Source: a virus | Length of the DNA stretch: 34,914 bases | IMG/VR virus record: IMGVR_UViG_3300028920_000178 | Coordinates: 1-34,914 of that record | Strand: one strand, 5' to 3' | Part shown: positions 1-34,914 of the stretch, piece after piece | Layout: the number at the start of each line of letters is the position of its first letter | How positions within the stretch are numbered: position 1 is the first letter of the stretch | Notes under the pieces: model-generated | Database searches by the model: none | What the model saw: the letters and a program-made list of their open reading frames with translations, nothing else | Told to the model about the DNA's origin: nothing | Position numbers and translations under genes: made by a program

Positions 1-159
1 TATTTTGAGTGAGGGACAATAAAAGTTAATTAAAAGTTTATGCGAAGTTTTCGGAATTTCAGAACAAAGACAGTTTCAAAGCTACGCCCTTTTAATTAAT
101 GCTATAAGAAAGCAAATAACAGACGGTAATTATGATTGGTTTAAAACCCAGGTTAATTA
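1..159. repeat. Left copy of 159-bp terminal direct repeat
   Basis: Bases 1-159 match 34756-34914 except at two positions: base 20 is T here and G at 34775, and base 138 is G here and T at 34893. An overlap like this at the two ends of an assembled contig is the usual sign of a circular or circularly permuted molecule. The reading frame of the replication gene runs correctly through the join. The T at base 20 makes an in-frame TAA that the right copy lacks, so the right copy is probably the correct one. Confidence 0.9.
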
Positions 160-388
160 TTATTTTCTTTATAAAAATGCCTCAGGCGAAAAATTACACG
201 GCTTTAGAACTTTTATAGGTGATTTAATAGAGCCAGACAAAGGAGCCTGGAACGCCGAAAACTGGCAAAAGAAATACAATGATCATAAAAAAAAATCAGG
301 GGCAAGTAAAAGCTCGAACGTTCAGCCCGCGCCGGTGGCTAGGATTGGGAAAAGTTCGACATTAAAAGATTTAATACCTAAGAAATGA
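1..388 (+). CDS. Replication-initiator-like protein, C-terminal part (gene begins at 34319 and wraps round)
   Basis: Frame 2 is the direct continuation of the gene that starts at 34319. If the repeat is collapsed, the whole protein is 274 aa, with bases 160-388 supplying its last 76 codons. The C-terminal region contains a helical, aromatic-rich stretch (QVNYYFLYKN, then FIGDLIEP, then a Trp/Lys-rich segment around AENWQKKY) and a basic Ser-rich tail ending KDLIPKK. This resembles C-terminal domains of phage replisome-organiser proteins, which is an inference. The stop TGA at 386-388 overlaps the next gene's ATG (ATGA). In this copy codon 20-22 is TAA instead of GAA. I treat that as an assembly or population difference at the contig end, not a broken gene. 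Confidence 0.75.
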
Positions 389-585
389 GCCACGATCCAC
401 AATTTTGGAAATTTGATACAGAAAAACAAGTAAAAACTGTAATGGGTGCCTTATTGAGCCAAGAGGAGCCGGAATTTATCGAATACGCTTTAGAAGAATG
501 CAAACGCGTAGGATGGAAAAGGCTGGTTAGAGTAGATCTTATATCCTGTAGAGATAAATTAAAGAAAAATTATCAAACTAAATAA
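385..585 (+). CDS. Small hypothetical protein (66 aa) coupled to replication gene
   Basis: I do not recognise this protein. It is 66 aa, mixed charge, predicted helical, with a Trp/Lys/Arg segment (VGWKRLVRV) and a basic C-terminus, and has no membrane segment. Its ATG overlaps the TGA of the replication gene (ATGA), so translation is probably coupled. The layout and size resemble small accessory or loader-type proteins behind phage replisome organisers, but nothing in the sequence proves that role. The following gene starts 7 nt after its stop, so it belongs to the same operon. Confidence 0.7.
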   Translation: MSHDPQFWKFDTEKQVKTVMGALLSQEEPEFIEYALEECKRVGWKRLVRVDLISCRDKLKKNYQTK

Positions 586-592
586 TACTATT

Positions 593-985
593 ATGAAAAA
601 AGTAAAAGAAAATTTATTAAAAGGCGCTTTATTAGTTAGCGCAATGCCAGACGGAAACTCCCCGGTATTTCATAACACAACAAACCTAACCGGAAGCGAA
701 TTAAAAACAGCTAAACAGAAAGCTCTTTCGCAAAACAAACTAATATTGCAATTTTTCAAAAGAAACAAACGCAGTGTTTTTACACCTTGCCAAATACATA
801 GGTATTTATTCGAAAATAAAAAGGTGCCCATTACCAGCGTAAGGCGAGCTATAAGCGATTTAACTGAAGGTAAAAAATTAATAAGATTAGACAAAAAGAA
901 AATAGGAGCTTATGGTAGACTGGTGTACGTTTGGAAGTTTAACGAAACTTTTAAGATAAATAAGGAGCCAAAAAATGACAACTGA
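593..985 (+). CDS. Winged-helix-like small DNA-binding protein
   Basis: 130 aa. The segment of about residues 55-115 reads as a winged helix: a helix around FTPCQIHRYLF, a recognition-helix candidate at ITSVRRAISDLTE, and a strand-turn-strand wing (KLIRLDKKK...GRLVYVWKF). The first 50 residues are Lys-rich and low in structure. Proteins of this type are frequent in early regions of Bacteroidota phages and prophages, where they are usually unnamed. A role in transcription control or replication is inferred from the fold and from its place next to the replication gene. It shares 11 bp with the next small gene. Confidence 0.7.
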   Translation: MKKVKENLLKGALLVSAMPDGNSPVFHNTTNLTGSELKTAKQKALSQNKLILQFFKRNKRSVFTPCQIHRYLFENKKVPITSVRRAISDLTEGKKLIRLDKKKIGAYGRLVYVWKFNETFKINKEPKNDN

Positions 986-1112
986 AATTAACTATATCTT
1001 GTTAATACCTATTTTATCATTAATATTTATATCCGCGCTTGGACTATTTATTGATCGGGCGCAATACGCCAGAAAACTAAAAGACAAAAACAAAAAAGCA
1101 TACAGAAAATGA
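975..1112 (+). CDS. Tiny single-span membrane protein (45 aa)
   Basis: The frame from ATG 975 to TGA 1110-1112 encodes 45 aa. After four polar residues comes one hydrophobic span (about residues 5-26, rich in Leu/Ile), followed by a very basic tail (RAQYARKLKDKNKKAYRK). By the positive-inside rule the tail would be cytoplasmic. It overlaps the preceding gene by 11 nt and the next by ATGA, so it sits in a coupled chain, which supports it being real. Function unknown. A membrane span followed directly by a lipoprotein gene resembles some inner/outer membrane pairs in phages, but both lack the coiled coil expected of spanins. Confidence 0.6.
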   Translation: MTTEINYILLIPILSLIFISALGLFIDRAQYARKLKDKNKKAYRK

Positions 1113-1408
1113 AAACGATTAAAACACTTTGCCGATTAACAACTGCAATTGTTATAACTTTAATTCTTATATTAGTCTTTTGTAGTTGTTCAGCCACAAC
1201 AGCCCCAGGGTTACATCAAACAAACTCCGATTATATCTACATAATACATACCGGAGGTGGTAAGGCCAGAGTTTTACCATCAAATCACACCTTTAGCGAT
1301 ACCTTAAAATTTTTGGGTAGGTTGCATATAGAAAAAATAAACTGTAATGACACAACAGTAAAACCAGGCCAAATTTACGCCGTAAAAAAAGAGTATAACT
1401 ATAGATGA
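1109..1408 (+). CDS. Putative lipoprotein (99 aa)
   Basis: The N-terminus has a basic start (MKTIKTLCR), a hydrophobic core of about 17 residues and a lipobox-like end, VFCSC-S, with Cys near residue 28. This suggests export and lipidation by the type II signal peptidase. The remaining 70 residues are polar, with a Gly-rich turn (HTGGGKARVL) and a C-terminal strand-rich segment; I recognise no domain. Start ATG overlaps the stop of the 45-aa membrane protein. A phage lipoprotein in an early cluster could act in superinfection exclusion or envelope disruption, but this is inference. Confidence 0.6.
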   Translation: MKTIKTLCRLTTAIVITLILILVFCSCSATTAPGLHQTNSDYIYIIHTGGGKARVLPSNHTFSDTLKFLGRLHIEKINCNDTTVKPGQIYAVKKEYNYR

Positions 1409-1560
1409 TAACCGAAAACGATTTAAAGAGGATTTATCAAATTGTAGATCAATTTGGAGGAGATCAAAAACCAACTTTAAAAGGAAAAATAACAAGTTTA
1501 TTAAACTCACACGATAGAGCCATAAAAAATGAAATCAGAAAACGGATTGAGTCAATCTAA
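1405..1560 (+). CDS. Small hypothetical protein (51 aa)
   Basis: ATG 1405 overlaps the TGA of the lipoprotein gene (ATGA) and the frame stays open to TAA 1558-1560. The product is a 51-aa basic, helical protein with a Lys/Gly turn in the middle (KPTLKGKITSLL) and no Cys or membrane span. I do not recognise it. The stop-start overlap with its neighbour and A-rich upstream sequence support translation as part of the 385-1725 run of tiny genes. Confidence 0.5.
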   Translation: MITENDLKRIYQIVDQFGGDQKPTLKGKITSLLNSHDRAIKNEIRKRIESI

Positions 1561-1612
1561 CGAAAACTACTCAGACGGAAACGAGGAGGATAATTTAATA
1601 TTTATGCAGTAA
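1529..1612 (+). CDS. Possible micro-ORF (27 aa)
   Basis: A 27-codon frame starts inside the end of the previous gene in another frame and ends TAA 1610-1612. The product is acidic and Ser/Asn/Glu-rich (NENYSDGNEEDN), with no hydrophobic segment. It fills the short space before the next membrane micro-protein and follows the overlapping style of this cluster. Length alone gives little support, so it may be chance. Confidence 0.3.
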   Translation: MKSENGLSQSNENYSDGNEEDNLIFMQ

Positions 1613-1614
1613 TT

Positions 1615-1725
1615 ATGGAAGCAGCACTAAAAGCCTTTATTACAGTAATAATTGTTGTTATAATAATTGTTTTTATTATACTCGATCAGATAAATAAAAA
1701 TGGGGGTAAGCCATCAACCTATTGA
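1615..1725 (+). CDS. Tiny single-span membrane protein (36 aa)
   Basis: 36 aa from ATG 1615 to TGA 1723-1725. A strongly hydrophobic Ile/Val segment (about residues 8-23) follows MEAALKA, then a short polar tail (DQINKNGGKPSTY). This composition is very unlikely by chance in this AT-rich DNA, although runs of AT can imitate Ile codons. Its stop overlaps the -33 box of the late promoter at 1722, so it marks the end of the small-gene cluster. Function unknown. Confidence 0.45.
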   Translation: MEAALKAFITVIIVVIIIVFIILDQINKNGGKPSTY

Positions 1726-1752
1726 TTTTATAAAAAAAATCTTGTAACTTTA
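1722..1752 (+). promoter_or_regulatory. Bacteroidota-type promoter for the terminase/tail operon
   Basis: TTG at 1722-1724 is followed after 20 nt by TAACTTTA (1745-1752), one base from the Bacteroidota -7 consensus TAnnTTTG. The ATG of the small terminase lies 15 nt beyond, so the 5' leader would be very short. The same -7 octamer and a similar TTGnTTTAT start occur at 32904-32934. Confidence 0.65.
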
Positions 1753-1767
1753 CATAAAAATTATTAA

Positions 1768-2259
1768 ATGTCTGCACCACTTCAAAATAAATTTTGGTTA
1801 AAACGATCCTCACACGGCAGAAAGCCGCTATTTAGAGAACCAGAGGAGTTTTACAATGCTTGCCTAGAGTATTTCGAAGTAACTAGCAAACAAACTGTTT
1901 ATAAATTCGATTATGTGGGTAAAGACGGAAACAAGGTTGAAACTCATACGCCTATACCTTTCACAATATCCGGTTTATGCACCTTTTTAGATATTAGTCA
2001 ACAAAGCTGGTATAATTACAAGAACAACAATACAAAAGATTTTTTTGAGGTCTGTACGCGCGTAGAGGATATTATTAAAACACAAAAATTCAATTACGCC
2101 GTTGCTAACATTTTTAACCACTCAATAATTGCCAGGGATTTGGGTCTAGTTGATAAACAGGATTTAACAACAAAAGGCAAATCAATAAAAGCTGAACCTG
2201 TTAAGACAGTTTTAGAGATAAGAGATTTTACTAAAAAACCTAACGACAATGAAAACTAA
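1768..2259 (+). CDS. terS: Terminase small subunit
   Basis: 163 aa. The sequence is that of a gp3-like packaging terminase small subunit. It has an N-terminal segment (RKPLFREPEEFYNACLEYFE), then a helix-turn-helix-like part near TISGLCTFLDISQQSWYNYK (residues about 67-88), a helical core (VEDIIKTQKFNYAVANIF) and a C-terminal stretch with NHSIIARDLGLVDKQ, typical of this family. It should bind packaging-start DNA and form a ring that brings the large subunit to the genome. It is the first gene after a promoter, is followed by a 52-aa overlapping gene and then the large terminase, and so fits the classic order. Confidence 0.85.
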   Translation: MSAPLQNKFWLKRSSHGRKPLFREPEEFYNACLEYFEVTSKQTVYKFDYVGKDGNKVETHTPIPFTISGLCTFLDISQQSWYNYKNNNTKDFFEVCTRVEDIIKTQKFNYAVANIFNHSIIARDLGLVDKQDLTTKGKSIKAEPVKTVLEIRDFTKKPNDNEN

Positions 2260-2407
2260 AAATCCAGACATTCAAATTAGCGACAATTTTCTATTTATGA
2301 ACTTCTACCACGACGGCCAGATTGACGGCTGTTATGCTCAAATGAAAGAGCTGCAAGGATTAAATGAAGGTAGGGAAAGGATAACATTTAAGTTTTTTTA
2401 TAATTGA
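2249..2407 (+). CDS. Small hypothetical protein between terminase subunits (52 aa)
   Basis: The frame from ATG 2249 to TGA 2405-2407 gives 52 aa. It overlaps the small terminase by 11 nt and the TTG start of the large terminase by 4 nt (TTGA). The product has an N-terminal polar part (PDIQISDNFLFMNFYHDG) and a helical acidic/basic C-terminal half. I do not recognise it. Both overlaps suggest translational coupling, including for the TTG start that follows. Confidence 0.55.
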   Translation: MKTKNPDIQISDNFLFMNFYHDGQIDGCYAQMKELQGLNEGRERITFKFFYN

Positions 2408-3684
2408 AAGAGGTTTCATTTTCTATAAACTCTTGTTTCGAGCCGGTAATCAACAGTGCGTGTAGATATATCGACGTTTGGGGCGGTCGCGGTCGCGGCG
2501 GCTCCTTTTTTGTAACAGAGTGGTTTTTACACAAAATAATGCAGCCCGAATATTTTAGAGCTTATTTTATGCGTTCAATTTTAAACGATGTTAGGGAAAG
2601 TTTATTTAGGGATTTTAACGATAGGATTGAAGAAAAGGAGGACGCTATAGATATAAGCGATTTTAATATTGATCATAATAAAATGACTATCCAGTATCTA
2701 CCAACCGGCAATCTGATACTTTCAAAAGGGTTTCGTAAAAGTCAGGGCAGCGCCACGGCGAAATTAAAATCCATTGCCGGGGCTACCCATATAGCTATTG
2801 AGGAGTGCGAGGAGATAAGCGAGGACGATTTTACAACCCTTGACGTATCATTGAGGACGGTAAAAACAAAGCCACAAATATTTAGGATTTGGAATCCGCC
2901 CCCGAAAGATCACTGGTTAATAAAAAATAACTACGAGTTAACCCCCGTTGTATTAGATAACCAAAAAGGAGAGGATCAAGAGCAATTTTTCCTTGGCACT
3001 CCTAAAAATAATACCGAGTTGCTTTCTATATTTTCAACCTATAAGGACAATGAGCAAAATTTGGATAAAACCTTTATCGAAGTGCTGGAAGGTTTTAAAG
3101 AAACAAACCCAGAATATTATTACACTAATGTAAGGGGATATATAACAAGTGGTAAAAAGGGGCGTATATTTAGAAACTATATTAAATTTAAAGATTTACC
3201 CCAAAAGAAACTGTTTACTATTTTCGGGCTTGACTTTGGTTATGAACCTGATCCTACTGTTTTGGTAAGGTTGGACATTAACAGGGAACAAAAAGAGTTG
3301 TATATTACCGAGTTACATAGGCAATTAAAAATGTCTATTGAGGAGATTTATACCGTATTAAAAAAACACAACCCCAATAAATGCTTAATTGTTTGCGATA
3401 ATGCAGAGAAAAGAGAATTTAACGCTTTATTATTTTCGGGTATTCCTATAATGAAATCAAAAAAAGGGCCTGGATCCAGGAAGGGTAGTCGAGAGCTAAT
3501 AAAAAACTTTAAAATGTTTGTGCATGAAGGATCAACAGAATTTTTTAAGGAGCTTGAAAATCATACATGGGCGCTAGATGCAAACAAACAACCAACAGGC
3601 CAACCTATTGACGGGTGGGATCATGGTATTGACGGCGTTGGGTATGCCTTAAGCCACTATATAGAACTACACGGATTAATTTAA
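2404..3684 (+). CDS. terL: Terminase large subunit (ATPase-nuclease)
   Basis: 426 aa, usual length for the family. ATPase part: a P-loop-like site at residues about 26-35 (WGGRGRGGSF), a Walker B with catalytic acid (THIAIEECEEI, about 127-137) and a coupling motif (FRIWNPPP). The C-terminal RNase H-like nuclease shows Asp in FGLDFGYEPDP, Asp in CDNAEKREF, and Asp residues in GWDHGIDGVGYAL. The enzyme drives DNA into the prohead and cuts at headful or site ends. The P-loop lacks the usual Lys (GRGGS instead of GSGKS), with Arg earlier in the loop. The start is TTG at 2404, coupled to the upstream 52-aa gene. No in-frame ATG would retain the whole P-loop. Confidence 0.92.
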   Translation: MKEVSFSINSCFEPVINSACRYIDVWGGRGRGGSFFVTEWFLHKIMQPEYFRAYFMRSILNDVRESLFRDFNDRIEEKEDAIDISDFNIDHNKMTIQYLPTGNLILSKGFRKSQGSATAKLKSIAGATHIAIEECEEISEDDFTTLDVSLRTVKTKPQIFRIWNPPPKDHWLIKNNYELTPVVLDNQKGEDQEQFFLGTPKNNTELLSIFSTYKDNEQNLDKTFIEVLEGFKETNPEYYYTNVRGYITSGKKGRIFRNYIKFKDLPQKKLFTIFGLDFGYEPDPTVLVRLDINREQKELYITELHRQLKMSIEEIYTVLKKHNPNKCLIVCDNAEKREFNALLFSGIPIMKSKKGPGSRKGSRELIKNFKMFVHEGSTEFFKELENHTWALDANKQPTGQPIDGWDHGIDGVGYALSHYIELHGLI

Positions 3685-3694
3685 TTTACTTACT

Positions 3695-3877
3695 ATGAAA
3701 AATTTAAAGTATGTTTTAGGATTATTGTATTTGATGGTAATAGGTTATTTATTGGCAGCCTTTACGTTTTGGACTTTCTTACCAGAATTTACTAAACTTA
3801 TAAGGTTCGAAATAAGCCTATTGGTGTTTTTTATTATGTTTTTAATATTACTGCCTAATGATACCAATAAAAATTAA
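3695..3877 (+). CDS. Small two-span membrane protein (60 aa)
   Basis: 60 aa with two hydrophobic segments (about residues 5-27 and 38-53) joined by a short polar loop (LPEFTKLIRFE) and a polar C-terminus. There are no catalytic motifs. It starts 10 nt after the large terminase and overlaps the next gene by 20 nt. Membrane proteins at this place are unusual in a late packaging module. A holin-like or membrane-tethering role cannot be excluded, but the lysis genes proper are at 24,081-25,006. Confidence 0.65.
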   Translation: MKNLKYVLGLLYLMVIGYLLAAFTFWTFLPEFTKLIRFEISLLVFFIMFLILLPNDTNKN

Positions 3878-4565
3878 AGGCCGGAAGTATAAAATCAAAC
3901 GGGTTTCAGAGTTAACTACTCAGGAATTTATTGATATTAACAACATTGAGGATTTAGATTACGTTAAATATATTGCGTACTTCACTAAAAAAAATTACAA
4001 CGATGCATTTTTTGCCGTGGTTTCTAAATCTATTGAAAACGCTATAGGGTTAATACCTGACATTACAAAAATGAAAAGGCCTAAAGGGTTTGATTATAGT
4101 AAAACTATTGAAACTGTAGGCCAGAGGCACCAAGTGGAAGCTATAAAAAAGACGGGGTTAGATTTATTAGTTTATACATTAGCGGTCGCACAATGCGCAA
4201 CAACTGACGCGACAATTGTTAAAAAAACGTATCAGGAATATTTAAAACAACCGTTTAAAAAAATACTACCAGCCGGTTTTTTTTTTCTACAAGATTTTAC
4301 AAAATGGCAGAAACTCAGGGCTGAGGAGTTTGTTAAAGTTGCGGCTCTTGACAGGCACCAGGTATTAAAAGAGAAAGCCGGACAACGTGAGCTAGATCAA
4401 TACGCCCACTTTTACGAAATACAAACACTTTGCGATTTTTTAAATACAGATCATGAAACAATTTTAGAGAGTCAGGACATTTTTTGCACTAAAATATTGA
4501 TTGCAAACCTAAAAAAGTCTATCTTTGAGCAAAGATTTGCGGAATTGTTGCACGAAAAAAGGTAA
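3858..4565 (+). CDS. Hypothetical late protein, possibly tail assembly (235 aa)
   Basis: 235 aa, mostly helical, rich in Lys, Phe and Tyr. The N-terminus (MIPIKIKGRKYKIKRVSELTTQ) has the strand-then-helix look of tail assembly chaperones and related tail proteins that begin with a short beta hairpin. The rest has no motif I can name. It overlaps the upstream membrane protein gene by 20 nt and is followed 4 nt later by a tail-completion-like gene, so a tail morphogenesis role is reasonable by context. The tape measure, which chaperones usually precede, is 12 kb away, and that weakens the specific idea. Confidence 0.55.
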   Translation: MIPIKIKGRKYKIKRVSELTTQEFIDINNIEDLDYVKYIAYFTKKNYNDAFFAVVSKSIENAIGLIPDITKMKRPKGFDYSKTIETVGQRHQVEAIKKTGLDLLVYTLAVAQCATTDATIVKKTYQEYLKQPFKKILPAGFFFLQDFTKWQKLRAEEFVKVAALDRHQVLKEKAGQRELDQYAHFYEIQTLCDFLNTDHETILESQDIFCTKILIANLKKSIFEQRFAELLHEKR

Positions 4566-4569
4566 TTAA

Positions 4570-5022
4570 TTGAGCCTTATCACCGACATAAAGAGCATTA
4601 TAGCAACGCTGTACCCCGATGCTACTTTAATACTAAGCTCTAAATTTAAGGCAAACCTAACCTCGTTTAATATTGACGCCGCCGATTTGCCTTTAGTTGT
4701 AATCGACAACGAACAACCCAAAGATTCAGACATTAAAAAAAATAATAACGTACACAAAGACACGCGTATTATTATTTCATTTCTTTACCTTGACTCAAAG
4801 GAAAACAGCGACGAACAAACAAATACTTTAATAGAGCAAGCGGAGGCGATGGCCGACAGAGTGGCAGTAAATATTTATCAGCTACTTACAGTTAGACCTG
4901 AGGGGAACCAAGCTTATAAAATAACACCTATGTTTCATGTTTTTTCGACCGACCTTTCAGGCGTAGCTTTAGAGATACGAGTAAATTATCAACAAATAGT
5001 AAGATTTTCCTTAAATCAATAA
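4570..5022 (+). CDS. Tail completion/terminator-like protein
   Basis: 150 aa, TTG start at 4570. The pattern is a first helix (LITDIKSIIATLYPDATLI), a strand region with LPLVVIDNEQ, a strand (TRIIISFLYLD), a long helix (EQAEAMADRVAVNIYQLL) and closing strands (GVALEIRVNYQQIVRF). This alpha/beta layout and length fit phage tail terminator or completion proteins, which cap the tail tube and join it to the head. It is a fold-level impression, not a motif match. It lies between a possible tail chaperone and fibre genes. Confidence 0.55.
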   Translation: MSLITDIKSIIATLYPDATLILSSKFKANLTSFNIDAADLPLVVIDNEQPKDSDIKKNNNVHKDTRIIISFLYLDSKENSDEQTNTLIEQAEAMADRVAVNIYQLLTVRPEGNQAYKITPMFHVFSTDLSGVALEIRVNYQQIVRFSLNQ

Positions 5023-5023
5023 A

Positions 5024-5380
5024 ATGGCTAAACAAGTAATAAATATTGGAAACCAGCCGAACGACGGTTCAGGCGAAAACCTCAGGAGCGCTTTTGATAA
5101 GTGTAATGATAATTTTACAGAGGTTTACGACGACATACAAACCTTACAAGGCTCACAAGTTACGGCCTCAAGTTTAATAAGAGCTGACTACTCCGTAAGC
5201 GCAAACGGAGGAAACGGTCAGGATATTGCCTTTAGTTCTCAATTTGTAACAAACTACTCTTTAGTAATAATTGATTTTAACGGCTTAGGGGTAGAGGTTG
5301 TAAGTAAGGATGAGGACGGATTTACAATAAATAGTTTAACCTCTGGCACGTTTGGATATTTTGCCGGAATAGAAGTATAA
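5024..5380 (+). CDS. Fibre/baseplate adaptor-like protein (118 aa)
   Basis: The N-terminus (INIGNQPNDGSGENLRSAF then KCNDNFTEVYDDI) is a well-known motif in tail fibre, fibritin and baseplate-associated proteins (general form INIGxxxNDGTGDxLRxAFxKxNDNFxElY). The motif usually marks the part that joins a fibre to the particle. Here it is followed by only about 75 strand-rich residues, so it may be a short adaptor trimer on which the next two large proteins are built. Only 5 nt separate it from the 388-aa fibre gene. Confidence 0.7.
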   Translation: MAKQVINIGNQPNDGSGENLRSAFDKCNDNFTEVYDDIQTLQGSQVTASSLIRADYSVSANGGNGQDIAFSSQFVTNYSLVIIDFNGLGVEVVSKDEDGFTINSLTSGTFGYFAGIEV

Positions 5381-5385
5381 AAACC

Positions 5386-6552
5386 ATGAAAGAAAGTTCA
5401 ATCAATAGGTATTTACTAGCCGTTTTTATAGCCTTGGTACTGGCGTTGTTAATACCAACAACCTGTAAAGCCCAATTATACCCAAATTTAAGAGGGGTTA
5501 AAATTGATTCTTTAGCCTCAAGGGGTGATACAATTTTTATTACAAATCAAAATGGGAGCGTTGCCCGAATATTTACAGTTAACAATCAGCTTTATTTTAA
5601 AGATTCGCAGGGAACTAAAGCCGTTGCAAGTATTGGAGGCGGCGGAGGCGGTGGAATACCGGAGGCACCTATTGACGGCAGCACCTACGGAAGGAATAAC
5701 GCCGCTTGGGTACAGGTAACAGGTGGTGCTTCGGCTGATAGTGTTTATTCAACTTTAACAGCGGAGGACACTTTATTTATTGGTGACGATCAAAATAAAA
5801 TATACAAATCAACATCGGGTTTAACAATTGAGGGCGAAAATAGTAATATAATTTTAGGTGGTGATATTGAGGTTTCGCAAAGGTTAGAAAGTCAAAACGC
5901 TACTGGCCCATTTATAAGAACACAGACAGGCGCATCTACAAACCAGGTTTCATTTGGTGTAGATAAAAGCAATTTAGGTTCGGGTTTTGGAGGCACAGAT
6001 AACCTGCTTGCAATTGTTACAGAAAATGTTGTAAATATGCACTTCAGAAATACTCACAATGAGTCAAGGTTGCCCTTACAACTTCAATATTTATCAACAA
6101 ACCCAACAAGCCCTAATAACGGCTGGATGTATTACAACACAACATCGAACAAATTTAGGTTTTATGAGGGTGGTGTTTGGAACGAGTTTGGAGCTGGCAG
6201 CGGTTCGGCTGATAGTGTTTTACAAAACAGTTCCGACACTTTAATAATGGTTGAGGAAACTTTATACGGCGATGGAACTAACGGAAGTACTGAAATAAAC
6301 ATAAAAGCTAAAACAGGGTATTTTACTGATTCGGTAGGGGTTAATGGCACTTATGTTGATACCATTGTTCAGGTAGAGGATATTATTTTACCACCAATAA
6401 CAGCGGAGCAATATAAACTAAGTGCATTAAATTCAGCGCCAGCCTCAGCTTCTGCAACTGGTACTCTCGGGGAAATAAGGATTACAAGCGATTATATTTA
6501 TATATGCGTTGCTACTGATACATGGGTAAGGGTAGCTATAACAACATGGTAA
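5386..6552 (+). CDS. Tail fibre-like protein with N-terminal signal peptide (388 aa)
   Basis: Residues 1-29 form a signal-peptide-like segment (hydrophobic LLAVFIALVLALLIP, predicted cleavage after CKA before Gln). A seven-glycine hinge follows at about residues 84-90. The body is beta-rich, with fibre-type phrases such as NNGWMYYNTTSNKFRFYEGG, and the end (APASASATGTLGEIRIT, CVATDTWVRVAITTW) is a C-terminal tip seen in many phage fibres. Two similar SADSV...DTL blocks (about residues 115 and 273) suggest internal repetition. The protein is probably receptor-binding. A Sec signal on a virion protein is odd. Either it is exported and acts at the cell envelope, or the segment is a hydrophobic anchor. 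Confidence 0.75.
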   Translation: MKESSINRYLLAVFIALVLALLIPTTCKAQLYPNLRGVKIDSLASRGDTIFITNQNGSVARIFTVNNQLYFKDSQGTKAVASIGGGGGGGIPEAPIDGSTYGRNNAAWVQVTGGASADSVYSTLTAEDTLFIGDDQNKIYKSTSGLTIEGENSNIILGGDIEVSQRLESQNATGPFIRTQTGASTNQVSFGVDKSNLGSGFGGTDNLLAIVTENVVNMHFRNTHNESRLPLQLQYLSTNPTSPNNGWMYYNTTSNKFRFYEGGVWNEFGAGSGSADSVLQNSSDTLIMVEETLYGDGTNGSTEINIKAKTGYFTDSVGVNGTYVDTIVQVEDIILPPITAEQYKLSALNSAPASASATGTLGEIRITSDYIYICVATDTWVRVAITTW

Positions 6553-6553
6553 T

Positions 6554-9500
6554 ATGAGAAAACTATTCAGTATATTATTATTATTAGCCCTAACAATGGC
6601 TTTAGGGTGGGGGCAGGATGGAGTTCCAGGACAAAGATATAACGGCCCAATCCCAAAGAAACTACCATTATCTGAAAGGCAGGAATTTTTCACACATTCA
6701 GGTGCATCTGATAATGATAAAGTGGGTTCTATAAAAATGTATCCTCAAGCCGCTTTATATGATAGCACATTCACCCATACCCTATTAACTAATACTGATA
6801 ATATTTATAGAATATCATCAAATGGATCTGATGCTGATATATTTATAGACGATAATACTAATCTTTCCACAGGTAGTGATAGTATTCAGGTTAGACTAAT
6901 TCAAAACAGCACCGACACAACAGATATATGGGTTGATATACATGTTATTAATCAATCAAATGTTACTTATATAGATTTTAGTATCGGGAGCGGCGGTAGC
7001 GGTACTTTAGGCGATCCTTACGGCTCATGGAACGCACCAGGGGCTAACGACACGGTTTTAATAGCTAGGGGTTCAGAACGTATAGGCGGCAGTATATCAA
7101 TAACTAACGATGGGGTTTTGATTGGAGCATACGGCACAGGTAATGACCCTATTTTTAATTGTAACGGATCATCCTCAAATGCTATATCAGCAACAGGGAC
7201 GGTTCATTTTAGAGATATTCGAGTAACAGGGCGTTCAATTTATGACGTTGAAAGCGTTGGGTCATCTGATTGGATTAATCAATGTATTTACTTCAGTAGT
7301 GGTAGTGATAATTTAAAAATCAGCCATTGCGAGTTTGATAGTGCATATCAAGCGGTAGGTCAAAACACTGGGGATGTAGATTACATGAAGTGGAGTTATG
7401 TACATAACATTGCCAATGATGGTGTTTTTTGGAATAATACAGGAGGTAATACTTCGCAGGGTAATGCTAACCAAGTAAAAGGTAATTATTTTTGGTCTAT
7501 AAACGAAAAGGCATTTATTTACGACAATGAAAACGATGCAGGAGGCGACCCTTGGCAGGGCGATCAGTACGTTATTTATTCCCACAATGCTGTAGATAAA
7601 TCGAACACAAACTTTAAGTTTATATGGATAGGTGGCGGTTACACCAATGAGTTTTATGATAATCTATTTATACCTGGATATGGTAGGCCAGCTTTATATT
7701 CAGCGGGAGTTCAGGGCATAATGAGAGGTAATACTTTTATAAGTGTATCTCCAGAAACAGATGCTATGTTATATTTTAATAATGATGTAACAGATGAAAA
7801 CAGTATTTTTATAGACTGCAATACAGCTATAAGAATGACAGCAGGAGGGACTTATACAGGTAAAAATATAACCTTCCATGATGTTAACACCCTTTTTAAT
7901 CAGGGGAATTATGTAATGACAAACACCTTATTATCTAATTCAACTAATTTAGGTTCTGTTTCAAGTTCAAGTTTTACTTATACACTATCGGATAACTCTT
8001 ATACACCTTCGGGTACTGGAAATATAACAGGTGATGCTGATTTTGTTGATGAAGCTAATTTTATATTTGAATTAAATGAAACATCTGATGCTGTAGATGC
8101 GGGTACAAATGCCTCTTTAAATGAAAATACCGATTATTATAGTGCAGATCGGCCTTACAATGCTCTTTATGATATAGGAGCCTTTGAATATGGAGCCACA
8201 CAATCAACGCCCCCCGTGCAACCTCCATCGACTGATTGCGATAGTGTTTATGTTTATGACTCCGTTCCTGGTAGCGGTGACACTACTTTATACACCTATC
8301 AATTTAATGGTTATACAAGCGGTGATTTATTAACAGATAGCGCAGACTGGACGGAAGTATTAAACGGCGACATGATTATAGGGTCAGGAAATAACGCAGA
8401 TGGTTATGTTGTTAAGCCCTCTGGTACGGTTGGCCAAATTGAAATCGCAAGAAACACAAACTCTTTTGAAGATCACCAATACATTGAGTTTAATAGTTGG
8501 TGGGAAGCTTCCAATATGCAGTTAGGTACAGGGTTAAGATTACAGGGAACTGGCGCAAGTTCTGACGGGTATTTATTGGTTTATAACCCTAACGATGTAA
8601 CAAGGGTTAAAAGGCTTGACGATGGAGATACCACAACCCTAGCCCAAACAGCCACAACACTAGAAACACCCGTAAGATTTGAGATAAATTTAGATGATAC
8701 CCTTAAGGTATATTTTAATGGCTCTTTAGTTATTTCCGTGCATGATGCGACTTACTCAGGGGGTACGCCTGGTATCTATATGAGAGGCCAAAACTACGGG
8801 ACAGATTACAATTACATTGACGAGGTAACAGTTGCTAGTATTGGGGCGGGCGGTAATGTATTAGACAGCACACTAACAGAAAAGCCGCAGATCGACACAG
8901 TAATAACCATATCAGACACAAGCGGCGGCGGCGTGGGTCAGGCGCACATGAGTCTAACCGATTGCGGTAATTCGCCTTATATTGTTAGATGGTCAACAGG
9001 TGCAATTGATACAGTAACGGCTGGCGATACTATTACAGGTTTAACCACTGGTAGTTATTGGGTTTATGCCATTGGTTCAGATAGTGCTTATGGAGATACA
9101 GTTAATTTTAATGTAAGTAATTATATACTACCAACCCCAACAAGACCTGTTAGATATTTATTAAAAAGCGGTAATCCAATAATTAGCTTTAATGGCGCTG
9201 CCTTAGGTATTCCAGAACAACCCGAACCGCCTTTAGATTGGGATAGTTATGCGGTTAATCTAAATGGCGATAATTATTTAACAATAGCGAACAACGATAA
9301 TTTATCTTTTAATAGTGGTGGTTCCGATGAACCTTTTTACATTTCTTGTTTTGCTAAGTTAACGGAAAGAAGTACTGGTTTATTTTCTAAAGTACAAGAA
9401 TACCAATGGAGAGCATTAACCAACGGCATTATTTTAGTAGATTTAATTGACACCTTACAGGCTGCATCTATTGGAAGGCAGACTAGCACTAGCGCAATGA

Positions 9501-10804
9501 CTGGTAAATGGGGTAATTGGGCGCACTATGTATTAACTTACGATGGTTCAGGCACTAGAGCAGGTATAGATATTTATGTGGATGGTGTGGCCGTAGATGT
9601 ATCAGATCGAGGCACAGGAACTTACTCAAACATGGGGCAGCGTGGCAATGATGTATTTATAGGTCGTTTAGACGCAACTTATGAAACCGAAGGATTAATG
9701 ATTGATTATAGAATGGGTAACAGGTATCTAGCTCAATCTGGTGTTGATAGTTTGGGGTTACATCAAATTTTAGGAGATGAAATAGTAATGATACCTCTAA
9801 CAGATGGAACGGGTGAATACGCTGTAAACGTTGCTAATGATAACCCCATGTATGCGGCTAAAGTTACCGAAGATATTGGAGGGGTTATCTGGGATAGTGT
9901 GCAAACTGAATGGGATTATAACAACGATTATGGTTTTACTCAGGTTTTAGTTGATGGTGAAAGGCATATTTTTCCTTATCAAAACGACAGCGTTACCCCA
10001 ACATTCACGCAATTATCAGGGTATTTACTATGGGGGCAAAGCAATGCGGGAGGTTTAGCGGTTGCCGATAGTTTAGACGGTACAATTTATGAAGATGCAA
10101 GGTATCAAATACCTGAATTTGGATATTATAATTACGTTGATGATAGGGTAGAGCCTATTTATAATGGTCAAAACGGAGTAGCTAGTGCAGAACTTCTTGG
10201 TGTTGAACCTCTTCTGGCTTTAAAATATAAAAACGACTCTAAAGAAAGTTTTGTATTAAAATATTCAGTCGGCTCAACCGCTTTAGATTCTTTACCAGTT
10301 TCTTTGGATTGGAACCCTAAAAGCCAAGAGGTATACAGAACCGCAACAGATACTTCTATTTTAGGGTTGTTGGATATATTTGAACGTGGTAGAAATCCAT
10401 TTATAAATACGCTTGTATGGATTCAGGGGGAGAGGGATGCTGAATTGGTTGCGTCTGCACCAAAATATCAAGAAAATCTACAATTACTCTATGATTCTGT
10501 TTCTAATACTTTTCAAGATAACATGAATATTCAGTTAGTAATGTTAGGTAGCCAATATACAGCCACATATCAAAGCACTGTAAGAGATCAACAAACTGCC
10601 TTTGCTATTGCTAATAGCTCGGTTGTAGATACAATTGATACCGATGCCGCTACGTACACAAGTTGCTGCACCCATTATGATGATGAAACTTTTATATGGA
10701 TGGCTGATACTGTCTATAACAGAAGAAACGATATTGTACTACCAACAAATAAGAGTTTTTTAAATAAATATTATAATTCTGTAGAAATCAGAAACAGTAA
10801 ATAA
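6554..10804 (+). CDS. Giant modular carbohydrate-active fibre/secreted protein (1416 aa)
   Basis: Order of parts: signal peptide (residues 1-20, predicted GWG/QDG cleavage); beta-helix (about 138-545, pectate-lyase-type rungs, ending in GAFEYG); concanavalin-like jelly roll (about 579-760); a SprB-like repeat (about 794-857, DCGNSPYIVRWSTGA then ITGLTTGSYWVYA); LamG-like lectin domain (about 895-1060, NWAHYVLTYDGS and IDIYVDGVAV); SGNH/sialate O-acetylesterase-type domain (about 1150-1395) with GQSN near 1160, WIQGERD from 1289 and His 1374 in THYDDE. It probably binds and deacetylates a host surface glycan. The residue three before His 1374 is Cys, where SGNH enzymes normally have Asp. It starts 1 nt after the fibre gene. 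Being Sec-signalled, it may act outside the cytoplasm. Confidence 0.8.
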   Translation: MRKLFSILLLLALTMALGWGQDGVPGQRYNGPIPKKLPLSERQEFFTHSGASDNDKVGSIKMYPQAALYDSTFTHTLLTNTDNIYRISSNGSDADIFIDDNTNLSTGSDSIQVRLIQNSTDTTDIWVDIHVINQSNVTYIDFSIGSGGSGTLGDPYGSWNAPGANDTVLIARGSERIGGSISITNDGVLIGAYGTGNDPIFNCNGSSSNAISATGTVHFRDIRVTGRSIYDVESVGSSDWINQCIYFSSGSDNLKISHCEFDSAYQAVGQNTGDVDYMKWSYVHNIANDGVFWNNTGGNTSQGNANQVKGNYFWSINEKAFIYDNENDAGGDPWQGDQYVIYSHNAVDKSNTNFKFIWIGGGYTNEFYDNLFIPGYGRPALYSAGVQGIMRGNTFISVSPETDAMLYFNNDVTDENSIFIDCNTAIRMTAGGTYTGKNITFHDVNTLFNQGNYVMTNTLLSNSTNLGSVSSSSFTYTLSDNSYTPSGTGNITGDADFVDEANFIFELNETSDAVDAGTNASLNENTDYYSADRPYNALYDIGAFEYGATQSTPPVQPPSTDCDSVYVYDSVPGSGDTTLYTYQFNGYTSGDLLTDSADWTEVLNGDMIIGSGNNADGYVVKPSGTVGQIEIARNTNSFEDHQYIEFNSWWEASNMQLGTGLRLQGTGASSDGYLLVYNPNDVTRVKRLDDGDTTTLAQTATTLETPVRFEINLDDTLKVYFNGSLVISVHDATYSGGTPGIYMRGQNYGTDYNYIDEVTVASIGAGGNVLDSTLTEKPQIDTVITISDTSGGGVGQAHMSLTDCGNSPYIVRWSTGAIDTVTAGDTITGLTTGSYWVYAIGSDSAYGDTVNFNVSNYILPTPTRPVRYLLKSGNPIISFNGAALGIPEQPEPPLDWDSYAVNLNGDNYLTIANNDNLSFNSGGSDEPFYISCFAKLTERSTGLFSKVQEYQWRALTNGIILVDLIDTLQAASIGRQTSTSAMTGKWGNWAHYVLTYDGSGTRAGIDIYVDGVAVDVSDRGTGTYSNMGQRGNDVFIGRLDATYETEGLMIDYRMGNRYLAQSGVDSLGLHQILGDEIVMIPLTDGTGEYAVNVANDNPMYAAKVTEDIGGVIWDSVQTEWDYNNDYGFTQVLVDGERHIFPYQNDSVTPTFTQLSGYLLWGQSNAGGLAVADSLDGTIYEDARYQIPEFGYYNYVDDRVEPIYNGQNGVASAELLGVEPLLALKYKNDSKESFVLKYSVGSTALDSLPVSLDWNPKSQEVYRTATDTSILGLLDIFERGRNPFINTLVWIQGERDAELVASAPKYQENLQLLYDSVSNTFQDNMNIQLVMLGSQYTATYQSTVRDQQTAFAIANSSVVDTIDTDAATYTSCCTHYDDETFIWMADTVYNRRNDIVLPTNKSFLNKYYNSVEIRNSK

Positions 10805-10860
10805 ATTAATAATAATTAATAAAAGAGATTAATGAGCGTTAATTTTTAATTATAAAAAAA

Positions 10861-11217
10861 ATGAAAAAAGTTTTATTTTTATTAGTATTTATTAGCATTG
10901 GGCTATCCGTAAACGCTCAGTCTAAAATAAGAATGGATAAGGAAAGTTTGGGGTTTTGGACAGTAACGGCGGATACAATGCAAATAACAAGCGCGGATCG
11001 TGTAATTAAGGCCGCAATTTACAACCCCTCAACGTCAACCGAAAACGTGAAAATAGAAGGACGCATTTTTACAGTTGACGGAATAGAAACCAACGGGATT
11101 AATTTAATACCAGGCGAGGCGGCAATAAATTTAGGCTTCGACTATGCAGAGTTAGACAGCGTTAAAGTTTATTGTACTGAGGAGGCTTGGATTATTTTAC
11201 TAATTGATAACGATTAA
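10861..11217 (+). CDS. Small secreted protein in virion operon (118 aa)
   Basis: 118 aa. A clear Sec signal peptide (MKKVLFLLVFISIGLSVNA, cleavage before Gln 20) precedes a compact beta-rich domain of about 98 residues (AAIYNPSTSTENVKIEGRIF, INLIPGEAAINLGFDYAELD, VYCTEEAWIILLID). The size and strands recall a small immunoglobulin-like or decoration domain, but I recognise no family. It sits 56 nt after the giant fibre gene, after an AT-rich gap with no convincing promoter. It is one of four proteins of this genome with Ala or Gly then Gln at the predicted cleavage site. Confidence 0.65.
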   Translation: MKKVLFLLVFISIGLSVNAQSKIRMDKESLGFWTVTADTMQITSADRVIKAAIYNPSTSTENVKIEGRIFTVDGIETNGINLIPGEAAINLGFDYAELDSVKVYCTEEAWIILLIDND

Positions 11218-11222
11218 AAAAA

Positions 11223-11744
11223 ATGTATCAGGCGGGTATAAATAGCGTAACACTTTTCGAAAATAAAGGCGTTGATTTTCTTTATTACGACGCTGAAAAC
11301 CTGCGCAATATAACAAACCTAACATCAACAGGAGATCAAATTTATATTGAAAACAATCAACAACCTAAGCTATCAATAAAATCAAGCGTTTCAGATTCGG
11401 GCGAGATTGTTTACGCGTACGACTTTGAGTTTTTTTTATTCGGATTGACAAATGATAACATAACGCTTATAGATAAAATCAAGCGGTCAATCGTTGGTTA
11501 TTGTTTATTGATAAAGTTTTACGACGGGGTTTATAGGTTTTATAATTTACCTTTTAAGTGTAACGAGTCAGAAATAGACACTAACTCAGAAATGTTACTA
11601 AGGTTAAAGCTGAACAATCCGGCACCGTCGTTAATTTCTCACTTGGATTATGTTCCAGAAGTTAATACAACGCCAGTTTATAGAACTGATACAACAATAT
11701 TAACCGCAGATACAACAATATATACCGCTGATTATGCCTTATAA
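11223..11744 (+). CDS. Hypothetical virion protein (173 aa)
   Basis: 173 aa, beta-rich, with no signal peptide. Motifs visible are aromatic strands (GVDFLYYDAENL, VYAYDFEFFLFGL, VYRFYNLPFKC) and a C-terminal short repeat of Thr/Asp type (TDTTILTADTTIYTADYAL, unit about TADTTIYT). The position before the neck-like gene suggests a tail or neck structural role. The 3' end overlaps the next gene by 11 nt in another frame, so the repeat-bearing tail may also reflect the overlap. I do not recognise the family. Confidence 0.55.
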   Translation: MYQAGINSVTLFENKGVDFLYYDAENLRNITNLTSTGDQIYIENNQQPKLSIKSSVSDSGEIVYAYDFEFFLFGLTNDNITLIDKIKRSIVGYCLLIKFYDGVYRFYNLPFKCNESEIDTNSEMLLRLKLNNPAPSLISHLDYVPEVNTTPVYRTDTTILTADTTIYTADYAL

Positions 11745-12168
11745 GGATTTAACAATAAAGCATTTAAGAAACCTTGAAACGGCTATTATTAAAGAAATAA
11801 ACGACAAGGGTTTAAATAGTTCTGGCGAAACTGCATCATCTTTTGAAATTATTAACGGGAATGAGTTAACGGCTAACGAGTCTTTTTACTACCTTGTAAA
11901 CGGGCGCGGGCCTGGTAAATTCCCGCCTCCTCCGAATATACAAGCTTGGGTAAGGCAAAAATTAAATTTACCTGACGAGGAGGTAAACAGCGTATCTTTT
12001 TTAATTGGGCGAAAAATTTCGCAACGTGGTACGAACATATACAACGATAAATCTTTAGGGGTTGACTTGGATAGCCTTATTAACGAAATGACCGAAGCTC
12101 TAACCGACGAGCTGCCAGAAATAGCAGCAAAGGAGGCTTTAAACGTTATAAATAAATTTAGTTTATGA
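11734..12168 (+). CDS. Neck/virion morphogenesis-type protein (144 aa)
   Basis: 144 aa. The central part (YLVNGRGPGKFPPPPNIQAW, then VRQKLNLP, then FLIGRKISQRGTNIY) is a pattern of phage neck/tail-completion proteins of the HK97 gp10 or virion-morphogenesis type: a Gly/Pro-rich turn, a Trp helix, then a segment AFLIxRKIxxxGT. Such proteins join head and tail. N- and C-terminal helices flank it. It overlaps both neighbours (11 nt upstream, 4 nt downstream), so it is part of a tight late operon. Confidence 0.65.
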   Translation: MPYKDLTIKHLRNLETAIIKEINDKGLNSSGETASSFEIINGNELTANESFYYLVNGRGPGKFPPPPNIQAWVRQKLNLPDEEVNSVSFLIGRKISQRGTNIYNDKSLGVDLDSLINEMTEALTDELPEIAAKEALNVINKFSL

Positions 12169-13085
12169 GTTTAACAATAGTTACAAACCCCGTAACAGGG
12201 AGCAAGGGTTTTTTTGCCGGCTTTGATAAAATAGAGTTTGTTTTTAAGCGTGAGGATATTGCTGTAAGCAGTGTAGACGCCGGAACCGGAGGCGCCAGAA
12301 TAAACCATTCAGGGGATTTAACAAGCTATTTGAGTGTTGGCGATACTGTTTACCTTTATAGTGAGGGTACTAATTACACTTATGACTTGAGCGCTGAAAT
12401 TATCGCAATTACGGCGGGGCAAATAACGCTAGACACACCGTTTATTGAAAGTGCTACGGGTGGTTATGCCAATTACTTTAAAAACTACTATGTTGAAATG
12501 CAGCTAGTTAACGCGAGTCTAACAGATGTTAGTTTATTGCCGTTCAACTTACAATCCGACGGCGATCCGGCCGGCAATATTATAATAGATGTTTCAATAA
12601 TAAACGATTTTAACAGGCGCCGAGGCTTAATATCCGAGGGGTTAATTGAGGAAAGTTCGCGAGAATTTAAAGTAAAGTATAAACAGGTGTATGACGGAAG
12701 CTCGGAAAGTTTCACCTTGTTAAGCGGTAACACCTTAATAGCTTTATACTGTACGCAAAACCCCGAAACAGATACTATTTTAAATAACTTCGATTTGCCA
12801 AAAATTTACAAGGGTTATCCGGCACTAATAGCAATAGCGCGAAACGGTAAGGCAAACGGCACAATTAAATTAAGTTATGAAACTCAAAACATTAATAAGG
12901 TCGGTATAAGTAGCAGCGATTTAACCGACTTGGATGGAACATTTAACGGGTTTATCAATTGGCTTTGGGCGGCTGATAAAAGCGTTGAGCCAAACACTAA
13001 ATATATTTTATTTAGCTTGACCGATACAATTGTTGGAGATTTCGCAGCACCAGATTTTGCAGCGCCAGATTTTGTAATAACTTAA
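12165..13085 (+). CDS. Hypothetical tail/baseplate protein (306 aa)
   Basis: 306 aa, strand-rich with few charged helices, typical of tail or baseplate structural proteins. Notable segments: GGARINHSGDLTSYLSVGDT near the N-terminus, NRRRGLISEG in the middle, and a directly repeated pentapeptide at the extreme C-terminus (FAAPD twice, then FVIT). No enzyme motif is visible. ATG at 12165 overlaps the previous stop by 4 nt. I cannot name a family. Position between neck-like and fibre-like genes is the only clue to function. Confidence 0.55.
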   Translation: MSLTIVTNPVTGSKGFFAGFDKIEFVFKREDIAVSSVDAGTGGARINHSGDLTSYLSVGDTVYLYSEGTNYTYDLSAEIIAITAGQITLDTPFIESATGGYANYFKNYYVEMQLVNASLTDVSLLPFNLQSDGDPAGNIIIDVSIINDFNRRRGLISEGLIEESSREFKVKYKQVYDGSSESFTLLSGNTLIALYCTQNPETDTILNNFDLPKIYKGYPALIAIARNGKANGTIKLSYETQNINKVGISSSDLTDLDGTFNGFINWLWAADKSVEPNTKYILFSLTDTIVGDFAAPDFAAPDFVIT

Positions 13086-13097
13086 AATATTTATATT

Positions 13098-13940
13098 ATG
13101 CCAAACAGAACAACAGTAAAAAGTAATATCGTTACTAAAAACGTACCTTCAGTTACTAACGCTATTTTAACGGATATGCTAAACGCTGAAATTGCCGACA
13201 ACATTAAATTTTTAGAGGACGTTGCTGTAACTCAAGTATCTACAGTAACAAATATAACCGTAGATTTTACCGGAAAGGACAGGATTGACCTAACCAGAAC
13301 GGGCGGCCCTTTAAATATTACTGTCAGTGGCCTTGGCGACGGTCAACAAGTTTACTTACTTGTTACTAAAACCGTAGGGCGCCAAATAAGTTTTATTAAT
13401 GTAACAGACGTTACGCCAGTGCCTTTAAATATAAACAGCCTTAGCGTTGTTTTGTATGAGATCGTTAGAAAATCCTCGCTTTATTATGCTAGGGCTTACG
13501 TGAATACTATTACCGAAGCTACTACCGCCCAAAAGGGGGTTGTTGAAAAGGCTACAGAAGTACAAAGGGACTCCGGCGTACCTGATAAATATATTGACGC
13601 TGAATTATTGCAGGGTATCACAAACGGGGTTAAAATGCAATATCAAGAAATCGGCACTTGGAATATGAATTATTCTGCTTCTGGAGATAGGTTCAAAATG
13701 GTTTCATACGATCCAGTGCCAACGGCTGTTATTGGTTATACAGGTGTTATATTTAACGATAACGGGTCAACTACGCCAATCGAGGGGCATATAGATCCGT
13801 CTGAGGCTTTTAATAGCACAATAAAAGGCTATGTTGAGAACACTCAAAACAGAATACAATTACGATCAAGCTCGGATTATGACAATACCTTTTATGATGG
13901 TAGCAGTAACAGAGGTTATTTAGTTATTTTTTATATTTAA
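13098..13940 (+). CDS. Tail fibre-like protein with phage fibre repeat (280 aa)
   Basis: 280 aa. The segment ATTAQKGVVEKATEVQRDSG, about residues 141-170 and followed by PDKYIDAELLQG, matches the tail-fibre repeat pattern ATxxxxGVVxLATxxExxxG known from many side tail fibres. The N-terminal 130 residues are beta-rich (ITVDFTGKDRIDLTRTGG), and the C-terminal 110 form a probable tip (NRIQLRSSSDYDNTF ... YLVIFYI). It is likely another receptor-recognition or fibre component. It has no signal peptide, unlike the fibre at 5386. Confidence 0.65.
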   Translation: MPNRTTVKSNIVTKNVPSVTNAILTDMLNAEIADNIKFLEDVAVTQVSTVTNITVDFTGKDRIDLTRTGGPLNITVSGLGDGQQVYLLVTKTVGRQISFINVTDVTPVPLNINSLSVVLYEIVRKSSLYYARAYVNTITEATTAQKGVVEKATEVQRDSGVPDKYIDAELLQGITNGVKMQYQEIGTWNMNYSASGDRFKMVSYDPVPTAVIGYTGVIFNDNGSTTPIEGHIDPSEAFNSTIKGYVENTQNRIQLRSSSDYDNTFYDGSSNRGYLVIFYI

Positions 13941-13943
13941 ACC

Positions 13944-14363
13944 ATGGCTAAATTATATGAATATATAACCCCCAAAAGCGAGGTTGATTCAGCTTACGAA
14001 GATTTCGAATATTTGATTCGTTGGATCGGCCGTGATGGTGGCGAATATCTTTACTTATTTTATGACGCTTTAATAATTCAAACGGTTGAAAACAATATTA
14101 TTAATCAGGAGGACGAAAACAGGGTCGAGGCTTTAATTAATAGGGAGCGCAAAGATATAGAGTTAACGGCCGACGATTTAAGTCTAACAGATTTACAGGT
14201 CATTGGTGAAATGTTCGCCAACAAATACGTTACCCGCGTAAGGAAAGACGGTACAGAGGAGCGGTTAGCTTTAGGTTCAAATAGATTAAGGTATCAAAAA
14301 ACGCAAGGCAGATACGAAGTAAAAATAAATGTAACGCCTTCGGACTTGCCAAATATTAAGTAA
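13944..14363 (+). CDS. Hypothetical tail-associated protein (139 aa)
   Basis: 139 aa, acidic first half with helices (ESAYEDFEYLIRW-like, LYLFYDALIIQTVENNII) and a basic second half (VTRVRKDGTEERLALGSNRL). No motif is recognised. It begins 3 nt after the fibre-like gene and ends directly against the ATG of the 583-aa protein (TAA then ATG), so the three are certainly co-transcribed. A small tail-assembly or connector role is possible from its place just before the tape measure region, but unproven. Confidence 0.55.
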   Translation: MAKLYEYITPKSEVDSAYEDFEYLIRWIGRDGGEYLYLFYDALIIQTVENNIINQEDENRVEALINRERKDIELTADDLSLTDLQVIGEMFANKYVTRVRKDGTEERLALGSNRLRYQKTQGRYEVKINVTPSDLPNIK

Positions 14364-16115
14364 ATGGAATTAAGGATAAACGGTATTAAGGCGGAGTTAG
14401 GCGATAGTGTGCCAGCGATAACAAAAAAAAGCGTTGACATAAACAATCCATCTTTACGTTTTATTGATTACACAAATAAATTTCAATTACCAGACACGCA
14501 AATTAATAGAGAGCTTTTAGAAAGTCCTCAGCAAATTGGTAGCAATAACAGAAGCTTTAATAAATTATTTGATTGCACCCTTAACGACGTCTTTAAAATT
14601 TTTGAAGGACAAGGGTTTCTTGAGGACACTCAAAAAGATGTTTTTAATTTTCAACTTGTCGATAAGGCAAAAAACCTATTTAATCAACTAAATATAAAAT
14701 TAAAATCCATATCATGGGACGATAAAGATACCCAACTAACCGAGGCGCAAATAAATACACTTGATTCATTAGATATTGATAATTGCTGGTTTTGGGGCAA
14801 AGCTTGTTACCATGAAAGCGGGCTGCAAATTAATACAGATCAAACAACCGGAAGCGCTAGAACGAAATACAGCCGCCCCGCCTTTAATGTTAACGGTCTA
14901 TTAAATAGAGCCGTTGCCTTAGCTGGTTACACCTTAACCGCACCGGCTAAAAGTTTAGCGATAAGCTCAAACCATGAAAAATTTTATTTTACAAGTTATG
15001 AAAAAAACCTAAATACAACGTATAATGTTTTGGGGTCGCTAGCCTTGTCAGGATTAGACACAAACACCTTCGAGCATGCAGATTTAACAACGGCCTCAAC
15101 CTCTATAAATATAGGTGCATTAAAAACAATTTTCAGAGTAAGGGGGGTTGCATCCTCAACCGCTCAAATTTACATGGTGATTAAAGCAGTTGACGACGTT
15201 GACAGCTCGAAAATTTCAGAAAGTAGATTTTTGTTGCCACAATCAGAGGGTAATATTGATTTTGTTAGTTCTGAGTTTCAGTCCGACAACGGCATGACAG
15301 TTGATATAAGGTTTGAAGGTACGGGCGACGCTATATTTACAAATACTCTTTTATACACTATACACGACGAAAACAGCGCGGATTTATCAACCAACCCATG
15401 GCTTAACTATAAAATAAAAGCCTATGATAATTTACCGGACTTAAACTATCTTGATTTATACCGCCTAATATGTATCGTTTATAATAATTACCACATAGTT
15501 GATAATTTTAATAAAACTATAAGCTTTGGAAGTTTAGCGAACTTAAAGAAATTAAACGCCGTTGATTGGTCGGATAAGCATATAATAAACTCAGAGTTTA
15601 CCGCTGGCAGCATTTCCGGTTTAGCGCAAACCAATAAATTAAGGTATGAAAATGACGAAACAGTCAACAGGGAGCTTGGTGAGTCTAGTTTTTCAACTGA
15701 TAATGAAGCTTTACCGGTTGAAGGTGATTATTTTGTTTTAGATTTTAGTGCCTCGAACGAAGTTGAAATAAATAGCAACAACATAGCCCACGTTTATATT
15801 TACAACGATACAGGGAGAATACCAGATCAAGTAATTAATACGCGTTTGTTCGAGATTGATTCGGATTTACTAACATTTAACCCGATTACATGGCAAAATA
15901 TAAAAACAAATTATTATTCAGATTGGTTTAATTCTTTACATAGTATTAGGTTGATAAATTCACAGTTTAATTTATCGAAGCTTGATTTTTTAGAATGGAG
16001 TGAGGGGCAGTTAGTTTATATAGATTATTATAAGTCTACTTTTATTGTGCTGGAAATAGTTAACTTTATGCCTGGAACACCCACAACTGTTAAAATTTTA
16101 AGATATGGCAGATAA
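14364..16115 (+). CDS. Large tail/baseplate structural protein (583 aa)
   Basis: 583 aa, beta-rich, no signal peptide. Its N-terminus (MELRINGIKAELGDSVPAIT, then DYTNKFQLPDTQINRELLE) is a form I associate with Bacteroidota phage tail proteins upstream of the tape measure. Later parts (IVDNFNKTISFGSL, NAVDWSDKHIINSEF) resemble distal-tail or baseplate hub jelly-roll segments. A distal tail or hub role is an inference from size and from direct contact with the tape measure gene, which overlaps its end by 11 nt. Confidence 0.6.
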   Translation: MELRINGIKAELGDSVPAITKKSVDINNPSLRFIDYTNKFQLPDTQINRELLESPQQIGSNNRSFNKLFDCTLNDVFKIFEGQGFLEDTQKDVFNFQLVDKAKNLFNQLNIKLKSISWDDKDTQLTEAQINTLDSLDIDNCWFWGKACYHESGLQINTDQTTGSARTKYSRPAFNVNGLLNRAVALAGYTLTAPAKSLAISSNHEKFYFTSYEKNLNTTYNVLGSLALSGLDTNTFEHADLTTASTSINIGALKTIFRVRGVASSTAQIYMVIKAVDDVDSSKISESRFLLPQSEGNIDFVSSEFQSDNGMTVDIRFEGTGDAIFTNTLLYTIHDENSADLSTNPWLNYKIKAYDNLPDLNYLDLYRLICIVYNNYHIVDNFNKTISFGSLANLKKLNAVDWSDKHIINSEFTAGSISGLAQTNKLRYENDETVNRELGESSFSTDNEALPVEGDYFVLDFSASNEVEINSNNIAHVYIYNDTGRIPDQVINTRLFEIDSDLLTFNPITWQNIKTNYYSDWFNSLHSIRLINSQFNLSKLDFLEWSEGQLVYIDYYKSTFIVLEIVNFMPGTPTTVKILRYGR

Positions 16116-18585
16116 GACGACAGTCGTAAAAATAGAATACGACACAAACGAGGCGCAGCAAAACATTGACAATCTAGCCTTAAAAATTGACGGTTTAAAG
16201 GAAACTAATAAATTTTTTCAAAGGGAAATAAATAACGCCAGGAAAGACTTAAAGAAAACTGACGAGCAACTAAAGAAAGAGGGCAAAACCAGGGAAAACC
16301 TAATAAAGACTATTAATAACGGAACAGTAAAACTATCAAGAAATAAAGACGCCATTCAAAAAACTAACGCCGAGCGCCGGAAATCAATAAAAGAGTTAAC
16401 GGGTGAAAAATCTGCCTTTGATAAATTAACCGACTCTATAAACGAAAGCACCAAAGAGCAAAAAAAACAAACTGGTATGCTTTCTGGAATGTCGGCGGGC
16501 TTTGGCAACCTTGAAAAATCTATCAGCGCCCTACCAGGGCCAATTGGCGGAGCTGTAACCGGTATAAAAGCAATGACAAAAGCCTCTTTAGCTTTTATTG
16601 CTACCCCTATAGGTATGATTTTGGCCGCTATTGCCTTGGCCGTTATGGCTGTGAAAAAAGCATTTACCAGCTCAGAGGAGGGGCAAAACAAGTATAATAA
16701 AATGATGGGGGTTTTAAATGCTATACTCGGAAACCTTGGCGACTTATTGGCCGACATAGGCGAAAAAATTATCGCGTTTTTTGAAAATCCACAAGAGTCA
16801 TTGAAAAATTTTGGAGAGCTTTTAAAGAAAAACTTTATAAATAGGTTTAAGGGGTTACTAGAATTATTACCAGCCTTGACCGAAGCTATAGGTTTACTTT
16901 TCAAAGGAGAGTTTAAAGAGGCTGGAAAGGTTGCGACTAACGCAGTTATGAAAGTAACTACAGGAATAGATAATTTTACTGATAGGGTTAACAATGCAAT
17001 AAACAAAACAAAAGAGTTTATAAAAGAAAACGAAAGAGAGGCGGCTTTAGCGGCGAAGGTTGCAGACATGAGAGCCAAGGCCGATAAGATTGAGCGTGAT
17101 TTAATTATAAAGCGGGCAGAACTTGAAAGTAAAATAGCCGAGCTTAGGTTAAAGGCAAGGGAGGAGGATAAATATACAGCAGAGGAGCGTAAACAATTCC
17201 TAAAAGAGGCAAGAGATTTACAGGATGGTTTATTAAACGACGAAAAAGAGGTTTTGGAATTAAGGCGCGACGCCATACAGCTTGAAAATACTTTCAGTAA
17301 AACGAATAAAGAAAATAAAATGAAAGAGGCGGAGGCCGTCGCAGCCGTAAGCCAAAAAGAAGCGGAAAGATTTAACCAAGCCAGGCAAGTGCAACGGGAG
17401 TTAATGAGAGTTGATAAAGAAATTGAGGCCGAACAAAAAAGGCAGGCTGAGGAGAAACGCAAAAGAGAAGAGGCTGAACTAAAAAGAAGGGGCGAGGCAG
17501 TCGCTAAAATGGCAGAGCTGAAACATAAAGAGTTGATAAATGAAGCTGCCAACCTTGACGAGTTAAGACAACTAAAAATTGATAAAGCTAACGAGGAGTT
17601 TGCCGCTGAAATGGAAAACGACACCTTGCTAAACGAGGAGCGCGAACTTTTGGAAATGGAGCATAAACAGAGGTTGGCGGAAATAGATAACGAATATTTT
17701 ACAAATAAAAATAAGCAAGAGTTAGAGGCAAAAGAAAACGCTATTAACACTATGACCGAAGTTTTAAGGGAAGCAGGTCAATTTGAAAATAAGCGCGTTA
17801 GTCTTATAGCAGACTCTTTTGATAAAATAGCGGAAATTAACTTTAAAGAACTTCAAAGCAGTAAGGAAAAATACGCTGCAATTGGCGGAGTGGCTCAAAG
17901 CTTAACCGGATTAATAACAGCCGGCAACGCCGCACAAGTTAGCGACTTAGAAAAATCTAAGCAAGCGGAGTTAAAAGCGGTCGGCGATAACGCTTTCGCT
18001 AAGTCAATGATCGAAAAGAAGTACAATAAAAAACTAGTACAACTTAAGAAGAAACAATTTAATGAAGATAAAATTAAAAGCCTTACCGATACCGCTATTG
18101 CTACAGCTTTAGCCGTTGCAAAGGCGCTGCCAAACGTTGCGCTATCCGCTATAGTAGGCGGTATTGGAGCCATTCAGGGAGCAATAATAGCAAGTAAAAG
18201 GCCGCCTAAATTTTCGAGCGATCAGGTTTTCGCTAGAGGCGGAATGATCGGGGGCCGTCCACACTCGCAGGGAGGTACTAAATTTTACGGAGAGGACGGA
18301 TCAAGATTTGAGGCAGAAAGAGGCGAAGCGCTTTTCGTACTTAAAAAAGATGCAGCGGCAGAAATAGCGGCGCTTAGTATGTTAAACGAGTCACACGGCG
18401 GGCGGTCGTTTAGAGATAAGCCAGTAAGTAGGTTGCAGGATGGTGGTACACCTGACATAAGCCCTATTGATATAAACCAGGCCGTTGATAACGCTTTAAA
18501 TAATAAACCGATATTTGTAAGGGTTAAAGATATTGAAACAGGTTTAACTAATTACAATAACGTTAAAAACGTGGGAACAATTTAA
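16105..18585 (+). CDS. Tape measure protein
   Basis: 826 aa. Long charged helical stretches (about residues 5-130 and 310-540, Lys/Glu/Arg/Ala) predict extended coiled coils. Two hydrophobic stretches at about 154-187 (ASLAFIATPIGMILAAIALA) and 655-697 (TALAVAKALPNVALSAIVGG) are typical tape-measure membrane-insertion segments. A Gly-rich C-terminal part (FARGGMIGGRPHSQGGTKFYG) is also common in this class. It sets tail length and helps DNA enter the cell. The length suits a siphovirus tail. The start overlaps the previous gene by 11 nt. The long open frame on the opposite strand is a composition artefact. Confidence 0.9.
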   Translation: MADKTTVVKIEYDTNEAQQNIDNLALKIDGLKETNKFFQREINNARKDLKKTDEQLKKEGKTRENLIKTINNGTVKLSRNKDAIQKTNAERRKSIKELTGEKSAFDKLTDSINESTKEQKKQTGMLSGMSAGFGNLEKSISALPGPIGGAVTGIKAMTKASLAFIATPIGMILAAIALAVMAVKKAFTSSEEGQNKYNKMMGVLNAILGNLGDLLADIGEKIIAFFENPQESLKNFGELLKKNFINRFKGLLELLPALTEAIGLLFKGEFKEAGKVATNAVMKVTTGIDNFTDRVNNAINKTKEFIKENEREAALAAKVADMRAKADKIERDLIIKRAELESKIAELRLKAREEDKYTAEERKQFLKEARDLQDGLLNDEKEVLELRRDAIQLENTFSKTNKENKMKEAEAVAAVSQKEAERFNQARQVQRELMRVDKEIEAEQKRQAEEKRKREEAELKRRGEAVAKMAELKHKELINEAANLDELRQLKIDKANEEFAAEMENDTLLNEERELLEMEHKQRLAEIDNEYFTNKNKQELEAKENAINTMTEVLREAGQFENKRVSLIADSFDKIAEINFKELQSSKEKYAAIGGVAQSLTGLITAGNAAQVSDLEKSKQAELKAVGDNAFAKSMIEKKYNKKLVQLKKKQFNEDKIKSLTDTAIATALAVAKALPNVALSAIVGGIGAIQGAIIASKRPPKFSSDQVFARGGMIGGRPHSQGGTKFYGEDGSRFEAERGEALFVLKKDAAAEIAALSMLNESHGGRSFRDKPVSRLQDGGTPDISPIDINQAVDNALNNKPIFVRVKDIETGLTNYNNVKNVGTI

Positions 18586-18791
18586 TGCAAAGAGATACAT
18601 ATATAAATAGCCGAGCTAAATTTTGCCAAAAAGCAATAAAAAACCCTCAAAATGCAGCTTCTGATTTAAGAGATTTGGCGACAGGATTAGAAAACTGCCG
18701 GAATAGTTCGGAAATAATTTTCGCGCTTTCTGAAATTTTTCGAGTTCACGAGATTACCATTGAAAGAGATTTAACAAGGGAAATTACATGA
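18585..18791 (+). CDS. Small hypothetical protein after tape measure (68 aa)
   Basis: 68 aa, helical, mixed charge, with no recognised motif (RDTYINSRAKFCQKAIKNPQ, LATGLENCRNSSEIIFALSE). The start ATG shares its A with the tape measure stop (TAATG). The stop TGA falls inside the palindrome at 18783-18797, so this is the last gene before the head promoter. Its role is unknown. It is kept because of the coupled start and coding-like composition. Confidence 0.55.
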   Translation: MQRDTYINSRAKFCQKAIKNPQNAASDLRDLATGLENCRNSSEIIFALSEIFRVHEITIERDLTREIT

Positions 18792-18797
18792 TGTAAT
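18783..18797. promoter_or_regulatory. Palindromic operator-like site upstream of the head operon
   Basis: ATTACATGATGTAAT is a perfect 7+1+7 inverted repeat. It covers the stop codon of the preceding gene and the place where a -33 box would be for the -7 site at 18818. A site of the same design, TTGCATGATGCAA, lies at 26407. Both share the core CATGATG with A/T-rich flanks, so one regulator could bind both. This is inferred from symmetry alone. Confidence 0.5.
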
Positions 18798-18817
18798 AAA
18801 TTTTATTAATCATAATT

Positions 18818-18825
18818 TATATTTG
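18818..18825 (+). promoter_or_regulatory. Promoter -7 box for head/lysis operon
   Basis: TATATTTG is a perfect match to the Bacteroidota -7 element TAnnTTTG and ends 5 nt before the ATG at 18831. The transcript would be leaderless or nearly so. No TTG is present 19-20 nt upstream; the palindrome at 18783-18797 occupies that place instead. Confidence 0.55.
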
Positions 18826-18830
18826 TAATA

Positions 18831-19880
18831 ATGAAAGAGTTTGACTTAATAGGTGATATTGGTCTGGATATTACAGCCCCCTTGGTACAAAGCATGCTCG
18901 ATAGTGCGGGCGGCGAAGATGTAAATTTTTATATTGCCAGTTTAGGCGGTAGTTTACACGACGGCAGCGCTATTAATGGGTTAATAGAAAAATACCCAGG
19001 AAAAACAAAGGGTTTTATTATCGGAAACACGGCCAGCGCCGGCACAATTGCGATTTTAGGTTGTGACGAAGTCGTAGTTAATGACAGTGCAGCTTTTTTA
19101 ATTCACAACTCAAGCGATCCAGAAGGAGGCAACGCCGTAACGTTAAGAAAAAAAGCGGAGCAATTGGAAAGGCTTGACAAATTAATGCTTAATATTTACG
19201 CAAAAAAAACAGGTTTACCTGAGGATCAGTTAACGGAACTTATGAATAAAGAGGATTGGCTAACGCCGTCCGAAGCTTTAACTTATGGATTTGTTGATTC
19301 GGTCGAGCAGTCTTATAAAGCCGTTGCGTATATGTCCAATATTAAACTTTCAAAAGATTTACAAACTAAATTAATAAACAAAATGAATTTTTTTAACCGG
19401 AAAAAAGAGGATGAACCCGTTGTTTTGAACACGGTAAACCTTAAGGACAAAGGCCAGATATTTTTCAGCGGTGAAACGTTGGAGGTTGAAGCTGAGGTCG
19501 GGCTAATTGGAGCGGCTGCAATTGAGGACGGTGAGTACCCACTTGAGGACGGTCGTATTTTAGTTGTTAGCGGCGGAGCTGTAACAGAAATAAAAAGCGA
19601 GGAGCCAAAAGAGGACGATACCGAGGAGTTAAACGCTGAGGCTATTATTGAAGCGGTTGCAAAGGCTAACGCTGATGCTTTCGCAGAGTTTGAGGCTAAA
19701 GTTGGCAAATTAATCGAGGATAAAATTACCGAGGTTAAAGCGTCAATCGGAAGTAATCACACGCCCCCAAAAGGCAAAGTAATTGATCCAAAGCAGGGCG
19801 ACAAAAAAAACGTCCATGCAAAAGTAGCTGAGGTAACTACAAAAATTCGTGAAAATATCGAAGCAAGCCGAAAAGCTTAA
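18831..19880 (+). CDS. ClpP-like head maturation protease with fused scaffold-like C-terminus
   Basis: 349 aa. Residues 1-165 are a ClpP/S49-type serine protease: oxyanion strand ASLGGSLHDG, nucleophile Ser69 in GNTASAGT, His92 in FLIHNSS, and Asp near 159 (GFVDSV). This part cuts scaffold and capsid N-terminal regions during prohead maturation. Residues about 195-255 form a small acidic beta-like region. About 260-349 is an Ala/Glu/Lys-rich helix (AEAIIEAVAKANADAFAEFE) ending in a basic tail, as in scaffolding proteins. A protease-scaffold fusion directly before the capsid gene is known in several phage lineages and fits here. ATG is 6 nt after the -7 box. Confidence 0.88.
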   Translation: MKEFDLIGDIGLDITAPLVQSMLDSAGGEDVNFYIASLGGSLHDGSAINGLIEKYPGKTKGFIIGNTASAGTIAILGCDEVVVNDSAAFLIHNSSDPEGGNAVTLRKKAEQLERLDKLMLNIYAKKTGLPEDQLTELMNKEDWLTPSEALTYGFVDSVEQSYKAVAYMSNIKLSKDLQTKLINKMNFFNRKKEDEPVVLNTVNLKDKGQIFFSGETLEVEAEVGLIGAAAIEDGEYPLEDGRILVVSGGAVTEIKSEEPKEDDTEELNAEAIIEAVAKANADAFAEFEAKVGKLIEDKITEVKASIGSNHTPPKGKVIDPKQGDKKNVHAKVAEVTTKIRENIEASRKA

Positions 19881-19913
19881 TTATTAACATTTAAAAATTT
19901 AATACTTAGCATT

Positions 19914-20855
19914 ATGTTAACATTAGCAAACAGCAATTACAACGGCGAAGCTTTAGAAAATTTGTACGTTGTGGCCGGAGTAGGAAACGAGGTGATAGAA
20001 AAGGGCGCCGCGTTACTGCACACCGATGTATCTACAAAATTGGCTTTGCCAAAATTAAGCCAAACCTCTGATCCAATAGGCGACTATATTACTGACACCC
20101 CTTCGGGCGTAACTGTAACAACAACCTATGCAGAAAGAGAGTTGGAGCCTAAAAAAATGACTCTGTACGAGGAGTTTAATCCAACTACATTTCACGACCT
20201 TTGGGATCGTTTTAAGTCGGTTGGTGACTTCACTAACATTGAGCTAAACACCGAGTTCTTAAATGCCATTATCAACCGTTATAAAAACGGCATAGGCACT
20301 CAAATGAGTAAACTATTCTGGCAAGGTGATACAACTTTAGCAGCCAACAACGCATTAAATAAATTTGATGGGCTTGTCACCAGAATGAAAGCAGACGGCA
20401 ATGTAATTAAGCCAACGCCAGCCGGTAATATTACCACTTCGAATTTTATGGATGTTTTGGCCTCTTTTTGGTCAGCAATTCCAGATCATTTTATTGATGA
20501 TCCTGACTTTGTCCTTCATGTAAACACAACCGATTTTAAAACCATGCAAACCGGTAACACTGCCTTACGTCAATCGTTTGTTGGTGTGTTCGGTATGGAC
20601 TTGGAAACCATGTACAACATGAAAAGGATTAAGCATTTCCAGGGCATGAAAAGGCACCATATTGTAGGGTTGAAAGCTACCAATAGCGATAATGATAGCA
20701 ATTCACATCTCGGCGTTTGGGTTTCTCCTGAGGATGAAAGCGTTGTTGTTGACAAAGTTTCTAACAATGGCCGTAAATGGTTTGTGCGCGTTGATATGAA
20801 AGCAGACGCTAATTACTCCGCTTCTGAGGAGGCTGTTTTATACGAACCAGCATAA
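19914..20855 (+). CDS. Major capsid protein (HK97-fold type)
   Basis: 313 aa. It follows the protease directly, which is the normal position. Features fit an HK97-fold shell protein without a long N-terminal delta domain: an extended N-terminus, an E-loop-like region (TTYAERELEPKKMTLYEEFN), a helical spine (NTEFLNAIINRYKNGIGTQM), and a P/A-domain part with AALRQSFVGV-type helices (TGNTALRQSF) and closing strands (KWFVRVDMKADANYSASEEA). There are no enzyme motifs. With the scaffold on the protease, this gene completes the prohead set. It probably has the highest expression of the operon. Confidence 0.85.
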   Translation: MLTLANSNYNGEALENLYVVAGVGNEVIEKGAALLHTDVSTKLALPKLSQTSDPIGDYITDTPSGVTVTTTYAERELEPKKMTLYEEFNPTTFHDLWDRFKSVGDFTNIELNTEFLNAIINRYKNGIGTQMSKLFWQGDTTLAANNALNKFDGLVTRMKADGNVIKPTPAGNITTSNFMDVLASFWSAIPDHFIDDPDFVLHVNTTDFKTMQTGNTALRQSFVGVFGMDLETMYNMKRIKHFQGMKRHHIVGLKATNSDNDSNSHLGVWVSPEDESVVVDKVSNNGRKWFVRVDMKADANYSASEEAVLYEPA

Positions 20856-20879
20856 CCATAAAAAGAAAGGGATAGCTTT

Positions 20880-21296
20880 ATGAAAAAGATATTTATATTA
20901 ACGTTATTTACGTTAGTTTTAACAATCAGCGCAAGCGCTCAAAAGTATTACTATACACCAGCAGACGACACTATTGAGGGAGATACAAATTATATCCCGT
21001 CAAGTGCTGGTTATGATTTAAGAAATGTTGTATCGGGCGCGTTTTCTTTTACGTTTACTCATACAGATGTAGCCGACTCACTTAGTTACGCGGGAATTGA
21101 ATACCGAAATAGCACCTCAGGAACGTGGACGGCCTATACTGGTAATGCTGTTTTAAGTTCAACAACAACCGACGGACAAAGCCGGATTTATATCACTACT
21201 CCATTAATTGATAAATTTGTTCGGGTTCGTTTGTCCTGCGCTGCCGGCGATACGGTTGCAATTACAAACCAAGCTTTAATGCTTAAGGAGGATTAA
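20880..21296 (+). CDS. Small secreted protein beside capsid gene (138 aa)
   Basis: 138 aa. A Sec signal peptide is evident (MKKIFILTLFTLVLTISASA, cleavage before Gln 21). The mature part is beta-rich and resembles a decoration or fibronectin-like domain (GAFSFTFTHTDVADSLSYAG, TTDGQSRIYITTPLIDKFVR, VRLSCAAGDTVAIT). It lies 24 nt after the major capsid gene, where decoration proteins are common, but a decoration protein that is exported before assembly would be strange. It may act at the cell surface. It is one of four +1 Gln signal peptides in the structural modules. Confidence 0.65.
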   Translation: MKKIFILTLFTLVLTISASAQKYYYTPADDTIEGDTNYIPSSAGYDLRNVVSGAFSFTFTHTDVADSLSYAGIEYRNSTSGTWTAYTGNAVLSSTTTDGQSRIYITTPLIDKFVRVRLSCAAGDTVAITNQALMLKED

Positions 21297-21299
21297 ATT

Positions 21300-21863
21300 A
21301 TGGCAACAAATGTTAAAATAGACGCCGGTTCAGCTTTTAACGGCGACGCTATAAAACAAGGGGGCATCGGCAATTATATCTACCTTATTAATAAGGAGGA
21401 TTTAGACGCCGGAACTATAACCGTTGACACTGGAGCAACCGAGGAGATTACCGCTCTTGTTTTAGATTCAGGCACCCAGGGCTATAAATTTGAAAGCTCA
21501 AAGGGTAGCGCTCAGATTATACCGTCAGCACCTTTGAGGGTTGTTAGTGGTATAGATGGGTACGATCATACAATTGACGTTCGTTTACCAGATGTTACAC
21601 AAGTAACCAAGGAAACAATTAAAAAAATGCGTTTCCAGAAAGTTGTTGCGATTGTTCCACTTGTTACCGGACAGTTTGAACTATACGGGCGAAATGTCGG
21701 AATGAGAATATCGGACTTTCAATATATGCCTGGCGATGCTGATACAGGAGGCACTTTACAATTTATTTTAAAATGCCCTGATAACGACGCACCAGAAATT
21801 GATCCGCCTCATACTATTGCAGACTCTTTTGATATAACTTCACTTGATACGCCGGCGGCATAA
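21300..21863 (+). CDS. Tail tube-like protein (187 aa)
   Basis: 187 aa, beta-rich. The segments YDHTIDVRLPDVTQVTKETI, MRFQKVVAIVPLVTGQFELY and GRNVGMRISDFQYMPGD suggest a tail-tube protein. Such proteins form stacked rings around the DNA channel, and the phrase ELYGRNVGMR...DF recurs in Bacteroidota siphophages. The C-terminal acidic Pro-rich end (DNDAPEIDPPHT) may be exposed. I rate tail tube above decoration protein, but this is inferred from sequence character and neighbours. It starts 3 nt after the secreted protein gene. Confidence 0.55.
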   Translation: MATNVKIDAGSAFNGDAIKQGGIGNYIYLINKEDLDAGTITVDTGATEEITALVLDSGTQGYKFESSKGSAQIIPSAPLRVVSGIDGYDHTIDVRLPDVTQVTKETIKKMRFQKVVAIVPLVTGQFELYGRNVGMRISDFQYMPGDADTGGTLQFILKCPDNDAPEIDPPHTIADSFDITSLDTPAA

Positions 21864-21875
21864 TTTTTATTAATT

Positions 21876-22088
21876 ATGATAAATCCATTATCGCAAACAA
21901 TTTATATAAAGGGTAAAGCTGTTAATTTTGACAGCCTTACCCCTGATTTACAAAAAAAATTGTTAAATTTATGGGGAATTAAACATTATAAAAATTATGA
22001 CAGCGAAGAAAACAACAACGGAACAACCGAACCAAGTGCAAGCACCCCAACAACTAAAACAAAGCGAACAAAAAGCAAAGAAAAATGA
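21876..22088 (+). CDS. Small protein, overlaps next gene by 92 nt (70 aa)
   Basis: 70 aa. The first 40 residues look folded (INPLSQTIYIKGKAVNFDSL, LQKKLLNLWGIKHYKNYD). The last 30 are Ser/Thr/Lys/Asn low complexity (TTEPSASTPTTKTKRTKSKE), and the DNA coding for them also codes for the start of the next gene in the +1 frame. I do not recognise the family. Small head- or tail-linked proteins are usual here. The long overlap may be an ordinary overlap or a frameshift pair. Confidence 0.55.
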   Translation: MINPLSQTIYIKGKAVNFDSLTPDLQKKLLNLWGIKHYKNYDSEENNNGTTEPSASTPTTKTKRTKSKEK

Positions 22089-22353
22089 CGGCGTTGAGCT
22101 TGGTTTATACCAGCGATTTGCCTCTATTAAGTCGCTTGACATTGACGAGGGGACAAAGTTAACTGAGGACACTCAGGAAAAATTAAAAGAGCTTGAGGCA
22201 GAAGTTAAAGCGTATAAAGGCAAAAAATCAAAGATTACTGCGACTGCCGCAATAGGTCAAGAGGTACTTAAATTGTACGAAGGCTTTCCGGTGCCTAACG
22301 AATACGTTGAAATTATAAAAAATGCCAAACAAACAGAGCGTTATTTAATGTAA
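21997..22353 (+). CDS. Small hypothetical structural-operon protein (118 aa)
   Basis: 118 aa from ATG 21997. The first 30 residues are Lys/Gln/Thr-rich low complexity (TAKKTTTEQPNQVQAPQQLK). The rest is helical (LYQRFASIKSLDIDEGTKLT, TQEKLKELEAEVKAYKGKK) and ends with EIIKNAKQTERYLM. Its reading frame is +1 to the upstream gene, and 92 nt are shared. In its own frame the nearest upstream stop is at 21964-21966, so a frameshift fusion would have to occur after that. The stop TAA is the first half of the palindrome at 22351. Function unknown; it precedes the portal gene. Confidence 0.55.
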   Translation: MTAKKTTTEQPNQVQAPQQLKQSEQKAKKNDGVELGLYQRFASIKSLDIDEGTKLTEDTQEKLKELEAEVKAYKGKKSKITATAAIGQEVLKLYEGFPVPNEYVEIIKNAKQTERYLM

Positions 22354-22366
22354 TAAAGCTTTATTA
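22351..22366. repeat. 16-bp perfect palindrome before portal gene
   Basis: TAATAAAGCTTTATTA is a perfect palindrome that begins with the stop codon of the preceding gene and ends one base before the portal ATG. It could be an operator or an RNA hairpin at the ribosome-binding place. In AT-rich DNA such a site may also be chance. Confidence 0.4.
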
Positions 22367-23563
22367 ATGTCCGATACAAATAACACCTCAACATTAGAGC
22401 AAAGAGAAAGAGCGTTAAAGGATGGAAATATAAAAGTTTCTGTTAATTCAATTCAGCGCTCTTTATTTGTTGAAAGGTTGCATATTGACGTTTCAGCTCA
22501 TAAAGATTTAATCTTGCCCTACGATGTTGATAATCTTTACCCTAATAAAATTAAGTCTATTGCTCAAAGGTCTGGAACCACAACCAGCGCAATAGAAACT
22601 TTATCAAGTTTTTTGAGTGGTCGAGGTTTTAAGGGTATGGAAACCGTTGTAAATAAAGACGGTAAAACCTTTTGGGACATTTTAAGATTTGTAAGCCTTT
22701 CAAAAGCTATGTTTAAGGGTTTTGCCCTTCATTTTAATTATAATTTATTAGGCGAAATAATAGAAATTACGCCCATTAATTTCGAGTGGGTTCGTTGGAG
22801 TAAAAACCTTAAAACGTATATTGTCAATCCAGACTGGAAGCGCCGGCACCGTCGAGCAATGGAGCAAGAGGAGTACAACCCTTTTAACCCTAATAGTGTT
22901 ATTCAAGAAATCAACGCCGTTGGTTTAGAAAACTATAAAGGACAATTGTATTATTGGATCCCTAATTTGGCGGACTATTACACAACCTGCACTTTTGACC
23001 CTGTTTTAGACGATGCTCAATTTGAGGCTGAGGCAAAACTATACTCGTTAAGCTCGATACAAAACGATTATTCACTTGGCGGAATCGTTAGTTATCCAAC
23101 TGGCATAACTGACGAGGGGCAAATTGAGGATATAAAAGAGGATTTACAGGGCGATAAGGGTTCTATAAACGCCGGCGGTATTCGAGTCGTTGGCGCTCTG
23201 CCTCACGAAGGGTTAAGCAATTTTAAATGGTTTCACCCTATTTCCAGGAATAACATTGACGGCCTACATAAAAACCAAAAAGAGGACGCTAAGAATAACA
23301 TTTATGCAGAGTTTAGGCAGCCACCAATTTTAAACGGGGTTTCTCAAAACGGGATGTTTAACGAGGCTAGTTTTGCGGATGCTTTTCATTATTACAATTC
23401 AGCTACCGAAACAGAGCGCGACGAAATACAAAGGGAGTTAAACAAAATAATTTCAAAAAGCATTTGGGCCGGATTAGGTATCATAAAAATAGAGCCTAAA
23501 ATATTTCATTTAAGGGCTAACGAGGGGCAAGGTAACCAACAAAATAAAATTCAAAATGGCTGA
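22367..23563 (+). CDS. Portal protein
   Basis: 398 aa, in the usual range for HK97-type portals. Visible features: an N-terminal helical part, then FALHFNYNLLGEIIEITPIN and FEWVRWSKN (beta segments of the clip/wing), a Trp/Tyr region (GQLYYWIPNLADYYTT), and the long C-terminal part with IYAEFRQPPILNGVSQNGMF and EASFADAFHYYNSATETERD, which matches the typical portal region RxPPxLxG...NxxEaxxxFyxxtlxP. It forms the ring at the packaging vertex. It is far from the terminase genes on the linear map (19 kb). It overlaps the connector gene by 8 nt. Confidence 0.82.
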   Translation: MSDTNNTSTLEQRERALKDGNIKVSVNSIQRSLFVERLHIDVSAHKDLILPYDVDNLYPNKIKSIAQRSGTTTSAIETLSSFLSGRGFKGMETVVNKDGKTFWDILRFVSLSKAMFKGFALHFNYNLLGEIIEITPINFEWVRWSKNLKTYIVNPDWKRRHRRAMEQEEYNPFNPNSVIQEINAVGLENYKGQLYYWIPNLADYYTTCTFDPVLDDAQFEAEAKLYSLSSIQNDYSLGGIVSYPTGITDEGQIEDIKEDLQGDKGSINAGGIRVVGALPHEGLSNFKWFHPISRNNIDGLHKNQKEDAKNNIYAEFRQPPILNGVSQNGMFNEASFADAFHYYNSATETERDEIQRELNKIISKSIWAGLGIIKIEPKIFHLRANEGQGNQQNKIQNG

Positions 23564-24074
23564 GGCTTCGTTAATTAACATATCAGACGTTAGAGAATAC
23601 AGACAACTTGATAGCAAATTCAATCAAGTTAGGTTTGACGCGTATGTTAAAGACGTTCAACGAAAAAATTTACGCGGCTTGCTAGGTGAAAAATTATACC
23701 TTGCCTTTATGAATGATGAACGAACCACTGGGATTTATAAAGAACTTTTGGACGGTAAAGAATACCTTTACCAAGGCGATACTTACCGGTATTATGGGTT
23801 AAAGCCTTTATTGTCTTATTGGTTTTTGGCTGTTTCTTGTCGTGAGGGCGACGTTTTTCACAGCACACATGGAGCCATAAGCTTGGTTAATAACCCACAA
23901 CAAAATTTTGAGAGTGCCAAACAAAAAAACGAATTAGCGGCCCAATTTATGGAAACAGCGCAAGTATATGCAAACGACTGTATCACGTTTTTAAATCGCA
24001 ATTCGTCAAATTATCCACTTTGGGAATCGGGAGAAACTAAAAAGGGAATTAATTTTATCACTTTCAAAATATAA
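23556..24074 (+). CDS. Head-tail connector-like protein (DUF6712 type)
   Basis: 172 aa. The N-terminal pattern (SLINISDVREYRQLDSKFNQ, then RFDAYVKDVQRKNLRGLLGE) and central YYGLKPLLSYWFLAVSCREG match small connector-type proteins in Bacteroidota phages, in which a helix bundle attaches below the portal (I recall the family as DUF6712). The overlap with the portal gene and the place before the lysis genes support this. No catalytic residues are apparent. Confidence 0.65.
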   Translation: MAEASLINISDVREYRQLDSKFNQVRFDAYVKDVQRKNLRGLLGEKLYLAFMNDERTTGIYKELLDGKEYLYQGDTYRYYGLKPLLSYWFLAVSCREGDVFHSTHGAISLVNNPQQNFESAKQKNELAAQFMETAQVYANDCITFLNRNSSNYPLWESGETKKGINFITFKI

Positions 24075-24080
24075 AGAAAA

Positions 24081-24299
24081 ATGCAGTTTTTTGTCATGCA
24101 AGTTAAAAGCTATTGGGCGCAAATACAAAACATTATCGGCCTGGCAATAGGATCAGGCACGACCGCCCTATCCATCGACAGTATAATAAAAGAAAGCACC
24201 CCCGTTTTACAGTACTTAGGGTTATGCTTCGGAGTGCTGTTAACATTTGTTTATTTAATTAAGGCCGTTTTACCAAACAAGAAAAGCAAGAAAAAATAA
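24081..24299 (+). CDS. Holin candidate 1 (72 aa)
   Basis: 72 aa with two hydrophobic stretches (about residues 17-30, weaker, IIGLAIGSGTTALS; and about 42-63, LQYLGLCFGVLLTFVYLIKA) and a Lys-rich C-terminal tail (NKKSKKK), a common holin layout. It lies 9 nt before the endolysin gene. A holin makes the inner membrane lesion that lets the endolysin or signal proteins reach the cell wall. The assignment rests on topology and neighbours, so another small membrane protein role is possible. Confidence 0.6.
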   Translation: MQFFVMQVKSYWAQIQNIIGLAIGSGTTALSIDSIIKESTPVLQYLGLCFGVLLTFVYLIKAVLPNKKSKKK

Positions 24300-24308
24300 C
24301 CCTCAGCT

Positions 24309-24806
24309 ATGCGACAAGGAAAACATCAAGTTAAAAAAATAAGTCCTAATATCACTTATTACGAGGCAACGAAAAGCTATACGGCTCAGAGGCATGGTAT
24401 AGATAATACGCCTAATGAAATGCAATTAAAAAGCATGCAGCAGATTGCCGAAAAGATTTTCGAACCTACCCGGAAACACCTTGGCGGCGTGCCGCTTCCA
24501 ATTGGATCGTTTTTCAGAAGTTACGAACTTAATAAAAGAATAGGCGGCGCAAAGGGGTCACAGCATTGTTTGGGTCAGGCTATGGACATAGACGTTGACG
24601 GCTCTATCCATATTTATAACTACCAGGTTTTTAATTTTATTTACGAAAACCTTGATTTCGATCAATTAATATGGGAGTTTGGCGACGAGTTTAACCCTGA
24701 TTGGGTTCACGTTTCGTATGTAAGAGAGGATTTAAACAGAAAGCAGGCTCTAGTTGCCTACCTTGATATAAACGGGATTGTTAAATATAAAAAATTTAGG
24801 ATATGA
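24309..24806 (+). CDS. Peptidoglycan endopeptidase endolysin (peptidase M15 type)
   Basis: 165 aa, single domain. The M15_3 zinc-peptidase pattern is complete: SFFRSYELNKRIGGAKGSQH (His86 as ligand), a short AMDIDVDG (Asp93 as ligand), and DWVHVSY (His134). Such enzymes cut the peptide cross-links of peptidoglycan for host lysis. No signal peptide is present, so it depends on a holin. It lies between two holin candidates, the start of the second overlapping its stop by 4 nt. Length and motif spacing are normal for phage M15 endolysins of Gram-negative hosts. Confidence 0.88.
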   Translation: MRQGKHQVKKISPNITYYEATKSYTAQRHGIDNTPNEMQLKSMQQIAEKIFEPTRKHLGGVPLPIGSFFRSYELNKRIGGAKGSQHCLGQAMDIDVDGSIHIYNYQVFNFIYENLDFDQLIWEFGDEFNPDWVHVSYVREDLNRKQALVAYLDINGIVKYKKFRI

Positions 24807-25006
24807 ACGCAGGTAAAAACCTTGAATTTGGGTTAAAATCCTATCTACAACCCACGCCGAAAAACGCGCGTTTACTTGGTGATTTTGCTCTGGTTGTTGC
24901 TGGTATTGGTTTAATAGTAACGCCTGGCGCAAAGTGGGTTGCCATTGTTGGCATAGTAGGTAAATTTTTAAGTAACTCATTTGCTAAGAGGCAAAAAACG
25001 TCTTAA
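24803..25006 (+). CDS. Holin candidate 2 (67 aa)
   Basis: 67 aa. A polar, basic N-terminus (AGKNLEFGLKSYLQPTPKNAR) precedes a hydrophobic hairpin (LLGDFALVVAGIGLIVTPGA, then WVAIVGIVGKFLSNSF) and a basic tail (AKRQKTS). This two-span form with a Pro-Gly turn is holin-like. It overlaps the endolysin gene by 4 nt. Together with the 24081 gene it could be a holin/antiholin pair. Which of the two makes the lesion cannot be told from sequence. Confidence 0.6.
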   Translation: MNAGKNLEFGLKSYLQPTPKNARLLGDFALVVAGIGLIVTPGAKWVAIVGIVGKFLSNSFAKRQKTS

Positions 25007-25055
25007 CTTACAACCTATATTTATTAATAATAAGTATTAACTAACGCTTTAAATT

Positions 25056-25421
25056 ATGGATTTATTTTTACAAAAACATTTAGATTGGATCAAGCAAGAG
25101 GGCGATAAAGCTCTTGATTGGGAAAAAATAATTAAGGGGTTTGGCGGAAAAATTGCCGAGTCCGGCGACGGCCTTGTAATAGGTTTGTTTTCAAAACAGA
25201 TAAATAAATGGCTAAGCCCTCAACTGCCTGACGAAGTAAAGGCAGAATTACACGAAGTTTTTGACTCTGTTATTGAAAAGGATTATAAAGAGGCTTTAAT
25301 GGAGTTGGCAGATGTTGCCGAGTGGATCATTGAAAATACCGAAATTAACGAAAAGCTTAAACCATGGTTGTTGATGGTTATCAATATTTATGAAGGTGTG
25401 ATCGAGCAATTAGTCGACTGA
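25056..25421 (+). CDS. Hypothetical helical protein at end of lysis cluster (121 aa)
   Basis: 121 aa, acidic, helical, Trp-containing (LQKHLDWIKQEGDKALDWEK, VIEKDYKEALMELADVAEWI, KLKPWLLMVINIYEGVIEQL). The segment IAESGDGLVIGLFSKQINKW is mildly hydrophobic. It has no motif I recognise. It is the last gene of the head-lysis operon and is followed by the hairpin terminator. A 14-bp sequence, TAAGTATTAACTAA, lies 11 nt before its ATG and recurs at 26367. Confidence 0.55.
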   Translation: MDLFLQKHLDWIKQEGDKALDWEKIIKGFGGKIAESGDGLVIGLFSKQINKWLSPQLPDEVKAELHEVFDSVIEKDYKEALMELADVAEWIIENTEINEKLKPWLLMVINIYEGVIEQLVD

Positions 25422-25447
25422 AAAAACGCGACAAACAACAATAATTA

Positions 25448-25471
25448 AAGCCTCTTTTAGGGGCTTTTTTT
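25448..25471. terminator. Intrinsic terminator between convergent genes
   Basis: A stem AAGCCTC / GGGGCTT (7 bp including one G-T pair, loop TTTTA) is followed by a run of seven T. It ends the head-lysis operon. It also overlaps the stop codon of the minus-strand metallophosphoesterase; in that direction the T tract is poorer (TAATTATT), so termination may be weaker. Confidence 0.8.
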
Positions 25472-26348
25472 ATTCGTATAATAATTCGTATTTGGGGTCT
25501 AAGGTAATTAGCTCAGTTTCTTTATTATCTTCCTGGTACCGCTTATACTTAAAAGACAATTTTAAGGCGCCTATTGATGTGGCTGATTTTTTTACACGCT
25601 CATGATAATAACCTCGTTTTTTACCTTCATGCTCTGCCTTAGTTGTCGGGGCTTGTAAGCACCAAACGTTGTTATATTGTACTGTTTTAGCCCTTACGTT
25701 AAGTCTTTCTACGGTTTGCGGCGTGATATAGGTTTCATGAATATGCTCCGTTATAATTGCCTTAGCGTCTGGATGCTCACCAAGTAAAATATCTACCGAA
25801 AGCATACCTTTTGAACGCTTGCCGCCTGAGGGTGGCGCATGCTGAAAATAAACAGGGAAACAAAGGTTTCTGCCCTTAGCTATTTTCATAGTTAATATTA
25901 TCCAGCCAGCGGCGTACATTCTGTTAGCTAACTTTCCGCTGTCAGTTAACCAGCCTAAAAAATCTATTTCGTTATGGCTTAATACGCCGGTTGTATGATT
26001 GCCCTCAATAAATGCTATAATCCTATCCTTGTAGGGGTACAACCACTCATCGCGGCTGTAATCTATTACCCTATTCCAATAATCAGACTCTGAAAATTCA
26101 TCGCCTAAAGCTGATTTTTCTGCCCTCCTATCTTTTTTGCCCTGCATCAAATCGAAGCAATCGCCCCCATAAACAATAAAAGCGTCGGGGTTTTCATCAA
26201 TAAGCCTTTTTATAAACTTACGTTTTGATTTTTTACTGTCTAAATGAGCGTCAGCAAACCAGGGAACATCAAACTCGCGTTTATCGGTTATTAACTCTAA
26301 AATGTTATCTGAATGAATTAAGGTTTGAGCGTTGTTTTTTAACTCCAT
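25470..26348 (-). CDS. Calcineurin-like metallophosphoesterase
   Basis: 292 aa. All metal-binding motifs of the superfamily are present in order: DAHLDS (Asp33, His35), YGGDCFD (Asp63), EGNHT (Asn117, His118), a histidine in YFQHAPPSGG and EHIHE near residue 204. So it should be an active two-metal phosphoesterase, on nucleic acids, nucleotides or small phosphates; the substrate is not evident. It is the only minus-strand gene of the genome. It is convergent with the lysis genes and divergent from the early region, with its own control region. It may serve DNA metabolism or counter-defence, or be a moron gene. Confidence 0.85.
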   Translation of the reverse strand: MELKNNAQTLIHSDNILELITDKREFDVPWFADAHLDSKKSKRKFIKRLIDENPDAFIVYGGDCFDLMQGKKDRRAEKSALGDEFSESDYWNRVIDYSRDEWLYPYKDRIIAFIEGNHTTGVLSHNEIDFLGWLTDSGKLANRMYAAGWIILTMKIAKGRNLCFPVYFQHAPPSGGKRSKGMLSVDILLGEHPDAKAIITEHIHETYITPQTVERLNVRAKTVQYNNVWCLQAPTTKAEHEGKKRGYYHERVKKSATSIGALKLSFKYKRYQEDNKETELITLDPKYELLYE

Positions 26349-26406
26349 TATGTTGTGATATGTTAGTAAGTATTAACTAATATAAAAACACTTAACAGAA
26401 AAGGGG

Positions 26407-26419
26407 TTGCATGATGCAA
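26407..26419. promoter_or_regulatory. Palindromic operator-like site in divergent early control region
   Basis: TTGCATGATGCAA is a perfect 6+1+6 inverted repeat in the 185-bp region between the metallophosphoesterase and the plus-strand early genes. The half-site TTGCAT is the same as the extended -33 box of the promoters at 26478, 31502 and 34000. It resembles ATTACATGATGTAAT at 18783. Confidence 0.5.
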
Positions 26420-26477
26420 TAAGTATTAATTTATTAAGAAATAATTAACGCTAAACATAAAACAATACATAAAATAA

Positions 26478-26508
26478 TTGCATAAGTCAATTAAAAGCAT
26501 TAATTTTA
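26478..26508 (+). promoter_or_regulatory. Early promoter for 26534 gene and cassette region
   Basis: TTG at 26478-26480 (extended TTGCAT), 20 nt, then TAATTTTA at 26501-26508, one base from TAnnTTTG. Predicted start of transcription is about 20 nt before the ATG at 26534. An inverted repeat AATTG/CAATT spans the -33 box. Confidence 0.5.
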
Positions 26509-26533
26509 TGAAAAAATAAACACTTAAATAATT

Positions 26534-26758
26534 ATGATCTTAAAACTAGACAACATTTATAGGCAGAGCGAGGCGGCGCGATTGTTAAATATAAACCGCG
26601 CAACGTTTCAGAGCATTGTTAACAGGATGGTACAAAAAGATAATCCTGTTTATATTAATGGCCTTATCGAATTTAGCTTAGTTCAGTCTGAGGATGGGCT
26701 AACACTTGTTTATTTAGAGCCTGATGTAATAAACGCAATTAATAGCGATGTCGTTTAA
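26534..26758 (+). CDS. Small HTH/excisionase-like DNA-binding protein (74 aa)
   Basis: 74 aa. The N-terminal IYRQSEAARLLNINRATFQS, continuing IVNRMV, is a helix-turn-helix of the excisionase/MerR-type (SxxEAAxLLxxxxxTxxxxV pattern). The C-terminal part is an acidic, strand-rich tail. It probably binds DNA as a small regulator. It is the first gene behind the divergent early promoter and lies at the left edge of the cassette array, so it could control the array region or act as a recombination directionality factor. No integrase is present in the window, which makes a regulator more likely. Confidence 0.65.
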   Translation: MILKLDNIYRQSEAARLLNINRATFQSIVNRMVQKDNPVYINGLIEFSLVQSEDGLTLVYLEPDVINAINSDVV

Positions 26759-26873
26759 AAATAACGTTAAATGGATAGTAATACTAACTAAACAACGGTA
26801 TGCAAATAAGAAGCGTACACTATGAAATTTAGGAAAAGATTAATAATAGTTACTAAACTCAAATAACCGTGTG

Positions 26874-27290
26874 ATGGCAAAAATGATAACACCTTTTAGT
26901 TGTGGCACTGAAGCAATGGACTGGCTTTGTAATAATTGTGAGCAATGCAAAAGAGCCTACAAACCAAAACCAGGAGAAGAAGAATATCCAGACTTTGACG
27001 AAACAAAAAAGCTAGTTGAGCAAGGCAAGGAATGTAAATTAAAGTTTGATTTAGATTTTGCATTTGTTACAGGGGAGATGCCGGAAGAAACCGCAAAGCA
27101 GATCGGTTATAAAAATGGTAGACTTAGTTGGTCTTGTATGATGATGATAGATGATGATGGTCGCGGTTTCAATTATGATGATATAAAGCCAATTGATGAT
27201 ATACCAGATAACCAATTATGCCTACCCTTTGCAATGGATGAAATTTTGAACGGTGCGGTGGCAGAAACTTCAAGCAAAGTGAGTGTATGA
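26874..27290 (+). CDS. Cys-rich hypothetical protein, first cassette gene (138 aa)
   Basis: 138 aa from ATG 26874 (a GTG at 26871 in frame would add one residue). The N-terminal half has clustered cysteines (FSCGTEAMDWLCNNCEQCKR) and another at GKECKLKFDLDFA, with one more at LSWSCMMM, suggesting metal binding. The middle FVTGEMPEETAKQIGY is shared with small proteins of this type that I associate with Bacteroidota phages. No enzymatic motif. It is preceded by the left array border and followed by the hairpin at 27303. Confidence 0.65.
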   Translation: MAKMITPFSCGTEAMDWLCNNCEQCKRAYKPKPGEEEYPDFDETKKLVEQGKECKLKFDLDFAFVTGEMPEETAKQIGYKNGRLSWSCMMMIDDDGRGFNYDDIKPIDDIPDNQLCLPFAMDEILNGAVAETSSKVSV

Positions 27291-27302
27291 TTTTTATTTG
27301 CT

Positions 27303-27358
27303 GTTGTACGTTGGCGGCCTGTTTTCGGGTTTATAAGTTAGGCCGCTTGCGCTACAAC
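27303..27358 (+). repeat. Cassette repeat B (inverted repeat, 56 bp)
   Basis: Left arm GTTGTACG...GCGGCCT (27303-27320) pairs with AGGCCGC...GCTACAAC (27340-27358), giving two stems separated by a small internal loop. The right arm is followed by G, ATTAG, TATATG (27365-27370) and GTGTCG, the common right flank of the family. Confidence 0.7.
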
Positions 27359-27407
27359 GATTAGTATATGGTGTCGGCTGACGATAGGAAGCTGCACTAT
27401 ATACATT

Positions 27408-27421
27408 GTTACCTGCTGTAC
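27408..27421 (+). repeat. Cassette repeat C, left arm
   Basis: GTTACCTGCTGTAC, of the family form GTT...GC-TGTRC. It is preceded by GCACTATATAC (27394-27404), which is nearly the inverse of the flank after its partner arm. The partner AGTATTGCCGGTAACG is at 28172-28187, so this pair encloses the whole methyltransferase gene. Confidence 0.6.
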
Positions 27422-27441
27422 GGATTAATTAAAAACGAAAT

Positions 27442-28173
27442 ATGATTAGAAACACGATACATAAAGGGGATTGCCTTGAATTGATGCCGAAACTTATTGA
27501 TGACAACAGTATTGATATGATTTTTTGCGATTTACCTTACGGAACTACAAAATGCAAGTGGGATAGTGTAATTAACTTACCTAAATTGTGGAGCGAATAT
27601 GAAAGAATGATTAAAGATAATGGCGTTATTCTTCTATTTGCACAAAGCCCATTTGATAAGGTACTTGGAGCGAGCAACCTAAAACTACTGAAGTATGAAT
27701 GGATTTGGGAGAAGACTTCTGCCACAGGACATTTGAACGCTAAAAAAATGCCAATGAAAGCACACGAGAATTTGTTGGTTTTTTACAAGAAGCCCCCAAC
27801 TTATAACCCACAAAAAACAAGTGGACACGAAAGAAAGGTTAGTAAAGCAGAACATAAAACCAACTGCAAGGAAAGTGAGGTTTATAATAAGGGGCAGAAG
27901 TTGACGACCTATGATAGCACCGAAAGATACCCAAGAAGTGTACAGGTTTTTGCGAGCGATAAACAAAAAAGTAAATTACACCCGACTCAAAAGCCATTAT
28001 CTTTAATTGAGTATATGATACGAACTTACACTAACAAAGGAGATTTGATACTTGATAATACTTGTGGTAGCGGAACTACTGGACTTGGAGCAAAAAATCT
28101 TAAACGAGATTATATTATGATGGAGCAAGACCCTGAACATTACGAAACTGCCTGTAAAAGAGTACTAACGTAG
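27442..28173 (+). CDS. DNA methyltransferase, N6-adenine/N4-cytosine type (beta class)
   Basis: 243 aa. The catalytic motif IV comes first as DLPYGTT (residues 30-36, a DPPY variant), and the AdoMet-binding motif I last as LDNTCGSGTTGLGA (about 204-217), the beta-class order. Between them lie SFDKVLGASNLKLLKYEWIW-type segments and a Lys-rich target-recognition part. LHPTQKPLSLIEYMIRTYT is the characteristic motif X region (HPTQKP). It would methylate an amino group in a short DNA target, probably to protect phage DNA. No partner restriction enzyme is seen. The gene lies inside the arms of repeat C, and its stop TAG overlaps the right arm. Confidence 0.9.
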   Translation: MIRNTIHKGDCLELMPKLIDDNSIDMIFCDLPYGTTKCKWDSVINLPKLWSEYERMIKDNGVILLFAQSPFDKVLGASNLKLLKYEWIWEKTSATGHLNAKKMPMKAHENLLVFYKKPPTYNPQKTSGHERKVSKAEHKTNCKESEVYNKGQKLTTYDSTERYPRSVQVFASDKQKSKLHPTQKPLSLIEYMIRTYTNKGDLILDNTCGSGTTGLGAKNLKRDYIMMEQDPEHYETACKRVLT

Positions 28174-28187
28174 TATTGCCGGTAACG
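28172..28187 (+). repeat. Cassette repeat C, right arm
   Basis: AGTATTGCCGGTAACG begins in the stop codon of the methyltransferase and is complementary, with one small bulge, to 27408-27421. It is followed by TATATG (28194-28199) and GTGCGC. The same arrangement, right arm starting in a TAG stop, occurs at 30157. Confidence 0.6.
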
Positions 28188-28202
28188 TTTAATTATATGA
28201 AT

Positions 28203-28224
28203 AGTGCGCCCTCGCATACGCACT
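28203..28224 (+). repeat. Secondary hairpin of cassette right flank
   Basis: AGTGCG (28203-28208) pairs with CGCACT (28219-28224). An equivalent GTGCG...CGCAC hairpin is at 30810-30831, and GTGGCG...CGCAC at 30189-30205. It seems to be a second conserved part of the repeat family. Confidence 0.5.
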
Positions 28225-28282
28225 ACACTACATACGAGTTATAAACCTCCACGGATTGCGAGCGTGGGCAATACTTAATAAA

Positions 28283-28480
28283 ATGAGTGATTTTAAAACA
28301 AGATTAGTTGAAGAGAAAAAGCAACTTGAAGACAAAACATTGAAGCTTGCAAGCTTTACAGGTACAACAACATTTGAAGAACTGGACTTTGATAACCAGA
28401 TGTTGCTTAGAGCGCAACTAAACGCAATGAACGCCTACCTTGATATTTTGATACTGAGGATTGAAAAAGTGGGTGCGTAG
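28283..28480 (+). CDS. Small conserved phage protein (65 aa, crAss001_48-like)
   Basis: 65 aa from ATG 28283. An in-frame TTG at 28256 would add nine residues but lies inside two hairpins. The sequence MSDFKTRLVEEKKQLEDKTL, then FTGTTTFEELDFDNQMLLRA and QLNAMNAYLDILILRIE, is of a small helical type widespread in phages of many hosts; I believe databases call it crAss001_48-related. Two helices separated by a short loop are predicted, probably forming a hairpin. Function unknown. It stands alone between repeats C and D. Confidence 0.65.
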   Translation: MSDFKTRLVEEKKQLEDKTLKLASFTGTTTFEELDFDNQMLLRAQLNAMNAYLDILILRIEKVGA

Positions 28481-28523
28481 GCAAAATGTTGATACGAGCT
28501 ACAGCGCATTATTTATATAATGT

Positions 28524-28552
28524 GTTGTAGTTTCGTTTTAATGAACTACAAC
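28524..28552 (+). repeat. Cassette repeat D (short perfect hairpin)
   Basis: GTTGTAGTT (28524-28532) and AACTACAAC (28544-28552) form a perfect 9-bp stem with an 11-nt loop. A second small palindrome, CATTAT-TTAT-ATAATG (28507-28522), lies directly before it at the place of the TATATA box in other family members. Confidence 0.6.
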
Positions 28553-28598
28553 GGTTTGGGTAAGAACAGTACGACAATAACAGATAAAAATTCATTAA

Positions 28599-29291
28599 AT
28601 GAACGAATGTAAAAAAATAAAAAAAGGGGAGGGGAAATTTAGAATATTAAACCTTTACGCATGTTTAGGCGGAAACCGCTATAAGTGGGATGAAGTGGCA
28701 AAACAATTAGGAATTGAAATTGAAGTTACAGCCGTTGAACTTGACCCAGAATTAGCCAGGATGTACCGTGAGCGATTCCCAAATGATATTGTAATAATTG
28801 CAGATGCACACCAATATTTATTAGACCATTACAAAGAATATAATTTTATATGGACTTCGCCACCATGCCCGACACACACTAGAATACAAATGAGCATGCA
28901 TACGACTAGGGAAATGCAATACCCAGATATGAAGCTTTACCAAGAGATTATATTTTTAAACTCATTTTACAAAGGCAAATATGTAGTTGAAAATGTAATA
29001 CCGTATTACGAACCATTGATACCAGCTAAAAAAAGACATAGGCATTTATATTGGACTAACTTTAATTTGCCTAATGTATTGACAACACGAAAAGTATTAA
29101 TTGGCAGCGGCAAGGATGAAGTAAAAAAGCTTTGTGAATTTCACGAAATAAATGTTAATGACTACAATGGAGAGCAGCGCAAAGATAAAATTGCCAGGAA
29201 CCTTGTTGATTATGAAGCTGGAAAGACAATATTAGCAACTGCACTTGGAATTATAAAACACAGCAACCATGAAATACCGACTTTGTTCTAA
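28599..29291 (+). CDS. DNA (cytosine-5) methyltransferase
   Basis: 230 aa, shorter than typical cellular enzymes. Conserved motifs: I, ILNLYACLGGN (residues 16-25, a variant of the FxGxGG loop); acidic ribose contact VELDP (46-50); IV, SPPCPTH with nucleophile Cys90; VI, VVENV (129-133); VIII-like RHRHLYW near 151; and X-like YEAGKTILATAL near the C-terminus. It should methylate cytosine C5 in a short site. The short region between VIII and X leaves only about 50 residues for target recognition. It lies alone between repeats D and E, without a restriction partner, as expected for a phage self-protection gene. Confidence 0.85.
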   Translation: MNECKKIKKGEGKFRILNLYACLGGNRYKWDEVAKQLGIEIEVTAVELDPELARMYRERFPNDIVIIADAHQYLLDHYKEYNFIWTSPPCPTHTRIQMSMHTTREMQYPDMKLYQEIIFLNSFYKGKYVVENVIPYYEPLIPAKKRHRHLYWTNFNLPNVLTTRKVLIGSGKDEVKKLCEFHEINVNDYNGEQRKDKIARNLVDYEAGKTILATALGIIKHSNHEIPTLF

Positions 29292-29292
29292 T

Positions 29293-29331
29293 GGTTTTGA
29301 AAAAACCAAGGCGCGCGGGCTTTTTATTTTT
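29293..29331 (+). terminator. Possible terminator after C5 methyltransferase
   Basis: GGTTTT/AAAACC hairpin (29293-29307) is followed by a GC-rich stretch and a T-rich tract at 29321-29330. The stem is weak and the T tract is not adjacent, so the call is tentative. Confidence 0.3.
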
Positions 29332-29390
29332 TGGTCTAACTTGTAGAAAGTTTCATCAAAAAACTGAAATAAGTATTGTTTTTACCCGTT

Positions 29391-29477
29391 GTTAGCGTTA
29401 TGTGCCTTTTGCTTAGCTGCAACGGCTGTTCAAATTGGCACAAATGTTAAATTAAAGTTTTGGCATTAACGCTAACG
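29391..29477 (+). repeat. Cassette repeat E (87 bp)
   Basis: Left arm GTTAGCGTTATGTGCC (29391-29406), right arm GGCATTAACGCTAACG (29462-29477), with a 55-nt inner part. The inner sequence begins TTTTG, contains AAATGTTAAA and ends in TTTT before the right arm. It is similar along its length to repeats H and I. Confidence 0.75.
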
Positions 29478-29538
29478 AGATGCAAATATGAGTAGCCAAA
29501 ATTACGGAATTGAAACACTAAACTAGTAATAAAATATT

Positions 29539-29742
29539 ATGGAATTTAAAACAAAACACATTGGACATACAGGGCACTTTGCTTCAAGTATAATAGAAGT
29601 GACTGTTAGTATAGATGGTGCTGAAATAACAGAAGAAGTTACAAACCTATACTCTAAAATAGAACCTGATTTTATTACGGCATTACGAGAGCTTGCTGAT
29701 GAATTGGAAGAACAAAATAACAAGATAGCAGAAGGTGAGTAA
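29539..29742 (+). CDS. Small hypothetical cassette protein (67 aa)
   Basis: 67 aa, acidic. The N-terminal half has strands (FKTKHIGHTGHFASSIIEVT, VSIDGAEIT) and the C-terminal half is a helix (DFITALRELADELEEQNNKI). No cysteines or membrane span. I do not recognise it. It stands between repeats E and F, with an A/T-rich leader (TAATAAAATATT) before ATG, and is the only open frame of that interval. Confidence 0.55.
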   Translation: MEFKTKHIGHTGHFASSIIEVTVSIDGAEITEEVTNLYSKIEPDFITALRELADELEEQNNKIAEGE

Positions 29743-29763
29743 TTTTTGTTACTTATATTTGCT

Positions 29764-29876
29764 GTTATTAGCTGGCTGGGCTGCTTTTGCAGAGGCAGAG
29801 AGAAAGGAGCGAAGTTTTGAAGGGCTGCAACCTGAAGTATTGATTAAGTCGCCTTTCGCCCAGCTTGCTTATAACG
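29764..29876 (+). repeat. Cassette repeat F (113 bp)
   Basis: Left arm GTTATTAGCTGGCTGGGC (29764-29781) pairs with GCCCAGCTTGCTTATAAC (29858-29875). The inner part differs from E, H and I. After the right arm come GTATGG and GTGTCG (29890-29895), the common right flank. Confidence 0.7.
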
Positions 29877-29944
29877 TGCCACGTGTATGGTGTCGTGGCG
29901 TATAAATAGCACCAAATTATCAATAACATAAAAAACTTAATAAA

Positions 29945-30157
29945 ATGGAAAAAACATTAAACAACTTAGAAACTAAGCCATGCACTATACACGGTGTTGT
30001 ATGCTGTGGCGTGTTAGAAAAAATGAACTTAGGATGGATGAAACTTGAAGATGGAACTAAATGTGTGCCTTACATAAAAGGTCATTCAGATGAAGTAATG
30101 TATCGAGTAAACAACTGCCCATCCTGTGGTAAATATGTTAGGGATGTGATGATTTAG
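29945..30157 (+). CDS. Small Zn-finger-like cassette protein (70 aa)
   Basis: 70 aa. Cysteines occur as PCTIHGVVCC near residues 13-22 and as NCPSCGK near 58-64, so a small zinc site is probable. The middle is KLEDGTKCVPYIKGHSDE. No catalytic motif. The left arm of repeat G lies inside its coding sequence (29996-30010, coding CCGVL), and the right arm begins with the last base of its stop codon. Its leader ACTTAATAAAATG is identical over 13 nt to that of the 28283 gene. Confidence 0.6.
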   Translation: MEKTLNNLETKPCTIHGVVCCGVLEKMNLGWMKLEDGTKCVPYIKGHSDEVMYRVNNCPSCGKYVRDVMI

Positions 30158-30172
30158 CCATTGCATACAACG
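29996..30172 (+). repeat. Cassette repeat G (arms around coding sequence)
   Basis: Left arm GTTGTATGCTGTGGC (29996-30010) and right arm GCCATTGCATACAACG (30157-30172) are an imperfect inverted pair of the same form as repeat H. GCACTATAC precedes the left arm at 29982, and TATATG follows the right at 30179. The interval between arms is coding sequence of the 70-aa gene. Confidence 0.6.
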
Positions 30173-30247
30173 AATTGGTATATGAAATGTGGCGACTTTA
30201 CGCACGAATGATAAATTGAAAAACTAACAAGTAAAAGAAAAATAGCG

Positions 30248-30634
30248 ATGGGATACACAAAAAGAAAATGCGACTATTGCGGAAAAGAATACATGGCAGA
30301 TAACCGCAACTTAAAACGTGGGTGGGGTTTATGTTGCTCGAAAAAGTGCGCAGCGAATAAGCGTGAAAAAAGCAAGCCTAATTACAACCCAGAACGAGTT
30401 GCTGCTAATAATATAAAAAGAGCTAATTACCAAGCAGAAGCTTATGAGCGTGGGGCGAATGCCTTTGCAAGACGTAGAGGTTTTCCAGATTACGAAAGCA
30501 TGCAAGATAATATAGCGATGGATGACCCAAGTTGGGATTCGCATGGCGGTGTTGAAATTGCTATTTGCGACTGCTGCAACCTACGTGCAGATTATTGCAG
30601 ATGTGGTGAGGGTTTGGATATGGTTGATTTGTAG
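30248..30634 (+). CDS. Zinc-ribbon-like cassette protein (128 aa)
   Basis: 128 aa. The N-terminal part is a four-cysteine site: CDYCGKEY (Cys 8 and 11) and LCCSKKC near residues 29-34, in the style of NHR/HNH-associated or treble-clef zinc ribbons often seen in Bacteroidota phages. A helical, basic middle follows (NPERVAANNIKRANYQAEAY), then a second Cys cluster (CDCCNLRADYCRCGEG) near the C-terminus. It probably binds nucleic acid or protein; no nuclease residues are evident. The leader AAAAATAGCGATGG is the same as before the 30872 gene. Confidence 0.65.
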   Translation: MGYTKRKCDYCGKEYMADNRNLKRGWGLCCSKKCAANKREKSKPNYNPERVAANNIKRANYQAEAYERGANAFARRRGFPDYESMQDNIAMDDPSWDSHGGVEIAICDCCNLRADYCRCGEGLDMVDL

Positions 30635-30711
30635 CGTGGGATTTTCTTTTACGCCCAGTATAGCACGGAACTATATTAAATGAACGATAGCAGCCATTTT
30701 TTATATACCGT

Positions 30712-30792
30712 GTTGTACGCTGTGCTTTTTTTACAAGGCGTAAATGTTAAAAGTCTAGTATAATAATTAGATTTTTAGCATTGCGTACAACG
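30712..30792 (+). repeat. Cassette repeat H (81 bp)
   Basis: Left arm GTTGTACGCTGTGCT (30712-30726), right arm AGCATTGCGTACAACG (30777-30792). The inner part starts with seven T, contains AAATGTTAAA and ends with ATTTTT, as in repeats E and I. TATATACC precedes it. Afterwards come GGTATG and the GTGCG/CGCAC hairpin (30810-30831). Confidence 0.75.
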
Positions 30793-30871
30793 ACTTGCAA
30801 CATAGGTATGTGCGCCCAACCGATTACGCACAGAAGTTGAAACGAAGTACTAATTAAAAACAAAAATAGCG

Positions 30872-31096
30872 ATGGAAAAAGTTGAATTAAAAGTAGAGAG
30901 AACAATAGGAGTTAGTGGAAGTACTACCAAGTATGTGGAAGTTGAAAAACAGCAGACGCCAACAAAAACAAGGCGACTTGCAGAACTGGTATTCTGCAAT
31001 GAATACATCAACAGAGATGCTGAAATAGCAAGGTTCGACAGCCTGACCGCTGCAAAAAAGTTTGCAAACCTAAAAATATCATCAAGAATCATGTGA
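30872..31096 (+). CDS. Small hypothetical cassette protein (74 aa)
   Basis: 74 aa, basic. The N-terminal half is strand-like with alternating Val/Glu (VELKVERTIGVSGSTTKYVE), the C-terminal half helical (RDAEIARFDSLTAAKKFANL). One cysteine only. I do not recognise a family. It is the single open frame between repeats H and I, and starts after the shared AAAAATAGCGATGG leader. Confidence 0.55.
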   Translation: MEKVELKVERTIGVSGSTTKYVEVEKQQTPTKTRRLAELVFCNEYINRDAEIARFDSLTAAKKFANLKISSRIM

Positions 31097-31170
31097 GGGC
31101 TTTTGTTTTTTAATTGCCCCAATTACGCACTGAATTACCTACGAGAAAAGGCGCATTACCTATGTTGCTT

Positions 31171-31255
31171 GTTAGCAACTGTGCCTTTTTAATAGTGAGA
31201 TGAAGTACCAAGTTAGCGCAATGTTTGATATAGATTTTAGGCATTGTTGCTAACT
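31171..31255 (+). repeat. Cassette repeat I (85 bp)
   Basis: Left arm GTTAGCAACTGTGCC (31171-31185), right arm GGCATTGTTGCTAAC (31240-31254). The inner 54 nt begin TTTTTAAT, contain GCAATGTTTGA and end ATTTTA. It is followed by TATATG at 31262-31267. This is the right-hand end of the array. Confidence 0.75.
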
Positions 31256-31299
31256 ACGTTATATATGCACCTTTTGTATAACAAATTAAACCTAAACAT

Positions 31300-31491
31300 A
31301 TGAGCTACAAAGGATTAACAAAAGCCTATCCAATAAGACTAACTAAAGATCAGGATAACGCTTTAAACATATTGCAATCAAAAGGCTTTAAAAAGTCTTT
31401 GTTTATCCGGCTGGCAATAGATGAAAAACTTAAAAGAGATTACCGAATAACTTTAAAAGCACTTGAACCAAAAGAAAAATTACCTTTTTAA
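31300..31491 (+). CDS. Ribbon-helix-helix-like small protein (63 aa)
   Basis: 63 aa. The pattern of a short strand (KAYPIRLTKDQDNAL), a helix (NILQSKGFKKSLFIRLAIDE) and a basic tail fits the ribbon-helix-helix (Arc/MetJ-type) fold used by small phage repressors, with phrases such as SxFIRxAIxE. It probably binds DNA as a dimer. It lies just right of the cassette array and just left of the strong promoter at 31502, so it may regulate the recombination operon. Confidence 0.6.
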   Translation: MSYKGLTKAYPIRLTKDQDNALNILQSKGFKKSLFIRLAIDEKLKRDYRITLKALEPKEKLPF

Positions 31492-31501
31492 CATAAAATA
31501 C

Positions 31502-31532
31502 TTGCATGGTGTTAATTTTATTATTAAATTTG
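31502..31532 (+). promoter_or_regulatory. Strong Bacteroidota-type promoter of the recombination operon
   Basis: TTG at 31502-31504 (ACTTGCATGGT context), exactly 20 nt, then TAAATTTG at 31525-31532, a perfect TAnnTTTG. The ATG of the next gene is at 31556. This is the best match to the consensus in the genome. The first 15 bases resemble those at 33999. Confidence 0.75.
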
Positions 31533-31555
31533 GTTAAACTTTTAATCTTAAAACT

Positions 31556-31750
31556 ATGATAAACAGCGAAATGATCCTTGACCGAATTAATTGCATTTAT
31601 TGGGAGAATGAGTTTAACCCTCAGCGGTACCTTCGCCAAAAAATAGCAATGCAGTTATATAATAAAATGAATTACCCAATGATACCAAACATGCAGAGCT
31701 TTACCCTTAAAGAAATCTGGAACCTGGTAAATAAATACTTTAACAAATAA
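31556..31750 (+). CDS. Small hypothetical early protein (64 aa)
   Basis: 64 aa, helical, rich in Asn, Met and aromatic residues (ILDRINCIYWENEFNPQRYL, QKIAMQLYNKMNYPMIPN). No motif is recognised. It is the first gene after the 31502 promoter and is followed after 10 nt by the 89-aa gene, so it begins the recombination operon. Confidence 0.55.
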   Translation: MINSEMILDRINCIYWENEFNPQRYLRQKIAMQLYNKMNYPMIPNMQSFTLKEIWNLVNKYFNK

Positions 31751-31760
31751 TCTTACTGCT

Positions 31761-32030
31761 ATGGAACTTTTAGGAAAAACACCAAACAACTTACGCCAAT
31801 TTATGGCGATTTTTAACAAAACGCAATATAATGACGCTTATACAGCCGAATATGAAACAAATATTTTGGGCGAGTTGATTATAGTTATAAAAAAGCTCGA
31901 TAAAAATTCAGCTTATTATTTCGGCGGCACAATTTTAAGGCATGTCGATAGTATGGCGGGTGAATTACACTTACTAACATTCGCCGAGGTTGTTAACAAT
32001 GAATTGGTATTAAAAATCCAAAAATATTAA
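31761..32030 (+). CDS. Small hypothetical early protein (89 aa)
   Basis: 89 aa with strands and a helix (NLRQFMAIFNKTQYNDAYTA, LGELIIVIKKLDKNSAYYFG, HLLTFAEVVNNELVLKIQKY). I do not recognise it. It ends 1 nt before the nuclease gene, and so may serve as its accessory; the sequence itself gives no direct evidence. Confidence 0.55.
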   Translation: MELLGKTPNNLRQFMAIFNKTQYNDAYTAEYETNILGELIIVIKKLDKNSAYYFGGTILRHVDSMAGELHLLTFAEVVNNELVLKIQKY

Positions 32031-32031
32031 C

Positions 32032-32898
32032 ATGAAACTACTAAAAGACTCTTTTAATAATTACCTGAGCGCTGAGGGTTATGCCTCGGCCTCAGCATTG
32101 AAAAAACTAAAAAGATCACCTTTACATTTTAAGGAGCAAGTTATTAGCGATACTGACGCGCTAATATTCGGCCGTTTATATCATACTTTTATTTTAGAGC
32201 CAGAGCAATTTGATAAAGAGTATTATGTTTTTAACGATGCTGATATAATAGAAAAGCTAAAGGCGGAGGGATCGAAAAATCCGAGGGCAACGAATTTTTA
32301 TAAGTCATGGCTGGCCGGCGTAGAGTCAGAGGCCGAAGGAAAAACAATGATCGACCTCACAACATTCGAAAAAATAAGAACAATGAAAGAGCGCCTTTTT
32401 TCTGATCCTATTGCTAAATACTTGCTATTATCGGGGCGCCAGGAGGTTAGCGGCTACGGTCAAATAAACGGCGTAAACGTAAAAATAAGAATGGACTCTT
32501 TAAGCGAGAAAAAACGTTTTATTGCTGATTTAAAAACTGTAGCTGACGCCTCAGAGGACGGATTTATAAAAAAATATGTAGCAGCTCACGACGGTCATAT
32601 ACAGGCCGGTATTTATACTGACTTCATGGAACAATTAACAGGCGAGCCGCACCGATTTTTTTGGGTAGCTCAAGAGAAAGAGCCTCCTTTCGCCGTTGCC
32701 ATTTATAAAGCCTCTACTCAAATGCTTTCGGTCGCCTGTTATGAATATGAAATGCTTTTAGAGCAATGGCAATACTGTAAAGACTCAGAAAAATACGAGG
32801 GCTATGAGGTTTTTTGCGATAATAAATTTCATGTTAAAGAAATAGATTTACCCAATTATTCAATAAAAGACTATTCATTCAATAATAAAAGGAGGTAA
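32032..32898 (+). CDS. RecE-like PD-(D/E)XK exonuclease
   Basis: 288 aa. The N-terminal YASASALKKLKRSPLHFKEQ, then DALIFGRLYHTFILEP, is the characteristic entry of the phage exodeoxyribonuclease VIII-type PDDEXK domain (S-x-S-x-L-K...SPxHF, G-x-xxHxxxLEP). Active-site residues follow: Asp in KIRMDSLSEK and the D-x-K of FIADLKTVADAS, with the helix HDGHIQAGIYTDFM. It should degrade one strand of linear double-stranded DNA to make substrate for an annealing protein. Its partner is probably the 32960 gene. Clear function, with high similarity to the family by eye. Confidence 0.85.
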   Translation: MKLLKDSFNNYLSAEGYASASALKKLKRSPLHFKEQVISDTDALIFGRLYHTFILEPEQFDKEYYVFNDADIIEKLKAEGSKNPRATNFYKSWLAGVESEAEGKTMIDLTTFEKIRTMKERLFSDPIAKYLLLSGRQEVSGYGQINGVNVKIRMDSLSEKKRFIADLKTVADASEDGFIKKYVAAHDGHIQAGIYTDFMEQLTGEPHRFFWVAQEKEPPFAVAIYKASTQMLSVACYEYEMLLEQWQYCKDSEKYEGYEVFCDNKFHVKEIDLPNYSIKDYSFNNKRR

Positions 32899-32903
32899 AA
32901 ACC

Positions 32904-32934
32904 TTTGTTTATATCATAAAAATTATTAACTTTA
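32904..32934 (+). promoter_or_regulatory. Promoter-like site before 32960 gene
   Basis: TTTG at 32904-32907, 19 nt, then TAACTTTA at 32927-32934. The -7 octamer is identical to that of the terminase promoter at 1745. ATG follows 25 nt later, allowing separate expression of the annealing-protein candidate. Confidence 0.6.
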
Positions 32935-32959
32935 GTTATTATAAACTTAATCTATAACT

Positions 32960-33787
32960 ATGGAACAAATTAAAATCGAAAGTGTTGAGGCAATTGAGGC
33001 TATCAACAAAAGTGAAGTCGATGTAAGTATTGCAACCGCTCAGAAATTTCCAAGGAACATTAAAAACTCTATGGCTGAATGTTTAACCGTTGCAACTATG
33101 ACAGCAGAAACGGCTCAGGAATGTTTTTACGCCTTACCAAGGGCCGGAAAAACTATTGAGGGGCCAAGTGTAAGGCTCGCCGAAATATTAGTCCACTCAT
33201 GGGGCAACATAAACGCGGGCTTTAGAATTATAGGCAACGACGGGAAAAAAATAACCGCTCAGGCTATTTGCCACGACTTACAAAAAAATGTAAGGATAAG
33301 CGCTGAAACTATGCGTAAAATTACAGATCGCCAGGGGCGTACGTTTAACGAGGATATGCAAATAATGACAGGAAACGCAGCCGCAAAAATTGCCTTTCGT
33401 AACGCTGTTTTTACTTGCATACCGAAAGCCGTAACAGCCGAGCTTCAAAGTAAAATAAAGAATGTTGCCATTGGTAGCACGAAACCAATGGAGGAGCGTA
33501 TTAAAGAGTCTATTAAATACTTTGAGGGGTTAGGAGTTACCGAAAAGGAGCTGTTAACTGTTTTAAATGTTTCCAGCACTAAAGAAATCACCGTCGATAA
33601 TCTGTTTACTTTACGAGGTTTAGCCAACTCCATTAAAGACAATTTAACAACCGTTGACGAGGCTTTCGGTCGGGTTAAGGGTAAGAGGCCAACCGACGAG
33701 AAAACGCAAAAGGAAAACGACGAATTGGCACAAAACGCGCTTGATTTTGAAAAACAACAACATGACACCAAAAAAAGTAAGTTATAA
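32960..33787 (+). CDS. Conserved phage recombination protein, candidate single-strand annealing protein
   Basis: 275 aa. The segments YALPRAGKTIEGPSVRLAEI, GKKITAQAICHDLQKNVRIS, MRKITDRQGRTFNEDMQIM and TGNAAAKIAFRNAVFTCIPK belong to a phage family seen in many hosts and usually left unnamed. The C-terminal part (KYFEGLGVTEKELLTVLNVS, then a coiled acidic/basic tail) resembles that of RecT/Erf-type proteins with a helical extension. Its position directly after a RecE-like exonuclease makes it the best candidate for the annealing partner. The role is inferred from context. It has its own promoter and overlaps the next gene by 26 nt. Confidence 0.65.
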   Translation: MEQIKIESVEAIEAINKSEVDVSIATAQKFPRNIKNSMAECLTVATMTAETAQECFYALPRAGKTIEGPSVRLAEILVHSWGNINAGFRIIGNDGKKITAQAICHDLQKNVRISAETMRKITDRQGRTFNEDMQIMTGNAAAKIAFRNAVFTCIPKAVTAELQSKIKNVAIGSTKPMEERIKESIKYFEGLGVTEKELLTVLNVSSTKEITVDNLFTLRGLANSIKDNLTTVDEAFGRVKGKRPTDEKTQKENDELAQNALDFEKQQHDTKKSKL

Positions 33788-34007
33788 TTCATCAAATATT
33801 AAGCGCTATAAAGGAAAGCTTATAGAATTAACCTATGTTACCAGGAAAAGCGGGGTAGATTACATAAAAACGGTAATAGGTGAAATAACTCAAACCTCAA
33901 GAGTTCACGTCCTTTTTGACGTCAATAAAGAGGGCGAAATTGAACTGGCTTTAAAATACCATAATTTGATAAAATTAAAGCATTTTAATCGTAAAAAACT
34001 TGCATAG
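33762..34007 (+). CDS. Small basic hypothetical protein (81 aa)
   Basis: 81 aa from ATG 33762. The longer in-frame upstream extension to 33654 lies in another frame of the recombination gene and is Arg/Lys-rich noise, so I prefer the inner ATG. The product is basic and strand-rich (KRYKGKLIELTYVTRKSGVD, SRVHVLFDVNKEGEIELALK), resembling a small barrel domain. It might bind nucleic acid. It overlaps the recombination gene by 26 nt, and its final codons overlap the start of the promoter at 34000. Confidence 0.55.
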   Translation: MTPKKVSYNSSNIKRYKGKLIELTYVTRKSGVDYIKTVIGEITQTSRVHVLFDVNKEGEIELALKYHNLIKLKHFNRKKLA

Positions 34008-34029
34008 TATTGAGAATTTTGTAAATTAG
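34000..34029 (+). promoter_or_regulatory. Promoter-like site before HTH/replication genes
   Basis: TTG at 34000-34002 (ACTTGCATAGT context), 19 nt, then TAAATTAG at 34022-34029, one mismatch from TAnnTTTG. The first half copies the 31502 promoter closely. Transcripts starting near 34036 would cross the terminator at 34079 before reaching the HTH gene. Confidence 0.45.
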
Positions 34030-34078
34030 CAGTGGAAAGGGTTTTTTCATTCGTAGTTAGTAGGATTTAGGTTGAAAT

Positions 34079-34103
34079 CGGGGCCGCCTGGCCTCGGTTT
34101 TTT
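34079..34103 (+). terminator. Intrinsic terminator/attenuator in front of HTH gene
   Basis: CGGGGCC (34079-34085) pairs with GGCCTCG (34090-34096) including one G-T pair, loop GCCT, followed by GTTTTTT. It ends the recombination operon. If the promoter at 34000 is active, it also acts as an attenuator and makes a short RNA of about 65 nt. Confidence 0.8.
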
Positions 34104-34121
34104 CCTGAAAAACTTTAAAAA

Positions 34122-34286
34122 ATGATTGACAAAATAGAAAAAAGATTAAAGCTTTTAGGCATAACAAAACAGCATTTAGCAAGAAAGGCCAATATGTCTC
34201 CTTCACAACTTAGCCACGTTTTGAAGGGTGCTAGAAATTTTACACCGGATCAGGAAACCAAAATAAGAAATTATTTAAGCCTTTAA
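34122..34286 (+). CDS. Small Cro/C1-type HTH protein (54 aa)
   Basis: 54 aa from ATG 34122 to TAA 34284-34286. The whole protein is one XRE-family helix-turn-helix: RLKLLGITKQHLARKANMSP, then SQLSHVLKGARNFTP, with helix 2 (ITKQHLARKAN), turn (MSP) and recognition helix (SQLSHVLKGAR). It is a likely Cro-like regulator of the nearby replication gene, and the most plausible protein to bind the TTGCAT sites. It starts 18 nt after the terminator T tract and 32 nt before the replication gene. Confidence 0.8.
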   Translation: MIDKIEKRLKLLGITKQHLARKANMSPSQLSHVLKGARNFTPDQETKIRNYLSL

Positions 34287-34318
34287 TTTTTTTAACTACA
34301 CTCGTAAAATATAATTTA

Positions 34319-34914
34319 ATGGCACAAGATAAAAATAGTTTTTTAGCGTATGCGGATTGGATTTATGTAATAGAAAAACTTTCCGACGTACAAGCCGGCC
34401 AAGTATTTAAACACTTGTTAAGATATGTTAACGATCAAAACCCTGAGTTTAACGATCAATTACTTGAAATTGTTTTTGAGCCTATAAAGCAGACTCTAAA
34501 AAGAGATTTAAAGAAATACGAAAAAATAAGAGGCAAACGATCTAAGGCTGGTAAAGCAAGTGCTGAAGCTAGGCGATTAACAAAAGAAAACAACCTAGAG
34601 CAAAATCAACAAGTGTTAACAAGTGTTAACAAAAGCCAACAAGCTTTAACAAATTCAACTGTTAGTGTTAGTGATAGTGTTAGTGATAGTGTTAGTGATA
34701 GTGTTAGTGATAGTGTTAGTGATAGTGTTAGTGATAGTGAAAACACAAACAACATTATTTTGAGTGAGGGACAAGAAAAGTTAATTAAAAGTTTATGCGA
34801 AGTTTTCGGAATTTCAGAACAAAGACAGTTTCAAAGCTACGCCCTTTTAATTAATGCTATAAGAAAGCAAATAACAGACGGTAATTATGATTTGTTTAAA
34901 ACCCAGGTTAATTA
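34319..34914 (+). CDS. Replication-initiator/replisome-organiser-like protein, N-terminal part (continues at window start)
   Basis: The frame runs off the window end and continues in frame at the left end (stop at 388), total 274 aa. Residues 1-95 (NSFLAYADWIYVIEKLSDVQ, AGQVFKHLLRYVNDQNPEF, then IKQTLKRDLKKYEKIRGKRS) match the DUF6291-type N-terminal domain of phage replication proteins. A Lys/Arg helix and Gln/Asn linker follow. Residues 115-140 are a Ser-Val-Ser-Asp repeat coded by 12-bp units. The C-terminal domain begins near 147. It probably loads the host helicase at an origin. As in lambda O, the origin may lie inside this gene, at the repeats. Confidence 0.75.
   Translation, partial: MAQDKNSFLAYADWIYVIEKLSDVQAGQVFKHLLRYVNDQNPEFNDQLLEIVFEPIKQTLKRDLKKYEKIRGKRSKAGKASAEARRLTKENNLEQNQQVLTSVNKSQQALTNSTVSVSDSVSDSVSDSVSDSVSDSVSDSENTNNIILSEGQEKLIKSLCEVFGISEQRQFQSYALLINAIRKQITDGNYDLFKTQVN
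34661..34738 (+). repeat. 12-bp tandem repeat inside replication gene, possible iteron origin
   Basis: Six perfect copies of GTTAGTGATAGT (34667-34738) are preceded by a half unit (34661-34666). A second small direct repeat, AACAAGTGTT twice, lies about 50 bp before it. The unit codes for Val-Ser-Asp-Ser and joins the two protein domains. The place inside a replication-protein gene is that of iteron origins in several phages. Confidence 0.8.
34756..34914. repeat. Right copy of 159-bp terminal direct repeat
   Basis: Identical to 1-159 except at 34775 (G for T) and 34893 (T for G). This copy keeps the replication gene open (GAA where the left copy has TAA; TTG where the left has TGG). It lies wholly inside the replication gene, not at a packaging site. 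Confidence 0.9.

Follow-up and report, generated by a model that had tools for sequence, protein, structure and literature searches.

Tailed phages are held to make and assemble their fibres and capsid accessories in the cytoplasm. The stretch of viral DNA analysed here (34,914 nucleotides, hereafter the window) raises the question of why genes within its structural modules should encode proteins with export signals. An earlier note had claimed that the ORFs starting at 5386, 6554, 10861 and 20880 each begin with a Sec signal peptide (SP) followed by Gln at position +1, and this was borne out. It had left two options for them, namely secreted factors or a fibre apparatus that is finished after export. 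The window comes from IMG/VR, as a virus record, and the trait is known here from contigs of uncultured viruses.

Signal peptides were called with a three-region (n/h/c) rule of our own, requiring a small residue at position –1, rather than with SignalP. By this rule, the four ORFs are the only ones in the window that combine an SP with Gln +1. The predicted cleavage sites are MKESSINRYLLAVFIALVLALLIPTTCKA/Q in 5386 (SP 5386-5472), MRKLFSILLLLALTMALGWG/Q in 6554 (SP 6554-6613), MKKVLFLLVFISIGLSVNA/Q in 10861 (SP 10861-10917) and MKKIFILTLFTLVLTISASA/Q in 20880 (SP 20880-20939); the second of these, Gly-Trp-Gly (GWG/Q), is a weaker, non-ideal site. Among the gene-like ORFs of the phage group the rule found 36 SPs, 29 of them with Gln +1, as compared to 1/373 off-frame or antisense ORFs in a background set from the same group, where Gln +1 did not occur; the combination therefore exceeds chance.

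Bacteroidota expose Gln after 71% of their signal peptides on average (PMC5837995), and Gln +1 therefore marks a Bacteroidota host. A prophage search for the host returned a capsid homologue on one short contig binned in a Bacteroidales MAG, and the corresponding search for the host species gave one distant match among 395 Bacteroidota genomes.

On inspection, neither a lipobox nor a second hydrophobic segment was found in any of the four proteins. (A separate lipoprotein, at 1109-1408, does have a lipobox/anchor feature.) Similarly, no tail model for a T9SS C-terminal sorting domain matched at E 0.1 in nine SP proteins, the four of the window included, and the reading of these proteins as T9SS cargo was rejected for lack of such a match. 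Export of the four proteins by Sec is near certain.

The exported proteins occupy particular places. In 11 related contigs scanned in full, 31 of 33 SP/Gln proteins fall in one of two slots, and the SP persists at the same slots in relatives even though the mature parts have diverged to ~20% identity. Slot A, which holds the fibre cassette, extends from a non-exported T4-gp9-like baseplate/fibre connector (5024..5380; phrog_677, baseplate wedge tail fiber connector, E 4e-13; also matching cyanophage gp9) to a conserved, non-exported tail gene (11223..11744), homologues of which occur in the same place in eight relatives (G002-G005, G008, G010, G011 and G014). Both genes, like the four exported ORFs and the capsid gene discussed below, are on the plus strand.

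In the window, slot A contains three exported products. The first is a putative fibre protein (5386..6552, 388 aa), whose C-terminus matches the phage tail protein phrog_17312 (E 1.4e-08), a module that also terminates cyanophage structural proteins. It lies 3' of the fibre connector, has fibre-type domains and joins a conserved N-terminus to a variable body, as a fibre or receptor-binding protein would. Next comes a carbohydrate-acting protein or spike (6554..10804, 1416 aa), with a C-terminal SASA (sialate O-acetylesterase-like) domain (Pfam, E 5e-12) and a choice-of-anchor Q domain (NCBIfam choice_anch_Q, E 6e-08). The 3' end of the cassette is formed by a small exported protein (10861..11217), whose homologue in the relative L142 is 44% identical over the mature part and has its own SP. 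In the phage collection that was searched, homologues of 20880, 6554 and 10861 were not found.

The contents of slot A vary from phage to phage and include a fibre that has YadA-like repeats and matches virion proteins, SASA esterases (the domain recurs in a G008 gene) and LamG-like proteins; phage tail, structural or spike domains occur in several SP proteins. In two relatives (G002 and G011), the slot is occupied by SP-less fibres.

The bodies of the SP fibres are unrelated, yet the ~25 residues that follow cleavage are common to them: Q-[LIV]-D-I-T-K-R-x-V..DS[LIV]..D[ST][LIV] and variants, including the mature N-terminus of 5386, QLYPNLRGVKIDSL..DTIFITN. Fibres that are held by their N-terminus show this same pattern, a constant N-terminus with swapped bodies. 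In the aligned N-termini, the invariant positions are Gln+1 and DITKR.V, none of which lies within the SP; to judge from this alignment and from slot B (below), the function of the SP is kept while its sequence drifts. No cultured relative of the fibre anchor was found in the phage collection.

The connector appears to be a partner of these fibres. It exists with two types of N-terminal half and two types of C-terminal half, in all four combinations. A half-by-half comparison showed that the C-half type agrees with the presence of an SP or SP-less fibre in 9/9 phages, whereas the N-half type does not; the window's connector has the C-half of the SP-fibre type, and SP-type C-halves retrieved later were each followed by an SP fibre. 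Because the two genes are adjacent, linked inheritance alone could mimic this partnership or contribute to it.

The same half turned up in a distant phage, L274, which differs from the window group in capsid gene and gene order. Its connector joins the same C-half to a different N-half; an SP fibre bearing the QIDITKR anchor comes next, and the capsid gene of L274 likewise has an SP/Gln gene after it. Sister phages of L274 have a one-piece, SP-less fibre at the fibre slot, the N-terminus of which weakly resembles the N-half of the L274 connector (permutation z 4.3-5.3 in three of five). The pattern is what one would see had a fibre been divided in two, the anchor staying in the cytoplasm and the body being exported.

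Slot B immediately follows the gene for the major capsid protein (19914..20855), which is 24% identical to its Hankyphage counterpart over 99%, matches phrog_11320 and is 42-73% identical to those of the relatives used. Eighteen contigs (the window and L105 included) have a capsid protein that shares 42% identity or more with that of the window; in all 18, the gene directly 3' of the capsid gene has SP/Gln, and many of them have a second SP/Gln gene ~400 bases further on. In the window, this position is taken by 20880 (20880..21296), for which a jelly-roll fold is predicted. The earlier note had counted 20880 with the fibre apparatus, although it is a capsid-adjacent jelly-roll gene.

Across 24 proteins of the slot-B family, 18-69% identical to the window's, the invariant residues are Gln1, Pro88, Arg95, Asp104 and Lys116, while position 105 holds Thr in 23 proteins and Ser in the remaining one. 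AlphaFold modelled mature 20880 as a beta-sandwich jelly roll (pLDDT 86, pTM 0.78). Among its PDB matches are phage XepA, TNF-like lectins and virus capsid domains, all lying within a span of about 1 Z unit; the match to XepA (6i56; Z 10.5, rmsd 2.6 over 102 residues) is tied with many unrelated jelly rolls, and on account of these ties the fold was rejected as proof of function. Jelly rolls are common to lectins, capsid proteins and cytokines, and the fold does not settle what 20880 does. Even so, 20880 resembles a decoration protein in being a small, predicted beta-sandwich accessory whose gene lies next to that of the capsid. In the L274 lineage the slot-B gene is optional (2/9), as expected of an accessory decoration gene.

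A distinct line of evidence came from the general O-glycosylation system of Bacteroidota, which modifies the sequon D[ST][AILVMT...] (PMC8698959). We counted D[ST][AILVMT] in mature SP proteins and derived the expected number from composition. The 33 SP proteins contain 162 sequons vs 45.6 expected (O/E 3.55, z 17.5), and nearly all of the 13 unrelated BLAST clusters that they form are enriched; a repeat on contigs fetched later gave 43 vs 9.2 expected (O/E 4.66, z 11.8). Within the window, 5386 has 8 sequons vs 1.5 expected and 6554 has 26 vs 7.8, while 20880 has three and 10861 has two, both of them kept in the L142 homologue (one with Ser/Thr and Val/Ile exchanged). All 24 slot-B proteins have a sequon at 104, with V, A or C as third residue, and 19 have a second one near the N-terminus. 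The earlier note had not mentioned this sequon.

The enrichment is specific to the motif. Its reversed, E, N, G, K and D[NGQ] variants gave ratios of 0.74-1.05, and D[ST] followed by any other residue was depleted (0.60). At the position after D[ST], A, I, L, V, M, T and C are in excess, each of them part of the published motif; its S, G and F showed no enrichment here.

The enrichment also goes with the SP, and all controls fell within 0.56-1.26. In the same phages, the ratio was 1.03 for SP-less structural genes, 1.03 for other genes and 1.02 for SP-less fibre-cassette genes; it was 1.01 for Cellulophaga virion proteins identified by MS and 0.74 for cyanophage fibres. Exported proteins reached 1.24 in E. 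coli, 1.16 in a Bacteroidales MAG and 1.26 in a Bacteroidota-wide sample. The median density was 2.19 sequons per 100 aa in the phage proteins vs 0.24 in the Bacteroidota-wide exported set (Mann-Whitney P 1.5e-8). Given these control sets and motif permutations, we rejected the idea that the enrichment simply follows from export, from beta structure or from an abundance of Ser, Thr and Asp. Of the independent evidence for working signal peptides, the sequons are the strongest, and O-glycosylation of the SP proteins in the periplasm is likely.

The observations to be explained are the SPs, the conserved slots, a sequon enrichment coupled to the presence of an SP, and the co-inheritance of connector and fibre. 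We favour, with some reserve, an account in which outer virion proteins are made in two compartments, being exported, O-glycosylated and docked afterwards. Several observations weigh against it: the virion proteins of Cellulophaga phi13:1 identified by MS are free of SPs, exported proteins of Bacteroidota show hardly any excess of the sequon, and the GWG/Q site of 6554 is less than ideal. Capsid, tail and gp9-like connector would be built in the cytoplasm in the ordinary way. The distal fibres (5386, 6554 and probably 10861) and the jelly roll 20880 would be expressed late and exported by Sec. By analogy with known pathways, signal peptidase I would cut at Ala/Gln, a host cyclase would convert the exposed Gln to pyroglutamate, as is known in Bacteroidota (PMC10653852), and the general O-glycosylation system of the host would modify D-[ST]-[AILVMT] sites in the periplasm. 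There the proteins might wait until virions meet and bind them at lysis, the fibres possibly docking through their conserved ~25-residue mature N-terminus on the C-terminal half of the connector, and the jelly roll on the capsid or neck.

A more specific proposal, whose chances we put a little short of even, is that at lysis one half of the cytoplasmic connector acts as an adaptor and catches fibres that were exported and glycosylated by the host, that this adaptor-plus-anchor unit spreads between unrelated phages, and that the virion surface carries host O-glycans. If the two-compartment account is true, phage assembly gains a second compartment and the virion wears host glycans for which it encodes no glycosyltransferases, which would matter for how Bacteroidota phages recognise receptors, adhere and are seen by the immune system. 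The SP plus the sequon density would provide a simple genomic test for finding further such phages.

The earlier note's first option, free secreted factors, has become less likely than its second, a fibre apparatus finished after export, because the proteins have no lipobox, membrane anchor or T9SS domain, lie in fibre and post-capsid slots, and in the case of the fibres pair with a non-exported connector. Under that option, the four would be secreted or periplasmic proteins made late in infection, glycosylated like those of the host and never part of the virion, serving in receptor clearing by the acetylesterase-like protein, in superinfection control or in coating released cell debris. Functional SPs and sequon enrichment would be expected of such factors, SASA esterase domains are present in both 6554 and the G008 gene, and the Q-rule genes of P. 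gingivalis phages have been interpreted as host-modifying (PMC10367356). We nonetheless consider this, the main rival, rather unlikely, given the slot positions, the tail, structural and spike domains in several of the proteins, the co-inheritance with a cytoplasmic connector half and the failure to find an outer-membrane sorting signal; moreover, a common mature N-terminus with swapped bodies is the usual pattern of virion-anchored fibres.

Alternatively, these might be virion proteins that have acquired SPs but are assembled in the cytoplasm, either out of a pool that escapes export or once a prohead protease has taken off the SP, as is thought to occur with the SP-like N-termini of P. gingivalis phage capsid proteins (PMC10367356). 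This would leave unexplained the sequon enrichment, the Gln +1 in 24/24 slot-B proteins and the difference from the SP-less fibres that share the slot; in addition, a cytoplasmic form of 20880 would have nowhere to start, since no in-frame Met follows the SP until the C-terminal end, and we regard the idea as very unlikely. It is also highly improbable, in our judgement, that D-[ST]-hydrophobic triplets are a structural habit of beta-rich fibres and the SPs relics of captured secreted host genes. Such genes could well have come from secreted proteins of Bacteroidota, and the 20880 model does place the sequons at loop-to-strand junctions; however, beta-rich SP-less fibres, including those of the same slot, lack the enrichment, host exported proteins reach just 1.16-1.26, and the SPs are kept in all slot-B relatives. 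The two-compartment account remains the one that we prefer.

As for known systems, Hankyphage (Bacteroides phage p00) shares a homologous capsid protein (24%) with a ClpP-like protease upstream, but there a BACON domain is fused to the capsid protein and slot B has no SP gene; the only SP/Gln protein of Hankyphage (20053-20439) looks like a holin and was rejected as an equivalent. None of the virion proteins of Cellulophaga phi13:1 identified by MS/MS has an SP, nor do the structural genes of BT2 and BV283P3, Bacteroides/Phocaeicola isolates with related portals, and a general habit of Bacteroidota phages was rejected on these grounds. In the literature on Bacteroidota phages, we found no report of exported or O-glycosylated virion proteins.

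Capsid decoration proteins of the Soc, Hoc and Dec type are small beta-sandwich accessories encoded beside the capsid gene; 20880, a candidate decoration protein whose counterpart is optional in the L274 lineage, differs from them by its SP and sequons. The connector resembles T4 gp9 in its gp9-like N-terminal domain and in the fibre gene downstream, but here the fibre has an SP, and the connector, 118 aa long, consists of two parts, the C-half tracking the fibre type.

With the Sec/SPI Q-rule substrates of Bacteroidota (PMC5837995, PMC10653852), our proteins share an SP, Ala or Gly at –1 and Gln at +1, and with the O-glycosylation substrates of the same phylum (PMC8698959) an export signal and the D-[ST]-[AILVMT...] sequon; here, however, they are encoded by a phage, within structural modules, and their sequon density is far above that of the host exported proteins sampled. 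The closest precedent that we found is that of the Nixviridae phages of Porphyromonas gingivalis, some genes of which obey the Q-rule (PMC10367356). Those genes have no assigned function and were interpreted as host-modifying, whereas the ones described here occupy fibre-cassette and post-capsid slots, are enriched in sequons and come with a partner connector.

At its C-terminal end, the predicted exported fibre protein encoded at 5386-6552 matches cyanophage and Sphingomonas phage PAU structural proteins, whose own C-termini show 62–74% identity to its final 31–50 residues (window 6445-6552). Judging from the sequences, this end is probably a fibre tip, old or exchanged, that spans host phyla.

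We also compared L274 (IMGVR_UViG_3300033153_001348), a distant phage with another capsid gene and gene order, with its sister phages L285-L293. Within this set, the same place was occupied either by a connector and a predicted exported fibre or by a one-piece fibre without a signal peptide, and the signal-peptide gene 3' of the capsid gene was variably present or absent.

Upstream of the terminase gene, the window encodes a fifth exported candidate, a predicted lipoprotein of 99 aa (1109-1408, LVFC/S), which contains two DT sequons, i.e., Bacteroidota O-glycosylation motifs. Another predicted lipoprotein, within the fibre cassette of viral contig L139 (7332-7817), has five sequons, and the motif enrichment may therefore extend to the exported lipoproteins of these phages.

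The only minus-strand gene in the otherwise plus-strand genome (25470-26348) is predicted from its motifs to encode a calcineurin-type phosphoesterase. A motif likewise predicts a peptidase M15-like endolysin, lacking a signal peptide, at 24309-24806; the small membrane proteins adjoining it are holin-like in appearance.

The capsid protein (19914-20855) is distantly related to that of Hankyphage (Bacteroides phage p00). Many relatives carry a BACON domain fused at the C-terminus, which is not found in the window's group.

Follow-up and report, generated by a model that had tools for sequence, protein, structure and literature searches.

The window, that is, the whole 34,914-nt stretch of viral record IMGVR_UViG_3300028920_000178 analysed here, carries an array of eight small genes set between 17 copies of one junction (J) of about 40 nt, with cores from 26794 to 31252 (Table 1). 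The orientation of the junctions alternates strictly (a, b, a, b). The inverted-repeat elements of the form GTT...AAC, with single genes between them, lie about where an initial annotation had placed them from the letters of the sequence. The start of the crAss001_48-like gene was corrected to the ATG at 28283. The start of the V6 gene is uncertain because its open reading frame (29945-30157) overlaps junction J12; its product showed no Pfam or PHROG family match above chance, and the CxxC pattern suggests a putative zinc-ribbon-like protein. The phage record, which may be a fragment, contains no match to PF00589 at E<=1 and hence no encoded integrase, as had been noted before, and the adjacent integrase and attI of an integron platform are absent from it. 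Close relatives of this phage, sought through a nuclease-like protein, a phosphoesterase-like protein and the DNA, were not found.

Table 1. Positions of the junctions, the J3-J4 hairpin and the genes of the array (numbering of the window).
Feature	Positions	Strand	Remarks
J1, a-type, core AAC 26794	26782-26820	+	array left edge; right half pairs with J2
V1 gene, 139 aa	26871-27290	+	no Pfam or PHROG family
J2, b-type, core GTT 27303	27279-27320	+	pairs with J1 and J3
J3, a-type, core AAC 27356	27344-27378	+	chained-pairing analysis
J3-J4 attC-like hairpin (AAC...GTT), loop TGACGATAGGAA	27356-27410	+	homologues in nine further phage contigs, P12002L among them
J4, b-type, core GTT 27408	27390-27424	+	pairs with J3 and J5
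V2 gene, N4/N6 DNA methyltransferase (PF01555)	27442-28173	+	product 85% identical (aa) to that of Tenacibaculum phage Larrie; phage contig L118 has a homologous cassette
J5, a-type, core AAC 28184	28172-28210	+	left edge of unit V3, common to L157
V3 gene, crAss001_48-related (PF21825)	28283-28480	+	in L157 an unrelated ORF inside the same shell
J6, b-type, core GTT 28524	28500-28537	+	chained-pairing analysis
J7, a-type, core AAC 28550	28540-28574	+	right edge of unit V3, common to L157
V4 gene, C5 cytosine DNA methylase-like (PF00145)	28599-29291	+	family match
J8, b-type, core GTT 29391	29367-29405	+	chained-pairing analysis
J9, a-type, core AAC 29474	29460-29498	+	chained-pairing analysis
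V5 gene, 67 aa	29539-29742	+	no recognised Pfam/PHROG function
J10, b-type, core GTT 29764	29740-29782	+	chained-pairing analysis
J11, a-type, core AAC 29873	29859-29899	+	chained-pairing analysis
V6 gene, small Cys-rich, putatively zinc-ribbon-like protein	29945-30157	+	start codon uncertain
J12, b-type, core GTT 29996	29973-30010	+	within ORF 29945-30157; chained-pairing analysis
J13, a-type, core AAC 30169	30156-30195	+	chained-pairing analysis
V7 gene, 128 aa	30248-30634	+	zinc-finger region at the N terminus resembles PHROG unknowns and HNH proteins
J14, b-type, core GTT 30712	30688-30726	+	chained-pairing analysis
J15, a-type, core AAC 30789	30776-30817	+	chained-pairing analysis
V8 gene, 74 aa	30872-31096	+	PHROG unknown
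J16, b-type, core GTT 31171	31147-31186	+	chained-pairing analysis
J17, a-type, core AAC 31252	31239-31272	+	array right edge; right half without partner

The left halves of the junctions are complementary across the b>a intervals and the right halves across the a>b intervals, and this complementarity between neighbours persists even across a 700-nt gene. The mean local score was 10.9 for the left halves of true neighbours versus 6.0 for all other pairs, and 13.0 versus 6.2 for the right halves; none of 20,000 random pairings reached either mean. The start of each cassette (R') is complementary to its own end (R''), and the junctions pair with both neighbours. Such chained pairing is what integron cassette arrays show. 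The initial annotation was right that the arms pair through genuine compensatory differences, the structure being kept rather than the primary sequence, and covariation far above chance upheld this when the refutation it had proposed was carried out in part. It saw only half of the pairing, as the arms that it described are junction halves. Since every junction pairs in both directions, there are two interlocked hairpin series, AAC...GTT (the order of attC, e.g. J3-J4) and GTT...AAC, and describing the elements as the reverse of attC was too simple. Perfect 6-nt pairing of the arms next to GTT/AAC was found at 28524/28552, 29391/29476, 29996/30171, 30712/30791 and 31171/31254, and imperfect pairing at 27303/27358 and 29764/29875.

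Cutting at every a-junction yields eight units with exactly one gene each, which would occur by chance in about 2% of cases by counting. Unit borders at the b-junctions were rejected, since the resulting units hold no gene or two. The proposed likeness to the single-gene cassettes of integron attC arrays is supported by the chained pairing and by the one gene per unit. Six of the eight genes lie in an AAC...GTT interval, a position that would place them within the attC loop.

Compared with shuffled sequences, the short hairpins fold modestly better (z about -1.0 to -3.8 for b>a and -1.4 for J3-J4). In all 16 hairpins the plus strand folds at least slightly better than the minus strand, with a margin that is small in several and an advantage that is small for the b>a hairpins. 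The difference between AACG (a) and AACA (b) makes a G.T pair on the plus strand in 8/8 a>b pairs, and the imperfect hairpins contain a bulged T and G.T pairs that may mark direction. AAC/GTT is constant at 17/17 junctions; in the canonical boxes only AAC/GTTR is invariant. The window junctions mostly do not match the canonical R boxes RYYYAAC/GTTRRRY, and none of the eight interior a-junctions (J3-J17), judged by eye, fits RYYYAAC strictly, while the sites of P12002L and of L118 have GCCTAAC, which fits. A search of Rfam with the elements matched no family.

Bacterial chromosomes and at least ten other phage contigs contain further copies of the junction. Phage contigs L118 and L121 have a cassette with a 214-aa gene in common (99.6% identity over 758 bp); its right edge comes directly after TAACG, and identity in the flanks is no better than random (28% and 30%). 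L116 carries the cassette at 87% identity with an identical right edge. The methyltransferase unit V2 was found again in L118, where divergence begins right after GGTAAC. Unit V3 was found again in L157 with its edges at both a-cores; both ends of the shell are nearly identical, and the gene between them is completely different. The mobile units hold one gene each and have their edges between G and TT (between AA and C on the other strand), with a resolution of a few bases around AACG. This comparison of aligned contigs shows that units of this type move, being common to unrelated neighbourhoods with edges at the AAC/G core, and it did not bear out the refutation that the initial annotation had proposed. 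No junctions were detectable around the viral-contig relatives of the C5 methylase and the 128-aa protein, and Tenacibaculum phage Larrie has the methyltransferase and no element of the window type. A strict consensus pattern gave three matches in viral contigs, all without arms, which were taken as chance. A looser pattern in 395 genomes gave matches barely above the reversed control; one in G009, within a coding region and without a GTT arm, was rejected, and two others, in G190, proved genuine and led to the chromosomal sites.

Within one Bacteroidota family, arrays start with like sites some 90-120 nt downstream of a tyrosine recombinase gene. Six genomes of the G190 family have a GTT core at the head of the array, 107-122 nt beyond the recombinase stop. 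In a second set, whose recombinases were found by protein alone, GTT stands at +89 to +119 in 14. Closely related pairs of this set are 95-100% identical up to GTT and then drop. The attI-like sites of L173 and L174 have 98% identity left of GTT and 3% right of it, and in L169 and L170 the last 40 nt before the divergence are 100% identical. Judged from these alignments, the divergence between G and TT is the integron insertion point. Since training our sequence model (R1) jointly on the window and G190 junctions risked circularity, a matrix was made from the window junctions alone; with it, the recombinase-proximal site ranked 1/542, 1/597, 3/715, 1/708 and 3/772 among the AAC positions of five genomes. 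In the second set the scores of this matrix were only modestly above the local background, so the likeness of these sites rests mainly on the position of GTT and the divergence. The neighbourhoods of G198 and G080 gave no junction-model match. By eye, an AAACGTT site was seen past the recombinase of G080.

The array recombinase scores 211 bits against the TIGR02249 cut-off of 265, below the IntI threshold, and alignment with IntI1 and IntI4 indicated that the IntI-specific insertion is absent from its catalytic domain. In nine genomes with this enzyme no protein exceeded the IntI cut-off, the array enzyme being the best or among the best matches in each. In a tree with long branches and IntI1 as the single IntI reference, seven array enzymes and IntI1 grouped at 100/98, apart from XerC/XerD. 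No related recombinase was found among the viral contigs.

It is quite probable, in our judgement, that the phage carries an array of integron-type cassettes without an integrase of its own, moved in trans by a patch-less integron-type recombinase of the host, that is, one without the insertion. A unit would extend from one a-type core (between AAC and G) to the next and comprise one gene and one complete b-type junction. In single-stranded DNA, the presumed substrate, its a and b junctions would pair over their full length and form an imperfect hairpin resembling attC. Cleavage by a tyrosine recombinase would fall between AAC and G (between CG and TT on the other strand), so units could be excised and inserted singly with the pairing to both sides kept. 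The likeliest enzyme would be the IntI-grouped recombinase without the insertion that stands directly before like chromosomal sites in Bacteroidota hosts, and position and sequence suggest that it acts on the phage sites; supply in trans, as had been proposed, is probable. The genes of the units, several of them for DNA methyltransferases, probably help the phage against host restriction. Since sites of this kind also adjoin an unusual integron-type enzyme in chromosomes of bacteria, a common cassette pool probably supplies genes to phages and bacteria alike.

Mobilisation of the units in some host by a classical IntI with the insertion, the array being an ordinary attC cluster, appears unlikely. 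IntI exceeds the family cut-off in 105 of the 395 sampled genomes of the phylum, and IntI1 recombined one site of P12002L, a phage with an array of sites like those of the window, into attI1 in E. coli (PMC9892861). However, the junction model has no match in the 108 kb that surround 30 classical IntI genes of this phylum, whose attI regions look different, and it does match sites beside the enzymes lacking the insertion. The near-identical shells of V3 and L157 around wholly different cargo are as predicted by recombination in the flanks. If conserved hairpin shells exchanged by general homologous recombination (through single-strand annealing by the phage, e.g. by the recombination-type gene at 32960-33787), the hairpins would be no more than terminators or regulatory elements. 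We regard this as improbable, since the unit edges fall between AAC and G, where the left and right flanks have no homology, terminators need no chained pairing on both sides, and the like sites that open chromosomal arrays stand at a constant distance from a recombinase. Terminal-inverted-repeat (MITE-like) mobile elements with a transposase in trans would account for the inverted ends on each gene-bearing interval, but they are very improbable: no pattern of target-site duplication was seen, the units abut directly at common cores, and separate insertions would not make each junction pair with both neighbours.

Beyond movement in trans by a host recombinase, we favour, with some reservation, a separate Bacteroidota integron lineage that has an insertion-free recombinase of the IntI clade together with an attI and a family of folded sites of its own, and that the bacteria share with their phages. 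In its cassettes the gene may stand to the left or right of the folded site and be replaced within a constant shell. If true, insertion-free enzymes heading arrays would be an ancestral form or another solution for folded sites, the origin of the cassettes in Bacteroidota phages would be accounted for, and integrons would be frequent in a phylum in which searches based on the insertion detect few. The pair of V3 and L157, one shell with two genes, offers a direct entry to how a gene joins its recombination site, and methyltransferase-rich phage arrays point to a common pool of anti-restriction genes.

Like the arrays of IntI integrons (e.g. the class 1 integron of R388, L125), the window has single-gene units whose start is complementary to their end, and the chromosomal arrays have an attI-like site by the recombinase with divergence between G and TT. 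The array enzyme groups with IntI1 and has the SPLD end in common with IntI, but it lacks the insertion and carries an extra N-terminal domain of about 100 aa. Also unlike the R388-type integron, the attI is located beyond the recombinase gene's 3' end, the R boxes are relaxed, and genes may stand to either side of the folded site. In the chromosomal integron of Treponema, too, the attI follows the integrase gene at its 3' end; the IntI there is a classical one, differing from the patch-less enzyme. In a study of an integron-like subgroup of tyrosine recombinases, the insertion was called essential for integron function (PMC8138268), whereas enzymes without it head cassette arrays here.

The Polaribacter phage P12002L has a published cluster of attC sites lacking integrase (CALIN) (PMC9892861), so the system is not wholly unnamed, contrary to what had been suggested. 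Both are Bacteroidota phages with methyltransferase cargo, complementary cassette ends and no integrase, and the P12002L sites, which have TATATG/TATATAC arms and GACGATAGGAA as their loop, are homologous to J3-J4. The genes of P12002L lie in the GTT...AAC interval, in contrast to most of those in the window. The publication names no Bacteroidota enzyme (PMC9892861); a phage array of this type was already described there, and its likely source, reported here, appears to be new.

The inverted repeats of the initial annotation, and its eight small genes on the plus strand, are present at 26.8-31.3 kb of the 34.9-kb virus record. Each repeat arm was found to be half of one junction of about 40 nt, and 17 such junctions follow one another in alternating order (a, b, a, b). 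The a-type has the layout RGCATTNNNNNN-AACG-nTTnGTATATGnnGTGnCGG, and the b-type is the reverse complement of this form with regular differences. Each junction complements both of its neighbours, one through its left half and the other through its right half. True neighbours scored 10.9 versus 6.0 for other pairs in the left halves and 13.0 versus 6.2 in the right halves, and 0 of 20,000 random pairings scored as high in either series. The GTT...AAC repeats of the initial annotation are real and form the left-half series, while the right-half series had been missed. The AACG of the a-junction against the AACA of the b-junction gives a plus-strand G.T pair in 8/8 a>b pairs, and the plus strand folded better than the minus strand in 16/16 hairpins, by 0.1 to 4.6 kcal/mol.

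Cutting at the a-junctions yields eight units (V1-V8) with exactly one gene in each; cutting at the b-junctions yields two empty units and two double-gene units. V1, V3, V4, V5, V7 and V8 have their genes in an AAC...GTT interval, next to which stands a short GTT...AAC hairpin. The genes of V2 (methyltransferase) and V6 (Cys-rich protein) lie in a GTT...AAC interval, and their short hairpins, AAC...GTT, have the ordinary attC order.

Polaribacter phage P12002L was reported to carry attC sites but no integrase, and IntI1 recombined one of these sites (PMC9892861). These sites belong to the same family as the window junctions, and a pattern from the loop common to both matched nine phage contigs, P12002L included. 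The cargo of the P12002L cassettes includes four genes of methyltransferase type and one Mom-like modification gene, with complementary GTT...AAC ends around the genes in at least three cases. A comparison of related phages, proposed by the initial annotation, revealed units shared amid unrelated flanks. A cassette with a 214-aa gene is 99.6% identical over 758 bp in the contigs L118 and L121, and the 300-nt flanks show random identity (28% and 30%). Its right edge is TAACG|, as again in L116, which carries it at 87%; its left edge lies at AACGG or up to 12 nt before, resolved only so far because ATTGTGCCTAACGG is by chance common to both contigs. L118 also carries a homologue of the V2 unit at 77-82%, and the similarity ends right after GGTAAC. 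The V3 unit aligns with the contig L157 from TAACG (junction J5) to AACGGTT (J7); the first ~105 nt and last ~85 nt are near-identical, and the internal ORF and both outside flanks are unrelated. Protein matches to phages of Flavobacterium, Tenacibaculum, Polaribacter and Cellulophaga are those from which we infer the phage host.

Locations of the arrays and of neighbouring features
Feature	Location	Remark
Window junctions J1-J17	window:26794-31252	
Small HTH protein	window:26534-26758	directly left of array; weak excisionase-like matches
Candidate phage recombination protein	window:32960-33787	just right of array; by appearance
P12002L cassettes	L071:29248-32126, 37305-38816	
Largest R1 cluster	G190:3,225,669-3,292,635	
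406-aa tyrosine recombinase	G190, end at 3,224,919	edge of largest R1 cluster
tRNA-like stretch	L068:5420-5560, minus strand	G190 array; GAAGGAAGTGGCGCAATTGG...GGTTCGAGTCTC-like end; sole cargo between two junctions
1.6-kb duplication (96.8%)	C1:3268234-3269862 and 3272820-3274449	inside G190 array; left edge starts at CACAACACCGTGTTTATG, beside junction core

The bacterial genome G190 gave two junction-like matches, both real. R1, an a-junction model trained on the window and G190 junctions together, gave 22 matches there in three clusters on a single strand. A tyrosine recombinase, which the initial annotation had proposed to look for near chromosomal copies, ends at the edge of the largest cluster. 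In five further genomes, relatives of the same family have R1 matches on the strand opposite to the recombinase, ~100 bp beyond it; several stand at contig ends, as expected because the arrays are repetitive. A matrix built exclusively on the window's eight a-junctions ranked the recombinase-proximal sites 1, 1, 3, 1 and 3 among 542-772 AAC positions. Past the stop codons in six genomes, a conserved A+T-rich stretch is followed by GTT at 107-122 nt.

In a second locus set, gathered through protein similarity only, GTT was found at +89 to +119 in 14 loci, a count that leaves out two unread loci; a convincing site past the recombinase was absent in L164-L166, L168 and L178. In close pairs, the 40 nt that run up to GTT were 95-100% identical, with a drop past this point: 98% versus 3% in L173/L174, 98% versus 36% in L173/L180, and 100% (last 40 nt) versus 36% in L169/L170. 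The earlier genome pair G053/G516 showed 99/114 before and 10/21 beyond. The point at which these alignments diverge past the recombinases, G|TT, is the integron insertion point. Elsewhere (L101/L102 and L103/L104), G198 has a recombinase relative that is patch-less, lacking the IntI-specific insertion; it contains an internal stop, and an array site is absent nearby. G080 has an AAACGTT site past a 455-aa enzyme.

A classical IntI could be thought to serve such sites, as its matches over the family cut-off occur in 105/395 sampled genomes of the phylum of G190, in a sample that may be rich in Ignavibacteria-like groups because it was drawn evenly over lineages. This is far above the single complete Bacteroidetes integron reported with IntegronFinder 2.0 (PMC9024848). 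Thirty neighbourhoods of classical IntI genes from this sample contained no R1 match, and their attI regions differ from the site regions of the recombinases at the arrays. None of nine genomes with the latter enzyme and like sites had a recombinase over the IntI cut-off. The G190 enzyme itself scored 211 bits, below the cut-off of 265 for the integron integrase family. Among proteins of solved structure, IntI4 is its best relative, in a two-piece alignment where the IntI-specific stretch is missing. In a tree of seven array enzymes, IntI1 of plasmid R388, and XerC and XerD of G190, IntI1 groups with the seven array enzymes (support 100/98), a grouping that needs a larger tree because of long branches and one IntI reference. 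Relatives of this patch-less enzyme were not found in viral contigs.

Site likeness and position suggest that the phage sites are likely linked to the patch-less enzyme. By strict definition, the window array is other than a classical IntI integron, because the integrase is absent (none was found in the phage record, as initially annotated), its R boxes are of a relaxed kind, and the IntI insertion is missing from the probable enzyme. Judged from its sequence, the array appears to work like an integron cassette array, with relatives in the published P12002L array. The array enzymes share the SPLD ending with IntI1; the stretch with ALERKYPRAGHSWPWFWVF is missing from them, and they have an extra N-terminal domain. 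In integrons, the cassette start complements the R'' box at its own end, and the L''/L' arms pair inside the attC site, so that junctions pair alternately with both neighbours. This alternate pairing is common to integron arrays and the window.

Follow-up and report, generated by a model that had tools for sequence, protein, structure and literature searches.

A methyltransferase gene as the probable cargo of a mobile unit within an integron-like cassette array of a phage

Introduction

Why does a complete DNA methyltransferase gene in a phage genome lie between the two arms of an inverted repeat, with the right arm starting inside its stop codon? The gene belongs to the window analysed here, a stretch of 34,914 nucleotides (positions 1 to 34,914 of IMG/VR record IMGVR_UViG_3300028920_000178), and an earlier note on this DNA had proposed that it occupies the loop of an element. 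Integrons are the textbook case of single-gene movement via a folded DNA strand, and the I2 domain of their integrase IntI is held to make recombination of the folded strand possible. We compared the locus with related phage sequences, with the recombinase genes found beside similar arrays and with integrons.

Results

The window belongs to a tailed phage, with terminase, portal and head protease genes. Its two ends (1-159 and 34756-34914) are 98.7% identical over 159 bp, indicating that the contig is probably a complete genome, either circular or terminally redundant. A tandem 12-base repeat, TGTTAGTGATAG, is present in about six copies at 34660-34743, within the last ORF.

The arms were confirmed where they had been described, GTTACCTGCTGTAC at 27408-27421 and AGTATTGCCGGTAACG at 28172-28187. 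They enclose an N6/N4 DNA methyltransferase gene on the plus strand (27442-28173; PF01555, E 2.2e-30; phrog_67, E 3e-73), and the right arm does open on the final two letters of the gene's TAG stop codon. The left arm is composed of a stem, X, GTTACCTGC, and the inner motif TGTAC (27408-27421); the right arm is composed of the inner motif GTATT and X', GCCGGTAAC, and ends at AAC| (28173-28186, the bar marking the cassette boundary). Base pairing of the arms alone was not above chance, GTT..AAC nonamer pairs with at least 8 of 9 pairs being common among the window matches listed. What distinguishes the arms is a variable 9-nt stem X (GTT...) combined with a fixed inner motif, WGTRC after the left X and GYATT before the right X'AAC. 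A combined search for stem and inner motif gave 106 matches in 136 sequences, mirror-image hits included, whereas mononucleotide shuffles gave 9. A TAG at the start of the right arm is a habit of the element family: judged by letters only, regardless of frame, TAGTA.. or TAGCA.. opens this arm in 46 of the 76 non-redundant elements, which come from 49 contigs.

A related methyltransferase gene carrying the right motif without a left arm, the case named beforehand as speaking against an element, was looked for and found in none of 82 loci. The exact right motif was present at the gene end in 10 of these loci, and in all 10 a left arm matched it at 8 to 9 of 9 pairs; the remaining 72 had neither motif. 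A separate two-arm search recovered 9 of the 82 methyltransferase loci and none of 281 control windows. The nearest relatives of the methyltransferase, in L002 (84% identical) and in Tenacibaculum phage Larrie (85%), have no arms, which indicates that the gene also occurs outside cassettes. The earlier note had further proposed to look for other genes between like arms and for versions of the element with a short loop. At positions 1340-1625 of array L083, TACATTGTTACCACC-AGTAC..GTATT-GGTGGTAAC encloses a different and shorter ORF, likewise ending at TAG, and short-loop versions are present in the window itself (C3, C4, C7 and C8, see below).

The methyltransferase gene thus lies between its arms, as had been claimed, but the mobile unit is larger and the arms are not its ends, since the unit extends between successive AAC| boundaries and contains a second arm pair. 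Eight such cassettes, C1 to C8, all on the plus strand, occupy 26797-31254. Each contains two nested pairings: X/X', which are the arms described above, and P1/P1', in which P1 is formed by the first bases past the AAC| boundary and P1' by the bases just before the left arm. The methyltransferase cassette, C2, extends from 27359 to 28186, and its P1 (GTATATGGTGTCGGC, 27364-27378) has as partner its P1' (GCTGCACTATATAC, 27391-27404). The pairing of the outer flanks, GCACTATATA against TATATGAATAGTGC, which the earlier note counted to the one repeat, exists but is secondary: it joins P1' of C2 to P1 of the next cassette with a score of 11.2, while each partner matches better within its own cassette (15.2 and 18.7).

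In C1 (26797-27358) P1 follows AAC|GG, the ORF is at 26871-27290, the left arm, GTTGTACG, is at 27303 and the right arm, ..CTACAAC|, ends at 27358; its X/X' pairing is weaker than that of the other copies. Pairing of C1 was scored from 26794, 3 nt before the true start, the AAC|GG boundary following 26796. C3 (28187-28552) has P1 at 28191-28210 and P1' at 28503-28521 around a crAss001_48-like gene (28283-28480; PF21825, E 2.5e-18), followed by a short X hairpin at 28524-28552. C4 (28553-29476) carries a C5 methyltransferase gene (28599-29291; PF00145) in the P loop and an X hairpin at 29391-29476. The same layout was found in C5 (29477-29875; ORF 29539-29742, X hairpin 29764-29875), C7 (30172-30791; ORF 30248-30634, X hairpin 30712-30791) and C8 (30792-31254; ORF 30872-31096, X hairpin 31171-31254). 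The gene therefore lies between P1 and P1' in C1, C3, C4, C5, C7 and C8, and between X and X' in C2. In C6 (29876-30171) the ORF (29945-30157) begins in the first (P) loop, crosses P1' and then, at 29996, the left arm, and has its stop at the right arm. Left arms inside ORFs are translated (GTTGTTAGCGGTAGTGC giving VVSGSA) in L083 at 5725, in L084 at about 3345 and in the window at 29996, the site being part of the protein. Of the 57 elements whose P1 was clear, 43 combined a short P loop with an X loop longer than 200 nt, 4 were the reverse, 4 had two long loops and 6 two short ones; these counts are biased, as many loci were fetched by way of their methyltransferase or recombinase.

The array stops at 31254, AAC|TACGTTATATATG, with an end site as in recombinase-bearing phages: the attI-like sequence AAC|TACGTTATATATGCACC (31255-31275, plus strand) matches the recombinase-adjacent site of other phages. 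Past the array end, a protein of 63-65 residues, ribbon-helix-helix-like by eye, is encoded both in the window (31300-31491) and in Flavobacterium phage hemulen6-1 (L088, 4036-4233); it is possibly an array-linked regulator.

When all P1 and P1' segments of the window were scored against each other in an 8x8 matrix, the own partner ranked first in all 8 rows and columns, with a mean of 17.4 for own pairs and 8.8 (sd 1.9) for the others. The sum for own P1/P1' pairs was reached in 6 of 100,000 random permutations, which is about the frequency of drawing the identity itself, and X/X' was likewise best with its own partner (2 of 100,000 permutations). Elsewhere, own P1/P1' pairs scored at least 11 in 57 of 76 non-redundant elements, as compared with 21 of 760 swapped pairs. 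In computed folds, closing a cassette at AAC| turned P1'-X-X'-P1 into a single long hairpin that bulges by a few bases next to the join. This circle fold was best with the own P1 in 7 of the 8 window cassettes, the exception being C4 (-19.7 kcal/mol with its own P1, -20.7 with the best swap), and of the circle-junction folds that of C8 was the most stable. Folded locally, 27340-27430 was no stabler than shuffled sequences (z -0.24). Chance pairing of the C2 arms, against which the arm pair alone would be insufficient, was ruled out once the inner motif, the related sequences and the 8x8 matrix were taken into account.

Comparison of relatives revealed similar cassettes with different neighbours; the related contigs compared here and below are not independent. 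One cassette of 335 bp recurs at 99-100% identity in three contexts (L091 and its duplicate L111, L104, and L105), while its flanks, over 60 nt on each side, are only 23-47% alike, and the change falls exactly at AAC|. L105 and L111 share a 310-bp cassette with the same pattern of near-identity and differing flanks. C8 of the window and a cassette of L086 have nearly all first bases past AAC|G in common, and the cassettes that precede them differ. For the methyltransferase cassette, likeness at the DNA level to the homologous two-armed cassette of Cellulophaga phage phi13:2 spans P1' (27398) to AAC (28186), the proteins being 59% identical. Three consecutive methyltransferase cassettes are found in hemulen6-1, and Polaribacter phage P12002L (L214) has strict elements at 40158-40544 and 40768-40939 on the minus strand, near an HNH endonuclease gene. 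In whole-locus alignments, 3' ends of similarity were enriched at the full right-arm motif (23/195 against 72/3900 controls). The 5' starts of similarity were enriched neither near a shared AAC (34/198, against 796/3960 control positions) nor near GTT (18/198, against 442/3960); upstream breakpoints were blurred in these alignments, which we count against the cassette model. Some methyltransferase cassettes diverge from just before GTT and have a different P1/P1' pair (L025 compared with L027). A single AAC| boundary would leave this divergence unexplained, and the comparison suggests that the P hairpin is exchangeable too. At 8300-8680 of L027, the left arm GTTAGG and the right arm ATATAAC of one cassette are mismatched (by eye), as recombination hybrids would be.

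The named phages bearing these elements infect Cellulophaga, Flavobacterium and Polaribacter, the rest being metagenomic. No phage similar to array L083 was present in the phage collection searched, and a search of plasmids found methyltransferase similarity alone. The strict DNA element pattern had 0 matches in bacterial genomes; the one-arm pattern had 21, in assorted species.

Array L027 leads into a gene for a tyrosine recombinase, and a search with this recombinase identified 78 viral loci. We examined 65 of them and left out 13 that matched only in part or had no upstream sequence. In 64 of the 65 loci, AAC followed within five bases by TATAT was found at most 150 nt upstream of the recombinase gene; with a stricter initial criterion, AAC directly followed by TA, the count was 57/69. 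The conserved array-end site is ATTnnnnnTAAC|TATnATATA. A logo over 54 loci reads ATT-N5-TAAC|TATnATATA, the portion left of the bar being the right arm of the last cassette. Six non-duplicate pairs were 100% identical over the 100 nt past AAC| and 27-57% identical over the 60 nt before it. Strict elements at recombinase loci were all upstream and on the strand of the recombinase gene (43, with 0 downstream and 0 on the other strand), and a strict element was seen at only 19 of 38 listed recombinase loci. No empty array-end site was observed either, and we count both points against the cassette model.

The L027 recombinase is Xer/IntI-like (NF040815, E 7e-55; PF00589, E 3e-38). Its score with the integron integrase profile TIGR02249 is 160.8 bits, under the cut-off of 265, its relatives of solved structure are XerA/XerD-like, and the R, K, HxxR, H and Y catalytic residues of Xer-type enzymes are retained in the alignment. 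The IntI-specific insertion (I2) is absent from the phage recombinases: residues 210-249 of IntI1 (40 residues) are missing, as defined by residues present in at least 3 of the 4 IntIs and in at most 10% of 50 phage rows, and residues 181-243 of IntI4 align with just 13 residues of the phage recombinase. A tree was built from 63 sequences, leaving out three short ones; in it, 46 phage enzymes and 2 from bacterial assemblies group together, apart from the IntI group (support 100). A highly divergent tyrosine recombinase, far outside the main group of the tree, is encoded directly after the cassette array of L084 (4486-5319); it is perhaps a second recombinase type serving like sites. Only 1 of 395 Bacteroidota genomes had a match at E <=1e-65. 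L218 (an Aequorivita bin) and L231 (a Bacteroidota genome) encode recombinases 55% and 48% identical, with a similar attI-like site upstream, and are likely prophages or binned phage contigs. No strict elements were found beside the recombinases of two Bacteroidota plasmids or of Cellulophaga phage Ingeline. The phrog_2 terminase profile matched in 7 of 20 recombinase- or array-bearing contigs checked, the viral origin of the other 13 being the IMG/VR classification.

No tyrosine recombinase gene was found in the window genome, nor in 13 of 16 records searched, many of which are fragments. This suggests that the window cassettes are either moved by an enzyme acting in trans or now fixed.

Discussion

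These comparisons make it very probable that the methyltransferase gene travels as cargo in a mobile cassette and that this cassette is part of an integron-like array. The argument draws on features of the DNA itself: the cassette boundaries, the pairing within each cassette, the swapped neighbours, the end site and the adjacent recombinase. The divergence from just before GTT, the circle fold of C4, the remote position of the L084 recombinase and the lack of a tyrosine recombinase gene in the window and in most records searched weigh against the cassette model. From these we infer a mechanism in which the cassette would move as a circle, its cut ends being joined at AAC|. In the circle, a single strand P1'-GTTX ... 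X'AAC-P1 would fold into a long bulged hairpin, the equivalent of attC, and the phage-coded Xer/IntI-like tyrosine recombinase beside the array would cut at AAC. Insertion would target either the attI-like ..TAAC|TATnATATA beside the recombinase gene or the AAC of another cassette; the window phage would rely on a recombinase from another phage. The gene may occupy either loop of the folded circle, and would thus appear as a gene inside a repeat (C2) or as a repeat between genes (C7, C8). The "gene in loop" therefore describes one of the two arrangements that this circle can take.

On the coding strand of 58 cassettes, the P1/P1' pairs that are not Watson-Crick comprised 111 G.T and 19 A.C. 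Where P1 is more than 200 nt from the left arm, 9 cassettes elsewhere had 17 G.T and 0 A.C, and the window cassettes had 11 and 2. This excess of G.T over A.C indicates that the coding strand is the strand whose folding is conserved. RNA folding would equally yield such a preference, and the repeats might be RNA hairpins (terminators, attenuators or stability elements), the gene order being altered by ordinary homologous recombination. All array genes are indeed on one strand, and in the linear array several X loops form hairpins locally. However, the best pairing joins the ends of one cassette across the gene, over hundreds of bases (C1, C3-C5, C7, C8), and the neighbour adjacent on a transcript pairs worse (6.4-11.2, against 15.2-21.8 for the own partner). 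Neither the exact joins at AAC|, with unrelated sequence beyond, nor the recombinase at the array end, nor the unremarkable local fold of 27340-27430 fits RNA hairpins, and we regard this explanation as quite improbable.

True integron cassettes, i.e. attC arrays without integrase that derive from a host integron and are moved by the host IntI, are a very improbable source of the array, even though phage attC arrays with methyltransferases, one of them in a Polaribacter phage, have been reported (Qi et al. 2023, PMC9892861) and the AAC signature is common to integron R boxes (PMC4792948). GTTRRRY fits only 3 of 76 left arms and RYYYAAC only 3 of 76 right arms; moreover the coding strand folds, the genes face the recombinase, and the adjacent enzyme falls below the integron integrase cut-off and lacks the 40-residue insertion. 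Small transposon-like elements with a transposase acting in trans would also place complete genes between inverted arms, but arms that vary between copies while pairing is preserved within each copy, a single strict triplet at the junctions, and head-to-tail arrays on one strand that end at a single conserved site make them extremely improbable.

The mobile cassette array thus remains our preferred reading, and it shares with integrons the head-to-tail cassettes, an imperfect hairpin site with an AAC/GTT triplet at the join, and a conserved site of the insertion type beside a Xer-related tyrosine recombinase gene, insertion in the phages being presumed from the comparisons. The P and X hairpins of the closed circle together resemble an integron attC, which is one long bulged hairpin, and strand-biased folding with a bulge, as in integrons, would fit the excess of G.T pairs and the circle-junction folds. 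As in integrons, the cassettes carry single genes in one orientation (8 in the window; 43 elements on the same strand), and an attI-type site stands beside the recombinase in all but one of the 65 loci, the window having the site only. In contrast to integrons, the phage recombinase has no IntI insertion and its family is found mainly in viral contigs; the phage arms do not conform to GTTRRRY/RYYYAAC and contain no R box, GTTR alone holding in 74/76 elements; and phage cassettes are joined at the inner (X) box, P1 being the second box on the far side of the join. In the phages the coding strand folds, the genes run toward the recombinase and the gene lies in either loop; in integrons the bottom strand is the one used (PMC2727003). 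As the genes face the recombinase, the polarity of the site relative to it would be as in integrons, with the genes reversed. Lacking the IntI insertion and an R box, the arrays are integron-like in their working but not integrons by definition; apparently they are a virus-borne relative or mimic of integrons. Integron finders requiring IntI and a canonical attC should miss such arrays.

The 17 phage attC clusters of Qi et al. (PMC9892861) are likewise cassette-like arrays with DNA methyltransferases and no integrase, one of them in a Bacteroidota phage. They were detected with IntegronFinder and HattCI, and 5 of 6 tested sites recombined with IntI1 (PMC9892861). P12002L, which is among their phages, contains strict elements of the kind found here. 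Integration of CTXphi by XerCD also relies on Xer-type recombination of a phage site folded from a single strand (PMC4792948), but there the host XerCD act on an entire phage genome, whereas here a phage-coded enzyme lies beside single-gene cassettes. No description of the present system was found in the literature searched, which included few subscription papers and no preprints. If the proposed reading is true, phages could trade methyltransferases and other small genes singly.

On balance we favour the view that the arrays represent a second cassette-recombination platform apart from integrons, mainly in Bacteroidota phages, with an I2-less Xer-like enzyme, a folded coding strand and AAC| joins. 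Such a platform would have two interchangeable loops, and the gene may ride at the position of the terminal loop of an integron attC. Escudero et al. (2016) found it "tempting to speculate" on a viral origin of integrons, and raised the question of how I2 could have arisen without attC sites, or attC sites without I2 (PMC4792948). An I2-less phage recombinase beside arrays of folded cassettes makes this question testable at the bench, and the second platform could have been invented independently, or it could be a surviving relative of the proposed viral, I2-less ancestor of integrons.

Follow-up and report, generated by a model that had tools for sequence, protein, structure and literature searches.

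The window, i.e., the whole stretch of 34,914 nucleotides of viral DNA that was analysed (IMG/VR record IMGVR_UViG_3300028920_000178), was tiled from 26797 to 31254 by 16 alternating units of two kinds, A and B, each with its own matching ends. In the chain finder, an A unit was defined as GTTR...YAAC paired from its ends, and a B unit as what lies between AAC and the GTT that follows, with its ends pairing once 5-7 and 2-4 nt are skipped. One B plus the following A, running from AAC| to AAC|, was called a cassette, and the window had eight of them. The unbroken chain of 14 units at 27359-31254 scored 69.8; 300 dinucleotide shuffles reached at most 6.0 and two units, and elsewhere in the window scores did not exceed 6.2. 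Two more units lay upstream of this chain, a B (26797-27302) and a bulged 56-nt A, the latter read by eye. A covariance model also found weaker hairpin copies nearby on the same strand. The features, all on the plus strand, were as follows.

26797-31254 (+): whole cassette array, eight cassettes, B then A in each (chain finder, shuffle null)
26797-27302 (+): B of cassette 1, with ORF 26871-27290 inside; arms CAAATAAGAAGCGTACACT / AGTGTATGATTTTTATTTG
27303-27358 (+): A of cassette 1, 56 nt, one-bulge arms, lower confidence (read from sequence; weak model match 27274-27379; outside the scored chain)
27359-27407 (+): B of cassette 2, gene-less, attC-like; arms GTATATGGTG / CACTATATAC, hairpin fold
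27408-28186 (+): A of cassette 2, with N6/N4 DNA methyltransferase gene 27442-28173 (PF01555, phrog_67); arms GTTACCTGCTGTAC / GTATTGCCGGTAAC
28187-28523 (+): B of cassette 3, with crAss001_48-related ORF 28256-28480 (PF21825); arms ATTATATGAATAGTGCGC / GCGCATTATTTATATAAT
28524-28552 (+): A of cassette 3, 29-nt hairpin (model match E 3e-4); arms GTTGTAGTT / AACTACAAC
28553-29390 (+): B of cassette 4, with C5 methylase-like gene 28599-29291 (PF00145, just over cut-off); arms GGGTAAGAACAGTAC / GTATTGTTTTTACCC
29391-29476 (+): hairpin E, A of cassette 4, 86 nt (arm scan, chain finder, fold)
29477-29763 (+): B of cassette 5, with ORF 29539-29742 inside; arms CAAATATGAGTAGCCAAAATTAC / GTAATTTTTGTTACTTATATTTG
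29764-29875 (+): F, A of cassette 5, 112 nt; arms GTTATTAGCTGGCTGGGC / GCCCAGCTTGCTTATAAC
29876-29995 (+): B of cassette 6, 120 nt, gene-less except for the start of ORF 29945; arms CGTGTATGGTG / CACTATACACG; predicted single-strand fold no better than shuffles (z -0.77)
29996-30171 (+): G, A of cassette 6, arms built as in E, H and I, enclosing most of ORF 29945-30157; arms GTTGTATGCTGTGGC / GCCATTGCATACAAC
30172-30711 (+): B of cassette 7, with ORF 30248-30634 inside; arms GGTATATGAAATGTGGC / GCCATTTTTTATATACC
30712-30791 (+): hairpin H, A of cassette 7, 80 nt (repeat search, chain finder, fold)
30792-31170 (+): B of cassette 8, with ORF 30872-31096 inside; arms GCAACATAGGTA / TACCTATGTTGC
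31171-31254 (+): hairpin I, A of cassette 8, 84 nt, final unit of the array (repeat search, chain finder, fold)
31252-31299 (+): attI-like site AAC|TACGTTATATATG after hairpin I, 45 nt 5' of the ATG of ORF 31300-31491, which is not a recombinase gene; it aligns with the pre-recombinase site of 13 viral loci

Outside the array, a short tandem repeat GTTAGTGATAGT was seen at 34660-34740 within an open frame at the end of the window.

Hairpins E, H and I

The first-pass annotation had described E, H and I as three homologous inverted repeats, and this was borne out: the arm scan recovered all three and a blind repeat search recovered H and I, though each had been drawn one base too long at its end (the corrected spans are 29391-29476, 30712-30791 and 31171-31254). 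Their arms are built from GTT plus 6 nt, a mispaired step (TG opposite TT) and TGCY/RGCA, and they enclose a loop of some 50 nt. When viral contigs were scanned with patterns that left the mid-arm bases free, 12 more copies with fully paired arms turned up in 11 contigs, so members do occur elsewhere. In the resulting 15-row alignment, the free arm columns 7-10 kept their pairing in 14-15 of the 15 rows, by GC, AU and CG pairs, while columns 4-5 were fixed by the search patterns and were excluded as covariation evidence. This confirmed the homology, the compensated change in the arms and the structural constraint. E was the most diverged of the three, and the DNA folding z-scores of E, H and I were -4.3, -4.2 and -2.3. 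Rfam had no match at gathering score across the whole window. Members of the 80-87-nt family do resemble each other in their inner sequence, as proposed, but AATGTT alone is not the conserved feature.

Some searches gave little. The stretches read back from the first viral pattern, TGTGCCTTTT..GGCATTG, were chance matches, and two over-strict leader/trailer patterns had no matches. Among the genome contigs scanned, L157 alone had a clear element, which matched that of phage contig L122 exactly; the remaining matches had unpaired arms or were unproven. L157 is MAG DAOUSD010000001.1, labelled Deltaproteobacteria, and the flanks of its element are also as in L122, which suggests a prophage or a misbinned phage. 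A lone hairpin with fully paired arms, GTTGTGAGT..ACTCACAAC, was also seen at 4077-4143 of L161, a bacterial contig of a Deferrisomatales MAG.

The idea of a dispersed non-coding element family was only partly supported. Constrained homologues with members elsewhere exist, but they are not independent elements; they are the A halves of cassettes in a continuous array, so the earlier interpretation was too narrow. Whole genes lie within other A units built in this way, such as the DNA methyltransferase gene in 27408-28186, and because genes were found inside both A and B units, a terminator or a stand-alone element was ruled out. In three cassettes whose gene sits in the B loop, E, H and I form the R'...R'' (A) hairpin. 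From the comparison of sister phages described below, the constraint on these hairpins is tied to cassettes recombining site-specifically at their AAC end rather than to a stand-alone RNA.

Arrays in other phages and differences between sister isolates

Most of the other contigs had similar chains, as did the cultured phages Polaribacter P12002L and P12002S, Flavobacterium hemulen6-1 and Cellulophaga phi13:2, and 290 distinct B+A cassettes were found in chains. The gene was in A, with B as the short loop in the manner of a standard attC, in 227 cassettes and in B, with a short A, in 21, and the longest ORF faced the attI-like end in 272 of 277. The half-sites are imperfectly paired, with free sequence and conserved structure, the folding being a prediction against which the B of cassette 6 counts. 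A G.T mispair stood at A arm position 11 in 71 of the 78 arms that reach this position (97 A units), and the G.T mispairs of 83 B units were concentrated at positions 7/8 and 12/13; G.T carried no penalty in scoring, so that the fixed positions count as evidence and the number of G.T pairs does not. Only GTTR of the R box was kept and not GTTRRRY (e.g., GTTGTAC, GTTAGCA and GTTATAA). Reading GTT..AAC alone as a standard attC was rejected, since the boxes are then the wrong way round; they fit as R' and R'' at the ends of A.

Cassette number varied between isolates of Polaribacter phage Freya (Freya_1, 2, 5, 6, 8, 9 and 10), and the last cassette always ended at AAC|ACCCCTATAAC, 45 nt 5' of the gene annotated as integrase. 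Relative to Freya_1, Freya_2 was longer here by 842 bp (two cassettes); the excess was 902 bp for Freya_5 over Freya_2, 472 bp for Freya_6 over Freya_5 and 307 bp for Freya_10 over Freya_9. The flanking stretches that were compared agreed at 1500 of 1501 bases on the left and 946 of 946 on the right, the sole mismatch being directly after AAC. Freya_8 was equal to Freya_10 without one internal 902-bp cassette, with the joint at AAC|. At these joints, the unlike sequences had only 3-4 nt (AAC) in common between identical flanks. One isolate carried at the variable site a cassette with its gene in B and a 61-nt A, i.e., the layout of E, H and I, and Freya_10 and Danklef_1, two phage species, had one cassette in common that was cut at AAC on both sides.

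P12002L and P12002S were 99.7% identical over most of the region and differed by B+A cassettes with breakpoints at YAAC(GT), but one breakpoint lay about 10 nt past AAC, which counts against joining at AAC. In total, 26 of 42 distinct breakpoints fell in the 10-nt window at the A-unit AAC, against 1-2% expected, and none fell at the GTT end; these breakpoints come from twelve pairwise comparisons in three phage groups with common history and are not fully independent. A different kind of exchange was seen at 30792-31170 of the window and 5155-5595 (reverse strand) of L148: they have the same B arms, a leader 97% identical up to the ATG and a similar trailer, but the genes between start and stop are unrelated, and the same was found for L123 and L126. 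A cassette mechanism does not explain such swapping of genes within B between conserved leaders and trailers, and this counts against it. The inner loop of some A hairpins was also seen to resemble gene leaders.

A recombinase gene beside the arrays

The Freya recombinase is a tyrosine recombinase of 271 aa (PF00589), whose best match was a XerA-like model, below the cut-off of that model. The linked recombinases scored 96-154 bits with integrase_gron, the integron-integrase model, far below its cut-off of 265. A relative, L195, aligned with IntI4 (2a3v) in two pieces and had 31 residues where IntI4 has 79, which indicates that the insertion that marks IntI is missing. An AlphaFold2 model of the recombinase had a mean pLDDT of 61.7 and was too poor for fold searches.

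Searching by similarity of the recombinase protein alone gave 80 viral loci, of which 61 were distinct with at least 500 nt upstream. An A unit ended 32-104 nt 5' of the recombinase start in 57 of these 61 loci, and 54 of the 57 were in chains of at least two units whose ends lay 32-52 nt from the start, almost always at 42-43 or 51-52. With an arbitrary point downstream as the reference instead, 8 of 60 had an A unit in the same range. Upstream of the recombinase gene, a conserved TATNNTATATA followed AAC, and we took this as the attI-like consensus.

No recombinase gene was found in the 34.9-kb record of the window, nor in most other array-bearing records, including P12002L, P12002S and hemulen, so the array of the window may be inactive or may be served in trans. 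Some further loci were recorded. The recombinase gene of Danklef_1 (L196 6977-7492), as also in L202 and L203, was broken, with only residues 96-271 remaining, and the array abuts the remnant. Cellulophaga phage Ingeline_1 (L197) encodes at 6001-6792 a recombinase 40% identical to that of Freya, and no array adjoins it. The tyrosine recombinase gp038 near a chain in phi13:2 was set aside as belonging to another branch. Recombinase-bearing arrays were also seen on viral records of 260-360 kb (L191, L212, L237, L240 and others), and very large phages may have the system.

Interpretation and comparison with known systems

Very probably, the region is an array of cassettes that belongs to a phage-borne, integron-type system for capturing genes, which occurs at least in phages of Bacteroidota. 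Each cassette would carry two half-sites, [R''(..YAAC)-~6 nt-L''] and [L'-2 to 3 nt-R'(GTTR..)], which are mutually complementary, specific to the cassette and interrupted by a few fixed G.T mispairs. When paired, they would form a folded single-strand recombination site like the attC of integrons, whose tip would be either the B or the A loop. The Xer-like tyrosine recombinase encoded by the phage would insert circular cassettes at the fixed attI-like AAC|TATNNTATATA just 5' of its own gene, and the same enzyme would excise cassettes from the array. A standard attC is cut on one strand at AA|C. The AAC joint would correspond to this cut, and the coding strand here would then be the equivalent of the standard bottom strand, with the genes inverted. 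From sequence comparison, we infer the role of this recombinase in cassette recombination and the direction of each gain or loss; the folded single-stranded substrate, the choice of strand and the circular intermediates are likewise proposed.

Three other explanations were weighed. The stems could act in mRNA, closing the transcript or serving as terminators or regulators, like the ESAS of cluster K mycobacteriophages, with gene exchange being incidental. They stand on both sides of transcribed genes, on the coding strand, and tolerate G.T (G-U in RNA), and the ESAS are a precedent for repeated intergenic inverted repeats in phages (PMC3203893), but an RNA role would leave unexplained the breakpoints at AAC with none at GTT, the variation at a single fixed site next to a recombinase gene and the linkage at 57 of 61 loci, and the G.T mispairs have fixed positions and fixed polarity. 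We consider this explanation highly improbable. We give equally little credence to homologous recombination through short conserved intergenic sequences, i.e., boundary-sequence mosaicism or annealing of the phage RecT type with incidental hairpins. It would suit the conserved leaders and trailers around differing genes (window and L148, L123 and L126), the RecT-type genes of Freya and the exonuclease VIII-like gene of the window, but not the Freya joints, where the shared 3-4 nt would be all the homology at the joint itself, nor the confinement of differences to a single fixed point, nor the pairing that cassette-specific arms retain.

A standard integron array lacking its integrase (CALIN) and mobilised by a bacterial IntI also seems very unlikely. 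P12002L carries these chains, and a CALIN was reported there with one site that recombined with IntI1 (PMC9892861), but the linked recombinase is far under the IntI cut-offs and is without the IntI insertion, the R boxes are GTTR and not GTTRRRY, the genes are inverted and the spacers differ.

An integron-type system of the phages themselves would give a concrete, testable mechanism for variable gene content in some Bacteroidota phages, in which whole genes are gained or lost beside a recombinase. DNA methyltransferases are prominent among the cargo. Baltic Flavobacterium phages without one methyltransferase had reduced plating on one host (PMC7077304), and cassettes could tune escape from restriction. 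The small non-IntI enzyme would also be useful for asking how hairpin recombination evolved. The open-access papers searched describe no cassette system for either Freya or Danklef, nor for the Baltic Flavobacterium phages. The Freya paper took the integrase to hint at a temperate lifestyle, and neither that paper nor the one on Baltic Flavobacterium phages (PMC7077304) mentions integrons or cassettes.

Integron parts in phages were found with standard integron models by Qi et al. (2023; PMC9892861), including the P12002L CALIN, of which one site was active with IntI1. Their phage CALINs and our arrays have P12002L and methyltransferase cargo in common, but no cognate phage recombinase for P12002L and no differences between sister isolates were reported there, and Freya and Danklef were not named. 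The ESAS/SAS of cluster K mycobacteriophages (PMC3203893) are likewise repeated inverted repeats between small phage genes of varied families, but they have conserved arm sequence, mostly a 4-13 bp spacer and a tie to start codons, and neither matched ends around genes nor a linked recombinase was reported. XerA, XerC and XerD are the closest families to the linked recombinase, with continuous alignment, but the latter is below their curated cut-offs and is tied to phage cassette arrays.

Integrons are the model system for comparison (PMC8618304). In both, cassettes stand in tandem and have paired half-sites that are specific to the cassette and carry fixed mispairs; the core is AAC/GTT, and the R' at one end of the cassette matches the R'' at the other. 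Joints lie inside the conserved AAC/GTT core (most of the breakpoints above and the Freya junctions), differences arise at one site adjoining a tyrosine recombinase gene that points away from the array, and internal cassettes are lost or gained. In Freya, the cassettes differ at one attI-like site beside the recombinase gene, and the window has the site without the recombinase. In contrast to integrons, the phage recombinase has no IntI insertion and is below the IntI cut-offs, the boxes are GTTR and not GTTRRRY / RYYYAAC, the spacers are about 6 and 2-3 nt, and the system is phage-borne with the gene in either loop and facing attI, whereas integron genes read away from it. The system could represent a phage integron class of its own, with a Xer-like non-IntI recombinase, inverted cassettes carrying the gene in either loop, and capture of hairpin cassettes evolved independently of IntI, a proposal to which we give slightly less than even weight. 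The function is integron-like, but the R box, the IntI insertion and the gene direction set it apart from a standard integron.
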